A DNA stretch of 64,000 nt from Lysobacter enzymogenes (GTDB lineage: Bacteria > Pseudomonadota > Gammaproteobacteria > Xanthomonadales > Xanthomonadaceae), in contig NZ_CP067395.1 in assembly GCF_017355525.1 (NCBI RefSeq), positions 3,999,001 to 4,063,000 of the forward strand. Reading direction: 5' to 3'. A program made the position numbers and the translations under genes. Below the pieces are notes generated by a model. The model had not been told where the DNA came from. It did no database searches and worked only from the letters and a program-made list of their open reading frames with translations. Below are positions 1 through 64,000 of this stretch, one piece after another. Within the stretch, counting starts at the first letter, position 1, and the number at the start of each line of letters is the position of its first letter.

Positions 1-168
1 GGCTTCGCCGCCAGCGCCGCCGCGATCCCGGCCAAGTGCGCGCCGTGCCGCCAGATCTACGACGACTGCATGGCCGGCCCCACTCCCAGCTACGAAGTCT
101 GCGCGCGCCAGTACAACCAGTGCGTGCCGGCGGGCTGCATGCTGATGCCGCTGCCGTGGGAACCCTGA
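1..168 (+). CDS. Small secreted six-cysteine protein, 5' end cut by the window edge
   Basis: The first codon lies left of the window; 55 residues are visible before a TGA. The visible part begins in what looks like the end of a signal peptide (GFAASAAAIPA) and continues with cysteines spaced C-x2-C-x6-C-x10-C-x6-C-x4-C. This is the same spacing as in the two genes that follow, so it is the first visible member of a tandem family. The product is probably exported, with the even number of cysteines forming disulfides in the periplasm or outside the cell. I do not recognise the family and assign no function. The start and any further upstream copies are not visible. Confidence 0.7.
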   Translation, partial: GFAASAAAIPAKCAPCRQIYDDCMAGPTPSYEVCARQYNQCVPAGCMLMPLPWEP

Positions 169-220
169 GCGCCGCCGTTGCGCCCGACCGGAGTCATCCA
201 CGACCCAGGAGAAGATCCGT

Positions 221-439
221 ATGCGTTCGATCCGCCACAAGACGCTGTTCGCCGCCGCGTTCGCATTCGCGATGGCGCTGAGCTCGACCGCGATGGCGCA
301 GTTCGATTACCGGTGCGACTCGTGCATGAGTCAATACACCTATTGCGCCGGCCAACCCGATGCGTCGATTCCGGCGTGCGTCGACGAATACAACATTTGC
401 GCGGGACGCTACGACTGCCCGTACATGCCGATCGAGTGA
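221..439 (+). CDS. Small secreted six-cysteine protein, second tandem copy
   Basis: This encodes 72 residues from ATG, preceded by an AGGAGAAG ribosome binding site. Residues 1-26 are a clear signal peptide (MRSIRHKTLF, hydrophobic Ala/Phe stretch, cleavage near AMA-Q). The mature part is about 46 residues with cysteines at C-x2-C-x6-C-x10-C-x6-C-x5-C and ends in YMPIE. The first 14 or so codons and the preceding 20 bases are nearly identical to the next gene, showing recent duplication, while the mature parts differ strongly outside the cysteines. The family is not recognised. The pattern fits a disulfide-stabilised exported miniprotein, but activity cannot be read from sequence. Confidence 0.75.
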   Translation: MRSIRHKTLFAAAFAFAMALSSTAMAQFDYRCDSCMSQYTYCAGQPDASIPACVDEYNICAGRYDCPYMPIE

Positions 440-509
440 AGTCCGTCCCCGGCCGCCGCCAGCGACGGCCGGTGGCGTCGTCCGCCACATGACCCAGGAG
501 AAGGTTCGT

Positions 510-728
510 ATGCGTTCGATTCGCCACAAGACCCTGTTCGCCGCCGCGTTCGTGTTCGCCGCCGGCTTCGTCGGCACCGCCGCGGCCGGCAGTTGCTGGG
601 ATTGCCAGCAGATCTATAACGCCTGCATGCAGGAACCCGGGACCACCCAGAGCCAGTGCGCGCACCGCCACAACGACTGCGCGCGGCCGATGAACTGCCC
701 GCTGATGCCGGAAACCGACATCGAGTAA
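510..728 (+). CDS. Small secreted six-cysteine protein, third tandem copy
   Basis: This encodes 72 residues starting MRSIRHKTLF. The start is fixed by the AGGAGAAG site conserved with the preceding copy; the reading frame stays open further upstream, but that extension overlaps the neighbour and lacks a signal peptide. The signal peptide ends near TAAA-G. The mature protein has C-x2-C-x6-C-x10-C-x6-C-x5-C and an acidic tail (PETDIE). It is separated from the second copy by 70 bases, so co-transcription is likely. As with its neighbours, the cysteine frame is conserved and the loops vary. Confidence 0.75.
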   Translation: MRSIRHKTLFAAAFVFAAGFVGTAAAGSCWDCQQIYNACMQEPGTTQSQCAHRHNDCARPMNCPLMPETDIE

Positions 729-849
729 GGCCGCCAGGCGTGCGACCCGCGGGCGCGGTGCGGCGCGCCCGCTTCGGGTCGGGGCCGGGGCGCACGGGCG
801 CCCCGGCCGCCGCCCGGCGGGCCGATTTGCCCCGCCGCCGCCGCGGGCC

Positions 850-868
850 TAAAATGAGAATGGTTATC
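850..868 (+). promoter_or_regulatory. Candidate Fur box upstream of the TonB-dependent receptor
   Basis: The 19-base stretch ending ATGAGAATGGTTATC matches the classical Fur consensus (GATAATGATAATCATTATC) at 14 of 19 positions by eye. It lies about 65 bases before the ATG of a siderophore-receptor gene, in an otherwise extremely GC-rich gap, so it stands out. Iron-dependent repression of the receptor by Fur is the expected consequence. Confidence 0.65.
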
Positions 869-934
869 GTTTGCCGGCTCGCAGGACGCTCGCGGCCGCG
901 ATCGCGCCCTTTCCCGTTCTCCGTGCAGGCCCCC

Positions 935-3067
935 ATGTCCCTTTCCGCTTCCCGTCCGCGCGCGCTCGGCCGCGCGATCCGCCTGACCTTGTCCGGCCTG
1001 CCGCTGCTGGCCGGCGCTTTCGCCGCGCAGGCCGCGGACGCCCCGGCCGCCGACGCGACCACCCTCGACAAGGTCCAGGTCCAGGCGCCGATCGCCAAGC
1101 GCAGCCAGACCGTGACCAAGACCGACACCCCGCTGATCGAGGTGCCGCAGTCGGTCTCGGTCATCACCGCCCAGCAGATGCGCGAGCGCGGCATCCAGGG
1201 CATCGAGGAAGCGGTGTGGTACACCGCCGGCGCGCAGGGCGGCGGCTACGGCCAGGACACCCGCAGCGACTGGCTGCTGGTGCGCGGCTTCACCCCGGCC
1301 CGCTACATGGACGGGCTGACCCTCACCGACGGCGTGTGGACCGGCGGCACCCGCATCGAGCCGTACGGGCTGGAGCGGCTGGACGTGCTCAAGGGACCCT
1401 CGTCGGTGGCCTACGGCGCGATGCCGCCGGGCGGCCTGGTCAACATGGTCAGCAAGCGGCCGACCGCCGAGCCGCTGCACGAGGTCGAGGTCACCCTCGG
1501 CAACTACGACCTGCGCCAGGCCGCGTTCGATTTCGGCGGCCCGCTCAGCGCCGACGGCGTGTGGTCGTACCGGCTGACCGGCCTGGCCCGCAACAGCGAC
1601 AACATCGTCGACCACGTCAAGGACGACCGTTACTTCTTCGCCCCCGCGCTGAGCTGGAAGCCGAGCGAGGACACCGAACTGACCGTGCTGGCGCGCTGGC
1701 AGAAGGCCGACACCGCGCAGGGCGGCGGCTTCCTGCCCGCGGCCGGCACCCTGCTGCCGAACCCGCACGGCAAGATCCCGCGCGAGCGCTACACCGGCGA
1801 GCCGGGCTGGAACGACTACGTCAAGACCATGCGCTCGATCGGCTACGAATTCCGCCACCGCTTCAGCGACGCGGTGACCTTCCGCCAGAACCTGCGCTAC
1901 GGCAAGGTCGACGTCGATCACGACGCCGGCGTCGGCGCGTTCGGCCTGCAGGACGACCAGCGCACGCTGACGCGCTACTACTTCCCGCTGGAAGAAGCCT
2001 CCAAGTCATTCGCCGTCGACAACAACGTCGAATGGAAGTTCGGCACCGGCGGCTGGGACCACACCGTCCTCGCCGGCATCGACTATCGCCGTCTGGAAAG
2101 CGACTACAGTTCGGCGTTCGCGTTCGGCGCGCCGTCGCTGGACATCTTCAACCCGGTCTACGGCGCGCGCATCGTCAAGCCGGCCTACACCTCGCGCACC
2201 GACAAGGTGCAGCAGCAGGTCGGCGTGTACGTGCAGGACCAAATCCGCATCGACCGCTGGGTGATCACCGCCGCCGGCCGCCAGGACCGGGTGCGCACGC
2301 GCACCGACAATCTGCTGGCCGCGCCGGTCACGCGCGAGCGCCAGAACGACAGCAAGTTCTCCGGGCGCCTGGGCGTGAACTACCTGTTCGACTCGGGCTG
2401 GGCGCCGTATGTGGCCTGGTCGCAGTCGTTCGAACCGACCGTCGGCGCCGACTTCGCCGGCCGTTCGTTCGTGCCGACCACCGGCGAGCAGATCGAAGCG
2501 GGCCTGAAGTTCCAGCCCGCCAGCGGCCGCGCGCTGCTGACCCTGGCCGCGTACGAGCTCAAGCAGAAGAACACCCTGACCGTCGATCCCAACCACACCT
2601 TGTTCTCGCTGCAACAGGGCGAGACCCGGGTGCGCGGCGCCGAACTGGAAGGGCGCTGGAATTTCGCCAACGGCCTGAGCGTGTACGGCGCCTACACCTA
2701 CACCGATTCGGAAGTGACCCGCAGCAACGACGCCGGCGCGCTCGGCAAGCAGATCGCCTTGCAGCCGCGCAACGTCGCGTCCTTGGGCGCGGACTACACC
2801 ATCGGCTACGGCGCGCTGTCGGGCCTGGGCTTCGGCGCCGGCGTGCGCTACACCGGCGAGCACTACGGCGATCTGTACAACCAGTGGAAGACGCCGTCGT
2901 ACACGCTGTTCGACGCCTCGGTGCGCTACGACCTGGACGCGTGGCGGTTCCAGCTCAACGCCAGCAACCTCAGCGACAAGGAATACGTGTCGGTGTGCAA
3001 CAGCGCGGCGTGGTGCTACTACGGCTATCCGCGCACGGTGACGGCGTCGGTGCGCTATCGCTGGTGA
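935..3067 (+). CDS. TonB-dependent siderophore receptor
   Basis: This is a 710-residue outer-membrane beta-barrel receptor for a ferric siderophore. Residues 1-34 are a signal peptide ending AQA-AD, followed by a TonB-box-like TLDKVQVQA near residue 43. The plug domain has the family hallmarks EVPQSVSVITAQQM, LLVRGF and LDVLKGPSSVAYG. The barrel ends with the aromatic-terminated VRYRW needed for BAM-dependent insertion. The start at 935 was chosen because it gives a proper signal peptide; the upstream open frame would bury it. No siderophore biosynthesis genes are in the window, so the ligand is unknown; it could serve an endogenous or a foreign siderophore. The Fur box upstream supports iron regulation. 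Confidence 0.93.
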   Translation: MSLSASRPRALGRAIRLTLSGLPLLAGAFAAQAADAPAADATTLDKVQVQAPIAKRSQTVTKTDTPLIEVPQSVSVITAQQMRERGIQGIEEAVWYTAGAQGGGYGQDTRSDWLLVRGFTPARYMDGLTLTDGVWTGGTRIEPYGLERLDVLKGPSSVAYGAMPPGGLVNMVSKRPTAEPLHEVEVTLGNYDLRQAAFDFGGPLSADGVWSYRLTGLARNSDNIVDHVKDDRYFFAPALSWKPSEDTELTVLARWQKADTAQGGGFLPAAGTLLPNPHGKIPRERYTGEPGWNDYVKTMRSIGYEFRHRFSDAVTFRQNLRYGKVDVDHDAGVGAFGLQDDQRTLTRYYFPLEEASKSFAVDNNVEWKFGTGGWDHTVLAGIDYRRLESDYSSAFAFGAPSLDIFNPVYGARIVKPAYTSRTDKVQQQVGVYVQDQIRIDRWVITAAGRQDRVRTRTDNLLAAPVTRERQNDSKFSGRLGVNYLFDSGWAPYVAWSQSFEPTVGADFAGRSFVPTTGEQIEAGLKFQPASGRALLTLAAYELKQKNTLTVDPNHTLFSLQQGETRVRGAELEGRWNFANGLSVYGAYTYTDSEVTRSNDAGALGKQIALQPRNVASLGADYTIGYGALSGLGFGAGVRYTGEHYGDLYNQWKTPSYTLFDASVRYDLDAWRFQLNASNLSDKEYVSVCNSAAWCYYGYPRTVTASVRYRW

Positions 3068-3094
3068 TGCGCGCGGATCTTGCGACGCAGCGAC

Positions 3095-3181
3095 TGTAGG
3101 AGCTGCGCGAGCTGCGACTACGGGGTAGCCGGTTGCGTCGTCTGCGTGGTGTCGCGGTCGCGACTTGCGTCGCTCCTACAG
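3095..3181. repeat. 87-bp palindromic repeat, family A (TGTAGGAGC type), copy 1
   Basis: The element begins TGTAGGAGCTGCGCGAGC and ends with the imperfect inverse GTCGCTCCTACAG. A near-identical 87-bp copy lies at 5352-5438. The layout, two inverted REP-like halves around a GC-rich spacer, is that of REP doublets (REPINs), which are mobilised by RAYT transposases; no RAYT gene is in the window. Confidence 0.8.
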
Positions 3182-3216
3182 GTGGATCGCGCGGATCTTC
3201 GCTGGTGCGGAAAAAC

Positions 3217-3242
3217 GGGACGCAGCGTCGCCGCTGCGTCCC
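3217..3242 (-). terminator. Rho-independent terminator of the aldo/keto reductase gene
   Basis: A perfect 11-bp stem (GGGACGCAGCG / CGCTGCGTCCC) with a 4-base loop lies 11 bases past the stop codon at 3254. It is followed on the minus strand by GTTTTTCC, giving the U-tract. Confidence 0.8.
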
Positions 3243-3253
3243 GCGGGCGCGGC

Positions 3254-4255
3254 TCAGCGACCGATCATCGCCATGCCGGCTTCGCTGTAGCGCTCGCCCG
3301 CGACCGCGCCGGGGGCGAACAGCGCGGCCAGGCGGCCGAGGTCGTCGGCCGTCAGCGTCACGTCGACCGCGCCGAGGTTGTCGTCGAGGTACTTGCGTCG
3401 CTTGGTGCCGGGGATCGGCACGATGTGCTCGCCCTGCGCCAGTACCCAGGCCAGCGCCAGTTGCGCCGGGGTGCAGCCCTTGTCGGCGGCCAGTCGCTTG
3501 ACCTGCTGCGCCAGTTCCAGATTGCGGGCGAAGTTGTCGCCCTGGAAGCGCGGAGTGATGCGGCGGAAGTCGTCGCTGGCGAGCGAATCGGCGCTGGTGA
3601 TCGCGCCGGTCAGAAAGCCGCGGCCGAGCGGGCTGTAGGGCACGAAGCCCACGCCGAGGCGTTCGCACGCGGCCAGCACGCCGTTGTTCTCCGGGTCGCG
3701 CGTCCACAGCGAGTATTCGCTCTGCACCGCGGCGATCGGATGCACGGCCTGAGCGCGTTCGAGCGTCTGCGCCGAGGGTTCGGACAGGCCCAGGTAACGC
3801 ACCTTGCCCTGGCGCACGAGGTCGGCCATCGCGCCGACGGTGTCTTCGATCGGCACGTTCGGATCGACCCGGTGCTGGTAGTACAGGTCGATATGGTCGG
3901 TGCGCAGGCGCTGCAGGCTGCCCTCGACCGCGCTGCGCACGTACTCGGGGCGGCCGCTGACGGTGCGCACGCCGGGTTGCGACGGGTCGGAGACGAAGCC
4001 GAACTTGCTGGCCAGGAACACCTGCTCGCGGCGGCCCTGCAGGAAGCCGCCGAGCAATTCCTCGTTGGTGTGCGGACCGTACACGTCGGCGGTGTCGAGG
4101 AAGTTCACCCCGCGCTCCAGGGCGCGTTCCAGCGTGGCCAGCGATTCGCCGTCGTCGGCGGCGCCGTAGGCGAAGCTCATGCCCATGCAGCCCAGGCCGA
4201 GCGCGGACACGGTGGGGCCGTTGCGGCCGAGGCGGCGGGTCGGAAGCGTAGTCAT
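3254..4255 (-). CDS. Aldo/keto reductase, AKR13-like NADPH-dependent oxidoreductase
   Basis: This cytoplasmic (beta/alpha)8-barrel reductase has 333 residues, the usual family length. The catalytic tetrad is visible: Asp and Tyr in [15 protein letters not shown], Lys in VFLASKFGF, His in LYYQHRVDP. The NADPH-binding end has [13 protein letters not shown]. The start at [10 protein letters not shown] was chosen because it aligns with the family N-terminus ([19 protein letters not shown]). It is divergent from a LysR regulator with a T-N11-A palindrome between them, so it is probably that regulator's target. The substrate is an aldehyde or ketone of unknown identity, possibly in electrophile or quinone detoxification. 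Confidence 0.9.
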
Positions 4256-4388
4256 TGCGGCGGTTCTCCATGATCGGGGGGAGAGCGGGACGCGGCGGGT
4301 GGGGGTCCGCCGCGGCGCCCGGGGAGGGCGTGCGGGCACTGTAGGCCGGCGTCATTGCGCGAAAAACCGGCCTATTCCTCATGTGTCA

Positions 4389-4403
4389 TGAAGATTTTCT
4401 TCA
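4389..4403. promoter_or_regulatory. Candidate LysR-type operator
   Basis: TGAAGA-TTT-TCTTCA is a perfect inverted repeat in the AT-rich gap between the divergent reductase and LysR genes. It has the T-N11-A form typical of LysR-family binding sites. Its position, 134 bases before the reductase start and 58 bases before the regulator start, fits control of both. Confidence 0.6.
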
Positions 4404-4460
4404 TAATGGCCGACAGGTCCCGCCGGAGCCGCCGCCATCGCCGCCCATCCCCTGCCCGCC

Positions 4461-5336
4461 GTGCTCGGCTTCGCCCGGGTCGCCCACTTCGGCAGCTTCA
4501 CCCGCGCCGCGGCCGAGCTTGAGGTCTCGCCGTCGGCCCTGTCGCAGAGCGTGCGCGCGCTGGAAACCAAGCTCGGCGTGCGCCTGCTGAACCGCACCAC
4601 CCGGCAGGTGGCGCTGACCGAGCACGGCGCGCGCTTCCTCGAACGCATCCAGCCCGGGTTGGCGCAGATCCAGGCCGCGTTCGACGACCTCGACGAGGTC
4701 CGCCACCGCCCGACCGGACGGCTGCGCATCAATGTCGGCCGCACCGCGCTGCGGATCATGATCGAGCCGAAGCTGGCGGCGTTCATGGCCTTGTATCCGG
4801 AGCTCGAAGTGGAGCTGTTCGCCGACGACACGCTGGCCGACCTGGTCGGCGAAGGGTTCGACGCCGGCATCCGCCTCGGCGAGAGCCTGGCGCGCGAGAT
4901 GGTCGCGCTGCCGTTCGGCGGGCCGCAGCGCCAGGTCATCGTCGGCTCGCCGGCCTACTTCGAACGGCATCCGCGGCCGCGCACGCCGCAGGACCTGGCG
5001 CAGCACGACTGCATCCGCCTGCGCCTGCCCGGCGCGCGGCGTCTGTATCCGTACGAATTCAGCCGCGACGGGCGCGATTTCGACGTGGAAGTGCACGGCC
5101 GGCTGATCCTCAACGAAGGCTGGCACATCCTGTCGGCGGCGCGCGCGGGGCTGGGGCTGGCGCAGGTGTTCGAACCCTCGGCGCGCGCGGACCTGCGCGA
5201 AGGGCGCTTGATCGAGGTGTTGTCGGAGTGGCTGCCGCCGTTCCCGGGGTTCCACATCTACTACCCGGCGCGCAAGCAGCTGCCGATGAAGCTGCGGGTG
5301 TTCGTGGATTTCCTGCGCGCGCAGACTTGGGACTAG
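4461..5336 (+). CDS. LysR-family transcriptional regulator
   Basis: The protein has 291 residues. The N-terminal winged helix-turn-helix spans about residues 1-60 (FGSFTRAAAELEVSPSALSQSVRALETKLGVRLLNR, read across the helix). It is followed by a LysR substrate-binding domain of the CrgA/DsdC-like group (RLRINVGRTALRIMIEPKL onward). Translation probably starts at GTG 4461; stop codons close the frame at 4389 and 4404 and no better start lies between. It is divergent from the aldo/keto reductase and likely senses a small molecule linked to it. The effector is not predictable. Confidence 0.88.
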   Translation: MLGFARVAHFGSFTRAAAELEVSPSALSQSVRALETKLGVRLLNRTTRQVALTEHGARFLERIQPGLAQIQAAFDDLDEVRHRPTGRLRINVGRTALRIMIEPKLAAFMALYPELEVELFADDTLADLVGEGFDAGIRLGESLAREMVALPFGGPQRQVIVGSPAYFERHPRPRTPQDLAQHDCIRLRLPGARRLYPYEFSRDGRDFDVEVHGRLILNEGWHILSAARAGLGLAQVFEPSARADLREGRLIEVLSEWLPPFPGFHIYYPARKQLPMKLRVFVDFLRAQTWD

Positions 5337-5351
5337 CCGCGACGTAGCGAC

Positions 5352-5438
5352 TGTAGGAGCTGCGCGAGCTGCGACCGCGGGGTAGCCGGTCGCGTCGTAG
5401 GCGTGGTGTCGCGGTCGCGGCTCGCGCCGCTCCTACAG
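5352..5438. repeat. 87-bp palindromic repeat, family A, copy 2
   Basis: This has the same length and end sequences as 3095-3181, with only a few substitutions between the copies. The two copies sit in the same orientation, one on each side of the reductase/LysR pair. Confidence 0.8.
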
Positions 5439-5554
5439 GCAGATCGCGTGGTGCTTCGATGGCCGGGAGGTCGCGATTCGCGCCGTCCGCGCAGGCGGTT
5501 CTCGCATTTCGCCGCGGCGCATGCGAGGCTGCGGCGGATCGCTGGGGAGCCGTC

Positions 5555-6904
5555 ATGAACGATGCCGTGTCCGCCGTAGCACCCGCCGCGCCGAAACCGC
5601 TGCAAGGCGAGGCCGCGCTGGTGCGCGCGCTGGGGCCGTTCCAGCTCGGCGCTTCGATCGTCAACATCATCGTCGGCGCCGGCATCTTCATGCTGCCGGC
5701 GCTGCTGTACGGACGGCTCGGCGCGAGCGCGCCGCTGGTGTTCGTGGCCGGGGCGCTGGCGATCGTGCCGATCGCGCTGTGCTTCGCCGCGATCGGCAGC
5801 CGCGCCGCCGCCACCGGCGGGCCGTACACCTTCGTCGGCGCGGCGTTCGGGCCGTTCGCCGGGTTCCTCGCCGGCGCGTTGATGTGGGTCTGCAACACCT
5901 CCTCCAGCGCCGGCGTCGCCGCGGCCCTGGCCGAGCAGGCCGGCAACGCATGGGCCGCGCTGCGCGAGCCGCTGCCGCGCGCGGCGTTCATCGCCGCGGT
6001 CTACGCCGCGCTGTTCGCGCTCAACGCGTTCGGGGTCAGGCTCGGCGCGCGCATGATCGTGCTGCTGGCCACGCTCAAGCTGTTGCCGCTGTTCCTGCTC
6101 GCCGGCGTCGGCCTGTGGTTCGTCGACTGGCATCAACTCAGCGCCGCGGCGTGGCCGGGCTGGGGCGCGCTGGGCTCGTCGATGGTGCTGGTGGTGTTCG
6201 CCTACTCGGGCATGGAAACCGCGCTGGTGCCGACCGGCGAAGTGCGCGATCCCTCGCGCCACGTGCCGCGCGCGACCCTGTCGGCGATCGTGCTGGTGGT
6301 GCTGCTGTACATCGGCATCCAGCTGGCCTGCCAGGGCTTGCTCGGCGCGCGCCTGCAAGGCAGCGCCACGCCGGTCGCCGACGCCGCCGGCGCGGGCTGG
6401 GCGCCCGCGCACGGGCTGCTGCTGGCGACCGCGGGCGTGTCGATGACGGGATTTCTGATGGGCAACCTGTTCTCGTCCTCGCGCCTGCTGTTCGCGCTCG
6501 GCCGCGACGGCTATCTGCCGGCTGCGTTCGGCCGGGTCGACGCGCGCTATCACGTGCCGCGCGTGGGCTTGCTCGCGCATGCCGGGATCGCGCTGGCGCT
6601 GGCGCTGATCGGCAACTTCGAAACCCTGGCGCTGATTTCCGGCGGCGCGATCTGCCTGCTGTTCGCCGCGGTCTCGGTCGCGGCCTGGCGCGCGCAGGCG
6701 CGCGACCTGCGCGGCGCCGGCGAACCCTTCCGCCTGCCCGGCGGCAGCTGGCCGATGCCGCTGCTGGCGGTCGCGGTGATGGCGGCGATCCTGGCGACGA
6801 TGACCCTGGCGCAGTGGCTGGCGATCCTCGTTTCCCTGCTCGCGCTGGTGGCGCTGTACGCGGTGCTGGCGTTGCGCCGGCGCGCGGCCGGCGCAACGCG
6901 CTGA
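5555..6904 (+). CDS. APC-family amino acid permease
   Basis: This is a 449-residue inner-membrane transporter with about 12 hydrophobic segments. The first helix carries the APC signature GASIVNIIVGAGIFMLPALL, and EVRDPSRHVPRA lies after TM6. The start MNDAVSA is preceded by GGGGAGC; the frame upstream runs into repeat-flanking sequence and is not conserved-looking. It probably imports or exchanges amino acids or amines; the substrate cannot be specified. It is convergent with the next gene, with only four bases between stop codons. Confidence 0.88.
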   Translation: MNDAVSAVAPAAPKPLQGEAALVRALGPFQLGASIVNIIVGAGIFMLPALLYGRLGASAPLVFVAGALAIVPIALCFAAIGSRAAATGGPYTFVGAAFGPFAGFLAGALMWVCNTSSSAGVAAALAEQAGNAWAALREPLPRAAFIAAVYAALFALNAFGVRLGARMIVLLATLKLLPLFLLAGVGLWFVDWHQLSAAAWPGWGALGSSMVLVVFAYSGMETALVPTGEVRDPSRHVPRATLSAIVLVVLLYIGIQLACQGLLGARLQGSATPVADAAGAGWAPAHGLLLATAGVSMTGFLMGNLFSSSRLLFALGRDGYLPAAFGRVDARYHVPRVGLLAHAGIALALALIGNFETLALISGGAICLLFAAVSVAAWRAQARDLRGAGEPFRLPGGSWPMPLLAVAVMAAILATMTLAQWLAILVSLLALVALYAVLALRRRAAGATR

Positions 6905-6908
6905 AGCG

Positions 6909-8615
6909 TCAGCGGCGCTGGCAGCGCAGGTCGCGGACCCGGCCGACGTCGAGCGAGACGCCGTCGATCTTGCCGTCGGCGCCGCGCTGGAAGCGGTAGG
7001 TGATCGCGTCCTCGGTGAAGCTGTCGCGCTCCAGCGGTTCCAGCCGCGGCGGCGCCACGCGCGGATCGAAGCGGTGCAGGGCGCCGTCGATCACGCTGAG
7101 GCGGTAGTCGCGGCCGAGTTCCTCGCAGCGGTAATCGCCGGCATACGCCGCCAGCGCCGCGGCGTCGGGCGCCGCCACGGCCAAGGCTTCGAACTCGGTG
7201 CGTTCGCCTTCGGCCTGCTGCACCAGCACGCGCGGCCGGCCGCGACCCGCATCGCGGAACGACAGCGCCTGGATCGGGCTGTCTTCGACCTCGAATTCGG
7301 CCTTGCCGGCCGGGCGCAGCGCGAAGCTGTCGCCGAAGGCGTGCAGTTCCAGTTCGCCGTCGTTCCATTGGATGCGGCGCAGGCTGCCGGTCTTGGGATT
7401 GCGGTACGCCCCGGTCCAGCGCTGCATCGCCGCCGCCGGCAGCGCGACCGCGGCGCGTTGCGCGCGCGCCGCGTCGGGCTCGGACGGCAGCCCCAGCCAC
7501 AGCGCGGCGGTGCGCTGGGCCATGCCGTCGGGGTCGGCGTGGGCTGCGTTGCACAGCGCCGCCACCGACAGATGCCGTTGCGGATAACGCAGCAGCTGGG
7601 CGCGATAACCGCCCCAGGCGCCGCCGTGTTTGACGATCTTGAGCCCGTCGTGCTCGCCGACCATCAGCCCCAGCGCGTAGTCGATCGGCTCGCCGCTGTC
7701 GAGCTTGCCCGGCTGTTGCAGGCGGGCGAGAAACGCGGCGTCGCCGACCACGGGGCGATAGAAATTCTCGTCCCAGCGTTGCAGGTCGGCCAGCGTGGTC
7801 AGCACCGAGCCGTCGCCGACCTGATCCCAGTTCGGCAGATCGATGCGGTAACGCTCGATCCCCGCGGGCTGCGGTTTGCCGGGCTGGGTTTCCGCCTTGG
7901 AATAAGCGCTGGCACGGCCGCGCACCGGCAAGGTGTGGTCGTCGCGATAGCGCGTGTCGCGCATGCCCAGCGGTTCGAAAATGCGTTCGCGCGCGAACTG
8001 CGCCAGCGGTTTGCCCGATACCCGCTTGACCACTTCGGCGGCGAGGAAGTAGCCGGTGTTGCTGTACACGTATTCGCTGCCGGGAGCGAAGTTCAGCGCC
8101 TTCTGCCGCGCCAGCAGGTCCAGGGTCTGGCGGTCGCTGCTGTAGTCGTCGTAGGCGATGCCGGCCAGCAGTTGCAGCACCAGGTAATCGCGCAGGCCGC
8201 TGGTGTGCTGCAACAGGTGGCGCAGGGTGATGGTGCGGCCGTAGTCGGGCAGCTCGGGTACGTACTTGCGCACGTCGTCGTCGAGCGAGAGCCGGCCGTC
8301 GCGTTCCAGCAGCAGCACCGCGGCGGCGGTGAACTGCTTGGAGGTCGAGCCGATGTCGAACACGGTGTCGGCGCCGATCGGCACGCCGAGTTCGAGGTTG
8401 GCCTGGCCGTAGCCTTTGTGGAACGCGACCGCGCCGTCGCGGAACACCGCCACGCCGCAGCCGGGCGTGTCGGGGTGGTTCCACTGGGCGAAGATCCGGT
8501 CGGTGCCGGCTTCGAGTTCGGCCGGCGCGGCCGGCGCGGCGACGGCGGCGAAACTCGCCGCGACGAGCGCCAGCGCGACGGCCAGCGGACGCAGCGGAAA
8601 ATGCAGAACGTGCAT
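6909..8615 (-). CDS. Secreted serine hydrolase, beta-lactamase class C / penicillin-binding-protein-like
   Basis: The protein has 568 residues with a signal peptide (residues 1-27, AVA-AP). The class C active-site triad is visible: S-x-x-K as STSK (about residues 90-93) in FDIGSTSKQFTAA, Y-x-N as YSN in SEYVYSNTGYF, and the third motif as HGG in IVKHGGAWGGYRAQ. A second domain of about 180 residues follows (QRWTGAYRNPKTGSL, FEVEDSPIQALSF, YAGDYRCEELGRDY), with lipocalin-like repeats as in many periplasmic esterase and D-aminopeptidase homologues. It is likely a periplasmic peptidase or esterase rather than a true beta-lactamase. Confidence 0.88.
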   Translation of the reverse strand: MHVLHFPLRPLAVALALVAASFAAVAAPAAPAELEAGTDRIFAQWNHPDTPGCGVAVFRDGAVAFHKGYGQANLELGVPIGADTVFDIGSTSKQFTAAAVLLLERDGRLSLDDDVRKYVPELPDYGRTITLRHLLQHTSGLRDYLVLQLLAGIAYDDYSSDRQTLDLLARQKALNFAPGSEYVYSNTGYFLAAEVVKRVSGKPLAQFARERIFEPLGMRDTRYRDDHTLPVRGRASAYSKAETQPGKPQPAGIERYRIDLPNWDQVGDGSVLTTLADLQRWDENFYRPVVGDAAFLARLQQPGKLDSGEPIDYALGLMVGEHDGLKIVKHGGAWGGYRAQLLRYPQRHLSVAALCNAAHADPDGMAQRTAALWLGLPSEPDAARAQRAAVALPAAAMQRWTGAYRNPKTGSLRRIQWNDGELELHAFGDSFALRPAGKAEFEVEDSPIQALSFRDAGRGRPRVLVQQAEGERTEFEALAVAAPDAAALAAYAGDYRCEELGRDYRLSVIDGALHRFDPRVAPPRLEPLERDSFTEDAITYRFQRGADGKIDGVSLDVGRVRDLRCQRR

Positions 8616-8736
8616 GGCGTGTCCTTACGGATGCGCACGGCGAAGGCGCGCGCGGGCCGGCCACTATAGGCAGCGCGTCCGCGTCCGCCGCGTGGCGTCA
8701 GTCACGCAATCGCACGGCGCGAACGCGCCGATACAC

Positions 8737-9282
8737 TCAGTTGCGGCGGGCGACAAAAGTGTTCTTGACCCGGTCGGACATGATCGCGTACGCGATCCAC
8801 AAGCCGTTCCAGAACAGGCCGCGGACGATCACGACCAGCGCCAGCGTGCCGAGGAAGCCGCCGTTGCTGGCCTGGGTCAGCAGGCCGGTGGCGACCGCGA
8901 ACAGCATCAGGTCGATGCCCAGCCAGCCGATGTAGACGCGCGGGAACCACCGCGACTTCATGAAGAACAGCGCCAGCGCGGCGAGGTTCAGCGCGAAGCT
9001 CACGCCGCAGGCCGCGATGTAGATCTGTATCGCCGTGCGCTTGGCCGCATCGAGTTCCGGCGAATCCAGCATCGCGGCCATGCCGCCGCCGTTGACCATG
9101 CCGAACAGCAGCGACCACACCAACATCACCGCCACCGCGATCAACCAGCCGCCCAGCCCTTGCGGCCCGCTGTTGCGCTCGCTGCGGTTGGTGCTGAACC
9201 GCAAGGGTTCGTCGCCGAGCCGCAGCGCGCCGCGTTCGGCGGGCGCAGCGGGTTCGCGGCGATACGGATCTTCTTCCTGCAT
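8737..9282 (-). CDS. DUF2569-family inner-membrane protein
   Basis: The protein has 181 residues from MQEEDPYRREPA. After an about 45-residue soluble N-terminus, GLGGWLIAVAVMLVWSLLF starts four hydrophobic segments (roughly residues 47-65, 88-112, 121-142, 145-165). The GGWL motif at the start of the first helix and the spacing match my memory of DUF2569. No enzymatic motif is visible and the function is unknown. The start is chosen because sequence upstream has no membrane or conserved character and lies in the divergent promoter region before the efflux operon. Confidence 0.7.
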   Translation of the reverse strand: MQEEDPYRREPAAPAERGALRLGDEPLRFSTNRSERNSGPQGLGGWLIAVAVMLVWSLLFGMVNGGGMAAMLDSPELDAAKRTAIQIYIAACGVSFALNLAALALFFMKSRWFPRVYIGWLGIDLMLFAVATGLLTQASNGGFLGTLALVVIVRGLFWNGLWIAYAIMSDRVKNTFVARRN

Positions 9283-9527
9283 GGCGCCTCCTGCCGGCGC
9301 GGCGGTTCCGGCTTCCCCCCGAAGCCGGCGACGGCCGCGCGCACACGATAGCCGCAATGCGCTTGCCGTCACATCCCCGCGACGCCGGTCCGGCACCATA
9401 GCCCGGCAGGGGAAAGCGGACTCGCACGGACAAGCCGGCCGCCTCGCGCGCGCTTGATCGTTGACCGTCCGCTGTTGCCTACTATTCCGTCGCAACGCCA
9501 ACGCACGCAGGAGCCGCGCGCCTGCCG

Positions 9528-11444
9528 ATGGCCCGCACCGCCGCTACCGCCGTGTCCGATTCCGCAACCGCCTCCGCCAGCACCGACGCCGCGAGGCCGG
9601 GCGCCTCCGTGCCGTCTTCGCCCGCGCCGTCGTCTTCGGCGGCCGCGCCGGGGCCGTTCGGGTCCGGCAAGCCCGCCGCATCGGCCAGCGCCGCCAGCGA
9701 CGGAGCCGGCGCACCGCCGCCGCCCGCAGATCCGCCGGCCGTACCGCCGCCGATGCCGCGCTGGCGCATCGCCGCGTTCGTCGCGATCTCGCTGCTGCTC
9801 GGCCTGACCCAGAGCCTGGGCATGAACCTGGTGGCCTCGAACCTGCCGCAGGTGCAGGGCGCGCTCGGCGCGACCACCGCCGAAGGCGCGTGGCTGCTGA
9901 CCGCCTACTTCGCCACCAACATCCCGGCCAGCCTGCTGCTGACCAAGTTCCGCCTGCATTACGGCCTGCGCCTGTTCGCCGATCTGGCGATCGGCCTGTT
10001 CGTGATCGCCGCGGTGGTGCACCTGGTCGCCAACGACCTCAGCTCGGCGATCGCCGCGCGCGCCGCGCTCGGCATCGCCGCCGCGCCGCTGAGTTCGCTG
10101 ACCGTGTTGTACATGGCCGAGGTCTTCAGCGGGCCGAAGAAGGTCATCGGCCTGATGTTCGGCTTCGCCGCGCTGCAGACCGGCGCGCCGGTGTCGCGGA
10201 TCGTCGCCGAAGGCCTGTTCCTGCACGGCCAGTGGCACGGCGTGGTGATGTTCGAACTCGGCCTGGCGCTGGCCTGCTTCGCCGCGATCAACCTGCTGCG
10301 GGTGACGCCGGTGCCGCGCCAGCCGATGTTCGACCGTCTCGACATCGTCAGCTTCCCGCTCTACGCCAGCGCGATCGCCTTGTTCACCGTGGTGCTGACC
10401 CAAGGCCGGCTGCGCTGGTGGCTGGACACGCCGTGGCTGGGCCAGTGCCTGGTCGCCGCGGCGGTGTGCGCGGGCGCGTTCGTGATCGTCGAAATCAACC
10501 GTTCCAAGCCGATGGTCAACCTGCGCTGGCTGCTGCACGGCGGCTACATGGTGCGGCTGGGGCTGGCGATCACGCTGTCGCGCATGGTGCTGTCGGAGCA
10601 ATCGGTCGGCGCGGTCGGCCTGCTCAACGTGCTGGGCCTGCTCAACGAACAGATGCACACCCTGTTCTGGCTGGTGCTGCTGGGCACGGTCGGCGGCTTC
10701 GTGGTGACCCTGCTGTTCCTGCCGAAGCAGCGTTTCGACTTGCTCGGCCTGATCGCGGTCGCCATCGTCGGCGTCTGCGCCTACGTGGACTCGCACGCGA
10801 CCAACCTGACCCGGCCGGAAAACTTCTATCTGACCCAGACCCTGATCGCGATGGCGGCGTCGATGTTCCTGGCCTCGTCGATCCTGCTCGCGCTGGTGCG
10901 GGTGGTCGCCGACGGGCTGCGCAACCTGGTCACCTTCATCGTCTTGTTCAGCACCACCAACGCGCTCGGCGGCCTGCTCGGCTCGGCGGTGCTCGGCACC
11001 TATCTGGCCCAGCGCCAGACCGCGCATTACCAGCACCTGATGCAGCAGGCCACGCTCGCCGACCCGCAAGTGGTGCTGCGCACCCAGCAGCTCGGCGGCG
11101 CGGTCGCGCGCGTGCTCGGCGACAGCGCCGCGCGCGGCAACCAGGGGCTGGCGTCGTTCAATCAGCAGGTGACGCGCGAAGCCTGGGTGCTGGCCTACAA
11201 CGACGTGTTCCTGGCGGTGGCGTGGCTGGCCGCGGCGGTGCTGCTGTGGGTGCTGCTGCTGAAGTGGCATCTGTGGCGGCGCGGCCACACCGTGGTCAGC
11301 TTCGCTTCGCAGGTGCCCGGCCCGTTCGGCCCGCCGGCGGCGGCGCCTGCGCCCGCGCCCGCGGCGGAGGCGCGCCGCGACGCCGCAACCACGCCGCCTG
11401 CGCTGCAATCGCCGCCGGGCGCCGCGACACCTTCCAATGCCTGA
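9528..11444 (+). CDS. EmrB/QacA-type MFS multidrug exporter subunit
   Basis: The protein has 638 residues and about 14 membrane segments, with LTAYFATNIPASLLLTK early and a C-terminal hydrophobic segment before a Pro/Ala tail. Large periplasmic loops and downstream membrane-fusion and outer-membrane genes place it in a tripartite EmrAB-TolC-like pump. The first 75 residues are a low-complexity Ala/Ser/Pro stretch, unusual for the family; an ATG at 9753 (MPRWRIAAF) would give a conventional protein. The charged motifs expected in proton-coupled exporters are less canonical than in E. coli EmrB. The substrate is unknown. Confidence 0.88.
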   Translation: MARTAATAVSDSATASASTDAARPGASVPSSPAPSSSAAAPGPFGSGKPAASASAASDGAGAPPPPADPPAVPPPMPRWRIAAFVAISLLLGLTQSLGMNLVASNLPQVQGALGATTAEGAWLLTAYFATNIPASLLLTKFRLHYGLRLFADLAIGLFVIAAVVHLVANDLSSAIAARAALGIAAAPLSSLTVLYMAEVFSGPKKVIGLMFGFAALQTGAPVSRIVAEGLFLHGQWHGVVMFELGLALACFAAINLLRVTPVPRQPMFDRLDIVSFPLYASAIALFTVVLTQGRLRWWLDTPWLGQCLVAAAVCAGAFVIVEINRSKPMVNLRWLLHGGYMVRLGLAITLSRMVLSEQSVGAVGLLNVLGLLNEQMHTLFWLVLLGTVGGFVVTLLFLPKQRFDLLGLIAVAIVGVCAYVDSHATNLTRPENFYLTQTLIAMAASMFLASSILLALVRVVADGLRNLVTFIVLFSTTNALGGLLGSAVLGTYLAQRQTAHYQHLMQQATLADPQVVLRTQQLGGAVARVLGDSAARGNQGLASFNQQVTREAWVLAYNDVFLAVAWLAAAVLLWVLLLKWHLWRRGHTVVSFASQVPGPFGPPAAAPAPAPAAEARRDAATTPPALQSPPGAATPSNA

Positions 11445-11474
11445 CCCCAACCTCCCCGACCCGAAGGACGCCCC

Positions 11475-12776
11475 ATGCCCCTGAAGACGCCCTTCAAATC
11501 CAAGGCCACCGTGCCGGCGCTGCTGATCGCGCTGCTGGCCGTGCTGGTGATCCTGTACGCGTGGCGGCTGTGGCCGTTCTCCACTGCGCGCCAGAGCACC
11601 GAGAACGCCTACGTGCGCGGCAGCGTGACCGTGATCGCGCCGAAGGTCGACGGCTACGTCGCCCAGGTGCGGGTGCAGGACTACATGCAGGTCAAGGCCG
11701 GGCAGGTGCTGGTCGAACTGGATGCGCGCAACTACCGCCAGCGCGTCGATCAGGCCCGCGCCAACCTCGCCGCGCAGGACGCCAACCTGTCCAACTCGAC
11801 CCAGGCCCAGCGCGTGCGCGAGGCCGCGGTGGCGAACGTCGAGGCCCAGCTCAAGGCGGCGCAGGCCAACCTCGCCCGCGCCCAGGCCGACATGCGCCGG
11901 GCCGAGGCGCTGGTCGGCGACGGTTCGTTGTCCAAGCGCGAGCGCGACCAGACGCTCGCCGCGTTGCGCCAGGCCGAAGCCTCGATGGGCCAGGCCCAGG
12001 CCGCGCGACGCTCGGCCGACGAGGACGTGCGTTCGGTGATCGTCAACCGCGACGCGTTGACCGCGGCGGTGGCCAACGCGCGCGCGGCGCTGCGGCTGGC
12101 CGAGATCGATCTGGCCAACACCCGCATCCAGGCGCCGCAGGATGGGCGCCTGGGCGAGATCGGCGTGCGCCTGGGCCAGTACGTCACCCCGGGCACCCAG
12201 CTGATGCAGCTGGTGCCGCAGCGGGTGTGGGTGGTGGCGAACTTCAAGGAATCGCAGACCGCGGGCATCCGCCCCGGGCAGGCGGCGTGGTTCCGGGTCG
12301 ACGCGCTCGACGGCAAGACCCTGCGCGGTCGGGTCGAACGCATTTCGCCGGCCACCGGCTCGGAATTCAGCGTGATCAAGACCGACAACGCGACCGGCAA
12401 CTTCACCAAGGTCGCGCAGCGGCTGCCGGTGCGGATCGCGCTGGAGCCCGGCAAGGACGAGGCCGAGCGCGAGCTGGCCGCGCGGCTGCGGCCGGGCATG
12501 TCGGTGGAAGCCACGGTCGATACCGCGAGCCAGATCGATGCCGACGCGGTGCACCGCGCCGAGCAGGCCGCGGCGGCCGATGCGGCGCGCGATGCGTCGG
12601 TGCCGGCGTTGCAGGCCGACGATGAGGCGGCGGCCGCGCGCGGCGAGCCCGCGAACGGCACGCCTTCGAACCCCGCGCAGTCGAGCGACGCGCCCGTACG
12701 TGGCGGCGGCGCGGACGCCGCCGCGCGCGCGCCCGCGCATCCGTCGCAGCCGAACGCCCAGGCGCCGGCGCGATGA
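11475..12776 (+). CDS. HlyD/EmrA-family membrane fusion protein
   Basis: The protein has 433 residues with a single N-terminal transmembrane helix (about residues 11-30). It is followed by the biotinyl-lipoyl hairpin (RGSVTVIAPKVDGYVAQVRV), a long coiled coil (about 80-210, heavily Ala/Gln/Arg), then NTRIQAPQDGRLGEIGVRLG and the beta-barrel part. The C-terminal ~70 residues are an Ala/Pro-rich disordered extension not seen in standard EmrA. It bridges the MFS pump and the outer-membrane channel. The preceding gene ends 30 bases upstream, and its stop overlaps the next gene by four bases (ATGA), so the operon is translationally coupled. Confidence 0.92.
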   Translation: MPLKTPFKSKATVPALLIALLAVLVILYAWRLWPFSTARQSTENAYVRGSVTVIAPKVDGYVAQVRVQDYMQVKAGQVLVELDARNYRQRVDQARANLAAQDANLSNSTQAQRVREAAVANVEAQLKAAQANLARAQADMRRAEALVGDGSLSKRERDQTLAALRQAEASMGQAQAARRSADEDVRSVIVNRDALTAAVANARAALRLAEIDLANTRIQAPQDGRLGEIGVRLGQYVTPGTQLMQLVPQRVWVVANFKESQTAGIRPGQAAWFRVDALDGKTLRGRVERISPATGSEFSVIKTDNATGNFTKVAQRLPVRIALEPGKDEAERELAARLRPGMSVEATVDTASQIDADAVHRAEQAAAADAARDASVPALQADDEAAAARGEPANGTPSNPAQSSDAPVRGGGADAAARAPAHPSQPNAQAPAR

Positions 12777-14164
12777 ACCCGCTGCGCGACTTCGCCCGCC
12801 TCGCCACGCTGATCGCGGCAACCGCTGCGCTCGCCGCCTGCGTCAGCGTCGCCCCGCCGCCGACGCTGGACGCGCCGCCGCCGCAATGGCGCGACGCGCC
12901 CGGCGCCGGCGTCGCCGTGCAGCGCGACTGGTGGCGCGGCTACAACGACCCGGCGCTGACCCGGCTCGTCGACGCCGCGCTGGAACGCAACACCGACCTG
13001 CGCCTGGCCGCGGCGCGCGTGGCCGAAGCGCGCGCGCTGCTCGACGCGCAGGGCGCGCAGCAATGGCCGACGTTGGATTTGGCCGGCAGCGCCACGCGCT
13101 CGCGCAGCGTTGGCGCCGCGACCGGGCGGCCGAACCTGTCGACCGTCAGCCAGCCGCAGTTCCAGGCCGCGTACGAAGTCGACTTGTGGGGCCGGCTGAG
13201 TTCGCTGACCGAGGCCGCGCGCGCCAACCTGCTCGCCAGCCAGACCGGCGCCGACAGCGTGCGCCTGAGCGTCGCCGCGGCGGCGGCCTCGGGCTACATC
13301 GGCCTGCTCGCCAGCGACGCGCGTCTGGACGTGGCCCGGCGCACCCTGGCTTCGCGCGAAAACGCGCTCAAGCTGGCCCAGCGCCGCTACGACACCGGCT
13401 ACACCTCGCGCCTGGAACTGGCCCAGGCGCAGGCCGAGTACCGCGCCACCGCGCAGGTGGTGCCGCAGCTGGAGCTGGCGATCCGGCGCCAGGAAGACGC
13501 GTTGTCGGTATTGCTCGGCCGCGCCCCGCAGGCGATCGAACGCGGCCGTGCGCTGGCCGAGATCGCCGCGCCGGCGCTGCCGGCGGCCGGCGTGCCCTCG
13601 CAGTTGCTGCGGCGCCGTCCCGACATCGCCCAGGGCGAGGCGCAGATCGCCGCCAGCGACGCCAGCCTCGCCGCCGCGCGCGCGCAGCTGTTGCCGTCGC
13701 TGCGCCTGACCGGTTCGATCGGCAGCCTGGAATCGAGCCTGCTGCACGGCGACCCGATCCGGGTGTGGAGCGTCGGCGGCAGCGTGCTGGCGCCGCTGTT
13801 CAACGCCGGCCGCCTGCGCGCCGGCGTGCGCGCCAGCGCCGCGCGCCGCGACCAGGCGGTGCTGGGCTACCAGAAGACCGTGCTGACCGCGTTCGCCGAA
13901 GTCGAGGACGCGCTGGCGGCGATCGGCCACCTGCGCGAACAGCGCGACCAGGCGCTGCAACAGCAGCGCGCCCTGGCCGATGCGCTGCGCATCGCGCACA
14001 ACCGCTACAACGAGGGCTATGCCTCGTACCTGGAAGAACTCGACGCGCAGCGCAACCTGTTCAATGCCGAGCTGACCGCGTTGCAGTTGCAGGGCGATGC
14101 GCTGACGGCGGAAGTGAATCTGTACAAGGCGCTCGGCGGCGGCTGGGAGCCGGCGGCGCAGTAG
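12773..14164 (+). CDS. NodT-family outer-membrane efflux lipoprotein
   Basis: The protein has 463 residues. The signal peptide ends in a lipobox (LAAC, Cys at about residue 23), so the mature protein is lipidated. Two outer-membrane-efflux repeats follow, each with the long helices and beta strands of TolC homologues (YEVDLWGRLSSL is characteristic, then the second half from VPSQLLRRRPDIAQGEAQI). It forms the exit duct of the preceding MFS/MFP pair. The start overlaps the previous stop as ATGA. Confidence 0.92.
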   Translation: MNPLRDFARLATLIAATAALAACVSVAPPPTLDAPPPQWRDAPGAGVAVQRDWWRGYNDPALTRLVDAALERNTDLRLAAARVAEARALLDAQGAQQWPTLDLAGSATRSRSVGAATGRPNLSTVSQPQFQAAYEVDLWGRLSSLTEAARANLLASQTGADSVRLSVAAAAASGYIGLLASDARLDVARRTLASRENALKLAQRRYDTGYTSRLELAQAQAEYRATAQVVPQLELAIRRQEDALSVLLGRAPQAIERGRALAEIAAPALPAAGVPSQLLRRRPDIAQGEAQIAASDASLAAARAQLLPSLRLTGSIGSLESSLLHGDPIRVWSVGGSVLAPLFNAGRLRAGVRASAARRDQAVLGYQKTVLTAFAEVEDALAAIGHLREQRDQALQQQRALADALRIAHNRYNEGYASYLEELDAQRNLFNAELTALQLQGDALTAEVNLYKALGGGWEPAAQ

Positions 14165-14187
14165 GCGGTGGCGCGGTCGGGCAGAAA

Positions 14188-14305
14188 GCGTCTGACCTGA
14201 AGGCCCTGCGACAAAAGCCTGAGCCGTTGCGGGAGAACCCAGTTGTGGGAGAGCCCTCTCCGGTAAGGAGCCCTCTTGCGGGAGGGCCTTCAGGCCCGAG
14301 GCTTT
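14188..14305. repeat. Family B inverted-repeat pair (GGCCTGAAGGCC type), copy 1
   Basis: The left half reads GACCTGAAGGCCCTGCG and the right half at 14278-14305 is its inverse, GGGAGGGCCTTCAGGCCC. The halves enclose about 65 bases of AT-richer sequence. Related inverted pairs occur at 20351-20525 and 34552-34705. This copy is the most diverged on its left side. It occupies most of the gap between the efflux operon and the convergent kinase gene. Confidence 0.7.
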
Positions 14306-14351
14306 CCTCTCGGCTCGCGAAACGCTCCCACCGGAGCATTTCGCCGTCGCC

Positions 14352-15167
14352 TCACACCCGATCCAGCTCGTTCAAGGCCTTGCCGATGATCGCGAACTCC
14401 TTGTCCGGCTGCTCGCCGTCGCTGAGGAACCACGCCGCCGACAGGCCCTGGAACGCGACGATCCATTGCAGCATCCGCCGCCGCTCGATCTGCGCCAGCT
14501 CGGTCACCACCGCCAGCCGGCGTTCGAAATGGCCCGGCGCCAGCGCGGTGTCGCCGTCCGGGTCGGTGAACAGGTTGGCGTAGTCGAAACCGCGCTCGCC
14601 GGCCACGCGCTTGGGATCGATCGCGATCCAGCCGCGCTGCGGGCCGGCGTCGAGCACGTTCTCGTGGTGGATGTCGCCGTGCAGCGGCACGTGTTCGCGC
14701 GGATCGTCGAACAGTTCCTGCGCGACCTGCCAGCTGCGCCGCAACACGCCGCCGTGGCTGGCCGCGTACACCGGCAGATCGGCGAACCATTCGCGCAGCG
14801 TCGCCAATCCCGGCGGCGGCGGCTCAGGGCGCGGCGCGTGCAGGCGCGCGACGGCTTCGCACAGGATCCGCGTGGCCTCCTCGTCCTGGCCGTTGCGCGC
14901 CATCTGCGCCAGCGAACGCGGCCCGCAGGCGCGTTCGAGCAGCAGCGCGCCCTCGCCGTCGTCGGCGTAGACGCGCGCGGCGCCGTCGCCGTTCCACCAG
15001 TTCATCAGCAGGCCGCCTTTCTTCTCCTCGGCTTCGCGGGCGATCTTGAGCATCGCCGGCTGGTCGTTCCAGCGCACCGGCAGCACGTCGCTGCTGTGGG
15101 TGTGGATCGGGGGGCCGTCGGGAGTGAGAGTCCACAGGGCCAGGTGGTGCTCGAAAGGCGTCGTCAT
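14352..15167 (-). CDS. APH(6)/hydroxyurea-phosphotransferase-type kinase
   Basis: The protein has 271 residues with the aminoglycoside/hydroxyurea kinase fold (PF04655-like). It has the Brenner-type catalytic loop LHGDIHHENVLD (Asp catalytic), followed by the metal-binding region WIAIDPKRVAGERGFDYANLF, which is diagnostic for the streptomycin 6-kinase group. The start at MTTPFEHHLAL matches the family. Such chromosomal homologues may phosphorylate aminoglycosides, hydroxyurea or other small alcohols; actual resistance is inference only. It stands alone. Confidence 0.8.
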   Translation of the reverse strand: MTTPFEHHLALWTLTPDGPPIHTHSSDVLPVRWNDQPAMLKIAREAEEKKGGLLMNWWNGDGAARVYADDGEGALLLERACGPRSLAQMARNGQDEEATRILCEAVARLHAPRPEPPPPGLATLREWFADLPVYAASHGGVLRRSWQVAQELFDDPREHVPLHGDIHHENVLDAGPQRGWIAIDPKRVAGERGFDYANLFTDPDGDTALAPGHFERRLAVVTELAQIERRRMLQWIVAFQGLSAAWFLSDGEQPDKEFAIIGKALNELDRV

Positions 15168-15390
15168 GCGCGGTGTGGCGGAGGCGGCGGAACTCTGGAT
15201 ATCGGGGGTGGGGCGGGGGTCGGCAAGTGGTGAGATGTTTCTTTGTGTAGGGGGTTGCGGTGGAGTTGCGCAAAGTTTCGTTATGCGTTTGTCGGTGTTT
15301 GATCGCGCTTGGTTGTTGCGTTCGTCTTTGCTTGAGCTACGAGTGAAGACAAGCAACGATCAACAGCTTCCGTCCGCAAGCGGCCGGGTC

Positions 15391-15416
15391 ACTTTCTTTG
15401 TCTTGCCAAAGAAAGT
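15391..15416. repeat. AT-richer hairpin with repeated CAAAGAAAG word, in a 590-base gene-free gap
   Basis: ACTTTCTTTG and CAAAGAAAGT form a perfect 10-bp stem around a 6-base loop, with another CAAAGAAAG just downstream at about 15419-15427. The surrounding gap 15168-15758 has lower GC than its neighbours and no ORF with coding character. From memory, similar CTTTCTTTG...CAAAGAAAG segments are common between Xanthomonadaceae genes. Nothing else convincing is seen in the gap except a solo half of repeat family A. Confidence 0.5.
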
Positions 15417-15627
15417 AACCAAAGAAAGGCGCTTTTCCTGTTCCGAATCAAGAGCCACTATCGTTCGAAGCTTGCGCAGGGATGCGGGACAAGGGCCATC
15501 CTGGCCCGGTCCCGCACGCGCGCATCCATGCGCGCGCCCTTCGGGTCTCTCATTGCCTGTGACGAGTTCGCAACGGCGGGGGGAGCGGAAAGCAACTGCA
15601 AGATGAAAGGGCGCTGGCCGTAGCGAC

Positions 15628-15656
15628 TGTAGGAGCTGCGCAAGCTGCGACCGCGA
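15628..15656. repeat. Solitary half of repeat family A
   Basis: TGTAGGAGCTGCGCAAGCTG and the following GCGACCGCG match the left half of the 87-bp elements, but no inverse half follows. It is probably a decayed or single REP unit. Confidence 0.65.
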
Positions 15657-15758
15657 CAATGACGCAACGACGAACCTGCGCCGCTGCGTCGTCGTTTCAT
15701 CGATTCGATCCACAGAACGAAAAACCCGATAACGCAAAGCGCTATCGCAGCCGACGCC

Positions 15759-16118
15759 TCAAGGCGTCTCGGTTTCCTGCGCCGCGTCCTCGCGCTCCTT
15801 GAGCACCTGGGCGGCTTCCGCATCCGCGGCGACGCGGTGGCGCAGCGACTTGCAGCGCTCCACGCCGGCGTCGGTCAGGGTCAGCGCGCCGTCGTCGTCG
15901 GCCTGCGCCAGCGCCGCGTCGATCAGGCGTTCGTGCAAGGTGCGCGAGTGGGCGCCGGGTGGGTGTCCCTGGTCGATGCGCTGCAATACATCCAGCAAGG
16001 CCAAGTCTTCCAGGCTGATCGGATCCACGAGCTGACTCCAGGCGAATGCGCGCACTATGCCACGGCGTCCGCGTTTGCGAAGTGCCGCGCGAGCGGCTTC
16101 AGCCTGTTCATTTTTCAT
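15759..16118 (-). CDS. Hypothetical small cytoplasmic protein
   Basis: The protein has 119 residues, highly charged, with no signal peptide or membrane segment. It has a predicted helical core (VDPISLEDLALLDVLQRIDQG), then ALTLTDAGVERCKSLRHRVAADAEAAQ and an acidic tail. The LTLTDAG pattern resembles the end of a winged-helix domain, but the part that would be the recognition helix is not convincing. No strong ribosome binding site is seen before the ATG, so the real start may lie further in. The family is not recognised. Confidence 0.55.
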   Translation of the reverse strand: MKNEQAEAARAALRKRGRRGIVRAFAWSQLVDPISLEDLALLDVLQRIDQGHPPGAHSRTLHERLIDAALAQADDDGALTLTDAGVERCKSLRHRVAADAEAAQVLKEREDAAQETETP

Positions 16119-16134
16119 CGGCGCACTCTGCGAT

Positions 16135-16221
16135 CGTCATCGCCGCCAAGGCGGGGATCCGGAGACTTCGCAGTCGTGCCGCGATGAGGCCCTGGATCCC
16201 CGCTTTCGCGGGGATGACGGC
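16135..16221. repeat. Family C repeat pair (CTGGATCCCCGC type)
   Basis: A degenerate inverse half (CGTCATCGCCGCCAAGGCGG) is followed by an intact forward half CTGGATCCCCGCTTTCGCGG with a 5-bp-plus hairpin (CCCCGC / GCGGGG). The same unit makes up the tandem array at 31069-31362. Confidence 0.75.
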
Positions 16222-16314
16222 CGGTGAGCCGCGTTTGTCCGACGGGCTGAGCAGTACCCACGCACGCTGTCGGCATCGAAGCCGCAATGCGAATCGCGAA
16301 CCGCAAAAACGCGA

Positions 16315-16334
16315 ACGCCGCCCAAAGGCGGCGT
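16315..16334 (-). terminator. Rho-independent terminator of the HU gene
   Basis: ACGCCGCC and GGCGGCGT form an 8-bp stem with a 4-base loop. On the minus strand it is followed by TCGCGTTTTTGC. It lies about 50 bases past the HU stop codon. Confidence 0.75.
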
Positions 16335-16382
16335 CCGGCAAGCAGACGATGCGGCGGGCCGGAGCGCGCCGCATCCGCAGGA

Positions 16383-16766
16383 TCAGAGTGCGGCGTCCTT
16401 GAGCTTCTTGAGCGGACGCACCTTCACCTTGACGGTGGCCGGCTTGGCGGCGAACCACTGCTCTTCCTTGGTGAACGGGTTGATGCCCTTGCGCTTCGGC
16501 TTGGCGGCGACGCTGACGGCGGTGATCTTCAGGATGCCCGGCAGGGTGAACGCGCCGGCGCCCTTCTTGTTGATCGAGGCGTGCACGGCGCCTTCCAGAG
16601 CGCCCAGGATCGAGCGGACGTCCTTGGCCACGACGCCGGTGGTTTCGGCGAGGTGCGCGACCAGGCCCGACTTGCTCAGCACTTCCTTGATCGGCTTCGG
16701 AGCGGCGGTCTTGGCGGCAGCCTTCGGCGCGGCCTTCTTCTTTGCAGCGGTCTTTTTCGTAGCCAT
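16383..16766 (-). CDS. HU-family nucleoid protein with Lys/Ala-rich N-terminal tail
   Basis: The protein has 127 residues. Residues 1-24 are a Lys/Ala-rich, histone-H1-like tail (MATKKTAAKKKAAPKAAAKT). The HU fold follows (PIKEVLSKSGLVAHLAETTG, helices, then GAFTLPGILKITAV and the DNA-clamping arm KRKGINPFTKEEQWFAAKPA). Canonical HU is about 90 residues and lacks the tail; tailed versions with KKTAAKK motifs are known from several GC-rich Xanthomonadales and other bacteria. The tail should add sequence-independent DNA binding and compaction. It is monocistronic with its own terminator. Confidence 0.93.
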   Translation of the reverse strand: MATKKTAAKKKAAPKAAAKTAAPKPIKEVLSKSGLVAHLAETTGVVAKDVRSILGALEGAVHASINKKGAGAFTLPGILKITAVSVAAKPKRKGINPFTKEEQWFAAKPATVKVKVRPLKKLKDAAL

Positions 16767-17332
16767 AGTGTTTTCCGGTAGTACGGCGTTGGATGGATGG
16801 GTTGCCTGGTTAACCCCTCGGCAAGGCGGAATGTAGGGCAAGCCCGCCGCGTCGCCAAGAGCTTTGGCGTAAAAAAATGCGGGTTTTTCAGCCGCGCGCG
16901 TCCGATCGCGGCGGCGCGCACGGAAAAACCCCGGCGCCGTGCGGAATTCGGCGCCGCCGCGGACGCCGCCGCGCCCGCAGCGCGAGCGCACAAAACCCCT
17001 TGAAAACAGCATGTTCGGCGATTCGTGCGGCGGCGCAGCGAAACTTTGCGCGCGCTGCGCGCGCGCCGCGACGGCGGTGGCGGCGACGCGGCGGCGGCAT
17101 TCAGTCGCGGGCGGGTCCGAACGCGCGCGCGGCGGCGCGGATGTGTGCCTTTGCGCGTTGTTGCGCGAACGCAGGCGCCGCTTGCGCGGCGAAAACCGGC
17201 AGCTAAAGGCGCGAAAGCAGGGACTTGCGCCGCGATCGCCGGCGCGCGGCTGCACGCGGTCTTCACCGCCGAGGCCGACGGCGAACGCCGCGCGCAGCGG
17301 CCAGCCGGCGCGCGCCGCCGGTCGGCTGCGCC
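16767..17332. other. 566-base gene-free GC-rich gap between HU and zapE
   Basis: The right-to-left HU promoter must lie in the first part, where an AT-richer patch (about 16869-16890, with a run of seven A) is seen. The remainder is extremely GC-rich, with many GCGCGC tracts and no reading frame with coding character. No repeat of the other families is present. No terminator with a U-tract was found for zapE. Confidence 0.5.
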
Positions 17333-18442
17333 TCAGCCGCGGTGCGCGCGCGCCAGGTATTCGGCCGACTGCATCTCGATCAGGCGCGAGGCGGTGCGCT
17401 CGAACGCGCCGGTCAGGCGCTCGCCGCGGTACAGCGCGGTCGGCGCGTCGGCGGCGGTGCAGACCAGGTTGACGTGGCGGTCGTAGAACTCGTCGATCAG
17501 GTTGACGAAGCGCCGCGCCGGGTCGTCGTTGCGGCCGTCGAACAGCGGAATGCCGCCGAGCAGCACGGTGTGGTATTCGGTCGCGATCTCGATGTAGTCG
17601 CTGGCCGCGCGCGGGCCTTCGCACAGCGCGGCGAAGTCGAACCAGGCGTGGCCGTCGGCGCGCGCGCGCACCGGGATGTCGCGGTCGTCGATGCGCAACG
17701 GCCCGGTTTCCGGCGCGCAGCCGGCCGCCAGTTCCTTCCAGCGCGCCGCCATCCACGGCTCGGATTCGGCGTCCAGCGGCGCGCGGTAGACCGGCGTGCG
17801 GGTCAGCGCGCGCAGCCGGTAATCCTGCTGGCTGTCGAGCAGCAGCACCTGGCAGTGCGCCTGGATCTGCGCGATCGCCGGCTTGAAGCGGTCGCGCTGC
17901 AGGCCGTCGGCGTACAGGTTCGGCGGGTCGATGTTGGAGGTGGTGACCAGGGTCACGCCCTCGGCGAACAGGCGCTCGAGCAGCCGTCCGAGCAGCATCG
18001 CATCGCCGATGTCGATGACGAAGAATTCGTCCAGCACCAGCACCCGCAGGCTGTCGCGCCATTCGCGCGCGATCTTGGCCAGCGGGTCGCTCTGGCCGGC
18101 GTGCGCGCGCAGTTGCGCGTGGACCTCGCGCATGAAGCGGTGGAAGTGGGTGCGGCGCTTCTCGCGGATCGGCAGCTGTTCGTAGAACAGATCGATCAGG
18201 AAGGTCTTGCCGCGGCCGACCCCGCCCCACAGGTACAGCCCGCGCACGCCTTCGCGCGGCTTGCCGCGCAGGCGGTCGAACAGGCCGGGTTCGGGCGCGC
18301 CGACGAGCTGGGCCTGGATCCGGTCGAGCTCGCGCAGCGCCGGGTGCTGGGCGGCATCGTCGCCCCAGTCGCCGCGGGCGACGCCGGCGGCGTAGGCCTG
18401 CGACGGCGTGGCCGCCGCGTCGGCTCGAAGGTTCGCGCTCAC
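17333..18442 (-). CDS. zapE: ZapE, AFG1-like cell-division ATPase
   Basis: The protein has 369 residues. Walker A is GGVGRGKT at about residues 73-80 within GLYLWGGVGRGKTFLIDLFY, and Walker B is VLVLDEFFVID (about 134-144). Both, together with HFHRFMREVH, are hallmarks of the AFG1/ZapE family. The enzyme is a cytoplasmic ATPase that associates with the Z-ring and influences FtsZ polymers in other proteobacteria. The GTG start at 18442 overlaps the upstream stop as GTGA, indicating translational coupling to the LprI-domain gene. Confidence 0.92.
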   Translation of the reverse strand: MSANLRADAAATPSQAYAAGVARGDWGDDAAQHPALRELDRIQAQLVGAPEPGLFDRLRGKPREGVRGLYLWGGVGRGKTFLIDLFYEQLPIREKRRTHFHRFMREVHAQLRAHAGQSDPLAKIAREWRDSLRVLVLDEFFVIDIGDAMLLGRLLERLFAEGVTLVTTSNIDPPNLYADGLQRDRFKPAIAQIQAHCQVLLLDSQQDYRLRALTRTPVYRAPLDAESEPWMAARWKELAAGCAPETGPLRIDDRDIPVRARADGHAWFDFAALCEGPRAASDYIEIATEYHTVLLGGIPLFDGRNDDPARRFVNLIDEFYDRHVNLVCTAADAPTALYRGERLTGAFERTASRLIEMQSAEYLARAHRG

Positions 18443-19488
18443 GGCTTCAGCACGCGGCCGCCGGCCGACATCAGCCGCACCGGCACCTGTTCCTGGTAAC
18501 CGTCCGACCAGGCGTCGACCGCGGCCGGCAGCTTGCCGGTCCAGGCCGGATCGCTGCTGTAGTAGCGCAGTTCGGCGTGGCCCTGCTTGTCCTCGGCGCG
18601 GATCGCCGCCCACTGGCGGCCGTCGTCGGCCTGGATCAGCAGCGCGCGCATGTCGACCGCGACGCCGCGCACGTAGCCGTTGGTGACCTGGGCCTTGAGT
18701 TCTTCGTCGCGGCGGGTGTCGGTGACGTCGAGACGTTCGACCAGGGCGTCGTAGTCGTCGCCGATCAGCGCGCGCAGGCGCGCGTCGTCCTCGGGCTTGA
18801 GCACTACGCCGAGGTCGAGCAGGGTCCAGTGGGTCGTCGCCACCGCGGCCGGCAGGCCGGGCAGGTAGCGGCCGCTGAAATGCACGCCCATGCCGGCGCC
18901 GCAGTCGCTGCCGGTGTGCTGCTGTTCGATCTGGATCTGGCGGTGGAAGCGGTGGAAGGTCAGTTCGCAGGCGGCGTTGTCGCCCTGGCCCTTGAACGCC
19001 ATCTCGCTGTCGCCGGCCTTGCGCGCGCGGCCCGACAGCAGGCCGGTGTTGGCGCCGGAACTGGCTTGCAGCTCCAGTTCGTAACGGTCGTCGCCGGCCG
19101 GCTTGAGCGCGAGCGTGGCGGTGCCGTCGCTGCGGGTCCACTCGCCGGCCCAGTCGAACTTGCCCGCGACCGCGGCCGGCTTGAGCTCGGTCAGGCGGCC
19201 GACGTAGGCCATGCGCAGGCAGCGCACCTGGCCGTCGCAGCGGTCGCGTTCGCGCAGCCAGGCTTGCTGGTCTTTCTTGAGTTCGCCGCGGTAGTCGCTG
19301 GCCTTGAGCGCGGCGGCGTAGGCGCCGGCGAGTTCGCCGTCGCGCTGGCGCAGCACCGGGTCGGTGCAGATGGCTTGTTCGTTGCGGCTTTTGGCTTTGC
19401 CGCAGTCGATGCCGGCGGCGGCGGCCGGCAGCGCGGCCGCGGCGAGCGCGGCGGCCAGCGGCAGCGCCAGGCGGGGGGGAAGGCGCAT
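18439..19488 (-). CDS. Secreted protein with LprI-like N-terminal domain
   Basis: The protein has 349 residues with a signal peptide (1-25, AAA-G). Residues about 26-100 have the LprI / lysozyme-inhibitor-type pattern: CGKAKSRNEQAICTDPVLRQRDGELAGAY, then LKKDQQAWLRERDRC and CLRMAYVGRL, with four cysteines that probably pair. The remaining ~240 residues are beta-rich and not recognised (FDWAGEWTRSDGTATLAL suggests a lipocalin-like start). It is probably periplasmic; lysozyme inhibition is a family association, not shown here. It is coupled to zapE by a GTGA overlap, which is odd for a periplasmic protein. Confidence 0.75.
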   Translation of the reverse strand: MRLPPRLALPLAAALAAAALPAAAAGIDCGKAKSRNEQAICTDPVLRQRDGELAGAYAAALKASDYRGELKKDQQAWLRERDRCDGQVRCLRMAYVGRLTELKPAAVAGKFDWAGEWTRSDGTATLALKPAGDDRYELELQASSGANTGLLSGRARKAGDSEMAFKGQGDNAACELTFHRFHRQIQIEQQHTGSDCGAGMGVHFSGRYLPGLPAAVATTHWTLLDLGVVLKPEDDARLRALIGDDYDALVERLDVTDTRRDEELKAQVTNGYVRGVAVDMRALLIQADDGRQWAAIRAEDKQGHAELRYYSSDPAWTGKLPAAVDAWSDGYQEQVPVRLMSAGGRVLKP

Positions 19489-19514
19489 GGGGGAAGCGTC
19501 CTGGTCGGTCGGGT

Positions 19515-20222
19515 TCAGACGGGCGCGGCGCCGCCGGCGTCGTGGTCGGCGCTGCCGTCGATGGGCGGCGGCAGGTGCGGGCGCACCGAGTTCTTGATCG
19601 CGCCGCGCAGGTCGATCAGGCGGCGGTGGAAGAAGTGCGAGGTGTCGGGCATGCGCACCAGCTCGGGCGGCTGGCGCAGGCCGCCGATCCAGGCGTAGAC
19701 CGCTTCGGGATCGACGATCTCGTCGGCCTCGCCCTGGATCACGATCCACGGATAGCCGCTGGGCGGGGCGATGCGGTCGAAGTCCCAGCGTCCGGCCGGC
19801 GGCGCGATCGACAGCAGCAGCTTCGGTTGCAGTTCGTCGGCCATGCGCAGCGACACGTAGGCGCCGAAGCTGAAACCGGCCAGCCACAGCTGCGCGTCGG
19901 GACGCTGCGCGCGCACCCACGCGGCGACCGCGCGCAGGTCGTCGCATTCGCCTTCGCCCTGGTCGAATTCGCCTTCGGAACGGCCGACGCCGCGGAAGTT
20001 GAAGCGCACCGTGGCCGCGCCGGATTCGCGCAGCGAGCGCGCGGCCATGGTCACGACCTTGTTGTGCATGGTCCCGCCCTCGGTCGGCAGCGGGTGGCAG
20101 ACGATGGCGACGATCGGGCGAGGCGGCGCTTCGGGCGCTTCCACGATGGCCTCGATCGCCCCGGCCGGACCGGCCAGGGTCAGCGCGGCGCTGGCGTCGC
20201 TGGGAAAGGCGGGGTTGCTCAT
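19515..20222 (-). CDS. Alpha/beta hydrolase, COG2945 type
   Basis: The protein has 235 residues. The family signature CHPLPTEGGTMHNKVV is near residues 42-57. It is followed by RFNFRGVGRSEG, the nucleophile elbow GFSFGAY (Ser about 118), the acid GEADEIVDP and the His in DTSHFFHRRL. Length and motifs match small cytoplasmic hydrolases related to dienelactone hydrolase, usually of unknown substrate. An alternative in-frame start nine bases upstream (MRGM) cannot be excluded. It ends 26 bases before the LprI-domain gene and is probably in one transcript with it and zapE. Confidence 0.87.
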   Translation of the reverse strand: MSNPAFPSDASAALTLAGPAGAIEAIVEAPEAPPRPIVAIVCHPLPTEGGTMHNKVVTMAARSLRESGAATVRFNFRGVGRSEGEFDQGEGECDDLRAVAAWVRAQRPDAQLWLAGFSFGAYVSLRMADELQPKLLLSIAPPAGRWDFDRIAPPSGYPWIVIQGEADEIVDPEAVYAWIGGLRQPPELVRMPDTSHFFHRRLIDLRGAIKNSVRPHLPPPIDGSADHDAGGAAPV

Positions 20223-20350
20223 GCCGCGCATGATACGGGGCGGCGTGCAGCGGGTGTTACGGCGGCGTGTGCGCGGCGGCGGCGGCCAAGGCGGGCAAAT
20301 CGCGGCGGTTCGGCGGGCCGGGTCGAGGGGGTGTCGCGTCGGAGCGCAAG

Positions 20351-20525
20351 GCGTCGGGCCTGAAGGCCTTCCCGCAACCGCATCGGGCTTCGGTCGGCGC
20401 GCTCGTTGCCTCGGCCCATCGCAGTGCAAGGCCGTTGCACAAAACGTATCCGGCCCGACGCTGCTCCCACGCATGCGGCCGACGCCCGATGCGGTGGTGC
20501 GCGGGCCTTCAGGCCCGACGCTTTC
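20351..20525. repeat. Family B inverted-repeat pair, copy 2
   Basis: GCGTCGGGCCTGAAGGCC at 20351 is matched by its inverse GGGCCTTCAGGCCCGACGC ending near 20521. Between them lie about 125 bases that include further GC palindromes. It fills most of the 323-base gap 20223-20545, in which no gene is seen. Confidence 0.75.
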
Positions 20526-20545
20526 GGCGCCGATCGCCGCGCCGC

Positions 20546-22339
20546 TTACTTCGGCAGCAAGTCGAAACCCAGCAACACCGGATCGTGATCGGAACTGCGC
20601 CACGGCCCCGCGCCGCCGGCGCGATAACCGGCGCTCTCGGGTTCGTCGGCGTTGGTGTGCCACTCGGCCGCGCCGCGCAGCGTCGCCGCCAGCGCCGGCG
20701 ACAGCAGCGCGTGGTCGAGCCGGCCGAGTTCGCCGTCGTAGACGTAGCTGTAAGGCGCGGCGACCTTGGCCGCGGCGAACGCGTCCTGCCAGCCGGCCGC
20801 GTACAGCTCGCGCAGCGGTTGTTCCTGAGCGTAGGCGTTGAGGTCGCCGACGATCATCGTCAGCTGGCCGCCGCTGCGGGTCGGGTCGGTCTTCAGCCAC
20901 GCGTCCAGGCGCCGCGCCGAATCGCTGCGCAACACGTTCCAGCAGGCCGCGCCGTCGCCCTGGTCGCGGTCGCCGCCTTCGGCGTCGCGGCAGCCCTTGG
21001 ACTTGAAATGGTTGGCCGCGACCACGAACGCCGGGCCGCGCCGGCCGTCGGCGCCGAGCGCTTCGAACGCCTGCGCCATCGGCACCCGCGAGTGGGTGCC
21101 GAACGGGCCCTGGGTCAGGGTCGCGGCGAGCCCGCGCGCGGCCACGCGCTGGCCGCGGTAGATCAGGCCGACCCGGATCAGATCGCCGCCGGGGCCGCGC
21201 ACGGCCGACGCGCACGGCTGCTTGCACGGCGCGGCGTAGCGCCAGTCCTGGGCGCCGCCGCCGGCGGCGTCGGCGCGGTCGAGCGCGGACACCAGTTGCG
21301 CCAGGGTCGAATCGGGGCCGTAGCCGTCGTTCTCCAGTTCCATCAGCGCGGCCACGTCGGGGTTCATCGCGTGGATGGTTTCGACCAGCTTGGCCAGCTG
21401 GGCGTGGAACTCGGCTTCGCTGCGGGCGCCGCGCGGGGTCGGGAAACCGCCGCTGCGGCCGTCGCCGTTGAACAGGTTTTCCAGGTTGAACGCGGCGATG
21501 CGCAGGCTGCCGTCGACCCGCGGCGGCTGTTGCGGGCGCGGCGCCGCCTGCAGCTGCGGCGCATGCTCCAGGCGCAGGCCGGGGCGGCCGTTGCGCGGCA
21601 GGGCGATGCCTTCGAGCGCGTCGAGGCGGCTGCCGCTGCGCGCGGCGTAGGCCGCGTCGCCGAGCGCGTCGCCGCTGAGGGTCAGGCGCCGGCGCAGGTT
21701 GTCGGCGGCGACCGCGCGCGCGGCTTCGCTGCCCGGTGCGGCGCGTTCGCCCGGCTGCCACAGCGGGCCGTCGAAGGCGGCTTCGACGGTGCCGCGTTCG
21801 CGGTCGCGGTCGGCCAGGGTCAGCGGCGCGGCGATGCGCACGCGCATGCCGGCCAGGGCGTGCCAGTCGGGCGCGGCGCCGACGACGGTCGGGGTCAGTG
21901 CGCGCAGTCGTTTGTCGAGCGCGCGCGAACGCAGCGGTTCGACCTGGGCGGCGTCGATCGCCAGCAAGGTGTCGGCGCCGCCCTTGCCGGCGCCGCCCTT
22001 GCCGCCGACCGGCAGCGCGGCGCGGCGCACGGGGCCGGCGACTTCGACGGTCTGTCCCGGCGTCAATGCGGCCGCGGCCGGGCCGAGCACCCAGATCGCG
22101 TCCGAGGTCGCGGCGTCGCCGTCGCCGGCGTCCTGCAGCAGCCAGCCCGGCTGGCCGTCGGCGTCGGGCAGCGCGGCGGTGACCACGCCGGCCACGCGCA
22201 CCGGCGCGGCGGCGCCGGCGGACTGCAGCGTCCCGATCGGCACCGTCGCGGCCGCGCCGCGGTCGGCATGCGGCGCGCTGGCGCAGGCGGCCAGCAGCAG
22301 GCAGGGCGCGAAGGCGAGGGCGGGGCGGATGCGCGTCAT
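20546..22339 (-). CDS. Lipoprotein endonuclease/exonuclease/phosphatase-family nuclease (ExeM/NucH-like)
   Basis: The protein has 597 residues. The signal peptide ends in a lipobox (LLLAAC, Cys about residue 19). The N-terminal ~240 residues contain an OB-fold-like region (VRVAGVVTAALPD, GWLLQDAGDGDAATSDAI, PGQTVEVAG) as in extracellular nucleases such as ExeM. The C-terminal EEP domain has LRIAAFNLENLFNGDG, DVAALMELENDGYG (catalytic Glu), VVAANHFKSKGC, IVGDLNAYAQEQP, LDHALLS and SSDHDPVLLGFDL, a full catalytic set. It probably degrades extracellular DNA while anchored in the outer membrane. It is monocistronic. Confidence 0.9.
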   Translation of the reverse strand: MTRIRPALAFAPCLLLAACASAPHADRGAAATVPIGTLQSAGAAAPVRVAGVVTAALPDADGQPGWLLQDAGDGDAATSDAIWVLGPAAAALTPGQTVEVAGPVRRAALPVGGKGGAGKGGADTLLAIDAAQVEPLRSRALDKRLRALTPTVVGAAPDWHALAGMRVRIAAPLTLADRDRERGTVEAAFDGPLWQPGERAAPGSEAARAVAADNLRRRLTLSGDALGDAAYAARSGSRLDALEGIALPRNGRPGLRLEHAPQLQAAPRPQQPPRVDGSLRIAAFNLENLFNGDGRSGGFPTPRGARSEAEFHAQLAKLVETIHAMNPDVAALMELENDGYGPDSTLAQLVSALDRADAAGGGAQDWRYAAPCKQPCASAVRGPGGDLIRVGLIYRGQRVAARGLAATLTQGPFGTHSRVPMAQAFEALGADGRRGPAFVVAANHFKSKGCRDAEGGDRDQGDGAACWNVLRSDSARRLDAWLKTDPTRSGGQLTMIVGDLNAYAQEQPLRELYAAGWQDAFAAAKVAAPYSYVYDGELGRLDHALLSPALAATLRGAAEWHTNADEPESAGYRAGGAGPWRSSDHDPVLLGFDLLPK

Positions 22340-22484
22340 GGCGGGCTCGGGGTCGAATGAGCGGCCATTATCCGCACCCGGATTGCGGATCGTCGTGTGC
22401 CGTCTGGCGGCAACGCGGCCGCTGGTCGGCGCTGTCGGCGCGGGTCCGGCGCCGCGCAGGCGACGGCCAGCGGCGCAAACGAAA

Positions 22485-22504
22485 GCGCCGCCCGAAGGCG
22501 GCGC
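22485..22504 (-). terminator. Rho-independent terminator of the cytochrome c gene
   Basis: GCGCCGCC and GGCGGCGC form a perfect 8-bp stem with a CGAA/TTCG tetraloop. On the minus strand it is followed by TTTCGTTTGCG. It lies about 30 bases beyond the stop codon at 22536. Confidence 0.8.
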
Positions 22505-22535
22505 GGTTCGTGCGGCCGTGCGCGAGCGCGGCGGC

Positions 22536-23051
22536 TTACTTGATGTTGCTGAGCATCCAGTCGACCGTCGCGGCGACCTGCTCGTTGGTCAGCGCCGGGT
22601 TGCCGCCCTTCGGCGGCATGATCCCGGACGTGCCGGTGAAGCCTTCGATGGCGTGCTTGTGCAGGGTGTCCTTGCCCTTGGGGATGCGCGCCGACCAATG
22701 CGAGGCGTCCAGGGTCGGGGCGCCGCCGGCGCCGGACTTGTGGCAGCCCGCGCACAGGCTGTCGAAGATCACCTTGCCGTCCTTGGTGCCGCCGTAAGCG
22801 ACCTGCGAGGCCGCCTTGGCCGCCGCCGCGGCGACCGCCGCCTGCTGCGCCGCCGCGCCGGTGGCGCCGGCGTAGACCGCGCCGGTCGGGGCGATGCGGT
22901 TCTCGGTGCGGGCCGCCGCGCGCGGATCGATCTCCTGCGGCAGCTGCTTGTGGACGAAATAGGCCGCGATCATCAGGCCGAGGGTCACCAGCATCAGGAA
23001 GCCGATCACCATCGAGAATTTCTTCAGGAATTCAAGGTCGTAATTGCGCAC
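22536..23051 (-). CDS. Membrane-anchored cytochrome c5-type protein
   Basis: The protein has 171 residues. A transmembrane anchor lies at about residues 9-31 (FSMVIGFLMLVTLGLMIAAYF), then an Ala-rich linker. A single c-type haem domain has CAGCH (haem attachment), SGIMPPKGGNPALTNEQV with the axial Met, and DWMLSNIK at the end. The most likely start is the GTG at 23051 (RNYDLEFLKKF); the longer open frame lacks coding character. It is probably an electron carrier on the periplasmic face of the inner membrane. Confidence 0.85.
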   Translation of the reverse strand: MRNYDLEFLKKFSMVIGFLMLVTLGLMIAAYFVHKQLPQEIDPRAAARTENRIAPTGAVYAGATGAAAQQAAVAAAAAKAASQVAYGGTKDGKVIFDSLCAGCHKSGAGGAPTLDASHWSARIPKGKDTLHKHAIEGFTGTSGIMPPKGGNPALTNEQVAATVDWMLSNIK

Positions 23052-23339
23052 GGTCCACCTATTGCGTGCGCCCCGCCCGGGGGCGCATCGAGCCATCGAC
23101 GTGGCCGCCACCGGGGTTCGGCGCGACCGCTGCACGGACCCGCCCTGGGACGGTCCGCCTTCCGCCGCCAGGGCGGAATCGCGGGCCGGGAATGCCGGTC
23201 GGGTAGTTCCGCCGGACAGTTTAGCCCAAAGCCCGGCCCGCGCGGCCGGCTCCGGCGCGGACGTGCGCGCGACCCGCCAGGCCCCGCCGCTGCGGGCTTT
23301 GCGCCGTGTATGGGGGTGCGATCCTGCGACTTGTGCGCC

Positions 23340-23368
23340 TTGCGCCGGCCCGCGGCCGCCCCTATAAC
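23340..23368 (+). promoter_or_regulatory. Candidate sigma-70 promoter for the yjf operon
   Basis: TTGCGC and TATAAC are separated by exactly 17 bases, and TATAAC is the only good -10 in this GC-rich gap (23052-23500). It would give a leader of about 125 bases before yjfI. No GG-N10-GC sigma-54 element, as used by classical psp operons, was found here. Confidence 0.4.
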
Positions 23369-23500
23369 CTTCCCGTTCCATGAGCACGGTCACGGACGAT
23401 GATCGCGGCGGGCCACCGGGCGCCGCCCGCGCCGCGCCCCTGCGATCCGGACGCCCGCGCCGCACCCGTCTTTCAAGGACTCTCCCTCAAGGACCGCCCT

Positions 23501-23917
23501 ATGTCCCGCTGGACCACGCACGAACTGATCGCCCGCTTGCAAGCCACCTTCGGCGCCGAAAACGTCGAAGAAGTGCCGACCGCCGACGGCGCGATCCAGG
23601 TGACCCTGCCGGAGAGCGGCGACCTGGGCATCACCATCGCCCTGACCGACCGCGAGATCTTCGTCTCCACCCCGCTGGTCGAATCCGGCCAGGTGCGCGA
23701 CGTGGCCGGCTTCAACGAGGCCTGCCTGCGCCTGAACCCGATCAACCCGCTGTCCAACCTGGGCCTGACCACCATCAACGACCGCGACGTCTACATCGTG
23801 TTCGGCGAGATGGCGCCCGACTCCAGCGCCGAGCAGATCGAGCTGGAAATCCGCACCCTGGCCGACAACGCGATCGACGCGGTGGAAGCCCTCAAGTCCT
23901 ATCTGGTGAGCGCATGA
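23501..23917 (+). CDS. yjfI: YjfI-like DUF2170 protein
   Basis: The protein has 138 residues, soluble and acidic. Features include LPESGDLGITIALTDREIFV, LNPINPLSNLGLTTINDRDVYIVFGEM and a C-terminal helix. The composition and its position immediately before a PspA homologue identify it as DUF2170/YjfI. The start at 23501 has an AAGGA site. The stop overlaps the next start as ATGA. The function is unknown; homologues always sit beside PspA-family genes, so it is likely a partner of that protein. Confidence 0.85.
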   Translation: MSRWTTHELIARLQATFGAENVEEVPTADGAIQVTLPESGDLGITIALTDREIFVSTPLVESGQVRDVAGFNEACLRLNPINPLSNLGLTTINDRDVYIVFGEMAPDSSAEQIELEIRTLADNAIDAVEALKSYLVSA

Positions 23918-24678
23918 GCATCCTGCAGAAGATCCTGACCCTGTTCCGCGGTACCGCGCACGAGGCCGGCCAGGCCGTCGTCGACGCCAACGCGCTGAAG
24001 ATCCTGGATCAGGAAATCCGCGACGCCGGCACCGAGCTGGCGCGTTCCAAGGAAGAACTGACCAAGGTCATGGCGCAGCGCCAGCTGCAGGCCAACCGCA
24101 GCAAGGACCGCTTCGTCAAGAAGGCCGAGTACGAGACCTACATCGCCGGCGCGCTGCGCAAAGGCGACGAGCAGCTCGCGCGCGAAGTGGCCGAGCGCCT
24201 GGCCGCGGTCGAGAACGACCTGAAGAACGACGAGCAGGCGATCAACAGCTTTGATGCCAGCATCAACCAGCTCAAGACCGCGATCACCGCGACCGAGCGC
24301 AAGCTGGCGCGGGTCAAGCAGCAGGTCGACACGGTCAAGGCCACCGAGGCGGTGCAGCGCGCGCAGACCGCGGTCGCCTCGCGCCACTCCGGCGCGAACG
24401 GCAAGGTCACCACCGCGCTGGATTCGCTCGAACGCATCCAGCAGCGCCAGGCCGAGCGCGGCGCGCGCCTGGAAGCGGCGGCGCAGCTGGAGTCGGAAAG
24501 CGGCGACGGCGATCTGAACAAGCGCCTGGAAGCGGCCGGCTTGCTGCCGGAGTCGACCAGCGTCGACAACATCCTCGAGCGTTTCCGCGAAAAGCCGGTG
24601 CAGCAGCTGAGCCACGAGCCGGCGGCGCTGCCGGCGGCGGAAGTGCGCGAGGCCGACAAGGTCGAGCGCAAGGACTGA
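23914..24678 (+). CDS. yjfJ: PspA/IM30-family protein (YjfJ-like)
   Basis: The protein has 254 residues and is almost entirely coiled coil from residue 30 to 200. It starts with a short amphipathic helix (MSILQKILTLFRGTAHEAGQ) that in PspA/Vipp1 binds stressed inner membrane. The family has an ESCRT-III-like architecture. This is the YjfJ branch rather than PspA itself: the context is yjf and no PspF or PspBC is present. It is translationally coupled to yjfI. Confidence 0.88.
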   Translation: MSILQKILTLFRGTAHEAGQAVVDANALKILDQEIRDAGTELARSKEELTKVMAQRQLQANRSKDRFVKKAEYETYIAGALRKGDEQLAREVAERLAAVENDLKNDEQAINSFDASINQLKTAITATERKLARVKQQVDTVKATEAVQRAQTAVASRHSGANGKVTTALDSLERIQQRQAERGARLEAAAQLESESGDGDLNKRLEAAGLLPESTSVDNILERFREKPVQQLSHEPAALPAAEVREADKVERKD

Positions 24679-24721
24679 CCGCGTTTCCGGCGCGCGACAG
24701 GTGGCGCCGGAGCATGATTTT

Positions 24722-24786
24722 CGCGGTCGCGGCTCGCGCCGCTCCTACAGGGAGCTCATGTAGGAGCGGCGCGAGCCGCGACCGCG
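24722..24786. repeat. Family A repeat as a perfect 28-bp inverted repeat
   Basis: The arms 24722-24749 and 24759-24786 are exact reverse complements around a 9-base loop. The right arm begins TGTAGGAGCGGCGCGAGC. The halves are arranged tail-to-tail, opposite to the 87-bp copies. It lies inside the operon, between yjfJ and the ion-channel gene, where the RNA would fold into a very stable hairpin. Confidence 0.9.
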
Positions 24787-24922
24787 ACAGATCCGTTGCG
24801 GCGAACCCCGCCTTCGGGCGCGCACCCTGCCCCGCAAACCACGCGCACCACCGGCGCACGACGCGCCGCTCCCAGGGAAAACGGATGTCGAAACCGCGCA
24901 CGCGACGCCGCAGGCCCGCGCC

Positions 24923-25972
24923 ATGATCGTCCTGGGCAAGCTCTACCGCAGCCTGCGCGGGCACCTGCGCCGGATCAGCTGGGGCGTGGTCGCCGCCGCG
25001 CTGGCGGCGCACATGAGCCTCACCTGGCTGCTGCTGGCCGCGGCCGGCGAAGCCAAGCTGCTGGGCTGGGATTCGTTCGTCTATTACTACGTGACCACGG
25101 CCAGCACGATCGGCTACGGCGACCTGTCGCCCGGCAGCGCCGCGGGCCGCTGGGTCGCGGCGCTGTTCGTGATGCCCGGCGCGATCGCCTTGTTCGCTTC
25201 GATCCTGGCCAAGACCAGCGCCGGCCTGCTCAATTTCTGGAAGCGCCATCAGGTGGGCAAGATGAGCTACGAAGACCTGTGCGGCCATACCGTGCTGATC
25301 GGCTGGCACGGCCGCGAATCGCAACGGCTGGTGCAGCTGCTGCTGGCCGACGCCAATACCGACGACGAAGGCATCGTGCTGGTCGCCGAAGGGCTCGGCG
25401 AGAACCCGCTGCCGGACCAGATCCGCTTCGTCGCGGTCGATTCCTACGCCGATTGCGGCGAGTACGAACGCGCCGCGCTGGCCGGCGCGGCGCGGGTGAT
25501 CGTGCACGCGGCCGACGACGACCGCTCGCTGGCGGCGGTGTTCGCGGTGATGGCGCAACAGCCGTCCGCGCACATCGTCGCCCACTTCGAATTGGCGGCG
25601 GTGGCGCAGCTGGTGCGCAACCATTACCCGCATGTGGAATGCACCCGGCCGCTGCACGTGGACGTGATCGCGCGCGCCGCGCAGGACGCCGGCAGTTCGC
25701 TGGTGGCCGGCGAATGGCTCGGCGCCGGCGGGCCGACCCAATTCAGCTTGCAGGTGCCGGCCGCGGCCGCGCCGGTGCGCGCGGGCAAGCTGGCCGCGGC
25801 GTTCCGCAGCGAATCGGCGCTGTGGATCGGCTACCGCGACGGCCGCACCGCCGCGCCGGTACTGAATCCGCCCGATCATGTCGAGATCGCGCCGGGCACA
25901 TTGTTGTATTACCTTGCCGACGCGCGCATCGACGGCGCGCGCCTGCCGTGGGCGTCGCTCGCGGCGGCCTGA
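24923..25972 (+). CDS. Two-TM potassium-type ion channel with cytoplasmic regulatory domain
   Basis: The protein has 349 residues. TM1 is at about 20-40. The pore loop has selectivity filter TTASTIGYGDLSP (about 58-70, GYGD). TM2 is at about 78-97. A cytoplasmic region (from VLIGWHGRESQRLVQLLL) resembles a Rossmann RCK/TrkA-N domain, with loss of the glycine-rich GxGxxG motif. The C-terminal ~80 residues have an RCK-C-like feel (ALWIGYRDGR). It is inserted between yjfJ and yjfK, an arrangement also known from other genomes carrying this module. It suggests ion gating linked to membrane damage. Confidence 0.85.
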   Translation: MIVLGKLYRSLRGHLRRISWGVVAAALAAHMSLTWLLLAAAGEAKLLGWDSFVYYYVTTASTIGYGDLSPGSAAGRWVAALFVMPGAIALFASILAKTSAGLLNFWKRHQVGKMSYEDLCGHTVLIGWHGRESQRLVQLLLADANTDDEGIVLVAEGLGENPLPDQIRFVAVDSYADCGEYERAALAGAARVIVHAADDDRSLAAVFAVMAQQPSAHIVAHFELAAVAQLVRNHYPHVECTRPLHVDVIARAAQDAGSSLVAGEWLGAGGPTQFSLQVPAAAAPVRAGKLAAAFRSESALWIGYRDGRTAAPVLNPPDHVEIAPGTLLYYLADARIDGARLPWASLAAA

Positions 25973-25997
25973 AGAAACGAATCGCGAGGGCATCGGG

Positions 25998-26660
25998 ATG
26001 GGTTGGTTGGACGGATTGTTCGGCGGCAAGAAACGCGAGGCCGACAAGCCCGCGCTGCCGTTCGCGCACGAGCTGCCGCTGGGGCTGCGCATCAACGGGC
26101 GGGTCGCGTTCGACACGCTGACCTTCCGCGCCAATCCGCAAGCCTGGACCCTGCGCCTGCCCGAAGGCCACCAGGGCATTCCCTGCTACGGCTACATCGA
26201 TCTCAAGGGCGGCCACGCCCTGCACCGCTTCTATCTCGACGACGACGCCTACCTGCAGGTCAGCACCGCCAACGGCCAGGTCGAGGGCATCAAGGCCTTC
26301 GTCTTCAACGACACGGTCAACCCGCCGAACCAGGCCGCGTTCAAGCGCTTCATCCAGGAGCACCCGCACCTGGGCGCGGCCTCGATCGACTACGCCGGCC
26401 GCACCTGGTACCGCGAATTCGGCGACGACATCGCCGAGAAAGTGCCGCCGGTGGTCTACGACGAAGTGCTGTACCGGCACGACCCGCCGCGCCGCGACGA
26501 CGATCTGACCCATTACGCGATGCTGTATCGGCGCGAGATCCCCGAGCTGGAACGCGACGAGTTCCTGCTGGTCACCGCCGAGGACTACGGCCCCAGCGAA
26601 TTCGTCGTCACCTACGCGCTCGGCATCGACCTCAACACCGCCGACCTCGACATCACCTGA
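25998..26660 (+). CDS. yjfK: YjfK-like DUF2491 protein
   Basis: The protein has 220 residues and is soluble. It begins MGWLDGLFGGKKRE, then LPLGLRINGRVAFDTLTF, GYIDLKGGHALHRFYLDDDAYLQ and YAMLYRREI, the pattern of DUF2491. The N-terminal MGWLDGLF could be an amphipathic membrane-touching helix. It is the third conserved member of the yjf module. The molecular role is unknown. Confidence 0.83.
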   Translation: MGWLDGLFGGKKREADKPALPFAHELPLGLRINGRVAFDTLTFRANPQAWTLRLPEGHQGIPCYGYIDLKGGHALHRFYLDDDAYLQVSTANGQVEGIKAFVFNDTVNPPNQAAFKRFIQEHPHLGAASIDYAGRTWYREFGDDIAEKVPPVVYDEVLYRHDPPRRDDDLTHYAMLYRREIPELERDEFLLVTAEDYGPSEFVVTYALGIDLNTADLDIT

Positions 26661-26701
26661 GTTTCCGCGCCGCACCGCCATCACCGCAAGGACACCGCCC
26701 C

Positions 26702-27109
26702 ATGGACGCACCGATCAACGCCTACAGCTTCCTCAACTTCCTCGCCTATGCCGGCATCGGCATCGGCGTGCTGGTCCTGGCCGCGCTGGCGGTGTCGATG
26801 ATCACCCCGCACCGCGAGCTCAGCCTGATCCGCGCCGGCAACACCGCCGCCGCGACCGGCTTCGCCGGCACCCTGATCGGCCTGGCCCTGCCGCTGCATT
26901 CGGCGATCTCCAACTCGGTCAGCCTGGTCGACGCGGCGATCTGGGGCGCGGTGTCGGTGGTGGTGCAGCTGTTCGCGTTCCTGCTCGCGCGGCTGGTCTC
27001 GCCGAAGCTGTCGCAGCAGATCACCGAAGGCCAGATCGGCGCGGGCGTGTTCTCCGCCGGCGTGTCGGTCAGCGTCGGCCTCATCAACGCCGCCGCGATG
27101 ACGCCGTGA
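26702..27109 (+). CDS. yjfL: YjfL-like DUF350 membrane protein
   Basis: The protein has 135 residues with four membrane segments (about 10-32, 46-66, 73-97, 108-132), matching DUF350 in length and in ISLIRAGN-like ELSLIRAGNTAAATGFAGTL. It is an inner-membrane component of the module with unknown activity. Its TGA stop overlaps a GTG that probably starts the next gene. Confidence 0.85.
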   Translation: MDAPINAYSFLNFLAYAGIGIGVLVLAALAVSMITPHRELSLIRAGNTAAATGFAGTLIGLALPLHSAISNSVSLVDAAIWGAVSVVVQLFAFLLARLVSPKLSQQITEGQIGAGVFSAGVSVSVGLINAAAMTP

Positions 27110-27756
27110 GCGATGCCATGACCAAGACTGCGAACGACACTGCGCCGCGCGGCAAGCGCTCGCGCAACCTGCGGCTGGTGCTGATGGCGGTGGCCGTGCC
27201 GGCGGTGCTGGCCGGCTGCGACGACGATCCCAGCGGCAAGATCCTGACCTCGCGCGAAGAATGCAGGGTGCAGACCGAAGTCTCGCGCGAGGAATGCGAC
27301 AAGGCCTACAGCCAGGCCCTGGTCGAACACGAAAAGCTCGCGCCGCGCTTCGAGAGCGAGCAGGAGTGCAACCAGCAGTTCGGCGCCTGCCAGCCGCTCG
27401 CCGGCCAGTCCGCGGCCGCGCATCCGACCTACATCCCGCCGATGACCGGGTTCCTGATCGGCTACGCGCTGTCGCAGGCGATGAACGGGGGCGGCGGCTA
27501 TTACCGCGTCGGCGGCGTGTCGCCGCTGTACCGCGATTACCGCAGCGGCGGCTACCTCAAGCCCGACGGCCGCGAGGTCAGCACCTACAGCGGCACCGTC
27601 TACGGCAAGAAGGCCGGCGACACCGCGCTGCCGGCGCGCGCGGTCACCGTCTCGCGCGCGGGCTTCGGCTCCAGCGCGGCCGCGCGCGGCGGCTTCGGCC
27701 GCAGCAGCAGTTCCGACGGCGGCGGCCGCGGCTTCGGCGGCGGCCGCGGCGGCTGA
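27106..27756 (+). CDS. yjfM: YjfM/YgiB-like DUF1190 lipoprotein
   Basis: The protein has 216 residues if started at the GTG that overlaps the upstream stop (GTGA); an ATG at 27118 is the alternative. The signal peptide ends in a lipobox (VLAGC, Cys about 38). The conserved cysteine part (SREECRVQTEVSREECDKAY, ECNQQFGACQP) and the glycine/serine-rich C-terminus (GGFGRSSSSDGGGRGFGGG) match the DUF1190 family. It is a predicted outer-membrane or periplasmic lipoprotein of unknown role in the yjf module. Confidence 0.83.
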   Translation: MSDAMTKTANDTAPRGKRSRNLRLVLMAVAVPAVLAGCDDDPSGKILTSREECRVQTEVSREECDKAYSQALVEHEKLAPRFESEQECNQQFGACQPLAGQSAAAHPTYIPPMTGFLIGYALSQAMNGGGGYYRVGGVSPLYRDYRSGGYLKPDGREVSTYSGTVYGKKAGDTALPARAVTVSRAGFGSSAAARGGFGRSSSSDGGGRGFGGGRGG

Positions 27757-27790
27757 GCCGCGGCGCCGATCCACTTTTACTCGAGCATCC

Positions 27791-28978
27791 ATGAAACGCA
27801 TCGTCGTCCCCGAACGCCCGGATTGGCGCGAACAGGCCGAGTCGCTCGGCTTCCGCTTCCACACCATCGACGGCGCGCCGTACTGGGACGAGCGCGCGTG
27901 CTATGCGTTCGGCCTGCGCCAGATCGAGGACGACATCGAGCAGCCCACCCAGGAGCTGCACGACATGGCGATGGCCCTGGTCGACGAAGTCGCCGGTTCG
28001 GAACAGTTGCTGGAGCGGCTGGCGATTCCGCGCGAGTACTGGGACTGGATCGCCGATTCCTGGCGCCGCGGCGAGCCGCACCTGTACGGCCGCATGGACC
28101 TGGCCTACGACGGCCGCGGCCCGGCCAAGTTGTACGAGCTCAACTACGACACGCCGACCTCGCTGTACGAGGCGGCGTACTTCCAGTGGCTGTGGCTGGA
28201 GCAGAACATCGCCCGCGGCGAACTGGGCGAGCGCAGCGACCAGTACAACCGCATCCAGGAACTGCTGATCGAAACCTTCGGCGCGCTGGCGCGCGAGGGC
28301 CGCATCGCCACGCCGGTGCATTTCGCCGCGGTCGAAGGCTCGCTGGAAGACCAGGGCACCGTGCGCTACCTGCGCGACTGCGCCGAGCAGGCCGGCGTGC
28401 AGACCCTGGAACTGACGATCGAAGGCATCGGCCTGAGCCGCGAAGGGTATTTCACCGACGGCGACGACCGGGTCATCCGCACCTTGTTCAAGCTGTATCC
28501 GCTGGAGTGGATGTTCGCCGAGGAATACGGCCCCAAGCTGGCCGGCTCGCGCGTGCAGCTGATCGAGCCGGCGTGGAAGGCGATCCTCAGCAACAAGGGC
28601 GTGCTGCCGCTGCTGTGGCAGCGCCACGCCGGCCATCCGAACCTGCTGGAAGCGCATTTCGAAGACGCCGACGCCGGCGAACTCGCGCCGGGCTGGGTGC
28701 GCAAGCCGCTGTTCTCGCGCGAAGGCGCCAACATCGAACTGGTCGGCCTGGACGGCGAGCGTTTGCGCAGCGACGGCCCTTACGACGACGGCCCGACCAT
28801 CCGTCAGGCCTTGTATCCGCTGCCGCGTTTCGACGGCGCCGACGGCGAGGCGAACTATCCGCTGATCGGCAGTTGGGTCGTGGCCGATCAGGCCGCCGGC
28901 ATGGGCATCCGCGAGGATGCCGGGCCGATCACCCAGGATACGTCGCGGTTCATGCCGCACGTCATCGTCGGCGATTGA
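27791..28978 (+). CDS. yjfC: Glutathionylspermidine-synthase-family ATP-grasp enzyme (YjfC-like)
   Basis: The protein has 395 residues, corresponding to the C-terminal synthetase half of E. coli Gss without the amidase. Motifs include LYELNYDTPTSLYEAAYFQW, KLYPLEWMFAEEYGP, EPAWKAILSNKGVLPLLW, VRKPLFSREGANIEL and GSWVVADQAAGMGIREDAGP. The family ligates an amine to a carboxylate using ATP; in yjf modules the substrates are not established. The start has 34 bases of spacing from yjfM. It is the last gene of the operon. Confidence 0.9.
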   Translation: MKRIVVPERPDWREQAESLGFRFHTIDGAPYWDERACYAFGLRQIEDDIEQPTQELHDMAMALVDEVAGSEQLLERLAIPREYWDWIADSWRRGEPHLYGRMDLAYDGRGPAKLYELNYDTPTSLYEAAYFQWLWLEQNIARGELGERSDQYNRIQELLIETFGALAREGRIATPVHFAAVEGSLEDQGTVRYLRDCAEQAGVQTLELTIEGIGLSREGYFTDGDDRVIRTLFKLYPLEWMFAEEYGPKLAGSRVQLIEPAWKAILSNKGVLPLLWQRHAGHPNLLEAHFEDADAGELAPGWVRKPLFSREGANIELVGLDGERLRSDGPYDDGPTIRQALYPLPRFDGADGEANYPLIGSWVVADQAAGMGIREDAGPITQDTSRFMPHVIVGD

Positions 28979-29348
28979 ACGGCGGCGGCGCGGCCGCGAC
29001 GCATCGGATCGCACAGCGTCGAAGCTGAGGCCTCCCCCTCGGCTCGGCGCTGCCGCGCGAGCGATGGGCGAAGCATCCGTCGCTCATCCATGCCGCGTCG
29101 CGCGCGGTTGCAGACGAAACCGCAGTGGACCTGCGTCGCACTTCGCGTTCATCGTGAACGCGATGAACGATCCGCCGTCATATGACGATTGCGGAAACTG
29201 CGAAATCCCCCAGCAATTCGGCGTGCGATCCGCACTTGCGCGTCGCGGCCGCCGCGTGGGCACCGACTCAAGATGAACCTGGCGGCCCGCGTTGCCGCTA
29301 CGGTTCGCCGGCCGTACCGGCGCTTGCATCACTTGAGGGGAAGACCGG
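28979..29348. other. 370-base gene-free gap before the M4 protease
   Basis: The second half is AT-richer (around 29150-29215, CGTCATATGACG is a 12-base palindrome at about 29176-29187) and probably holds the protease promoter and an operator. No coding region, terminator with U-tract or repeat of families A-C is apparent. Confidence 0.4.
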
Positions 29349-30989
29349 ATGACTTCGCATTTCCACGCACCCAAGCGCCTCGCCCTGGTCCTGGCCATCG
29401 CCGCCGCCGCGCCGGCCGCGCACGCCGCGCCGCCGGCCGCGCGCGCGCTGGCGATGGATCAGGCGCAGGGCCTGATCGCCAACCATCTCGGCGCGCTGCA
29501 AGGCGCCGCCGACGACCGCTTCCAGGCACGCGACGCGGTGGTCGACGCCGACGGCACCGAACACGTGCGCTTCGACCGAAGCTACCGCGGCCTGCGCATG
29601 ATCGGCGGCGACGTGGTGGTCAAGAGCCAGCGCGGCCAGCTGCGCCAGGCGCTGCTGAGCCTGCGCAGCGCGCAGCGTCCGGCGCTGACGCCGCGGCTGA
29701 GCGCGGACGCCGCCGCGGTCGAGGCCGGCGCGCGCTTCTCCGGCCGCGTCGATCAGGTGCGCTCGAACGAGCTGGTGGTGTACGCGCGCGGCAAACAGCC
29801 GGTGCTGGCGTACGAAGTGACCCTGCAAGGCGCCGACACCGACCGCCACTCGGGTCTGGTGACGTTCTATGTCAACGCCGCCGACGGCAAAGTGCTCGAC
29901 GTGCAGGACCTGATCCAGACCGCCGCGGCCACCGGCACCGGCAAGTCGTTCTATTACGGCGACCTGAGCATCGCCACCGACAAGAAGAGCGCGACCAAGT
30001 ACGACCTGATCGACACCACCCGCGGCAACGGCAGCGTCTACGACGCCAAGGGCGGGGTGGTTTCGAACCTGTTCGACATCCTGTCGACCACCAGTGCGGC
30101 GACCTTGTTCACCGACGCCGACAACGCCTGGGGCAACAACGCCGTCAGCGACCGCGCGACCCTGGCCGTGGATATCCATTACGGCGTCGGCGCGACCTGG
30201 GACTACTACAAGAACGTGCACGGCCGCAGCGGCCTGGCCGGCGACGGCAAGGGCATCAAGAGCTACGCCCACACCAACTTCAAGACCTCCACCGGCGCCA
30301 CCACCGGCGCCAACGCCGCGTACGTGGCGCTGGTCAATTCGATGTTCTACGGCGACGGCGACGCCGCGCGCGGCTACGGCCCGGTCGTCGGCCTGGACGT
30401 GGCCGGCCACGAGATGACCCATGGCGTGACCGCGGCGACCTCCAAGCTGGCCTATTCGGGCGATGCCGGCGGCCTCAACGAAGCGGCGTCGGACATCATG
30501 GGCACGCTGGTCGAGTTCTACGCCAACAACGCGCGCGACCCGGGCGACTACCGCATCGGCGAGATGATGCGCAGCGACGGCAAGGCCTTCCGCGACATGT
30601 ACAACCAGGCCGCCGACGGCAAGTCGTTCAACTGCTATCCCGCCGGCGGCTTCGACCCGGCGCTGTCCGACGGCGCGCACAACCCGCACTACACTTCGGG
30701 CGTGGGCAACCGGCTGGCGTACCTGGCGATGGAAGGCGCGAGCGTGCCGGTGGGCTCGGGGCTGACCCAGGCGCAGCTGGTCTGCAACGGCGACACCGGC
30801 ATCGTCGGCATGGGCCAGGACAAGTTCGGCAAGATCTGGTATCGCGCGCTGACCGCGAAGTTCACTTCCAACACCACCTACCCGCAGGCGCGCGCGGCGA
30901 CGCTGGCGGCGGCGACCGAGCTGTACGGCGCGAATTCGGCCGAGTACAACACGCTGGCGCGGGCGTGGAGCGCGGTCAACGTCAACTGA
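29349..30989 (+). CDS. Secreted M4 (thermolysin/elastase-type) metalloprotease
   Basis: The 546-residue preproenzyme has a signal peptide at about 1-26. The FTP/PepSY prodomain lies at about 35-185 (RFDRSYRGLRMIGGDVVV). The peptidase M4 domain follows, with zinc site HEMTH (354-358), third ligand Glu about 378 in GGLNEAASDIMG, and the catalytic His region (DGAHNPHYTSGVGNRLAYLA). No P-domain or PPC tail is present. It is exported, presumably through type II secretion, and cleaves proteins extracellularly, fitting a predatory or lytic lifestyle. Confidence 0.94.
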   Translation: MTSHFHAPKRLALVLAIAAAAPAAHAAPPAARALAMDQAQGLIANHLGALQGAADDRFQARDAVVDADGTEHVRFDRSYRGLRMIGGDVVVKSQRGQLRQALLSLRSAQRPALTPRLSADAAAVEAGARFSGRVDQVRSNELVVYARGKQPVLAYEVTLQGADTDRHSGLVTFYVNAADGKVLDVQDLIQTAAATGTGKSFYYGDLSIATDKKSATKYDLIDTTRGNGSVYDAKGGVVSNLFDILSTTSAATLFTDADNAWGNNAVSDRATLAVDIHYGVGATWDYYKNVHGRSGLAGDGKGIKSYAHTNFKTSTGATTGANAAYVALVNSMFYGDGDAARGYGPVVGLDVAGHEMTHGVTAATSKLAYSGDAGGLNEAASDIMGTLVEFYANNARDPGDYRIGEMMRSDGKAFRDMYNQAADGKSFNCYPAGGFDPALSDGAHNPHYTSGVGNRLAYLAMEGASVPVGSGLTQAQLVCNGDTGIVGMGQDKFGKIWYRALTAKFTSNTTYPQARAATLAAATELYGANSAEYNTLARAWSAVNVN

Positions 30990-31015
30990 CGGCTGAATGA
31001 GTTCGTGCGTCAGGC

Positions 31016-31040
31016 AACGGCCCGCCTTGTGCGGGCCGTT
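31016..31040 (+). terminator. Hairpin after the M4 protease gene
   Basis: AACGGCCCGC and GCGGGCCGTT form a perfect 10-bp stem around CTTGT, 26 bases past the stop. No U-tract follows (GTGCGTTCGG), so it may act as an mRNA 3'-end stabiliser or a weak terminator. Confidence 0.65.
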
Positions 31041-31068
31041 GTGCGTTCGGGGCTTGTGGCGGGGGATC

Positions 31069-31362
31069 GCGCTGAAGTCTCTGGATCCCCGCGTTCGCGG
31101 GGATGACGGTCTGCAAGAGGCGCAGCGAAACCCACACACCGTTATGCCCGCGAACGCGCGCATCCAGGGCTTGATCCAGGCATGACGCTGAAGTCTCTGG
31201 ATCCCCGCCTTCGCGGGGATGACGACCTGGAACAGACGCGGCGAAACCTACCTACCGTCATTCCCGCGAACGCGGGAATCCAGGGCTTCATCGAGGCATG
31301 GCTCTGAAGTCTCTGGATCCCCGCGTTCGCGGGGATGACGATCTGTAAGAGGCGCAGCGGAA
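31069..31362 (+). repeat. Tandem array of family C repeats, period 116 bp, about 2.5 units
   Basis: Forward halves CTGGATCCCCGC begin at 31081, 31197 and 31313, exactly 116 bases apart. Inverse halves (GCGAACGCG...CATCCAGGGC at about 31141-31170, and CGTCATTCCCGCGAACGCGG at 31256-31275) alternate with them. It fills most of the 30990-31462 gap between the protease and the PPTase gene. Confidence 0.85.
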
Positions 31363-31462
31363 CGTGACTATCGACGTTCCCGCGACCGCGACCGCGACCG
31401 CGGTACCGGCGCCGCCGCGGCGCGTGTGCGATTCTGTCGCTCCCTTCCTCGCTCCCGCGCCC

Positions 31463-32218
31463 ATGACCGCCGACGCGCCGGCCGCCGTCCGTCCCGAACC
31501 GCCGCGTCCGCCATCGCGATTCCTGTGCGAGGCCGGCGATATCGAGGTCGAGGCCTTCGGCCGCCGCTTCGGCGGCCACGCCTGCCGCTTCGATGTGGCC
31601 GCGTATCGCGACGAGTTGTTCGCCGAGCACGCGGTCGCGTTCGCGCCGCAGCTCGAGCGCGCGGTGCCCAAGCGCCGCAGCGAATTCCTCGCCGGGCGCG
31701 TGTGCGCGGGCCGCGCGCTGGCGCGGATCGGCGCGACGGCGGCGACGGTCGCGATCGGCCGCGATCGCGAGCCGCTGTGGCCGCCGGGCGTGGCCGCCTC
31801 GATCACCCACGCCGGCGATCGCGCCTTGTGCGTGGCCATGCCGGCCGCCGATACGCTCGGCCTGGGCGTCGACATCGAGCGGCCGATGGACGCGCGCCGC
31901 GCCGCCGACATCCGCGCGGTGGTGGTCGACGCGGCCGAGTGGGCGCTGATCGAGGCCGGCTTCGCCGATCCGGCCGCCGGCCTGGGCGCGGTGTTCTCGG
32001 CCAAGGAGAGCCTGTACAAGGCGCTGTTCGCGCAGGTGCGGCGGGTGTTCGGCTTCGACGCGATGCGGCTGGCGCGGATCGAACCGCAGCGGCTGGAGTT
32101 CGTCTGCGCCGAAGACCTCGCCGCCGGGGTCCGCCGCGGCCAGCGCTATGCCGCGCACTATCGCTTCGATGCCGACGGCGGCGTGCTGAGCCTGGTCTGG
32201 TTGCCGCGTCCGGGCTGA
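31463..32218 (+). CDS. 4'-phosphopantetheinyl transferase (EntD/Sfp superfamily)
   Basis: The protein has 251 residues from MTADAPAAVR. An earlier in-frame ATG at 31364 lies against the repeat array and adds low-complexity sequence, so it was not chosen. Diagnostic motifs are KRRSEFLAGRVCAGRAL, SITHAGDRALCVAM, GLGVDIERP (Mg-binding Asp/Glu) and FSAKESLYKALF. The enzyme transfers phosphopantetheine from CoA to a serine of carrier proteins. It may serve NRPS/PKS systems elsewhere and possibly the stand-alone ACP at 61.2 kb. Confidence 0.92.
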   Translation: MTADAPAAVRPEPPRPPSRFLCEAGDIEVEAFGRRFGGHACRFDVAAYRDELFAEHAVAFAPQLERAVPKRRSEFLAGRVCAGRALARIGATAATVAIGRDREPLWPPGVAASITHAGDRALCVAMPAADTLGLGVDIERPMDARRAADIRAVVVDAAEWALIEAGFADPAAGLGAVFSAKESLYKALFAQVRRVFGFDAMRLARIEPQRLEFVCAEDLAAGVRRGQRYAAHYRFDADGGVLSLVWLPRPG

Positions 32219-32369
32219 GCCCCACTCCGAATCCGGCCCCAATCCGGTAAAAAGCCGGCCGCCAGCCTCGCGCGGCAGTCGCGCCGATACGGCCGAGCGA
32301 CTCCGCCGTGCCCGCACCGCGTTGCCGGACCGCCGCGTCCCCGCGGCTTTGTTACACAATGGGCGGATC

Positions 32370-34544
32370 ATGCGTTGCCTGTTGATCGACAACTACGACT
32401 CTTTCACCTGGAACCTCGCCGACCTGATCGGCCGCGCGTTCGGCCAGGCGCCGCAGGTGCTGCGCAACGACGCGGCCGACTGGGACGAGTTGCAGGCCGA
32501 TGCGCGCTACGACTGCGTCGTGGTCTCGCCGGGCCCCGGCAGCGCGGTGCGCGCCGCCGACCTGGGACTGTCGCGCCGCGCCATCGAGGCTTCGGCGCTG
32601 CCGCTGCTGGGCGTGTGCCTGGGCTTCCAGGCCATCGCCCACGCCAACGGCGGCCGCATCGCCCACGCGCCGGAGCCGGTGCACGGCCGCCCGGCGCGCT
32701 TGCGCCACGACGGCCGCGAGCTGTTCGCCGGCTTGCCGCAGCCGTTGCAGGTGATCCGCTACCACTCGCTGATCGCCGCCGCGCCGCTGCCGGCGCAGCT
32801 GCAAGCCATCGCGCACAGCGAGGACGGCGTCATCATGGCCCTGCGCCACCTGCGCCGGCCGCAGTGGGGCGTGCAGTTCCATCCCGAGTCGGTGCTCAGC
32901 GAGCACGGGCTGGCGATGATCGGCAACTTCCGCGATCTGGTCCGCCGCCATCGCGGCGGCGCGACGGTCGGCTGGCGCGAAGCCGTCGCGCCTGCGCCCG
33001 CGAGCGCGCCCGTTTCCGCGCGCGCACCCGCATCGCTCGCACCCGCACCCGCACCCGCACCCGCATCCGCGCCCACCGCGCCCACCGCGCCCACCGCGCC
33101 CGCGTTGCGCGTGTGGCTGCGCGCACTCGACCCCGCGCCCGACGCGGAAACCGTGTTCGCGCACTGCTACGCGCAGTCGCCGCACGCGTTCTGGCTCGAC
33201 AGCCAGGTCGCCGAAGACGCCGGCTGTTCGTTCATGGGCGCGGCCGATCCCGGCGACGTGTTGCACTATCGCGTCGGCGACGACGATGCGGCCTTGTCGG
33301 CCGGGCAAGGGCTGCTGGCGCAACTGCGCGCAGAACTCGCGCGCGACATCGCCCCGGTCGACGAAACCCTGCCGTTCGAATTCCGCGGCGGTTACGTCGG
33401 CTACTTCGGCTACGAAGCCAAGGCCCTGTTCGACGGCGAACGCGGCCACGCCGCGGCCGCGCCCGATGCGGTGTGGATGCGCGCGCGCCGCTTCCTCGCC
33501 TTCGACCACGCCGGCGGCCGCGCCTGGGCGCTGGCGGTGGCCGACGAAGCCGGCGCGGACGCCGCGCAACGCTGGCTCGACGACACCGCCGCGCGAGTGC
33601 GCGCACTGCCGGCCGCTGCGGCGGAACCGGCGCCTGCGCAGCCGGCGCTGGCCGCACTCGACGTCGCGATGGACCTCGGCCACGACGACTACCTCGACGC
33701 GATCGCGCAATGCCGCCGCGCCATCGTCGAGGGCGAGTCGTACCAGGTCTGCCTGACCAACCATTTCCGCGTGCGCGCCCGGCTCGATCCGCTGGCGCTG
33801 TACCGGCGCCTGCGCCGCGGCAACGCCGCGCCGTTCGGCGCCTACCTGCGCAGCGGCGCGCAGTGCGTGCTGAGCACGTCGCCGGAACGCTTCGTCCGCG
33901 TCGATCGCGCCGGCCGGGTCCAGGCCAAGCCGATCAAGGGCACGATCCGCCGGGCCGAGGATCCGGCGTTGGACGCGCGCTACGCGCAGGAACTGGCCGC
34001 CTCGGGCAAGGACCGCGCCGAAAACCTGATGATCGTCGACCTGATGCGCAACGATCTCAACCGCGTGGCCGTGCGCGGCACGGTCGAGGTGCCGCGGCTG
34101 GCCGCGATCGAGAGCTACCGCACCGTGCATCAGATGGTCAGCACGGTCGAAGCGCGGCTGCGCCCGGACTGCGACCTGATCGACCTGCTGCGCGCGACGT
34201 TTCCCGGCGGCTCGATCAGCGGCGCGCCGAAGCGCCGCACGCTGGCGATCATCGACCGGCTCGAACGCAGCGCGCGCGGCGTGTACTGCGGTTCGATCGG
34301 CTACCTCGGCTACGGCCGCGTCGCCGATCTCAACATCGGCATCCGCACCCTGGCCTACGACGGCGAAGAAGTGTCGTTCGGCGCGGGCGGCGCGATCACC
34401 TGGCTGTCGGATCCGCAGGCCGAGTTCCAGGAGGTCTTGCTCAAGGCCGAAGCGGTGTTGCGGCCGTTGTGGGACCACCTAGGCGGCGGCGCCGCGTTCG
34501 CCGGCGCGGTCGAGGGCGACCGGTGGCGGGTGCGCGGCGGTTGA
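32370..34544 (+). CDS. pabAB: Fused aminodeoxychorismate synthase (PabA-PabB)
   Basis: The protein has 724 residues. Residues 1-195 are the glutamine amidotransferase (LLIDNYDSFTWNLADLIG, nucleophile Cys83 in GVCLGFQAIAH, His171 and Glu173 in GVQFHPES). A Pro/Ala/Ser-rich linker spans about 198-250. The remainder is the chorismate-binding domain, ending GGAITWLSDPQAEFQE. The motif PIKGT, with the lysine typical of PabB rather than the alanine of anthranilate synthase, assigns it to 4-amino-4-deoxychorismate for p-aminobenzoate/folate. Fused forms are common in antibiotic pathways but also serve folate synthesis. No pabC is nearby. Confidence 0.92.
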   Translation: MRCLLIDNYDSFTWNLADLIGRAFGQAPQVLRNDAADWDELQADARYDCVVVSPGPGSAVRAADLGLSRRAIEASALPLLGVCLGFQAIAHANGGRIAHAPEPVHGRPARLRHDGRELFAGLPQPLQVIRYHSLIAAAPLPAQLQAIAHSEDGVIMALRHLRRPQWGVQFHPESVLSEHGLAMIGNFRDLVRRHRGGATVGWREAVAPAPASAPVSARAPASLAPAPAPAPASAPTAPTAPTAPALRVWLRALDPAPDAETVFAHCYAQSPHAFWLDSQVAEDAGCSFMGAADPGDVLHYRVGDDDAALSAGQGLLAQLRAELARDIAPVDETLPFEFRGGYVGYFGYEAKALFDGERGHAAAAPDAVWMRARRFLAFDHAGGRAWALAVADEAGADAAQRWLDDTAARVRALPAAAAEPAPAQPALAALDVAMDLGHDDYLDAIAQCRRAIVEGESYQVCLTNHFRVRARLDPLALYRRLRRGNAAPFGAYLRSGAQCVLSTSPERFVRVDRAGRVQAKPIKGTIRRAEDPALDARYAQELAASGKDRAENLMIVDLMRNDLNRVAVRGTVEVPRLAAIESYRTVHQMVSTVEARLRPDCDLIDLLRATFPGGSISGAPKRRTLAIIDRLERSARGVYCGSIGYLGYGRVADLNIGIRTLAYDGEEVSFGAGGAITWLSDPQAEFQEVLLKAEAVLRPLWDHLGGGAAFAGAVEGDRWRVRGG

Positions 34545-34551
34545 GCCGAAC

Positions 34552-34705
34552 GCGTCGGGCCTGAAGGCCCTCCCGCACCGCGCCGGCCTGCCCACGAAGC
34601 CCAGCACGCCGAGCGCGCGCTTGCGGCCGCATGGCGCGACGTTTCTCCTGCGCACGGTCTCGGGATTCGCGGCGCTGCTTGTGGGCGGGCCTTCAGGCCC
34701 GACGC
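34552..34705. repeat. Family B inverted-repeat pair, copy 3
   Basis: The left half is GCGTCGGGCCTGAAGGCC at 34552; the right half at 34685-34705 is GCGGGCCTTCAGGCCCGACG and one more base. The right half overlaps the end of the next gene and supplies its last codons and stop. Confidence 0.8.
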
Positions 34706-35094
34706 TTTTGTGTCCGCCGCGAGGCGTCCGCCCAGCGCCAAGCCAACACGCCCAGCAGGGGCAGCGCCAGCAACAAGGCCGCGTCGAACCACGAGGGGTA
34801 CTCGCTACCCAACGTCGCCACCGCCCACACCGTCAGCGCCGCCAGCAACACCCAGGCGAACATCGCCTGCGCGCGCGCCGCCGGCGTCCAGCGCGCCACG
34901 ATCCACAACGCCAGCGCGCCTGCGGCGACCGTCCAGGTCAAATCCCAAGCCAAGCGCGCATCGCCGCCCGGCGGCAGGCCCAGCCGCGCCGCCAGTTCGC
35001 CGCCGCTCCAGTTCGCCGCGACGAACGCCGCTGCCGCCCCAGACCACGCCAGCAGCGAACCCACGATTGCGCGCAACCAACCCATCGTCGTCAT
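34693..35094 (-). CDS. Small integral membrane protein, unknown
   Basis: The protein has 133 residues with four hydrophobic segments (about 6-27, 43-63, 69-89, 99-118) and basic ends. It is not recognised. The C-terminus (QKRRA-stop) is encoded within repeat family B, so the gene has been trimmed or extended by a repeat insertion. It follows the SulP gene by 13 bases on the same strand and is probably co-transcribed. Confidence 0.6.
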   Translation of the reverse strand: MTTMGWLRAIVGSLLAWSGAAAAFVAANWSGGELAARLGLPPGGDARLAWDLTWTVAAGALALWIVARWTPAARAQAMFAWVLLAALTVWAVATLGSEYPSWFDAALLLALPLLGVLAWRWADASRRTQKRRA

Positions 35095-35107
35095 CGCCGC
35101 GCCGCCG

Positions 35108-36823
35108 TCACGTGCGCGGCGCCGCGTCGGCGGGGCCGGCCCGGGTCGCGACTGCGTCGACTGCATCCGCTTCGACGGAGCCGGCCTCGTTCGCCTCCAT
35201 CCCGGCATTGACCGCATCGTCCACGCTCCAATACTCCAGCGCCGACGCCGTCTGCCCCGGCAACTGCACGCGCTCCAGCAAGGTGCGCACGCCGTCCTTC
35301 AGCCGCGCCAAGGTCAGCGCCACGCCGCGCGCGCGCAGCCAGCCGTCGAAATCGCTCAGCGCTTCCAGCGAGGTGCTGTCCAAGTCCGGCGAGATCTCCA
35401 GGCTCAGCACCAGCCGGCGCGCCTGCGGCCGCGCTTCCACCTGCTGCCGCGCCAGCGCCAGGATCGGCTCGGCGTTGGCGAAGAACAGCGGCTGCTCCGG
35501 CCGCAGCACCAGCACGCCGGGCACCGGCTGGGCCTGCGGATGCAGCGCGGTGTCGACGAAGTCGTGGCTGCCGGGCAGGCGCCCGAGCACGCTCAGGCGC
35601 GGGCGCGAGAGCCGGCGCAGCAGCATCAGCAGGCTGAAGGCGATCGCCGCCAGCAGGCCGTCGAGAATGCCCAGGCTCAGCACCGTGGCGACCGCGGCGA
35701 ACGCGACCAGCCGGTCGCGGTGCCAGCGCAGGTAAGGCGCGAACGTTGCGGGCCGCAGCGACTTGCCGACCGCGTGGATCACGATCGCCGCCAGCACCGG
35801 CTGCGGGATGCGTTCGATCCAGGCCAGGGCGAAGGCGACCATCAGCAGCACCGCCAATGCCGCGACCAGCCCGGCCACGCGCGAACGCGCGCCGGCCGCT
35901 TCGTTGGCCGAGGTCGCCGAATAGCCGGCGCCGACCGGCAGGCCGTGCAGCAGGCCCGACACCGCGTTGGCGACGCCGAGCGCGAACAGGTCGCGGTTCG
36001 GCTCGACCGCGTCGCCGTGCTTGAGCGCGTAGGCGCGGATCGCGGTGTAGGACTCGGCGTACAGCACCAGGGTCAGCGCCAGCGCCAGTTCCAGGCAGGT
36101 CAGCCACTGGTCCGGGCCGGGCCAGCCGGGCGCGCCCAGTGGCGGGCTCAGCGCGATCGCGCCGGTCAGGGCCACGCCATGCGCGGCCAGCGCGGACGAT
36201 GCGGCGACGCCGAGCGCGATCACCAGCAGGCTCGCCGGCAGTTTCGGAAACCGTTCGCCGAACTTCAGCGCCAGCAAAGCCAGCGCGCCGGTGGCGAAGC
36301 TGGCCGGTTGCCATTCGCGCCAGCGTTGCGGCAGTTCCAGCAGCAGCGGCGCGAAGTCGCCGGCGCGGGCGTGCAAGCCCAGCAGCGACGGCAGTTGCTT
36401 GAGCACGATCACGCAGGCCAGGCCGAAGGTGAAACCGCGCAGCACCGGCCGCGCGATCATCTGCGACAGCCCGCCCAGCCGCGCCGCCGAGGCGGCGAGG
36501 AAGCAGGCGCCGGTGGCCAGGGTCAGGAACCCGGCGATGGCCGCGCGCGCGGCCGGGTCGGGGCCGGCCACGGCCAGGGTCGCCGCGGCCAGCACCGCGG
36601 CCGAGGACGAGGTCGCCGAGACGATAGCGAACCGGCTGCGCCCGATCAGCCCGTAGGCCAGCAGGCCGGCGAACAGCGCGAACACGCCGGTCTGCGCGGG
36701 CAGGCCGGCGAGCGCGGAGTAGGCCACCGCCTCGGGCAGCAACAGGCCGGCGATCGCCAGCCCGGCCACCACGTCGGCGCCGCGGCCGGCCGATGCGGCG
36801 CCGGCGGGCGCGGGCGCGCTCAT
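35108..36823 (-). CDS. SulP/SLC26-family anion permease with STAS domain
   Basis: The protein has 571 residues. Residues 15-410 hold the membrane domain with LLLPEAVAYSALAGLPAQTGVFA, the family signature at TM1-2, and GLPVGAGYSATSANEAAGARS. A C-terminal STAS domain (about 445-545) contains LVLSLEISPDLDSTSLEALSDF-like sequence, with the phosphorylatable-Ser/Thr position as DSTSLE. It transports sulfate, bicarbonate or another dicarboxylate/anion; the substrate is unknown. The start overlaps the stop of the ParB-like gene as ATGA. Confidence 0.92.
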   Translation of the reverse strand: MSAPAPAGAASAGRGADVVAGLAIAGLLLPEAVAYSALAGLPAQTGVFALFAGLLAYGLIGRSRFAIVSATSSSAAVLAAATLAVAGPDPAARAAIAGFLTLATGACFLAASAARLGGLSQMIARPVLRGFTFGLACVIVLKQLPSLLGLHARAGDFAPLLLELPQRWREWQPASFATGALALLALKFGERFPKLPASLLVIALGVAASSALAAHGVALTGAIALSPPLGAPGWPGPDQWLTCLELALALTLVLYAESYTAIRAYALKHGDAVEPNRDLFALGVANAVSGLLHGLPVGAGYSATSANEAAGARSRVAGLVAALAVLLMVAFALAWIERIPQPVLAAIVIHAVGKSLRPATFAPYLRWHRDRLVAFAAVATVLSLGILDGLLAAIAFSLLMLLRRLSRPRLSVLGRLPGSHDFVDTALHPQAQPVPGVLVLRPEQPLFFANAEPILALARQQVEARPQARRLVLSLEISPDLDSTSLEALSDFDGWLRARGVALTLARLKDGVRTLLERVQLPGQTASALEYWSVDDAVNAGMEANEAGSVEADAVDAVATRAGPADAAPRT

Positions 36824-37440
36824 GCGAACGACCCGCTCCAGCCCGGCAGGTAACCGGCTTCGGCGCTGTGGGCCAAGGCCAGCGCGCGCTCGAGCGCACG
36901 CGCGCCGGACTTGGCCGCGTCCTTCGCGGCGATCCGCGCGCGCAGGAAATCCGCCCACAGGAATTCGGCGTACGGCGTCGCGTCCTTGGCGCAACCGCCG
37001 GCCTCGCGCACGCGCGCGGCCAAGGTGCGGTAGGGATCGTCGCGCAACTGCTGCAAACCGTCGGGGATCGCCGCGTAGTCGGTGCGCGCGCCGCGCTCGT
37101 CGTAGGGATGCGCCCAGCGGTTGAATTCCATCGTCCGCCAGAACGTCGCCGGATCGAGCCAGGAAAAATCCCGCTGCACGATCACCGGCACCTCCGCCAC
37201 GCCTTCTTCGAGCATGGCCAGGCCGAAGTGGTGGTGATCGACGATATAGACCTCGCGGCCGGGACCGAGCACGCCGGGAAACCAGTGCGAGGCGATCAGC
37301 GCGGCGCGCTTTTTGCGCCCCAGCGCATGCCATTGCGCACGCTTGTCGGCGACTTCGCGCAGGCCGACGGTGATCTGGGTCGGACGCAGCCGCTGCGGAG
37401 CGACACTCAGGATCGGATGACGCAGGCCGTGCTGGGACAT
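36820..37440 (-). CDS. ParB-like (ParBc_2/PF08857-type) protein
   Basis: The protein has 206 residues. LRPTQITVGLREVADKRAQW is followed by VYIVDHHHFGLAMLEEGVAEVPVIV, which resembles the ParB/sulfiredoxin-like fold of the PF08857 group. The rest is helical, with charged residues. It is not a chromosome-partitioning ParB: no helix-turn-helix. The family's biochemical role is unestablished; the fold could use ATP or CTP. It is translationally coupled to a SulP permease, an unexpected pairing. Confidence 0.65.
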   Translation of the reverse strand: MSQHGLRHPILSVAPQRLRPTQITVGLREVADKRAQWHALGRKKRAALIASHWFPGVLGPGREVYIVDHHHFGLAMLEEGVAEVPVIVQRDFSWLDPATFWRTMEFNRWAHPYDERGARTDYAAIPDGLQQLRDDPYRTLAARVREAGGCAKDATPYAEFLWADFLRARIAAKDAAKSGARALERALALAHSAEAGYLPGWSGSFA

Positions 37441-37628
37441 GGGCGGGCTCCACGGTCGCGTGCCGGCGCGCGACGCCGGTCCATTGAAGGAGATGCCGGC
37501 CCGGCTTGGCAAGCCCGCCGCACGCCGGCGCACGGAGGTTGCGCGCGCTTAACCGCGGCGGCGGCGCGCATGGCTCGGCGCCGCGGCCAAGCGCTATGCT
37601 GGCCTCCCCTCCGGGCGTCGCCCCCGCC

Positions 37629-38210
37629 ATGACCGCCGCCGATCCGCCGTCCGACATCACCGCACTGTTGCACGGCTGGCGCGAGGGCGATGCGCAGTCC
37701 GAAGCGCAGTTGCTCGACTGCATCTATCCGGTGCTGCGGCGGCTGGCGCGGCAGCGGCTGGCGCGCAGCGGGCAGGTCACCCTGCGCGCGACCGAACTGG
37801 CCAACGACGCTTACTTCGAACTGGCCCAGCAACGCGAAGTGCCGTTCCAGAACCGCGCCCACTTCTACGCCATCGCCGCGCACGCGATCCGGCGCCTGCT
37901 GGTCGACCACTTGCGCGAGCGCTCCGCGCTCAAGCGCGGCGGCGACGCGATCCGGGTGACCCTGCAGGCCGGCGACGAGATCGCCGCGCCGTCGGCCGAC
38001 CTCGCCGACGCGCTCGACCTCGACCGCTTGCTGGAACGGCTCGAACGCATCAACGCGCGCGCCGCGCGCGGCGTCGAGCTGCGCTACTTCGGCGGCCTCA
38101 CCATCGAGGAGACCGCGCAGACCATCGGCGTGTCTCTGCCCACCGCCAAACGCGACTGGCAGTTCGCGCGCGCCTGGCTGCACGACCAACTGTCCGCTTC
38201 GCCGGGCTGA
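37629..38210 (+). CDS. ECF-type RNA polymerase sigma factor (Sig-70_X6 / TIGR02999 type)
   Basis: The protein has 193 residues. Region 2 is DCIYPVLRRLARQRLARSG through ATELANDAYFELAQQ, with FYAIAAHAIRRLLVDHLRER. Region 4 is ELRYFGGLTIEETAQTIGVSLPTAKRDWQFARAWL. This subgroup commonly lies next to a serine/threonine kinase with TPRs, as here (10 bases downstream). The start may be ATG 37629 or 37596. No anti-sigma gene is present; the kinase may control sigma activity by phosphorylation. Confidence 0.92.
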   Translation: MTAADPPSDITALLHGWREGDAQSEAQLLDCIYPVLRRLARQRLARSGQVTLRATELANDAYFELAQQREVPFQNRAHFYAIAAHAIRRLLVDHLRERSALKRGGDAIRVTLQAGDEIAAPSADLADALDLDRLLERLERINARAARGVELRYFGGLTIEETAQTIGVSLPTAKRDWQFARAWLHDQLSASPG

Positions 38211-38220
38211 GCGCCGCGCC

Positions 38221-40872
38221 ATGACCACTCCGACCGCGCTATGGGCGCAGGCCGCCGATGCGTTCGCCCGCGCGCTGGAGCTGCCGCCGGCGGCGCGCGC
38301 GGGTTTCCTCGACCAGGTGTGCGCCGCGCACGTCGACCCGGACGGTCTGCGCGCCGCGGTCGCGCGCCTGCTGGCCGCGCACGAGGCGATGGAGGCCGAA
38401 TCCTCCGGCGACCGCGAGGCCCTGCCGTGGCGCGGCGGCGCCGCGCCGCTGTGGAGCGACGACGACCACGGCCTGAGCGCCGGCGAACGCGCCGGCGCGT
38501 TCGTGATCGAACGCGAACTCGGCGCCGGCGGCATGGGCCGGGTGTATCTGGCGCGGCGCGCGGTCGAGGACGGCGAACAGCGCGTCGCGCTCAAGCTCGC
38601 CGCCTCGCCGCTGTGGGCGCCGCAGGTGCAGCGCCGGCTGCGGCGCGAACGCGAACTGCTGGCGAGCCTGGAGCATCCGAACATCGCGCGCCTGATCGAC
38701 GTCGGCGAACTGCCGTCGGGGCAGCCGTACTTCGCGATGGAATACGTCGACGGCGAGCCGATCGCGGCCTGGTGCGACCGCCACCGGCTGCCGCTGCGCG
38801 CGCGGATCGAACTGGCGTTGCAGGCGCTGGCGGCGGTCGACTACGCGCACCGCCGGCTGGTGCTGCATCGCGATCTCAAGTCGAGCAACGTGCTGGTCGA
38901 CAGCGAAGGCCGCGCGCGCCTGCTCGACTTCGGCATCGCCAAGGCGGTCGCGCCCGGCGCGGCGGCGACGGTCGACGCGCAGGCGTTCTTCTCGCCGGCC
39001 AGCGCCGCGCCCGAGCAGGTGTCGGGCGCGGCGACCAGCGTCGCCACCGACGTCTACGCGCTCGGCGTGCTGCTGTACGAACTGCTGTGCGGGCAACTGC
39101 CGCTGGACGCCGACGAGCGCAGCGCGGCCGAACTGACCCGCGCCATCGCCCACGAAATCCCGGCGCTGGCGAGCCGTCGGCTGGCCAGACTGGAAGCGCG
39201 CGAACCCGAGCGCGCCGCGGCCGTCGCCCAGGCGCGCGGCGCGGCCTCGGCGCGGGCGCTGCGGCGGCAGCTGCAGGGCGACCTCGACGCGATCCTGGCG
39301 CGCTGCCTGCGCAAGGAACCCGAGCAGCGCTACGCCAGCGTCGAACGCCTCGGCGACGACCTGCGCGCGTGGCTGCACGCGCAGCCGGTGGCCGCGCGCG
39401 GCGGCGAGCGTTGGTACCGGCTCGGCAAGTTCGTGCGCCGTCAGCGGCTGCCGCTGGCGCTGGCGACGATCGCGGTGGCGCTGACCGCCGGATTCGTCGT
39501 CCATACCGTGTTGCAGGCGCGCGAACTGGCGCAGGCGCGCGACCGCGCCGAGGCGCGGCGGCTGCAGTCCGAACGGGTGACGGCGTTCATGGTCGATCTG
39601 TTCCGCGCGTCCGATCCGTCGCAGGCGCGCGGCCGCGATCCCAGCGCGCGCGAACTGCTGGCGCGCGCGGCCAAGGGATTGCAGGAGAACCGCGACCCGG
39701 AGACGCGCGCCGCGTTGACCGCCGCCATCGCCGAAGTCGAATTCAATCTGAGCGACTACGAAGCCGCCGAGCGCCTTTCGGCCGAAGCGCTGCGCCTGCG
39801 TCTGGCGCAGCCGGACACCGAACCGGCGGTGTTGCGCCGGACCTACGCGCTGCGCGCGCAGGCGGCGCTGCTGCGCGCCGACTACGCCGGCGCCGAGACG
39901 TTTCTGACCCAGGCCGAGCGGCGCTTGACGCCGGAAGCCGAAGACGAAGCGCTGACCCTGTTGCGCCTGCGCGCGCGCCTGTCGCAGGCGCAAGGCAAGC
40001 TCGACCTGGCCCTGGCCCAATGGCAGCGCGCCGACGACGCGCACCGGCGCCGGTACGGCCGCGACGATCCGCGCAGCGCGCAGGCGCGGCGCGGCTTGGC
40101 CAGCGCCCTGCTCGCGGCCGGCCAGGAACAGCGCGGCTCGCAATTGCTCGCCGAGTTGCCGCAGACGCGCAGCGGCGACAGCGGCAACGACCCGGCGGCC
40201 GCCAAGGCCCTGGCCTCGCAGGCGCGCCAGCGCCGCGACGCCGGCGATTACGCCGAAGCCGAGCGCGCCGCGACCGAGGCCCTGCGCATCGACCTCACCC
40301 TGTACGGCGAAGACCACGAGGAAACCGCGGCGGTGTTCAACCTGCTCGGCACCATCGCCCAGTCGCGCGACGATTACCGCGCCGCGCTGGCCTGGTTCGA
40401 ACGCACCCTGGCGGTGCGCATGAAGGTGTTCGGCCCGAAGCATCCGCGCGTGGCCAGTTCCGAGTTCAACCTGGGCGTGATGCGCCACCTGTTCCTCGAC
40501 GACCCGCGCGGCGCCGAGCCGCATCTGCGCCGCGCGGTGGAGATCGCCGCCGCGGCGACGCCGGACCATCTCAACCTGGCCATGTACCGGCTCGGCTGGG
40601 CGATGGACCTGCACGACCTGGGCCGCATCGCGGAAGCGCGCGCCGCGCTGGCGCCGGCGCTCAAGCGATTCGGCGAATTGCAGGGCCAGGAGCTGAACCG
40701 CGCGCTCGCCCGCAGCGAGGACCTGTGCATGGCGCCGCCGCCGTGGACGGCGGCGCAGGCGCAGGCCTTCGCCGAAGCGGCGACGGCGGTGCGCGCCGAA
40801 GTCGAACCCGACCATCCCAAGCGTCGCCGCCTGGAAGCCTGCGCCGCGCGGATGGCGCCGGCGCGCGGTTAG
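38221..40872 (+). CDS. Membrane-anchored Ser/Thr protein kinase with TPR domain
   Basis: The protein has 883 residues. The Hanks-type kinase is at about 92-390: glycine loop GAGGMGRVYL, Lys125 in RVALKLA, catalytic HRDLKSSN (216-223), DFG 236-238. A transmembrane helix lies at about 411-429. The C-terminal part has repeated TPR-like helical pairs, including a run typical of kinesin-light-chain TPRs (DYRAALAWFERTLAVRMKVFGPKHPRV). It senses through the extracytoplasmic TPR domain and probably works with the sigma factor immediately upstream. Confidence 0.93.
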   Translation: MTTPTALWAQAADAFARALELPPAARAGFLDQVCAAHVDPDGLRAAVARLLAAHEAMEAESSGDREALPWRGGAAPLWSDDDHGLSAGERAGAFVIERELGAGGMGRVYLARRAVEDGEQRVALKLAASPLWAPQVQRRLRRERELLASLEHPNIARLIDVGELPSGQPYFAMEYVDGEPIAAWCDRHRLPLRARIELALQALAAVDYAHRRLVLHRDLKSSNVLVDSEGRARLLDFGIAKAVAPGAAATVDAQAFFSPASAAPEQVSGAATSVATDVYALGVLLYELLCGQLPLDADERSAAELTRAIAHEIPALASRRLARLEAREPERAAAVAQARGAASARALRRQLQGDLDAILARCLRKEPEQRYASVERLGDDLRAWLHAQPVAARGGERWYRLGKFVRRQRLPLALATIAVALTAGFVVHTVLQARELAQARDRAEARRLQSERVTAFMVDLFRASDPSQARGRDPSARELLARAAKGLQENRDPETRAALTAAIAEVEFNLSDYEAAERLSAEALRLRLAQPDTEPAVLRRTYALRAQAALLRADYAGAETFLTQAERRLTPEAEDEALTLLRLRARLSQAQGKLDLALAQWQRADDAHRRRYGRDDPRSAQARRGLASALLAAGQEQRGSQLLAELPQTRSGDSGNDPAAAKALASQARQRRDAGDYAEAERAATEALRIDLTLYGEDHEETAAVFNLLGTIAQSRDDYRAALAWFERTLAVRMKVFGPKHPRVASSEFNLGVMRHLFLDDPRGAEPHLRRAVEIAAAATPDHLNLAMYRLGWAMDLHDLGRIAEARAALAPALKRFGELQGQELNRALARSEDLCMAPPPWTAAQAQAFAEAATAVRAEVEPDHPKRRRLEACAARMAPARG

Positions 40873-40900
40873 CCGGTCGCGGCGTCGCCGCCGCGACCGG
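40873..40900. terminator. Symmetrical hairpin between convergent genes
   Basis: CCGGTCGCGG and CCGCGACCGG form a perfect 10-bp stem around an 8-base loop. It begins directly after the kinase stop and ends 9 bases before the stop of the convergent gene. There is no U-tract on either side. Confidence 0.5.
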
Positions 40901-40908
40901 CGGACGGC

Positions 40909-41838
40909 TCAGTCGGCGCGCGGCGCGATCGGCGTCGGCGCGTTCGGCTCGCGTTCGACGTCGAGCGTCTGGTCGAGGCTGCCGGTCGGCAGCGACGTCC
41001 ACGACACCCGCATGCCCATGCCTTCGCTGAGCGCGGTGCCCCCCAGCGGACCGTTGCGCAGGCGCACCGGCCGCCATTGCGCGCTCGGCAGCGGGAAGCT
41101 CAGCCACTGCTGCACCGGCATGCCGATGCCCACGCGCACCTGATCGCCGTCGTGGAGCAGGCGGATGCGCGGATCCGGCTTGTTCTGGGCGTCGACCAGC
41201 ACCGCCGACAGCGACGCCAGCACCGGCGGCGCCAGCGAGGTGCCGTCGCCTTGCGACCAGCCGGCGTGCGGCGACTCCAGCCAGTCCGCGCGCAGCACCG
41301 GTACGGCGCCTTCGTAGTTCTTGACGATGAGGGTCAGGCTCAGCACGCGTTCGTACTGCGGGCCCGAGGCCGGACGGAACGACCATTCCAGGAACGTCGA
41401 CTCCTGGCGCTGCGGCGGCAGGCCGATCGGCGGCTGTTGCGCCGCCGGCCGCACCGCACCCGCGCCGGCCTTGCCCGCGCCGGCGCGCGACACCGAATCG
41501 CCCGGCGGCGCCAGCTGGATGTTGTTGAGTTCCAGCGGCAGCTCCGGCCACTCCTTGGTCTTTTCCAGCACCGCCAGGTTTTTGCCGGTGAACGGCAGAT
41601 CGCGCAGGCTCCAGTACTCGATCCCGTACTGGGCCGCTGCGGCCGACACGATCATGTCGACCTCGCACGAACTGGCGTTGGGGTCGGTGCCCGACTTCGG
41701 CGCCGGGTTCGAGCCGGCTCTGCTGCCGGGCGGCGGATCGATCGGGCCGCCGCCGCCGCCGTCGCAGAAATCGCTGCCGGCCAGGGCCGGGCCGGCGGCC
41801 AGCAACAGGCACAGGGCCAAGGGGGAAAGCGTGCGCAT
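40909..41838 (-). CDS. Secreted protein, paralogue pair member 1, unknown
   Basis: The protein has 309 residues. The signal peptide is MRTLSPLALCLLLAAGPALA, followed directly by GSDFCDGGGGG and a Pro/Gly-rich linker. The remaining body is beta-rich: EYWSLRDLPFTGKNL, STFLEWSFRP, VLRADWLESPHAGWSQGDG, RLLHDGDQVRVGIGMPVQQWLSFPLPSAQW, read as separate pieces. Two cysteines remain in the mature protein (SDFC, SSCE), probably a disulfide. The next gene is a clear homologue with the same order of motifs. The family is not recognised; no catalytic motif is evident. It is convergent with the kinase gene. Confidence 0.72.
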   Translation of the reverse strand: MRTLSPLALCLLLAAGPALAGSDFCDGGGGGPIDPPPGSRAGSNPAPKSGTDPNASSCEVDMIVSAAAAQYGIEYWSLRDLPFTGKNLAVLEKTKEWPELPLELNNIQLAPPGDSVSRAGAGKAGAGAVRPAAQQPPIGLPPQRQESTFLEWSFRPASGPQYERVLSLTLIVKNYEGAVPVLRADWLESPHAGWSQGDGTSLAPPVLASLSAVLVDAQNKPDPRIRLLHDGDQVRVGIGMPVQQWLSFPLPSAQWRPVRLRNGPLGGTALSEGMGMRVSWTSLPTGSLDQTLDVEREPNAPTPIAPRAD

Positions 41839-42033
41839 GGGTCGTGCTCCTTTGAGTGATTCGCCCGGACGGGCGCGTTCCTGTTTCGTTCGTGTGGGGG
41901 GGCGCGGCGAACCGCAGACGGCCGCGCCCGCCGCGCAGGCGGGCGCCCGCGCGATGAGGTAGCGATCGATGGCGTTCCCGTCCGATCCGCGCGTGCGCCG
42001 GCAGCGGCGCGCGCCGGACCGGCCGCCGTACGC

Positions 42034-42930
42034 TCAGTCCGTGTGCGGCCCGGCCGGATCCGGCGGTTCCGGCTCCGGTTGCGGCTGGCCGGGACCAGAC
42101 GGGTCGGGGCCGTCGCTGTCGAGCGTGCCCAGCGACACGCTCGGCCAGCCGACCCGCAGGCCCATGCCGCGGGTCAGCGGCGAGCCCTTGACCAGCCCGT
42201 TGCGCAGCCGGGTCGGATGCCACTGCGCGTTCGGCAGCGCGAAGCTGATCCACTCGCTGACCGGCAGGCCCAGGCCGACGCGCACGAACCCGCCGTCGTG
42301 CAGCAGGGTGAAGCGCCGCGGCGCCGCCTGGCCGCTGCCGTACAGCCGGACCGTGCGGCTGGACAGCGTCCGCGGCGTGGCGCCGTTGAGGTAGGACCAG
42401 TCGCGGGTCGGCGGATCGAGCCAGTCGGCGCGCAGGTAGGTGCCGCGGCTGTCGACCATGACCGTCAGCGCCAGCACCCGCTCGCCGATTTCCAGGGCGT
42501 CGGGCTGGAACGCCCATTCCAGGAAGGTCGATTCGCTGTAAGGACCGGCCGGCTCGCCGATCGGCGGATCGATAACGCCGCTCGGCGCGCGCAGCGACGC
42601 GGTGCCCGACGGCAGATGCACTTCTTCCAGGCACAGCGGCAGTTCCGGCCAGCCCGGGAAGCCCTTGAGCGCTTCCATGTTCGCGCTGGTGTAGCGCAGG
42701 TCGCGCAGGCGCCAGTAGGCGCTGCCGGCGCTCTGCGCCTGGTTGGTCACGATCATGTTGGCTTCGCACGAGCCGCCGCTGGGATCGGTCGGCGACGCCT
42801 TCGCCGAACCGCCGGCGGCGCCGTCCGGCGGTTCGGTCTTGCCGCCGCCGCTGTCGCAGAAATCGCTGCCGGCCAGGGCCGGGCCGGCGGCCAGCAGCAG
42901 GCATAAGGTCAGTGGAGAGAAGGCGCGCAT
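42034..42930 (-). CDS. Secreted protein, paralogue pair member 2, unknown
   Basis: The protein has 298 residues. It has an almost identical signal peptide and start of the mature part (GPALAGSDFCDSGGG), then AYWRLRDLRYTSANME, STFLEWAFQPD, YLRADWLDPPTRDWSYLNG, FTLLHDGGFVRVGLGLPVSEWISFALPNAQW (in pieces) and RLRNGLVKGSPLTRGMGLRVGW. The body shares the order and core residues of the downstream paralogue but with considerable divergence. Its C-terminus is a Pro/Glu/Gln-rich tail (QPQPEPEPPDP). The paralogues are separated by about 195 bases with no gene. The function is unknown. Confidence 0.72.
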   Translation of the reverse strand: MRAFSPLTLCLLLAAGPALAGSDFCDSGGGKTEPPDGAAGGSAKASPTDPSGGSCEANMIVTNQAQSAGSAYWRLRDLRYTSANMEALKGFPGWPELPLCLEEVHLPSGTASLRAPSGVIDPPIGEPAGPYSESTFLEWAFQPDALEIGERVLALTVMVDSRGTYLRADWLDPPTRDWSYLNGATPRTLSSRTVRLYGSGQAAPRRFTLLHDGGFVRVGLGLPVSEWISFALPNAQWHPTRLRNGLVKGSPLTRGMGLRVGWPSVSLGTLDSDGPDPSGPGQPQPEPEPPDPAGPHTD

Positions 42931-43010
42931 CGGTCAAGCTCCTGGGGCGGCAGCGCGCCCGGGGCAGGCGCGGTCCTGATGGAATACTCGGAGAATCCGC
43001 GACGGAAGGA

Positions 43011-44645
43011 TCATTTTTTCTGTGCGCTGTGCAATGGCAGGCGCGGTTCGCGCTCGAACCGTGCCAACTGTTGTTCCAGCCGCCACTGCAACCCCGCCTT
43101 GTCGCTGCCGCGCAGCCAGGCCGCGCAGGCCGCATCGGCGTCGCCGCGCGGGTCGGCGTCGGCGCAGGCCGCTGCGCGCGCGCCGCCGGCCGCGTCGCGC
43201 CACAGGCTGGCGCCGGGCAGGAACGCGTAATGCAGGCTGGCGCGGGCGAGCTGCTTGAGTTCGCGGTAATCCAGTCCCTGCTCCTGCGCCGCGCGCAGGT
43301 ACTCGCCGCTGAGGTCGCTGCGCAGCACGCCCTGGTCGTCGCTGGACAACACCACCGGCACGCCGGCGGCGCGGTACAGCGCCAGCGGATGCGCGGCGCC
43401 GCGCACGCCGAGGATCGCGGCGTTGCTGGACAGGTTGATCTCCACCGCGACGTTGCGCTGCGCCATCTCTTGCAGCAGCGCGGCGAGGTCGTCTTCGTAG
43501 GCCAGGGCGATGCCGTGGCCGATGCGGTCGGCGCCGGCGGTTTCCACCGCCTGGCGGATGTGGCTGCGCAAGTCGCCCGGCGGCGACAGCCCGGCGACCA
43601 ACTCGCCGGCGTGCAGCGACACCTTCACGTCCGGATAGCGCTGCCTGAAGAACGCGACCATGCGCATGTGCAGGGCGTAGTCGCGCGCCGCCAGCGGGTG
43701 ATGCTCGACGCCGAGCAGATTGACGCCGACGCAGCGCGGATCGGCCGCGGCCAAAGCGAAGGCGAACGCGAGGCTGGCGAACACGCGCGCCGGCTCGTGC
43801 GTGCGCGTGGCCGGAATCTGATAGCGCACCTCGACGGCGCAGCCGGCTTGCGGCGCAGCGCCGGCGCAGCCGAGCACGGCGGCGGCGCGCGCTTCGTCGC
43901 GATCGAGATCGGCGCGCGCGCGCGGCACCGCGTCGGCCAGCACCGGTTGCAGGGCCGCGGCGAGCGCGGCGAAATCGCCGGCGTCGCCGTGTTGCGCGGC
44001 GGCCGCATCGACCACGCTGCGCCCGGCCGGCGGCACCTGCATCAGTTCCAGATACGCGGTGCGTTCGCCCGCGGCGATCGCGCGCACCGCGGCGAGCATG
44101 TCGCCGCCGCGCTTGCGCGAGACGATGCGGAAGCGGTCGAACGCGTCGAAGAAGCGCTGCTCGACCGGCACCATCGGATCGCCGATGCCGCGCTCGTAGC
44201 CGCGCACCGACATCGCATCGATCGCGCGCCCGTACAGCGGCAGCGGCGCGTCCGCGACCGCGACGCGCGCGGGCGGATCGCACGGCGGAGCGACCAGATG
44301 CGCGTCCTCGCGCTGCAGGCACAGGCCGTCTTCGCCGGCCCAGCGCAGATAGTCCTCGGCGTAGACCGCGCCGCTGAGGTGGCTGTGCAGGTCGCCGCCC
44401 TTGGGCATCGCCTGCACGAACGCGCGCAGCCGCGGCGGGCTGGCCAGGATGCGGTCGAAGTACGCGGCGGTGGCGGCTTCGGCTGCGGCCGCGCCGCCGG
44501 CTTCGCGCGCGGACGCGGCGCCGGCCGACGCCGCGCCGGCGAGCCATGCGACCGCCGCCAGCCAGAACGGCGCGCGCCGCGGCGGCGCCCGGTTCAGCTG
44601 CCTCGCCCGTCCCGCCCCTGCGCTGCCCGCGCCTGCGTTTTCCAT
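43011..44645 (-). CDS. Secreted adenosine deaminase-family protein (ADGF/ADA2-like)
   Basis: The protein has 544 residues from MENAGAGSAG, with a hydrophobic export segment at about 26-46. The metal-dependent deaminase motifs are present: MPKGGDLHSHLSGAVY (His87, His89), SLHAGE, RIGHG and LSSDDQGVL. PKGGDLHxHLxG at the N-terminus and the length resemble secreted adenosine-deaminase growth-factor-like enzymes. It probably converts extracellular or periplasmic adenosine to inosine. Start alternatives upstream lack a signal sequence. It is monocistronic. Confidence 0.88.
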   Translation of the reverse strand: MENAGAGSAGAGRARQLNRAPPRRAPFWLAAVAWLAGAASAGAASAREAGGAAAAEAATAAYFDRILASPPRLRAFVQAMPKGGDLHSHLSGAVYAEDYLRWAGEDGLCLQREDAHLVAPPCDPPARVAVADAPLPLYGRAIDAMSVRGYERGIGDPMVPVEQRFFDAFDRFRIVSRKRGGDMLAAVRAIAAGERTAYLELMQVPPAGRSVVDAAAAQHGDAGDFAALAAALQPVLADAVPRARADLDRDEARAAAVLGCAGAAPQAGCAVEVRYQIPATRTHEPARVFASLAFAFALAAADPRCVGVNLLGVEHHPLAARDYALHMRMVAFFRQRYPDVKVSLHAGELVAGLSPPGDLRSHIRQAVETAGADRIGHGIALAYEDDLAALLQEMAQRNVAVEINLSSNAAILGVRGAAHPLALYRAAGVPVVLSSDDQGVLRSDLSGEYLRAAQEQGLDYRELKQLARASLHYAFLPGASLWRDAAGGARAAACADADPRGDADAACAAWLRGSDKAGLQWRLEQQLARFEREPRLPLHSAQKK

Positions 44646-45112
44646 GCACCGCTCCCCGCGCCGCTCGCCCCTTTGGCCGCCGATCTTAGGCCAAGCCCGG
44701 ATCGGCCGTGCCGGCGTCGCTAACCGACGCTCACACCGCAACCGGGGTCACGGCGCCGCCGGGTTTGCCGCGATAGGCAGAAGACTGCGCCGGCGCGGAA
44801 CCTTGGGTAACGGTCGCGGTCGAAGCCGCGCCCAAGCGCTGTCGCGGTTTTGTAACCGTACGTATCGGTCGCCTGAGCGGTGAGAGAACGTTCATGTCCC
44901 GATGCGACTTTCGGCGGATTCGCGGCGATGCAAAAACCTCTTGAATTCAGCGCTGCGGCCATGGCGAATACCACCGGTTTTCGCGCTGTCGCGAAGTTCT
45001 CCGACAAATTTTTGACAGAAAGTAACGTTAACGAAAATTCGCAATAGCGAGTGCCACACTTTCGCTATCACGCCGGACGCATCGCGCGGCCGGACCGAGC
45101 ACAGGGACGCCC
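44646..45112. other. 467-base gene-free divergent regulatory gap
   Basis: The gap separates the leftward deaminase from the rightward two-component operon. Its last 180 bases are AT-richer. TTGACA at 45012-45017 is a good -35 but has only weak candidate -10 elements (near 45036-45047). GTAACGTTAACG at about 45022-45033 contains the palindrome CGTTAACG, a possible site for the downstream response regulator. No gene is seen. Confidence 0.45.
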
Positions 45113-45814
45113 ATGCGCATCTTGATCGCCGAAGACGACCCCGCCATCGCCTCGGGTCTGAGCGCCGCGCTCGCCGACAGCGGCCACGCGGTCGACCGCG
45201 TCGCGCGCGGCAACGACGCCGACGCGGCCTTGCACGACGGCACCTACGATCTCGTCGTGCTCGATCTCAACCTGCCGCAGCTCGACGGCCTGACCGTGCT
45301 GCAGCGCGCCCGCGCGCGCGGCGAGAGCGCGGCGATGCTGGTGGTGACCGCGCGCGAAGGCGTCAGCGAACGCGTGCGCGCGCTCGACTCCGGCGCCGAC
45401 GACTATCTGGTCAAACCCTTCGTGCTGGAAGAATTCGCCGCGCGCGTGCGCGCGCTGCTGCGCCGCCGGGTCAGCCAGGGCATTCCGATGCTGTCGATCG
45501 GCAAGCTGCGCCTGGACCTGGCCGGTCGCCGCGGCTGGAACCAGGACGCGGCGCTGGAACTGACCGGCCGCGAGTTCGCCCTGCTCGACGCGCTGCTGAG
45601 CCGCCGCGGCAGCCTGGTCAGCCGCGAGCAACTGATCGAAGCGCTGTGCAACTGGGAACAGGACATCACCAACAACGGCCTGGACATCGCCATCCACCGC
45701 CTGCGCCGCAAGCTCGACGGCAGCGGCGTCAACATCCGCACCATCCGCGGCCTGGGTTACGTGGTCGAAGAAACCGGCGCCGCGATCGCGGCCGTCGGCG
45801 AACGCCGCGCCTGA
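45113..45814 (+). CDS. OmpR-family response regulator
   Basis: The protein has 233 residues. The receiver has the acidic pocket EDD (7-9), phospho-acceptor Asp51 in LVVLDLNLPQLDGL and Lys in DDYLVKPF. The C-terminal winged helix includes LTGREFALLDALLSRRGSLVSREQL and the IAIHRLRRKLDGSGVNIRTIRGLGYV end. It is the first gene of a six-gene operon and likely activates the exporter genes downstream. It is closest in style to QseB/TctD regulators. Confidence 0.93.
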   Translation: MRILIAEDDPAIASGLSAALADSGHAVDRVARGNDADAALHDGTYDLVVLDLNLPQLDGLTVLQRARARGESAAMLVVTAREGVSERVRALDSGADDYLVKPFVLEEFAARVRALLRRRVSQGIPMLSIGKLRLDLAGRRGWNQDAALELTGREFALLDALLSRRGSLVSREQLIEALCNWEQDITNNGLDIAIHRLRRKLDGSGVNIRTIRGLGYVVEETGAAIAAVGERRA

Positions 45815-45839
45815 CCGCCCGCGCCCGGCCGACCCGCAC

Positions 45840-47294
45840 GTGACTTCCGCCGCATCGACGCCCGGCCCGCGCGCCCGGCCCGCGCGCGCCGGCGACAGCC
45901 TGCGCCGGCGGCTGCTGCTGTTCCTGCTGGTGCCGGTGTGCATCACCGTGGTGCTGGTGTCGGTGCTGGTGTACGCGGTGGCTTCGCGCTACTCCGACAG
46001 CGTCTACGACGAAGGCCTGCTCGAAGACGCGTACGGCCTGGCCAAGGTGCTCAAGGCCACCGGCTCGGACGGGCAGCTGTCGCCGCAGGCGGCGTTCCTG
46101 CTCGAATACGCCAAGCTCGGCCACAACTACTACTCGGTGCGCAGCCTGCGCCGCGGCGAACTCAGCGCCAGCCGCGAGGCGATTCCGCCGGGTCCGGCGC
46201 CGCGCCTGGACGGCGACGCGCAGTTCTACGACACCCGCATCGACGACGTGCCTTCGCGCGCGGTCGCGCTGGCGGTGCCGGCGCCGGCCGATCCCAGCGA
46301 CACACTGGTGGTGACTCTGGCCGAAACCGTGCAGGACCGGCAGCTGCGCGCGCGCCAGATCCTGCTGATGTCGATCCTGCTGCAACTGGTGTTGACCGCG
46401 GTGCTGTTGGCGCTGATGTGGAGCGGCGTCAGCCGCGGCCTGCGCGCGCTGGATCCGCTGATCGGCCGCTTGGCCCGGCACGGGCAGGAACTGGTGCCGG
46501 TCGGCGACGTGCCGGTGCCGGCCGAGATCCGTCCGCTCAGCGCCACGATCGACGCGCTGCTCGAACGCATCCGCCGCCTGTTCGTCAGCCAGGAACATTT
46601 CATCGCCGACGCCGCGCACCAGTTGCGCACGCCGCTGGCCGGCCTGGCGCTGCACGCCGAACGCGCGCGCAGCAGCGCCGACGAGGGCCAGCGCGCCGAC
46701 GCGCTGGCGCAGGTGCAGGTGCTGACCATGCGCCTGGCCCGCACCGCGACCCAGTTGCTGGCGCTGAGCCGCGCGCAGGCGCCGGTGGAGGCCGACGGGC
46801 CGATGGCGCCGTTGCGCCTGGACCAGCTGTTGCCGGAAATTCTCGGCGAGCACGTCGCCCGGGCGATGCGCGCCGATGTCGATCTGGGCTACGAAGGCTC
46901 CGGCGAAGCCTTGTCGGTGCGCGCCGACGCGTATGCGCTGCACGATGCGCTCGGCAATCTGATCGACAACGCGCTCAGTTATGTGCGTCGCGGCGGCACG
47001 GTCAGCGTCGCCCTGCAGCGCTACGGCGAGTTCGCGCGGGTCAGCGTCGACGACGACGGCCCCGGCGTGTCCGACGCGGCGCTGCCGCGCCTGGGCGATC
47101 GTTTCTATCGCGCGCCCGAGGCGATCGAAGGCGGCACCGGCCTGGGGCTGGCGATCGTGCGCCGCATCGCCGACCGCCACGGCGCGCGCGTCGCCTTCGC
47201 CCGCTCGCGCCTGGGCGGGTTGCGGGTCGAACTGGATTTTCCCTTGATCGCCCCGGCGGGGCGGGTCGCGTCTTTGACCGCGGAGCTGCATTGA
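45840..47294 (+). CDS. Sensor histidine kinase (TctE/QseC-like)
   Basis: The protein has 484 residues, GTG start. TM1 is at about 25-48, with a periplasmic sensor domain at about 49-172 (2CSK_N-like) and TM2 at about 173-195. The HisKA phospho-acceptor is His260 in DAAHQLRTPLAG. The catalytic domain has NLIDNALSYV (N box), DDDGPGVSD (G1) and GTGLGLAIVRRI (G2). It is the partner of the preceding regulator. Its stop overlaps the next start as TGATG. Confidence 0.93.
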   Translation: MTSAASTPGPRARPARAGDSLRRRLLLFLLVPVCITVVLVSVLVYAVASRYSDSVYDEGLLEDAYGLAKVLKATGSDGQLSPQAAFLLEYAKLGHNYYSVRSLRRGELSASREAIPPGPAPRLDGDAQFYDTRIDDVPSRAVALAVPAPADPSDTLVVTLAETVQDRQLRARQILLMSILLQLVLTAVLLALMWSGVSRGLRALDPLIGRLARHGQELVPVGDVPVPAEIRPLSATIDALLERIRRLFVSQEHFIADAAHQLRTPLAGLALHAERARSSADEGQRADALAQVQVLTMRLARTATQLLALSRAQAPVEADGPMAPLRLDQLLPEILGEHVARAMRADVDLGYEGSGEALSVRADAYALHDALGNLIDNALSYVRRGGTVSVALQRYGEFARVSVDDDGPGVSDAALPRLGDRFYRAPEAIEGGTGLGLAIVRRIADRHGARVAFARSRLGGLRVELDFPLIAPAGRVASLTAELH

Positions 47295-48781
47295 TGTCCC
47301 TGTTCTCGCGGAGCCTGCCGTTGCCGAGCCCGTTCTTGCGCAGCCGGCTGCGTATCGCGCGCCTGCTGCCGCTGGCGCTGCTGCCCGTGGCCTTGGCCGC
47401 GTGCCTGAGCACGCCGATTCCCGACCAGACGCCGCCGTTGCCGCCGCAGTGGCGCAACGCACCGGCGGCCGATGCCGCGCCCGCAGCGGCGCCGGATCCG
47501 CGCGGCTGGTGGCATGCCTTCGGCGATCCGCGCCTGGACGCGCTGGTCGAACAGGCGCTGGCCGCCAACCTCGACACCGCCCAGGCGCGCGCGCGCCTGC
47601 GCTCGGCGCGGCTGCTGCAGCAACACGCCGGCGACGCGCTCAAGCCGGAAGTGCGCGCGCGCACCAGCAACCCGATCGATCCCGACGCCAGCGCCTCGTT
47701 CTTCGTGATGGGCCTGGACGCGGTCTGGGAAATGGGCTTCTTCGGCCGCAGCGAAGCGCTCGAACGCGGCGCCCGCGCCGAGCTCGACGGCGCCGCCGCG
47801 CAGCTGCGTCAGGCGCAGATCAGCGTGGCGGCGGAAACCGCGCGCGAATGGATCGCGCTGCGCGATGCGGCCGAGCGCGAGCGCCTGCTCGATTCGATCC
47901 GCGCCGCGCGCGCCGAGCAGTTGCGCGTGCAGCAGGTGCGCGCCGACCTGCGTCTGGCCGCGCGCGACAGCGTGCAGGCGCCGCGCGCCGCGCTGGCCCA
48001 GGCCGAAGCCGCGCTCGGCGAACCGCGCCAGCGCATCGTCGCCGCCGAACAGGCGCTGGCGGTGCTGCTCGGCCGCGCCGAACCCGATCCGGACTGGCGC
48101 CGCGGCGCGGCGCGTCCGCCGCTGGCGCGCGCGGCGATCGAACGCGCGCCGGCCGACCTGCTGCGCACGCGTCCCGACATCGCCCTGGCCCAGGCCGGGG
48201 TGCTGCGCGCGGCCGCCGATCTCGGCCTCGCGCGCGCCGATCAATACCCGCGGCTGGCGTTCGGCACCTCGATCCAATGGTCGGTCAACGTCACCGCGCA
48301 CCGCCGCACCGAAACCGAAGGCATCGGCGTGTCCGGTCCGATCATCGACGTGCCGCTGTTCGACTGGGGCCTGCGCCGCGCGCGCGCCCACGCCAAAGGC
48401 GCCGAACTCGAAGCGGCCGCGCTGGCCTACCGCAAGACCGTGCTGGCGGCGGTCGCGGAAACCGAATCGGCGCTGTCGGCGCTGGAGCAGCAGCGCCAGC
48501 GCGAGGACGCCGACCGCCGCGCCTTCGACGCGCTGGCGCGTTCGGCGCAGATGCAGCAAGTGCGGCGCGGGCTCGGCCTGAGCGGCGATCTGGAACTGGC
48601 CACGAGCGCGATCGAACGCGATCAGGCCGCGCTCGAACTGGTCGCCGCGCAGGGCGACCGCGCCCAGGCCTACATCGCGCTGTACAAGGCGCTCGGCGCC
48701 GCGCCCGAGGACCGGCTCGGCCGCGCCGACGAAGGCGACGTTGCCGCCACCGCGCGCGCCGACGCCGGAGCGCGCCGATGA
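47294..48781 (+). CDS. NodT-family outer-membrane efflux lipoprotein
   Basis: The protein has 495 residues. The signal ends in a lipobox (VALAAC). Two TolC-type repeats follow, with WHAFGDPRLDALVEQALAAN near the start, and DAVWEMGFFGR and LLRTRPDIALAQAGVLRAAAD later. It is the outer-membrane channel for the ABC exporter encoded immediately downstream; start and stop overlaps on both sides indicate translational coupling. Confidence 0.9.
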   Translation: MSLFSRSLPLPSPFLRSRLRIARLLPLALLPVALAACLSTPIPDQTPPLPPQWRNAPAADAAPAAAPDPRGWWHAFGDPRLDALVEQALAANLDTAQARARLRSARLLQQHAGDALKPEVRARTSNPIDPDASASFFVMGLDAVWEMGFFGRSEALERGARAELDGAAAQLRQAQISVAAETAREWIALRDAAERERLLDSIRAARAEQLRVQQVRADLRLAARDSVQAPRAALAQAEAALGEPRQRIVAAEQALAVLLGRAEPDPDWRRGAARPPLARAAIERAPADLLRTRPDIALAQAGVLRAAADLGLARADQYPRLAFGTSIQWSVNVTAHRRTETEGIGVSGPIIDVPLFDWGLRRARAHAKGAELEAAALAYRKTVLAAVAETESALSALEQQRQREDADRRAFDALARSAQMQQVRRGLGLSGDLELATSAIERDQAALELVAAQGDRAQAYIALYKALGAAPEDRLGRADEGDVAATARADAGARR

Positions 48782-49917
48782 CCTCGCTGGCGCGCCAGAC
48801 CCTGCGCTACGAATGGCGCCGGTTCCTGCCGGCGGTGCTGGCGATCGGCTTCTCCAGCCTGCTGCTGTTGCTGCAGGCGGCCTTGGTGCTCGGCATCTTC
48901 GGCAGCGCCAGCGTGTACGTGTCGGGTTCCTCGGCCGACCTGTGGGTCGGCTATCCGGGCACCCAGAGCGTCGACCAGGGCCGGCCGGTGGATCCGAACC
49001 TGCAATCGCTGCTGCTGATGCAGCCGCAGGTGGCCAAGGTCGAACCGTTCTATTGGCTCGACGCCGACTGGCGCGGCCCGGCCAAGGACACCGGCGGCGT
49101 GTCGGTGTACGTCTCCGGCATCGATATCGGCGCCAACGGGCTGATGTTCTCGCGCGCGCTGTCGCCGCAGCTGCGCCAGCGGCTGGCGCTGCCCGACAGC
49201 GTGATCGTCGACCGCGCCGAACTCGACAAGCTCGGCGTCGGCATCGGCGAGAGCGCGCACCTCAACGGCCATCGCGTGCGCGTGGTCGGCGCCAGCTCGG
49301 GCCTGCGCGCGCTCGGCGGCGTCAACGTCGTCGCCTCGCTCGAAACCGCGCGGCACCTGCAAGGCAACAGCGCCAACGCGGCCTGGCCGGCGTACTTCGT
49401 CGCCAGCCTGCGCGATCCGGCGCAGGCGCCGCAGGTGATCGCGCAACTGCGCGCCGGCGCCCCGGGCTTCGGCCGCTTCGAGGCCTGGACCGCGCCGGAT
49501 TTCGCCCGCCAGGCGGTGCTGTTCTGGATGTTCGACACCGGCGCCGGCGCCGGCGTGCTGTTCCTGGCCGCGGTGGTGCTGCTGGTCGGCGCGGTCATCA
49601 CCAGCCAGGCGCTGGTCGCCGCGGTCAACGGTTCGGTGCGCGAATACGCGACCTTGAACGCGCTCGGCATCGGCATGCGTTCGCTGCGCTGGGTGGTGCT
49701 GGAGCAGGCGCTGTGGGTCGGAGCGATCGGCGTGGTGGTGGCGACCGGCGCCGGGCTGGCGCTGATCGCGCTGGCGCGCGCGCGCGACGTGCCGGTGCTG
49801 TTCAATCTGCAAGTGACCGCGATCTGCATGCTGGTGGTGATGGTGCTGGCTTCCCTGTCGGGCCTGTCGGCCCTGCGCGGCCTGCGCCGCGCCGATCCCG
49901 CGGTGCTGCTGCGATGA
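48778..49917 (+). CDS. FtsX-family ABC exporter permease (DevC-like)
   Basis: The protein has 379 residues. TM1 is at about 18-40, with a large periplasmic domain at about 45-255 (SVYVSGSSADLWVGYPGTQS). Three C-terminal TMs (about 263-285, 305-330, 340-362) enclose NGSVREYATLNALGIG, the conserved FtsX loop. This fits MacB-fold exporters in which the ATPase is a separate protein. It acts with the next gene's ATPase and the last gene's fusion protein. Confidence 0.9.
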   Translation: MTSLARQTLRYEWRRFLPAVLAIGFSSLLLLLQAALVLGIFGSASVYVSGSSADLWVGYPGTQSVDQGRPVDPNLQSLLLMQPQVAKVEPFYWLDADWRGPAKDTGGVSVYVSGIDIGANGLMFSRALSPQLRQRLALPDSVIVDRAELDKLGVGIGESAHLNGHRVRVVGASSGLRALGGVNVVASLETARHLQGNSANAAWPAYFVASLRDPAQAPQVIAQLRAGAPGFGRFEAWTAPDFARQAVLFWMFDTGAGAGVLFLAAVVLLVGAVITSQALVAAVNGSVREYATLNALGIGMRSLRWVVLEQALWVGAIGVVVATGAGLALIALARARDVPVLFNLQVTAICMLVVMVLASLSGLSALRGLRRADPAVLLR

Positions 49918-50696
49918 ACGCCATGCCGAACCCGTCCGCCGCGCGCACCGCCGATCCCGCGGCCGGCCTTATCGCCCACGGCATCGTCAAATCCTTCGTT
50001 TCCGGCAGCGTGCGCACCACCGTGCTCGACGGCATTTCGCTGCAGGTGCATCCGGGCGAACTGACCTTGATCTCGGGCCCGTCGGGCTGCGGCAAGAGCA
50101 CGCTGCTGTCGGTGCTCAGCGGCTTGCAGCGTCCCGACCAAGGCCGGGTCAGCGCGCTCGGCGAAGACCTCGGCGCGCTCGGCCTGCGCGCGCTGGAGGC
50201 GTTCCGCCTGCACCACACCGGCTTCGTGTTCCAGGGCTTCAACCTGTTCCCGGCGCTGACCGCGACCGAACAGGTGGCGTTGCCGCTGCATTACCTCGGC
50301 CTCAGCCGCGCCGACAGCCGCGCCCGCGCGCTGGCCGCGCTGGAAGAAGTCGGCATGGCCCGGCGCGCGCACCTGCGCCCGGCCGAACTGTCCGGCGGCG
50401 AGAAACAACGCGTGGCGATCGCGCGCGCGCTGGCCAAGCGGCCGGCGCTGCTGTTCGCCGACGAGCCGACCAGCTCGCTCGACGCCGCCAACGGCCAGAT
50501 CGTGATCGATATCCTGCACGGCATCGCCCGCCGCCACCGCACCCTGGTGCTGTGCGTGAGCCACGATCCGCGCCTGATCGGCCACGCCGACCGTCTTGTG
50601 ACCATGGAAGACGGACGCATCCTCAGCGACCGGCGCGATCCTGGCGCCGATCTTCCGCTTTCTCCCATTCCCTCCTTCTCCCCCGGGCCGCGATGA
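49914..50696 (+). CDS. ABC exporter ATP-binding protein (LolD/DevA-like)
   Basis: The protein has 260 residues. Walker A is GPSGCGKS (55-62), the Q-loop is VFQGFNLFPALTATEQV, the signature is LSGGEKQRVAIARAL, Walker B is LLFADEPTSSLD and the H-loop is CVSHDPRL. The EGFNLF/ALTATEQV pattern is typical of MacB/LolD-type exporters. It overlaps the permease stop and the next start by four bases each. Confidence 0.94.
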   Translation: MNAMPNPSAARTADPAAGLIAHGIVKSFVSGSVRTTVLDGISLQVHPGELTLISGPSGCGKSTLLSVLSGLQRPDQGRVSALGEDLGALGLRALEAFRLHHTGFVFQGFNLFPALTATEQVALPLHYLGLSRADSRARALAALEEVGMARRAHLRPAELSGGEKQRVAIARALAKRPALLFADEPTSSLDAANGQIVIDILHGIARRHRTLVLCVSHDPRLIGHADRLVTMEDGRILSDRRDPGADLPLSPIPSFSPGPR

Positions 50697-51610
50697 TCCG
50701 TCTCCTTAACCGCCCTGCGCCGCTGTCGATCTGCCTCGCGCTGGCGTTGGCCCTGTCCGGCTGCGGCCGCGACGACGCCGCGAGCGCCGCCGCGCCGGCG
50801 GCCGCGAATCCGTCGTCGGCGTTCGCCGCGGTCGCGCGCGGCCGCATCGATGTCGAAGGCGGCCTGCTCAAGCTCGGCATGGCGGCCGACGGCGTGCTGG
50901 CACGGGTGCCGGTGCGCGAAGGCGAACGCGTCGCCGCCGGCCAGGAGTTGGCCGCGCTCGACGCCAACGCCGCGCAGGCCGACGACCGCATCGCCGAAGC
51001 CAAGCTGGCGCAGGCGCGCGCGCAAGTGAACCTGTTGCAGCAACGCCTCGCGCAAGCGCGCGTGCGCGCGCAGCGCCTCGGCGCGGCCGCCGCGGCCGGC
51101 GCCGGCGACGGCCAGAGCGCCGACGACGCCCGCGACGCGCTGGCGCAGTTGCAGAACGAAGCCGACAGCGCCCGCGCCGCCGCCGACATCGCCGCCGCGC
51201 AGCGCGATCAGGCCGCCTGGACCTTGCAGCGCCAGACCCTGCATGCGCCGGTCGCGGGCCAGCTCGCGCGCGTCGCCGCGCGCGTGGGCATGAGCGTGGC
51301 GCCGCACGGCGCGCCGCTGTTCGTGCTGCTGCCCGACGGCGAGCGCATCGTCCGCGCCGAACTCAACGCCGCCTTCCTCGACCGCGTGCATCCGGGCATG
51401 CGCGCGCAGATCCTCGACGACGGCGACACCCAGCGCGTGCTCGGCGCCGCCAAGGTGCTGCGTCTGGCGCCCGCGTTCGGCGCCTCGACCCTGGAAGACG
51501 ATCCGGACGTGCGCGCGAACGAGCGCACCGTCGAGTGCGTGCTGGCGCTGGACAAGGGCGACGGGCTGCGCATCGGGCAGCGCGTGTTGGTGCGGTTCCT
51601 GGGCAAATAG
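50693..51610 (+). CDS. HlyD-type membrane fusion lipoprotein of the ABC exporter
   Basis: The protein has 305 residues. Its signal peptide has a lipobox (LALSGC, Cys about 22). The lipoyl half-motif GVLARVPVREGERVAAGQELAAL is followed by a short coiled coil (about 90-180), LHAPVAGQLARVAARVGM and the beta-barrel region. It links the inner-membrane permease to the NodT-type channel. It is the last gene of the operon and is convergent with the zeta-toxin gene 13 bases on. Confidence 0.9.
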   Translation: MIRLLNRPAPLSICLALALALSGCGRDDAASAAAPAAANPSSAFAAVARGRIDVEGGLLKLGMAADGVLARVPVREGERVAAGQELAALDANAAQADDRIAEAKLAQARAQVNLLQQRLAQARVRAQRLGAAAAAGAGDGQSADDARDALAQLQNEADSARAAADIAAAQRDQAAWTLQRQTLHAPVAGQLARVAARVGMSVAPHGAPLFVLLPDGERIVRAELNAAFLDRVHPGMRAQILDDGDTQRVLGAAKVLRLAPAFGASTLEDDPDVRANERTVECVLALDKGDGLRIGQRVLVRFLGK

Positions 51611-51623
51611 CCCGGGGCGGAGC

Positions 51624-54600
51624 CTACAGCCGCGGGCCGCGCTCGGCCGCTTCGGGTTGCGCGCGCTGCTGCGCGTCGAGCGTGCGCTGGATGTCGCGCT
51701 CGCGTTCCAGCGTCTGCGCATCGCGCAGGCTCTGCTGCATCGGCGGCGCCTGCTCGCCGAGCGGGACCTGGGCGTGCAGGCCCGGCACGGCGCTGCCGAC
51801 CCACAGCTTGCCGCCGGCGACGCCGACCGGGCCGATCTGGTCCGCGTCGCCGATGCCGCCGCGCTTGGCCGCGACCATCGCCCAGGCCACGGTCTCGTCG
51901 GACACGCCTTGCGGCGCGCCGGAGCGGATCTTGGCGAACATCGCCTGGTCTTGCGGCGACAAGTGCGCGTCGCCTTCGCGGCCGGAGCGGTTGCGCTCGG
52001 CGTCTTCGCGTTGCGACGAGCGTTGTCGTTCCTGTTCCTGTTCCTGCGGCGACGGTTGCGGACGTGCGGCGCGTTCGCGTTCGTCGTGTTGCATCCGCGC
52101 GTTGGCGTCGGGCTCGGCGGGTGTCCGTTCGGGCGGCGCGGCTTTCGGCGGCGCGCGCGCCGGTTCGACGATTTCGACCGCCGCGGCGGTCGCGGTGTCC
52201 GGCGCTGCGGCCGCTGTCGTCGCCGCTGCGGCGATGATCGGCGCGGCCGCCGCGACCTGCTGCACCTGATCGTGCGACAGCCCTTGCCGGTTGGCTTCGC
52301 GCACGCTTTGTTCCTGCGCGTCGCGCTGCTGCGGCGACAACGCGTCGATGCGCAGTTCCGGCGACTGCGGCAGCGGTGCGGACGCCGCGCGCAGATCCAT
52401 GCGCGCCAGTTCGACTTCCTGGCCGCTGGTGACCGCGGCGACCCGCACCACGCCTTGCGCGTCGCGTTGCAGATGGGCGATGGAACTGTGGATGTCGGCG
52501 TGGCCGTGCGCGTCGGGTTGCACGTACAGCGCGCTGGTCGCCGGATCGATGCCTTGCGCCTCGCGCGTGCGCTGCACCGCTTCCAGGGCGGCATCGATCC
52601 GTTCCGGCGCGGGCGCGACGCCCGCGGCGGCATACGCGGACTGCAACGCGGCGCGGTCGATCGATTCGCGGGTCGGCGGCGCCGGCGCCGGAATCCCGGC
52701 CATCTGTTCGGCGTGCTGCGCCAGCGCCGGTTGCAGCAGCGCGCGCGTGCCTTCGAGTTCGCGCCCCGCGTTGGCGGAGGCTGCTTCGCCGTCACGTTCG
52801 CGTTGCCACGCGCCGTTCTCCGCACGCCGATACAACTCGCCGTCCGAAGCGGTCAATCGCGTAGGCTCGGCGAGCGCGGTCGCGACCGCAGCGGGCTTCT
52901 CGCCGAACTGCTGCCAACCGTTGGCGCGATAGCTGGCGTCGTAGCGCGCGGCGATGGCGGCGGGGCTGTGGGCGAGGTTGTCGCGCAGCGTCTGGGTCGC
53001 GGCCGCGTCCAGTTCCGTCGCGCGTTCCGGCGCGGCGACATCGGTGCGGGTCAGCGGATGGCCGCGATCGGTGCGCGCGACCACCGTGTCGCGCCGCCAT
53101 TCGCCGCTGTCGCCGTCGCGGCGCCAGTCGGCGGGCGCGAGGCTCGGCGCATCGCCGGCACCCGCGGGCTGCACGTGCGGATCGCGCGGCGGCGGCAGAT
53201 TGCCCATCGCCAGCGCGGTGGCGGTGTTGCTGGCGTAGTAATCCAGCTCCCGCGCCTTCTCCGGCGTGGCCGAAAACGCCTGCCGCGTCGGCGCGTCGAC
53301 GCCGTCGTCGCGCAGGTCGCCGGTGTCCTGGCGCAGCCACTGGCGGCCGTCGGATCGCCACGCGACGCCCTCGCGGTCGGTCTGCCGGTAGACCTGCCGC
53401 TCGTCCCACCACTGCGCCGCGCGTTCGCCGACCTGACTGCCGGCGATCGCGCCGACCGCGACGAATGCCGCCGCGCCCGGCCCGGTTTCCCAGCCCACAG
53501 CCAATCCGGCCGCCGCGCCGCCGAGCCAACCGCCGCTGCCGCGTGCGCCGTAATGCAGGAGTTGCGATTGCGCGGCCAAGGGGTTGTCCTGCGCCAACAA
53601 CGAACTGACCTTCTCGCCGGTTTCGTGCGCGTCGTAGGCGCTGGCTGCGACGCCGAGGGCCGAGGCGCCGGCGAGGACGGCAGCGCGCGGCATCTTCGGC
53701 AGATGAGGTTCGGCTGGCGTCGCGAACGGTTGTGGTGCGTTGGGGCGCACCAAGGCGTCGATGGTGGCGATGCCTTGCTGGCGGGCCAGGACGTTCTCGG
53801 CGATTTTCAGGTCGCTGTGTTCGGCGAGCAGGTTCGTGCGGGTGGGTGGGTCGAGGTTTGGGTTACGTGCGGAGTTTTGGGGCAGGTCGTTATGCCATTG
53901 AACCTGCGCGTCCCAGCCTGCGCGCAAGCGTTCAGTGTGGGCGGGATTCTTGAGCCGCTCCAGGCGGGTCTCTTCCAAGGCCTGTCCCGGTGTGCGCGCA
54001 TCGATGCGGCTGTCGTAATGTTGCACGCCCTCGCGGTCGAATATGCGGATGGGCACACCGGTACGATCGTGGATCGTGTCCAGGCTGACAGGAAGTTTTC
54101 CGTAGATGGCGTCGCGTGCGCCTTCAGGCACGTAGCGGCCGTAGCCTTCGTTATCGATCTTTTTAGAGAAGCGTTCGTCGACGCCGAATTCGCTTTCCAG
54201 TTTGGGGGAGGCGATTGCGCGGACCTCCACCTCATAGCCTTTCGACTTGAGATCCTGGATCAGATCCGATGCCCATTGTCCGTTGCTGAGCGTGGTGTCG
54301 AAAACCAAGTTCTTCTTGCCGGCAATAGTGGCTTCCAGCAGTTCATCGGCCCACTGGCTGGCATCGGCGTGGGTCCGGCCCGACCACGTATAGGGATTTT
54401 CCAGCCGAAACTCCGGGGCTCCAGGGTGGTAAGAACGTAATTCGTCCGGATCGACGAGAACCACATCTCCCTGAAGTTCGAGGCTGGCCGCATTGACGAG
54501 CCCACCCTTGCCAGCCCCCGGCTGTCCCGCGAGCAGAATCGCCTTCGGGTTGTCTTGCGACGAAACATCGCTGATCAGACTTTTAGGAAGAACTTTATCG

Positions 54601-54653
54601 AGCAGGATTTGCTTATGCGTCTGCTCGCTCAGTCGGTCGTTGTTCTCGTCCAT
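51624..54653 (-). CDS. Giant zeta-toxin-domain protein, candidate interbacterial effector
   Basis: The protein has 1009 residues. About 30-200 is a zeta-toxin kinase: LLAGQPGAGKGG (Walker A, with Gly in place of the usual Ser/Thr), VDPDELRSYHP, GRTHADASQWADEL, NLVFDTTLSNG and ERF/GYGRYVP. The family phosphorylates UDP-N-acetylglucosamine. Then come a glycine-rich hydrophobic segment (about 370-410), repeated W-rich low-homology segments (ADWRRDGDSGEWRRD), a DALSPQQRDAQEQSVREANR region, and a C-terminal 110-residue module (SPQDQAMFAKIRSG ... WVGSAVPGLHAQVPLG) ending in a Gln/Glu-rich tail. Such layouts occur in Xanthomonadaceae type IV secretion effectors. ATG 54653 overlaps the upstream stop as TGATG. 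Confidence 0.82.
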   Translation of the reverse strand: MDENNDRLSEQTHKQILLDKVLPKSLISDVSSQDNPKAILLAGQPGAGKGGLVNAASLELQGDVVLVDPDELRSYHPGAPEFRLENPYTWSGRTHADASQWADELLEATIAGKKNLVFDTTLSNGQWASDLIQDLKSKGYEVEVRAIASPKLESEFGVDERFSKKIDNEGYGRYVPEGARDAIYGKLPVSLDTIHDRTGVPIRIFDREGVQHYDSRIDARTPGQALEETRLERLKNPAHTERLRAGWDAQVQWHNDLPQNSARNPNLDPPTRTNLLAEHSDLKIAENVLARQQGIATIDALVRPNAPQPFATPAEPHLPKMPRAAVLAGASALGVAASAYDAHETGEKVSSLLAQDNPLAAQSQLLHYGARGSGGWLGGAAAGLAVGWETGPGAAAFVAVGAIAGSQVGERAAQWWDERQVYRQTDREGVAWRSDGRQWLRQDTGDLRDDGVDAPTRQAFSATPEKARELDYYASNTATALAMGNLPPPRDPHVQPAGAGDAPSLAPADWRRDGDSGEWRRDTVVARTDRGHPLTRTDVAAPERATELDAAATQTLRDNLAHSPAAIAARYDASYRANGWQQFGEKPAAVATALAEPTRLTASDGELYRRAENGAWQRERDGEAASANAGRELEGTRALLQPALAQHAEQMAGIPAPAPPTRESIDRAALQSAYAAAGVAPAPERIDAALEAVQRTREAQGIDPATSALYVQPDAHGHADIHSSIAHLQRDAQGVVRVAAVTSGQEVELARMDLRAASAPLPQSPELRIDALSPQQRDAQEQSVREANRQGLSHDQVQQVAAAAPIIAAAATTAAAAPDTATAAAVEIVEPARAPPKAAPPERTPAEPDANARMQHDERERAARPQPSPQEQEQERQRSSQREDAERNRSGREGDAHLSPQDQAMFAKIRSGAPQGVSDETVAWAMVAAKRGGIGDADQIGPVGVAGGKLWVGSAVPGLHAQVPLGEQAPPMQQSLRDAQTLERERDIQRTLDAQQRAQPEAAERGPRL

Positions 54654-55003
54654 CACAGAACATCTCTGTATTTCTCGACGTAATCGCGAATTCCTTTATC
54701 GCCGATCCAAGCCATCTTGCGAATGGCGCCGGACATTACATCCTGCTTGTGATCGGCTGCCGCGATCTTTACAGCGTCTCCATCGGCCTCGGCTTCCTTG
54801 AGTTCCTTGATCGCCTCGAAATAAAAGGTGTCCAAACGTCCCTCCAACATCCATATGATGCGGTCGAGCGGTTCCGATGCCGAAGGTGTATCTACGAAGT
54901 CGGCAAGCAGATCCTGTAAGCGTTGGATGTGCCCGGGATACTCCTTGAGCATGTCGCGGAGTCTTTGCGGTATGGGCGGCGGCGGTGGGTTCGAATGATT
55001 CAT
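54653..55003 (-). CDS. Small acidic protein, candidate immunity protein or antitoxin, copy 1
   Basis: The protein has 116 residues, predicted all-helical and acidic, with no export signal. The N-terminus is PPPPPIPQRLRDML, then HIQRLQDLLADF and IIWMLEGRLDTFYFEAIKELKEAE. It is homologous to the gene 10 bases upstream. The stop overlaps the zeta-toxin start as TGATG, so both proteins are made together, the classic arrangement for a toxin and its neutraliser. It does not resemble the known epsilon antitoxin. Immunity function is inference from position. Confidence 0.7.
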   Translation of the reverse strand: MNHSNPPPPPIPQRLRDMLKEYPGHIQRLQDLLADFVDTPSASEPLDRIIWMLEGRLDTFYFEAIKELKEAEADGDAVKIAAADHKQDVMSGAIRKMAWIGDKGIRDYVEKYRDVL

Positions 55004-55013
55004 CGAAATTGAT

Positions 55014-55388
55014 TCATTCAGTAAGGTATAGGGGCGGTTTGGTACGGCCGAAGAATCTGTGCGGGCTGTCTTGGCTTCCTCGCAAGCGCGATTCGGAATC
55101 TTCGACTGTTCTCTGGATGTAGATCAACGAATCCTCCATTCCACCCATTCCAGCTCCGGCATGCGACATTCGTAGCGCTCTCTTGTGTGCCGCCTCTAAA
55201 GCCGTTTGATCGCCAGCCCGTTTCGCCGCCTCGATTTCTTCGCGAGCTTCCGAGATGAACGTTTCTAGACAGCCTTCCAGCAACCAGACCGCACGATCAT
55301 AGGGATCCAACCCTGCGGAGGAGGTTTCGGCGAACCAATCGAGAGTCGCCTGCAAGCGATCGATGCACTCCGGGCAGTCAATGAGCAT
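55014..55388 (-). CDS. Small acidic protein, candidate immunity protein or antitoxin, copy 2, N-terminus uncertain
   Basis: The protein has 124 residues from MLIDCPECIDRL. It shares with copy 1 the core xIxRLQxxLxxF, then xxWxLEGxLxTFxxEAxxExxxA. Homology appears to continue upstream of this ATG (VPKKLLA, corresponding to IPQRLRD in copy 1), but an in-frame TGA and a shifted CCG run block an N-terminus like that of copy 1, suggesting a frameshift or a different start. The C-terminal ~45 residues differ from copy 1. Confidence 0.6.
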   Translation of the reverse strand: MLIDCPECIDRLQATLDWFAETSSAGLDPYDRAVWLLEGCLETFISEAREEIEAAKRAGDQTALEAAHKRALRMSHAGAGMGGMEDSLIYIQRTVEDSESRLRGSQDSPHRFFGRTKPPLYLTE

Positions 55389-55836
55389 TGCAAGGAGCTT
55401 CTTTGGAACGGCGGCGGCGGTAGTTCCCCTGGCTCACTGGCACTCCATTCGATCGATCTGCTCTCCGGCCGATAACGGCCTTCGAATAGTCTCACCCTCA
55501 TGGCGCGACTGAAACAGGCCTGTCCGTTTGCCAGGGGACGCAGAAAGCAAATCGCGTTCCAGAGCACTTTCGATACGGATGCGTCGCAGCACCAACCCGC
55601 ATTCGGCACGTCCATTCCCAACTCAAACCCGCCGAAAACGCCACCGAATCGAGCAGTCTGTCCCATATAACGCACTGCAACTTCCCAGTGACGTGTCTAC
55701 TCACACAATAGCCACCATTCAGCCACCCAACCCCCCACGAAAGGTTGCTGAAACCCCCACTAGTCAGACTCCCCCTTTCCAGCCCCCACCCGCCGCACGC
55801 TCCGGCGCGGCCCTGGCGCCAGCGATACGAGTCTCG
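55389..55836. other. 448-base gap of reduced GC between the zeta operon and the hydrolase
   Basis: The stretch has noticeably lower GC and a poly-CCG run near 55407-55422. It must hold the leftward promoter of the immunity/zeta operon and the rightward promoter of the hydrolase. The reading frames crossing it lack coding character or conserved motifs. No repeat of families A-C is present. Confidence 0.4.
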
Positions 55837-56697
55837 ATGATCACCAACGCGGAATTCCACTACGAAGGCGGGCGCGACGGCGTGCTGCTGATCCACGGCC
55901 TGACCGGCACGCCGCACGAGATGCGGCTGCTCGGCAAAGGGCTGCAGCGGGCGGGATACACGGTCTACGGGATGCAGTTGGCCGGGCATTGCGGCGACGA
56001 GGCCGATCTGCTCGCGACCGGCTGGCGCGATTGGTACGCCAGCGTCGAGCGCGCCGCCGACGAACTGCGCGGCAAAGTCGATCGTTTGTACGTCGCCGGC
56101 CTGTCGATGGGCGCGCTGCTGTCGCTGATGCTGGCGGTGGAGCGGCCGGGCTGGGTGTCGGGCGTCGGCGTGCTCGGCGCGACCTTCCGCTACGACGGCT
56201 GGAACATGCCGAAGATCGGCCGGCTGTCGTTCCTGTTGCCGTGGTTCAAGCGTCTGGGCATCGGCCGCGGCCGCAGTTTTCAGGAAGAACCGCCGTACGG
56301 GCTGCGCGACGAACGCATCCGCGCCCAGGTCAGCGGCGCGATGCTCGGCGGCGACAGCGCGGCGGCGGGGTTGCCGGGCAATCCCTGGCATTCGCTGGCC
56401 GATCTGTACAGCCTGTCGGCGCATCTGCGCCGGCGCCTGGGCGAGGTGCGCGCGCCGTGTCTGGTCGCGCATGCGACCGAAGACGATGTCGCCCACGTGC
56501 GCAACGCGCAGTTGGTCGCCGACCGCGTATCGGGGCCGGTCGAGTTGCTGTGGCTGCGCGACAGCTATCACATGATTACGATCGACCGCGACCGGCGCGT
56601 GTTGATCGACGGCCTGGCCGGTTTCTTCCAGCGCGTCGGCGACGGCCGCGCGGTCGGTGCGGATGCGATGTCCGCCGCGGCGGTGCGCGCGGCATGA
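55837..56697 (+). CDS. Alpha/beta hydrolase (carboxylesterase/lipase-like)
   Basis: The protein has 286 residues. The oxyanion region is VLLIHGLTGTPHEM. The nucleophile elbow is GLSMG (Ser90), the acid is in HATEDDVAH and the His is in DSYHMITIDRDR. The pattern matches small carboxylesterases such as Est30, and thioesterase-like hydrolases that act on acyl chains. The start at 55837 was chosen for its fit to the fold; the open frame upstream crosses a low-GC gap. Its stop overlaps the next gene as ATGA, tying it to the transporter pair. Confidence 0.87.
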   Translation: MITNAEFHYEGGRDGVLLIHGLTGTPHEMRLLGKGLQRAGYTVYGMQLAGHCGDEADLLATGWRDWYASVERAADELRGKVDRLYVAGLSMGALLSLMLAVERPGWVSGVGVLGATFRYDGWNMPKIGRLSFLLPWFKRLGIGRGRSFQEEPPYGLRDERIRAQVSGAMLGGDSAAAGLPGNPWHSLADLYSLSAHLRRRLGEVRAPCLVAHATEDDVAHVRNAQLVADRVSGPVELLWLRDSYHMITIDRDRRVLIDGLAGFFQRVGDGRAVGADAMSAAAVRAA

Positions 56698-57053
56698 GCG
56701 CGCTGGTGTGGGCGCTGTGGACGGCGACGGTGCTGCTCGACACCGGCGGCCAGCTCGCGTTCAAGGCGGCCGCGGGCGATCCCGACGCCGGCGACGGACT
56801 GGCGCGCTGGAAGCACATGCTGTCGCGGCCGTGGCTGTGGATCGGCGGCGCCTGCTACGTGCTCGAATTCCTGGCCTGGATCGCGTTCCTGTCGCTGGTG
56901 CCGCTCGGCCGCGGCGTGCTGCTGGGCTCGATCAACATCGTCGCGATCATGCTCGCCGGGCGCTGGCTGTTCGGCGAGAAGCTCACGCCGTGGCGGTTGG
57001 CCGGCATGGGCCTGATCGGGCTCGGCGTGGCGATGGTCGGAGCGGGCGCATGA
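56694..57053 (+). CDS. EamA/SMR-type half transporter, ArnE-like
   Basis: The protein has 119 residues with four TM segments (about 3-22, 44-64, 68-90, 95-116). GQLAFKAAAG in TM1 and PLGRGVLLGSINIVAIMLAGRWLFGEKLTPWRLAGMGLI are typical of SMR/EamA half-proteins. It is the right size for one subunit of an ArnEF-like heterodimeric flippase. It overlaps its neighbours by four bases on both sides. Confidence 0.82.
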   Translation: MSALVWALWTATVLLDTGGQLAFKAAAGDPDAGDGLARWKHMLSRPWLWIGGACYVLEFLAWIAFLSLVPLGRGVLLGSINIVAIMLAGRWLFGEKLTPWRLAGMGLIGLGVAMVGAGA

Positions 57054-57508
57054 AGCGGTTCTATCTGATCGGTTTCGCCTTGCTGATGGGGTTCGACACC
57101 CTGGCCCAGCTGAGTTTCAAGCACGCCGGCAGCGGCGCGTTTCCGCCCGAGGCCTCGCTGGACTGGCTGCTGCGCCTGCTCGCGCAGCCGTGGCTGTACG
57201 GCGCGCTGCTCGGCTACATCGGCGCGTTCTTCACCTGGATGAGCCTGCTCAAGCACGCGCCGATCGGGCCGGCGTTCGCCGCGTCGCACCTGGAAGTGGT
57301 CAGCGTGCTGGCGTTGTCGGCGTGGCTGTTCGGCGAACGCTTCAGCTCGTTGCAGGTGGCCGGTGCGGTCGCGATCGTCGCCGGCATCGTGTGCCTGGCG
57401 ATGGGCGAGCCGGACGACGCCGAATCCGGCAGCGAGCAGGCGGCGCAACTGGCCGCCGGGCGCGAACCTCGCGATGCGGGCGAAGCCGATGGCGGCGCCG
57501 CGCACTGA
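57050..57508 (+). CDS. EamA/SMR-type half transporter, ArnF-like
   Basis: The protein has 152 residues with four TM segments (about 4-21, 42-64, 72-92, 98-118), then a 30-residue acidic soluble tail. FDTLAQLSFKHAG in TM1 and HAPIGPAFAASHLEVVSVLALSAWLFGERFSSLQVAGAV in the third and fourth helices are family-typical. With the preceding gene it forms a two-subunit transporter. The tail-coding region overlaps the next gene by 20 bases. Confidence 0.82.
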   Translation: MKRFYLIGFALLMGFDTLAQLSFKHAGSGAFPPEASLDWLLRLLAQPWLYGALLGYIGAFFTWMSLLKHAPIGPAFAASHLEVVSVLALSAWLFGERFSSLQVAGAVAIVAGIVCLAMGEPDDAESGSEQAAQLAAGREPRDAGEADGGAAH

Positions 57509-58718
57509 ACTGCCGCCGACGGCGGGGTTGCCGCTGCGCTGGAGCGATTTCGCCCCGGGCGCGGCAGCGCCGCTGGCGCCGCAACTGGCGCGCCTGCTCG
57601 AACTCGACGACGGTGCGGCCACGCTGACCTGTTCGGGCACCGCCGCGCTGGTGCTCGCGCTGAGCGCGCTGGGGCGCGACAGCGCGCGCCGCGATGTGAT
57701 CGTGCCGGCCTATACCTGCCCGCTCGTCGCCATCGCGGTCGCACACTGCGGGTTGAACCTGCGCTTGTGCGACACCCGGCCCGGGCATTTCGAAATGGAT
57801 CCCGACGCGCTGGCGGCGCTGTGCGGCCCGGACACGCTGGCGATCGTGCCGGCGCATCTGGGCGGGCGTCTGGCCGATCTGGGCGCGCCGGTGCGGCTGG
57901 CCCGCGCGGTCGGCGCCCGGGTGATCGAAGACGCGGCGCAGGCGCTCGGCGCGCGCCACGCCGACGGCACGCCGGCCGGCGCGGCCGGCGACCTGGGCAT
58001 CCTCAGTCTCGCCGCCGGCAAGGGACTGAGCATTTTCGAAGGTGGCGCGCTGATCGCGCACGATCCGGCGTTGCGCGCGCGCATCGCCGAACTCGCGCCG
58101 CAGGTGCTGCCGCGGTCGTTGCGCTGGGAAGCGCGACGTTGCATCGAACTGATCGGCTACGCGCTGCTCTACGGGCCGCGCGGGCTGCGTTGGGTGTACG
58201 GCGCGCCTCTGCGGCGCGCGCTGCGGCGCGGCGACGAGGTGGCGGCAGCGCAGGACGAGTTCTCCTTGCGCATTCCGTTGCACCGGGTCGGCGGCTGGCG
58301 CCGCGCCATCGGCGCGCGCGCCGCGCCGCGCCTGCCGGCGTTCCTCGATGCCGCGCGCCAGCGCGCGCTGGCGCGCAGCGCGCAGTTGCGCGGGATCGAA
58401 GGCGTGCAGGTGCTCGGCGACCGCCGCGGCGAACGCGGCACCTGGCCGACCCTGACCCTGCTGTTCGCCGATCCGGCCGCGCGCGACGCCGCGCTGGCGC
58501 GGCTGTGGGGCGCGGGCCTGGGCGTGTCCTGGCCGTTCGTGCGCGCGCTGCCGGATTACGCTTACCTGCGCGGCACCGTTGCGTCCGCGCCGATGCCGAA
58601 CGCCGCCGATTTCGCCGCGCGCGTGCTCGCCGTCGGCAACAGCGAATGGCTCGACGATGCGGCGTTCGCGCGGATCGCGCAGGTGCTGCAGGAAAGCTGC
58701 CGACAGCCGCGAGGCTGA
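57489..58718 (+). CDS. DegT/DnrJ/EryC1/StrS-family PLP aminotransferase
   Basis: The protein has 409 residues. LTCSGTAALVLALSALG, VIVPAYTCPLVAIAV, HLGGRLADL, VIEDAAQALGA (Asp binding PLP nitrogen) and the Schiff-base lysine in LSLAAGKGLSIFEGG (Lys about 178) are all present, so the enzyme should be active. Family members act on keto-sugars (ArnB, for example) or in polyketide and aminocyclitol pathways. Its position after an ArnEF-like pair invites an amino-sugar reading, but the sequence is far from ArnB and the substrate is open. Confidence 0.87.
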   Translation: MAAPRTELPPTAGLPLRWSDFAPGAAAPLAPQLARLLELDDGAATLTCSGTAALVLALSALGRDSARRDVIVPAYTCPLVAIAVAHCGLNLRLCDTRPGHFEMDPDALAALCGPDTLAIVPAHLGGRLADLGAPVRLARAVGARVIEDAAQALGARHADGTPAGAAGDLGILSLAAGKGLSIFEGGALIAHDPALRARIAELAPQVLPRSLRWEARRCIELIGYALLYGPRGLRWVYGAPLRRALRRGDEVAAAQDEFSLRIPLHRVGGWRRAIGARAAPRLPAFLDAARQRALARSAQLRGIEGVQVLGDRRGERGTWPTLTLLFADPAARDAALARLWGAGLGVSWPFVRALPDYAYLRGTVASAPMPNAADFAARVLAVGNSEWLDDAAFARIAQVLQESCRQPRG

Positions 58719-58736
58719 CGAGGCGGGTGCACCCCC

Positions 58737-59086
58737 TGTAGGAGCGGCGCGAGCCGCGACCGCGTCATTGCGGCTGCGTCGGAAGCTCCGTCGCGGTTGC
58801 GGCTTCGCGGTCGCGACTCGCGTCGCTCCTACAGTCTGAAACGAACCGGCCGAAGCCTCCTGTAGGAGCGGCGCAAGCCGCGACCACGTCATTGCGGCTA
58901 CGTCGAAAGCTCCGTCGCGGTTGCGGCTTCGCGGTCGCGACTCGCGTCGCTCCTACAGTCTGAAACGAGCCGGCCGAAGCCTCCTGTAGGAGCGGCGCAA
59001 GCCGCGACCGCGCCATTGCGGCCACGTCGAAAGTTCCGTCGCAGTCGCGGTTCCGCAGTCGCGAGTCGCGTCGCTCCCAACATCCA
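58737..59086. repeat. Tandem array of three family A elements, period 124 bp
   Basis: TGTAGGAGCGGCGC begins at 58737, 58861 and 58985. Each unit has a left half, about 40 bases of spacer (GTCATTGCGGC...), a right half ending GTCGCTCCTACAG and a 26-base linker (TCTGAAACGA...). The third unit's right half is degenerate. It fills the 388-base gap 58719-59106 between convergent genes. Confidence 0.9.
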
Positions 59087-59106
59087 GAACGAATCGCGCG
59101 GCAATC

Positions 59107-59985
59107 TCACCCCAACGCCGACAACAACCGCAGGTTGACCCGATGCTGCTGCGCCTGCCACAGCCGCAGCGCGTCCGCGTCCGGCGGGCTCTGACCATCG
59201 GCGGCGGCCAGCGCGCGCTTCCACCATTGCGGATAGGCGGCGATGGAGATCTCGCCGGTGACGTCGCTGGCGACGATGCGCGGGCGCAGGCGCGCGACCG
59301 CGGCGAGCAGGGCGTCGGCGCGCATCTGGCCTTGGTCCCAGTTGGTCATCGCGTCCTCGGGGCGCAGCACGTCCTTGTCGATGCTGAGGTAGATCGGGTC
59401 GCGGCCGGTCTCGATCTCGGCCAGGAACGCGTCCAGCGCGGCGTCGACGCTGGCGTGGCTGCGCACCGCCGCGCCCAGGCCGAGCCGGCGCGCCCAGCCG
59501 ACTGCGACCTGGCTCGACCAGTAGCGCAGCTTGCCGCGGTACAGCGGACGCAGGCGGTTTTCCCAGGCGTGCGCCAGGCCGATGTCGGTCGAGGTGATGC
59601 CGACCACGTGCACCCGCGCCACCTGCGGCAGCGCGGCGACTTTCGCCACCCACGAGCCGCAATGGATCGCCAGCGGAAAGCGCATGTTGTCGGGATGGTT
59701 GTCGAACACCACCACCTGCAGGCGGCCGTGGGCGCGCGCGGCGCGGCGGATCAGCGGCAGGCTGAGGTGGTGGAAATCGCCGCTGCCGAGGAAGGCGCAG
59801 CCGTGGCGCGCCGGCAGGGTTTGCTCGAGGCGTTCGCCGAAGCGCGCCAGCGCGCGTTGCGAGCAGGCGAAGCGCAGGCGGTCGTGCCAGTCGCGCAGGT
59901 CCAGGCGCAGCGCGCCGGGCAGGGCGCCGACCGAGGCGTCGAGGTCGAGCACGACCGGCGTCTGGGCGGCGGCCGCCGACTTCAT
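59107..59985 (-). CDS. Arginase/ureohydrolase-superfamily protein
   Basis: The protein has 292 residues. All six metal ligands of the ureohydrolase fold can be placed: His in GSGDFHH (about 72), Asp-x-His-x-Asp in FDNHPDN (95, 97, 99) and Asp-x-Asp in YLSIDKDVL (203, 205). VTGEISI supplies the later Glu. Sequence outside the motifs is unlike arginase, agmatinase or formimidoylglutamase. It probably hydrolyses a guanidino, formimino or amide group. ATG 59985 lies four bases beyond the stop of the acyltransferase gene; an earlier start at 60009 is possible. Confidence 0.83.
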   Translation of the reverse strand: MKSAAAAQTPVVLDLDASVGALPGALRLDLRDWHDRLRFACSQRALARFGERLEQTLPARHGCAFLGSGDFHHLSLPLIRRAARAHGRLQVVVFDNHPDNMRFPLAIHCGSWVAKVAALPQVARVHVVGITSTDIGLAHAWENRLRPLYRGKLRYWSSQVAVGWARRLGLGAAVRSHASVDAALDAFLAEIETGRDPIYLSIDKDVLRPEDAMTNWDQGQMRADALLAAVARLRPRIVASDVTGEISIAAYPQWWKRALAAADGQSPPDADALRLWQAQQHRVNLRLLSALG

Positions 59986-59989
59986 CGAA

Positions 59990-61102
59990 TCAGGCGCGGC
60001 TGGCGGCATCGGCGTTCTCCGGTTCGTTCGCGGCCGCCGCGGCGGCCTCCAATACGCTGCGGTCGGATTCGAAGAACTTCGCCATCCGGCGCAAGCCGGC
60101 GCGCAGCAGCGGATTGCGCGCGTACACCGCATGCCGGGTGAAGGCGAAGCGCGCGCCGAGCTGGCGCTTGACCTGCGGGTCGGTCCAGCCGGCGACGTAG
60201 GCGTCGAGGTTGCGGCGCAGCGCGTAGTCGAGGTTTTCGAACCAGCTCAGCGCATAGAGATTGTGTTCGCGCGCCTGCGGGTAAAGCAGGCCGATGTACT
60301 TGTCGACCAGCATGCCGGCGTGTTCGTAGCACAGGTTCCAGCCGATCGTCTCGCCGTGGTGGCGGTACACGAACACCACCCCGCCGCTGTCGCCGTCGCG
60401 CAGCAGGGCGCGGAAGTAGTCGCGGCTGAGCAGGTCGAAGTGGATCTCGCTTTGCGCGTAGACGTTGAGGTACAGCGCGTAGAACGCGTCGACGAGCGCG
60501 TCGTCGGCGAACTCCGGCGCGCCGGCGGCGAGCGTGTCCACGCTCAGGTCCGCGCGCGAGCGCAGTTTGCGGCGCAGGTCGCGGCGGCGCCCGCGCGACA
60601 GCCGCGCGAGATACGCATCGATGGAGTCGAAGTCGATCGGCACCCAGGCCAGCGCCTGGCCTTCCAGCAGCACGAAGCCCTCCGCGGCCAGGGCGTCGGC
60701 GAAGGCCGCGGCCTGGCGGTTGGCCTCGGCCGGCAGCAGCGGCGAGTCGACCGGCAGGTCCTTGACGATCAGCAGAGGGCAGCGCCGGCCCTGTTCCTCG
60801 CGCAGGCGCCGCGCCAGCGCGGCGGCGTCGTCGCGGCCGGGCAGCGGCGGCAGCCACAGGTATTCGGTGTTGGTCGCACCGATGAAGCGGGTGCGCAGGC
60901 GCAGCCACGGCCGCCACAGCGCGTGGCCGGGCCAGCCGCGCACGCGCCGCAGCAGCTCCGGCTCGGCGGTCGTCAATGGATCGAACGGCGCGGTGAACGC
61001 GGGCAGGCCACCGCCGGCCATTTCCGCGGCGAAGCCGGCCGGCGGATGGGCGAGGAAGTGGCCGAGCAGCCGCTCAGGTTCCAGACGGGTCACGAAAGAC
61101 AT
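59990..61102 (-). CDS. GNAT/FemAB-like acyltransferase
   Basis: The protein has 370 residues. It contains a GNAT-type core in the second half (RRDLRRKLRSRADLSV, VDAFYALYLNVYAQSEIHFDLLSRDYF, VVFVYRHHGETIGWNLCYEHAGMLVDKYIGL, NLYALSWFENLDYALRRN) and a tail VKRQLGARFAFTRHAVYARNPLL as in BioF2/FemAB-like transferases (PF13480/PF04339 type). Such enzymes often take acyl-ACP or aminoacyl-tRNA donors. It is divergent from the ACP gene with a 113-base shared promoter region and in an operon with the ureohydrolase-fold gene. Confidence 0.8.
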   Translation of the reverse strand: MSFVTRLEPERLLGHFLAHPPAGFAAEMAGGGLPAFTAPFDPLTTAEPELLRRVRGWPGHALWRPWLRLRTRFIGATNTEYLWLPPLPGRDDAAALARRLREEQGRRCPLLIVKDLPVDSPLLPAEANRQAAAFADALAAEGFVLLEGQALAWVPIDFDSIDAYLARLSRGRRRDLRRKLRSRADLSVDTLAAGAPEFADDALVDAFYALYLNVYAQSEIHFDLLSRDYFRALLRDGDSGGVVFVYRHHGETIGWNLCYEHAGMLVDKYIGLLYPQAREHNLYALSWFENLDYALRRNLDAYVAGWTDPQVKRQLGARFAFTRHAVYARNPLLRAGLRRMAKFFESDRSVLEAAAAAANEPENADAASRA

Positions 61103-61215
61103 GTGCAAGGTTCGCCGGCTAGAGTCGGGCGTTGATGGGCCGGGCCCGGCCGCCTCGCGCGTCGGACCCGACCCTGTGCGGTCCAGCCCCCGCGAGCGAC
61201 ACCAGGAGCGCCAGC

Positions 61216-61482
61216 ATGAACGAATCCGTCGAACGGCAGTTGTACGAAATCATCGCCAAGCAGAGCGGCATCGACGTCGCCACGATCACTCCGCAGTCCA
61301 CGCTCAAGGATCTCGGCGTCGACTCGCTGACCGCGATCGAAACCATCTTCGAGATCGAAGAACACTTTGGCGTGACCCTGCCCGACCGCGACCCCAACTT
61401 CGACACCGACTCGGTGCAGGGCCTGCTGACCGCGCTGCAGCAGGCGCTCGACGGCGCCGCCGCGGCGCCGGACGCGGCCTGA
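61216..61482 (+). CDS. Stand-alone acyl carrier protein
   Basis: The protein has 88 residues, acidic. The phosphopantetheine site is LGVDSLTAIETIFEIEEHFG (Ser about 38). AGGAG lies before the ATG. It differs from housekeeping AcpP, which has DSLDTVELVMALEEEF, so it is a dedicated carrier. It needs a PPTase; one is encoded at 31.5 kb. The ketosynthase follows after 63 bases, separated by an 18-base GC palindrome at 61483-61500. Confidence 0.92.
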   Translation: MNESVERQLYEIIAKQSGIDVATITPQSTLKDLGVDSLTAIETIFEIEEHFGVTLPDRDPNFDTDSVQGLLTALQQALDGAAAAPDAA

Positions 61483-61545
61483 GCCGGCGCGCGCGCCGGC
61501 CGTCTTCGCGACGGCCCGCTTGAATTCCATCCGCCGGAGACCCGG

Positions 61546-62760
61546 ATGCGCAGAGTAGTGATCACCGGCATGGGCGCGATCAACGCGCTCGGCCACACCG
61601 CGGCCGACACCTGGCGCGAAATGCTCGCCGGCCGCAGCGCCATCGGCCCGGTCCAGGCGGTGCCGGCCGAGAAGCTGCGCGCCAAGGTCGCCGCCGAAGT
61701 GCGCGGCTACGAGCCGGCGCAGCACTTCGACGACAAACGTTTGCCGATGCTCGACCGCACTTCGCAGTTCGCGTTGATCGCGGCGCGCGAGGCGGTCAGC
61801 CAGTCCGGCCTCGACTTCCGCCAAGGAGATCTGGGCGAGCGCAGCGCGGTCATCGTCGGCACCGGCGTCGGCGGCGAAACCAGCCACGACGAGGCGTTCC
61901 GCCGCCTGTACGGCGACAACAACCCGCGCGTGCATCCGTTCACCATCGTGCGGGTGATGGCGAACGCGCCGGCCTGCCACCTGAGCATCGAATTCGGCAT
62001 CACCGGCCCGGCGTTCGGCGTGGTCAGCGCCTGCGCCTCGTCGAACCATGCGTTCTCGCAGGCCTTGCAGACCATCCGCGCCGGCAGCGCCGACGTGGCC
62101 CTGGCCGGCGGCGCGGAGGCCTGCATCACGCTCGGGCTGACCAAGGCCTGGGAGGCGATGCGGGTGCTGGCCGACGACACCTGCCGGCCGTTCTGCCTGC
62201 AGCGCCGCGGCTTGGTGCTCGGCGAGGGCTCGGCGATCTTCGTGCTGGAAGAATACGAACACGCGCGCCGGCGCGGCGCGACGATCCTGGCCGAACTGGC
62301 CGGCGCCGGCCTGTCGGCCGATGCCAGCGATCTGGTCCTGCCGTCGCAGGCCGGCGCGGTCGCGGCGCTGCGGCGCGCGCTGAAGGACGCCGGGCTGGCG
62401 CCGGAACAGATCGGCTACATCAATGCCCACGGCACCGCCACGCCGGCCAACGATCCCAGCGAGAGCCGCGCGATCCGCGAGGTGTTCGGCGCGCACGCCG
62501 ACGGTTTGCCGGTGAGCTCGACCAAGGCCGTGCACGGCCATGCGCTCGGCGCGGCCGGCGCGCTGGAGATGGTCGCCGCGCTCGGCGCGCTGCGCGAGCA
62601 GGCGGTGCCGCCGACGGCGAACTTCCTCGATCCGGATCCGCAGTGCGATCTGGATTATGTGCCGAATGCGGCGCGCGAGGCGAAGGTGGAAGCGGTGCTG
62701 TCGAACTCGTTCGCGTTCGGTGGGTTGAATGCGGTGGTGGCGGTCCGAAGCTTGCGTTGA
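61546..62760 (+). CDS. Beta-ketoacyl-ACP synthase, FabF (KAS II)-like
   Basis: The protein has 404 residues. The thiolase-fold active site is Cys163 in VVSACASSNHAF, His295 in NAHGTATPANDPSE and His332 in STKAVHGHALGAAGA. All three are present, so it should condense acyl units. There is no KS-beta partner. It differs from housekeeping FabF in details and is paired with the dedicated ACP, suggesting specialised chain extension. A good ribosome binding site (CCGGAG) precedes the ATG. Confidence 0.9.
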   Translation: MRRVVITGMGAINALGHTAADTWREMLAGRSAIGPVQAVPAEKLRAKVAAEVRGYEPAQHFDDKRLPMLDRTSQFALIAAREAVSQSGLDFRQGDLGERSAVIVGTGVGGETSHDEAFRRLYGDNNPRVHPFTIVRVMANAPACHLSIEFGITGPAFGVVSACASSNHAFSQALQTIRAGSADVALAGGAEACITLGLTKAWEAMRVLADDTCRPFCLQRRGLVLGEGSAIFVLEEYEHARRRGATILAELAGAGLSADASDLVLPSQAGAVAALRRALKDAGLAPEQIGYINAHGTATPANDPSESRAIREVFGAHADGLPVSSTKAVHGHALGAAGALEMVAALGALREQAVPPTANFLDPDPQCDLDYVPNAAREAKVEAVLSNSFAFGGLNAVVAVRSLR

Positions 62761-62775
62761 AGACGACGCAAAGGA

Positions 62776-62821
62776 CGGGTGGGCATCGTCGCCCACCCGG
62801 CCCGAACGCATGGCGTTCGGG
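62776..62821 (+). terminator. Double hairpin after the ketosynthase gene
   Basis: CGGGTGGGC / GCCCACCCG (62776-62799, 9-bp stem, 6-base loop) is followed by CCCGAACGC / GCGTTCGGG (62801-62821, 9-bp stem, 3-base loop). No U-tract follows. The rest of the gap to 63006 contains another GC palindrome pair (CCTCACCCCG ... GGGTGAGG) and no gene. Confidence 0.6.
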
Positions 62822-63006
62822 CGTTCGCGGCCGCGCGAGCCGGTGGCTCGCAAGCGCGGCCCCTCACCCCGCTTTGCGGGAGAGGGAAATGCGAGCGCAG
62901 CGAGCGAGGGTGAGGGCCGCGGGCCCTCACGCGACGGCGCAACCAACGCGACAACCGCGACGACTGGCAAACGAGGAAGCACAGCCGCCGCGGCCATCGC
63001 GTCCGC

Positions 63007-64000
63007 TTACAGCGAGCGCTTGGCGCGCGTCAGCAGCTGATCCAGCAGGGCCAGCGCCTGATCGATCTCCGCGCCGGAAATATGCAGCGACGGCGCCAGC
63101 GTGATCACGTTCTTGTAGTAACCGCCGACGTCCAGCACCAGGCCCATCTTCTTGCCGTTGTAGTCCAGATCGCCGGCCAGGCCGATGTCGCACATGCGGT
63201 CGAGCAGCTGCTTGTTCGGGGTGAAGCCGTCGGCCTCGCAGATCTCCGCGCGCAGCGCCAGGCCCAGGCCGTCGACGTCGCCGATTTCCGGATGGCGCTG
63301 CTGCAGGTCCTTCAGGCCGGCCAGGAAGTGCGCGCCGGCGCGCATCACCCGGTTCTCGTAATCGCCTTCGGCCAGCATCCGCATCGTCTCCAGGCCGACC
63401 GCGGTGCCCAGCGGGTTGGAGGCGAAGGTCGAATGGGTCGAGCCCGGCGGGAACACGGTCGGGTTGATCAGCTCCTCGCGCGCCCAGATGCCGGCGAGCG
63501 GGTTGAGGCCGTTGGTCAGCGCCTTGCCGAACACCAGCACGTCGGGCTGCACGCCGAAATGCTCGATCGACCACAGCTTGCCGGTGCGGAAGAAGCCCAT
63601 CTGGATTTCGTCGACGACCAGCAGGATGCCGTACTTGTCCAGCACGCGCTTGAGCCCGGCGAAGAAGTTCGGCGGCGGAATCACGTAGCCGCCGGTGCCC
63701 TGGATCGGCTCGACGTAGAACGCGGCGTACTCGCACTGGCCGACCTTGGGATCCCACACGCCGTTGTATTCGGTCTCGAACAGGCGCTCGAACTTGGCCA
63801 CGCAATGCTCGCCGTATTCTTCCTTGCTCATGCCCTTGGGGCCGCGGAAGTGGTACGGGAATTCGATGAACTGGGCGCGGTCGAAATGGCCGTAGCGGCG
63901 GCGGTAGCGGTACGAGGAGGTGATCGCCGAGGCGCCGAGGGTGCGGCCGTGGTAGCCGCCTTCGAACGCGAACATCAGGCTCTTGCCGCCGCTGGCGTTG
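63007..64000 (-). CDS. Class III PLP aminotransferase, N-terminus beyond the window
   Basis: About 331 codons are visible; the gene continues past the right edge. Motifs are FEGGYHGRTLG (substrate/PLP-phosphate region), VEPIQGTGGYVIPP, LLVVDEIQMGFFRTGKLW (PLP-binding Asp), the Schiff-base Lys in LVFGKALTNGLNPLAG and STFASNPLGTAVGLETMRML. This is the ornithine/diamine/omega-amino-acid aminotransferase class. Visible motifs are intact and the enzyme should be active. Its position beside the ACP/KS and ureohydrolase-fold genes suggests it prepares or consumes an amino substrate in the same pathway. Confidence 0.88.
   Translation of the reverse strand, partial: NASGGKSLMFAFEGGYHGRTLGASAITSSYRYRRRYGHFDRAQFIEFPYHFRGPKGMSKEEYGEHCVAKFERLFETEYNGVWDPKVGQCEYAAFYVEPIQGTGGYVIPPPNFFAGLKRVLDKYGILLVVDEIQMGFFRTGKLWSIEHFGVQPDVLVFGKALTNGLNPLAGIWAREELINPTVFPPGSTHSTFASNPLGTAVGLETMRMLAEGDYENRVMRAGAHFLAGLKDLQQRHPEIGDVDGLGLALRAEICEADGFTPNKQLLDRMCDIGLAGDLDYNGKKMGLVLDVGGYYKNVITLAPSLHISGAEIDQALALLDQLLTRAKRSL

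Follow-up and report, generated by a model that had tools for sequence, protein, structure and literature searches.

The locus examined here sets an acyl carrier protein (ACP) and a ketosynthase (KS) beside two aminotransferases, a ureohydrolase-fold enzyme and a pair of small membrane proteins, which raises the question of whether these genes act together and, if so, what they make. The window, that is, the whole stretch of DNA analysed (64,000 nucleotides), corresponds to bases 3999001-4063000 of the complete 5.95 Mb Lysobacter enzymogenes genome. All nine genes that an earlier note had placed at 55837-64000 were found there, apparently intact and with intact catalytic residues, and profile searches assigned them to the expected families:

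55837-56697 (+), alpha/beta hydrolase (PF12146, 1.8e-18; nucleophile motif GLSMG)
56694-57053 (+), EamA/SMR half-transporter 1 (SMR1), ArnE-like (best NCBIfam match ArnE, 31 bits, cut-off 92; PF00892, 5.9e-5, 23.8 bits, under the 28.2 cut-off)
57050-57508 (+), EamA/SMR half-transporter 2 (SMR2), ArnF-like (best NCBIfam match ArnF, 24 bits, cut-off 99; PF00892, 2.3e-8)
57489-58718 (+), DegT-family PLP aminotransferase (PF01041, 6.4e-38, over the N-terminal half only; PLP-Lys motif GKGLS)
59107-60009 (-), ureohydrolase-fold metallohydrolase (PF00491, Arginase, 8.5e-10)
59990-61102 (-), FemAB-like tandem-GNAT transferase (PF04339, FemAB_like, 9e-12)
61216-61482 (+), ACP, with the Ser in DSL (PF00550, PP-binding, 4.2e-14)
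61546-62760 (+), FabF-like beta-ketoacyl-ACP synthase, the KS, with intact Cys-His-His (PF00109/PF02801)
63007-64000 (-), class III aminotransferase, AT3 (PF00202, Aminotran_3, 7.1e-59), truncated where the window stops; the open frame continues beyond, a probable start codon (ATG) lying at the equivalent of 64461

Neither an NRPS nor a modular PKS was present among the genes scanned, in agreement with the earlier note. Membership of an exosortase/PEP-CTERM system was rejected, the hydrolase scoring 21 bits against TIGR03101 (exosortase A-associated hydrolases; cut-off 202.75).

These nine genes are part of a probable biosynthesis and export unit of about sixteen, which extends from about 45113 to about the equivalent of 65174 and is broken by a zeta-toxin cassette. 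The earlier gene set was thus real but incomplete, having missed a two-component pair (45113-47294), a DevBCA-like exporter with a TolC-type channel (47294-51610) and a HAD phosphatase outside the window, all of them conserved members:

45113-45814 (+), OmpR-type response regulator (best NCBIfam matches TctD, 217 bits, and PmrA, 216 bits, both under cut-off), a recurrent neighbour in relatives
45840-47294 (+), sensor histidine kinase (NCBIfam QseC best at 184 bits, PmrB 115 bits, under cut-offs)
47294-48781 (+), TolC/NodT-type outer-membrane channel (TIGR01845, 203 bits, cut-off 210; PF02321, 7.4e-28)
48778-49917 (+), DevC-like ABC permease of the FtsX/MacB type (TIGR01185, 73 bits, cut-off 290)
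49914-50696 (+), DevA-like ABC ATPase (best match TIGR02982, 211 bits, cut-off 296; LolD close, 202 bits)
50693-51610 (+), DevB/HlyD-like periplasmic adaptor (RND_mfp 59.7, HlyD 53.6 and DevB 49.8 bits, all under cut-offs, that of DevB being 129; PF13437)
51624-55388 (-), zeta-toxin protein (51624-54656) and small ORFs (54653-55003 and 55014-55388), an insert within the cluster but outside the system
64458-65174-equivalent, outside the window, MtnX-like HAD phosphatase, its stop overlapped by the AT3 start

With start codons chosen by us throughout, adjacent frames overlap by a few bases in hydrolase-SMR1-SMR2, in TolC-DevC-DevA-DevB and in HAD-AT3, as operons would predict. The insert accounts for the 4.2 kb that separate DevB from the hydrolase; in 46 other loci having both genes, the tblastn matches lie 78 to 919 bases apart, and none of these loci gave a match to the zeta protein. 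The adaptor, ATPase, FtsX-type permease and outer-membrane channel stand together beside synthetic genes as in the DevBCA-TolC system of Anabaena, and DevA and DevC are the best named matches. Unlike that system, the cluster has its own two-component pair, the scores of its three Dev-like proteins fall under the NCBIfam cut-offs, and no large glycolipid polyketide synthase was among the cluster genes scanned. Searching the L. enzymogenes genome with the permease of a Rhodanobacter cluster gave a single match at E<=1e-5, at 48772-49914 (64% identity, E 1.9e-148). The HAD protein scored 94 bits against the MtnX equivalog NF007103 (cut-off 292) and 83.4 bits against the broader MtnX-like HAD-IB model TIGR01489, above the cut-off of 81.55.

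To judge whether the genes belong together, we compared 80 loci, the best of 136 relatives by similarity of the FemAB-like protein, which is therefore present in all 80 by construction. By tblastn, the ureohydrolase was found in 80, the KS and the ACP in 66 each, DegT and the hydrolase in 64 each, SMR1 and SMR2 in 62 each, AT3 in 54, HAD in 50, DevA in 45, DevB in 43, DevC in 42, TolC in 41, the regulator in 31, the kinase in 29 and MipA in 22; loci that stop at contig ends are included, and unrelated homologues may have been counted for DevA, the regulator and the kinase. Loci of Rhodanobacter, Dyella, Luteibacter, Dokdonella, Xanthomonas, Pigmentiphaga and Acidovorax hold a broadly similar gene set. 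In many related loci, where some genes were called by a rough GC-frame method that mislabelled some frames, the hydrolase is followed by the adaptor, ABC ATPase, FtsX-type permease and NodT/TolC channel, sometimes with the two-component pair and MipA, and the MtnX-like phosphatase often precedes AT3.

The earlier note had named a lack of co-occurrence in other genomes as refuting its reading; the genes do co-occur, in favour of that reading. Among 120 related genomes, that of L. enzymogenes included, the ureohydrolase was present in 16 (1e-5), and these 16 also had the FemAB-like protein (1e-15), which no others did; AT3 (1e-120) was present in 15 of these 16, at times elsewhere in the genome, and in one further genome. 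Hypergeometric probabilities for the FemAB-like protein and AT3 were 3e-20 and 5e-17, respectively, or 5e-14 and 4e-11 when counted by genus, with phylogeny ignored. Two genomes of genus g77 carry the set at two separate sites, with HAD-AT3 and exporter parts together at one of them, which points to shared function beyond mere linkage. One genome (G118) counts against coupling, since its FemAB-ureohydrolase pair stands alone within its 20 kb, without AT3. A search of 398 genomes of the phylum with AT3 gave matches at 1e-120 in 25, that of L. enzymogenes included; of the 14 stretches inspected around such matches, some of which end at contig ends, HAD and the hydrolase were each present in 12, the ureohydrolase in 7, the FemAB-like gene in 6 and the KS in 3. 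HAD, AT3 and the hydrolase therefore appear to make up the core with the broadest distribution. A further locus, L154, has AT3, HAD, KS, ACP, SMR and exporter genes with a PIG-L deacetylase, and lacks the FemAB-like and ureohydrolase genes. Strong co-inheritance and the recurrence of the arrangement across genera rule out chance neighbours, so that functional coupling of the genes is well supported, and very probably they form one functional unit.

The ureohydrolase is the constant partner of the FemAB-like enzyme. The ureohydrolase starts either at the ATG at 60009, which gives a 20-base overlap with the upstream gene as in locus L027, or at the ATG at 59985; the FemAB-like stop lies 4 bases ahead of one ureohydrolase ATG and 3' of the in-frame ATG at 60009. 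The predicted fold of the FemAB-like enzyme is a double GNAT. The earlier note had called it a GNAT acyltransferase, which is not borne out as stated: among the matches listed by Foldseek, the nearest folds are the aminoacyl-tRNA-dependent transferases FemX, MprF and Sbb17, while acyl-CoA enzymes with the same two-lobed fold (N-myristoyltransferase) match as well. The likeness to FemABX, MprF and Sbb17 is one of predicted fold; the enzyme's sequence matches no solved chain at E<=1 and belongs to PF04339, and PF02388, the FemAB family of FemABX, has no match in the L. enzymogenes genome at E<=0.01. We know of no tested function for the PF04339 family. The Lys of K-x-x-LGA is invariant (62/62), its possible equivalence to FemX Lys305 being extrapolated from alignment ends. 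Residue conservation, here and below, refers to orthologues from those of the 80 loci whose ORF differed from the query by no more than 70 residues in length; the rest were left out. Judging from these modelled folds, an aminoacyl-tRNA may be the donor, a reading to which we give a little less than even weight.

The ureohydrolase has an arginase fold and six metal ligands, with DxHxD and S-I-D-K-D present; all 75 of 75 orthologues keep the Asp and His of the ligand columns as well as the HCGS His. It shares these ligands with the peptide arginases OspR and BipC, atypical ureohydrolases that keep all six and convert Arg to Orn within a peptide (PMC10028609, PMC12707348). It differs from them in having GSGDFHH in place of EEH(N/H)EAF and a FemAB-like enzyme as partner. 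Identity as a RiPP peptide arginase was rejected, PF12640 (UPF0489) not being among its matches at E<=1, and no RiPP precursor was identified.

The earlier idea of a biosynthesis-plus-export unit with amine chemistry is thereby supported, and the unit likely serves to make and export a small molecule bearing an amine. From the gene content, co-inheritance, intact catalytic residues and predicted folds we infer substrates, an order of steps and a product as follows. The class III aminotransferase and HAD phosphatase would take a phosphorylated keto compound as substrate and yield from it an amino alcohol or a comparable amine. Serinol formation by RtxA, in which dihydroxyacetone phosphate (DHAP) is transaminated and then dephosphorylated (PMC3222319), is offered as an example only; the likeness lies in the reaction pair, the phosphatase here being a separate MtnX-like HAD protein. 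The FemAB-like enzyme would then load an aminoacyl group, most likely from aminoacyl-tRNA, onto the amine or a hydroxyl, and the ureohydrolase would hydrolyse a guanidino (or related amidino or formimino) group of the conjugate. In most lineages the dedicated ACP and FabF-like KS would supply an acyl chain, which the alpha/beta hydrolase would free or trim, and the DegT enzyme might add a further amino group. The EamA/SMR pair would carry the product or a lipid-linked intermediate over the inner membrane, and export through the DevB/DevA/DevC-like pump and its TolC-type channel would follow, with the two-component pair as regulator. DevBCA-HgdD is reported to transport heterocyst glycolipids (PMC6161253), which makes an amphiphile plausible here, not proven. 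Taken as a whole, this scheme, in which a conserved and regulated unit serves a small compound that bears an amine and is probably amphiphilic, is put forward tentatively, at somewhat under even chances. Motifs of the enzymes are kept: that of the DegT PLP-Lys in 63/63 orthologues, HAD DFDGT in 48/48, hydrolase G-[LF]-SMG in 64/64 and the AT3 Lys motif in 39/40 (pattern searches).

In its most specific form, the ureohydrolase would convert an arginyl conjugate to an ornithinyl one, a step that we consider unlikely. Equally doubtful is the corresponding full route to an ornithine-bearing, lipid-like metabolite, in which the FemX-like enzyme would place Arg from arginyl-tRNA on an amine or lipid acceptor, its constant partner would strip urea, and the DevBCA-like TolC pump would export the product. 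If true, aminoacyl-tRNA and conjugate arginases would be put to a new use, yielding a group that translation has no direct means of providing.

The part played by the ACP and KS bears on the best-surviving alternative, an N-acylated aminolipid, in which the FemAB-like enzyme would be an acyl-ACP N-acyltransferase placing an ACP/KS-derived chain on an amine, and the EamA pair would flip the product. Where present, both proteins have intact residues (KS Cys163/His295/His330/His332 in 64/64 orthologues, ACP Ser in 60/60), and the two-lobed fold is common to the FemAB-like enzyme and N-myristoyltransferase; CMAS-type genes occur in two scanned loci, L096 and L145, and glycolipids are the known cargo of the DevBCA pump (PMC6161253). 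A housekeeping FabF role for the KS was rejected, since the genome encodes a second FabF-like copy elsewhere, the one other match at E<=1e-60 (40% identical). Against the aminolipid, 14 of the 80 loci gave no match to the ACP and KS; they include loci of Acidovorax/Paracidovorax, Delftia and Pigmentiphaga, where the FemAB-like enzyme, ureohydrolase and AT3 are retained. That the ACP and KS are optional weakens the acyl-chain reading, and acyl-chain building as the core of the locus, as first proposed, is not borne out. As the closest folds among the matches listed are aminoacyl-tRNA-dependent enzymes, and the constant ureohydrolase and second aminotransferase are left unaccounted for, we regard the aminolipid as rather unlikely.

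Distinctly unlikely is an Arn-like envelope modification, in which DegT and the ArnE/F-like pair would synthesise a polyprenyl-linked amino group and flip it, for attachment to lipid A or some other surface glycan in the way known from polymyxin resistance. The cluster resembles the Arn pathway (ArnB, ArnE, ArnF, PmrAB) in its DegT enzyme, paired small EamA/SMR proteins with ArnE and ArnF as best NCBIfam matches, and PmrA-like regulator; a PMT_2-like membrane transferase lies within L041 (E 8.9e-5, under cut-off), and the PIG-L deacetylase of L154 adjoins HAD-AT3. However, the ArnE, ArnF and PmrA scores are all under cut-offs, the DegT match is partial, ArnA, C, D and T were not among the cluster genes scanned, and the four PMT_2 matches of the L. 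enzymogenes genome are all distant from the cluster. To our knowledge, a KS, a FemAB-like enzyme and a TolC exporter are all absent from the Arn pathway.

It is very unlikely that the locus is a self-protective pump whose enzymes serve to detoxify an amine or guanidine compound from outside rather than to synthesise one: two-component pairs, TolC-type pumps and hydrolases are typical of resistance islands, and presence in the genus is patchy (ureohydrolase in 5 of 20 genomes, own included), but the ACP, KS, two aminotransferases and FemAB-like transferase appear synthetic, and in distant genomes (L143-L147) HAD-AT3-hydrolase occurs in stretches that, as far as examined, gave no match to DevB, DevC or TolC.

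Under the preferred scheme of an amine-bearing exported compound, the product class would be common to several genera of Xanthomonadales and Burkholderiales, and tools keyed to NRPS and PKS would be expected to miss the cluster. The pairing of the FemAB_like family PF04339 with a ureohydrolase makes both testable. No description of the cluster was found in the literature searched, which covered only a minority of subscription journals; the earlier word "undescribed" stands for that literature, as weak evidence of absence. Very close copies occur in Lysobacter enzymogenes and Lysobacter sp. yr284, with FemAB-like proteins 89 and 87% identical, respectively. In the Pigmentiphaga locus L048, cyanophycin-synthetase-like genes lie between the ureohydrolase and DegT, which we take to be a local insertion.

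Within the window, the gene for the DevB/HlyD-like periplasmic adaptor (50693..51610) and that for the alpha/beta hydrolase (55837..56697) are separated by an insertion:

window 51624-55388, zeta-toxin protein (PF06414, 7.2e-49) and two small ORFs

The zeta-toxin protein carries a long C-terminal extension, and the two small ORFs upstream of its gene resemble each other by eye; family searches with these ORFs returned no match. Together, the zeta-toxin protein and the small ORFs look like an effector-immunity cassette. A further protein is encoded close to the amine-compound cluster, outside the window:

L009 (own-genome stretch) 19435-19974, about 71435-71974 in window coordinates, X-Tfes_XVIPCD-domain protein (PF20410, 1.4e-21)

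The X-Tfes_XVIPCD domain marks type IV secretion effectors.

The acyl carrier protein of the window (61216-61482) has aspartate before its phosphopantetheine serine; alanine occupies this position in 50 of 60 orthologues, which thereby differ from the usual DSL motif.

In the Pigmentiphaga loci L048 and L072, a pair of cyanophycin-synthetase-like genes, together with an ABC exporter, separates the ureohydrolase gene from the DegT aminotransferase gene; the family scan of this interval covered L048 alone. The L154 genome, which is without the FemAB-like transferase/ureohydrolase pair, harbors directly after the HAD phosphatase gene:

L154:11486-14427, genes for a PIG-L deacetylase and for a large protein

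No Pfam family scored above the cut-off for the large protein, which, judging its sequence by eye, is possibly a PMT/ArnT-type membrane transferase. In two distant versions of the locus (L140 and L145), sigma-54-type response regulators replace the OmpR-type pair, and cyclopropane-synthase (CMAS) genes near the cluster in L096 and L145 hint at fatty-acid modification.
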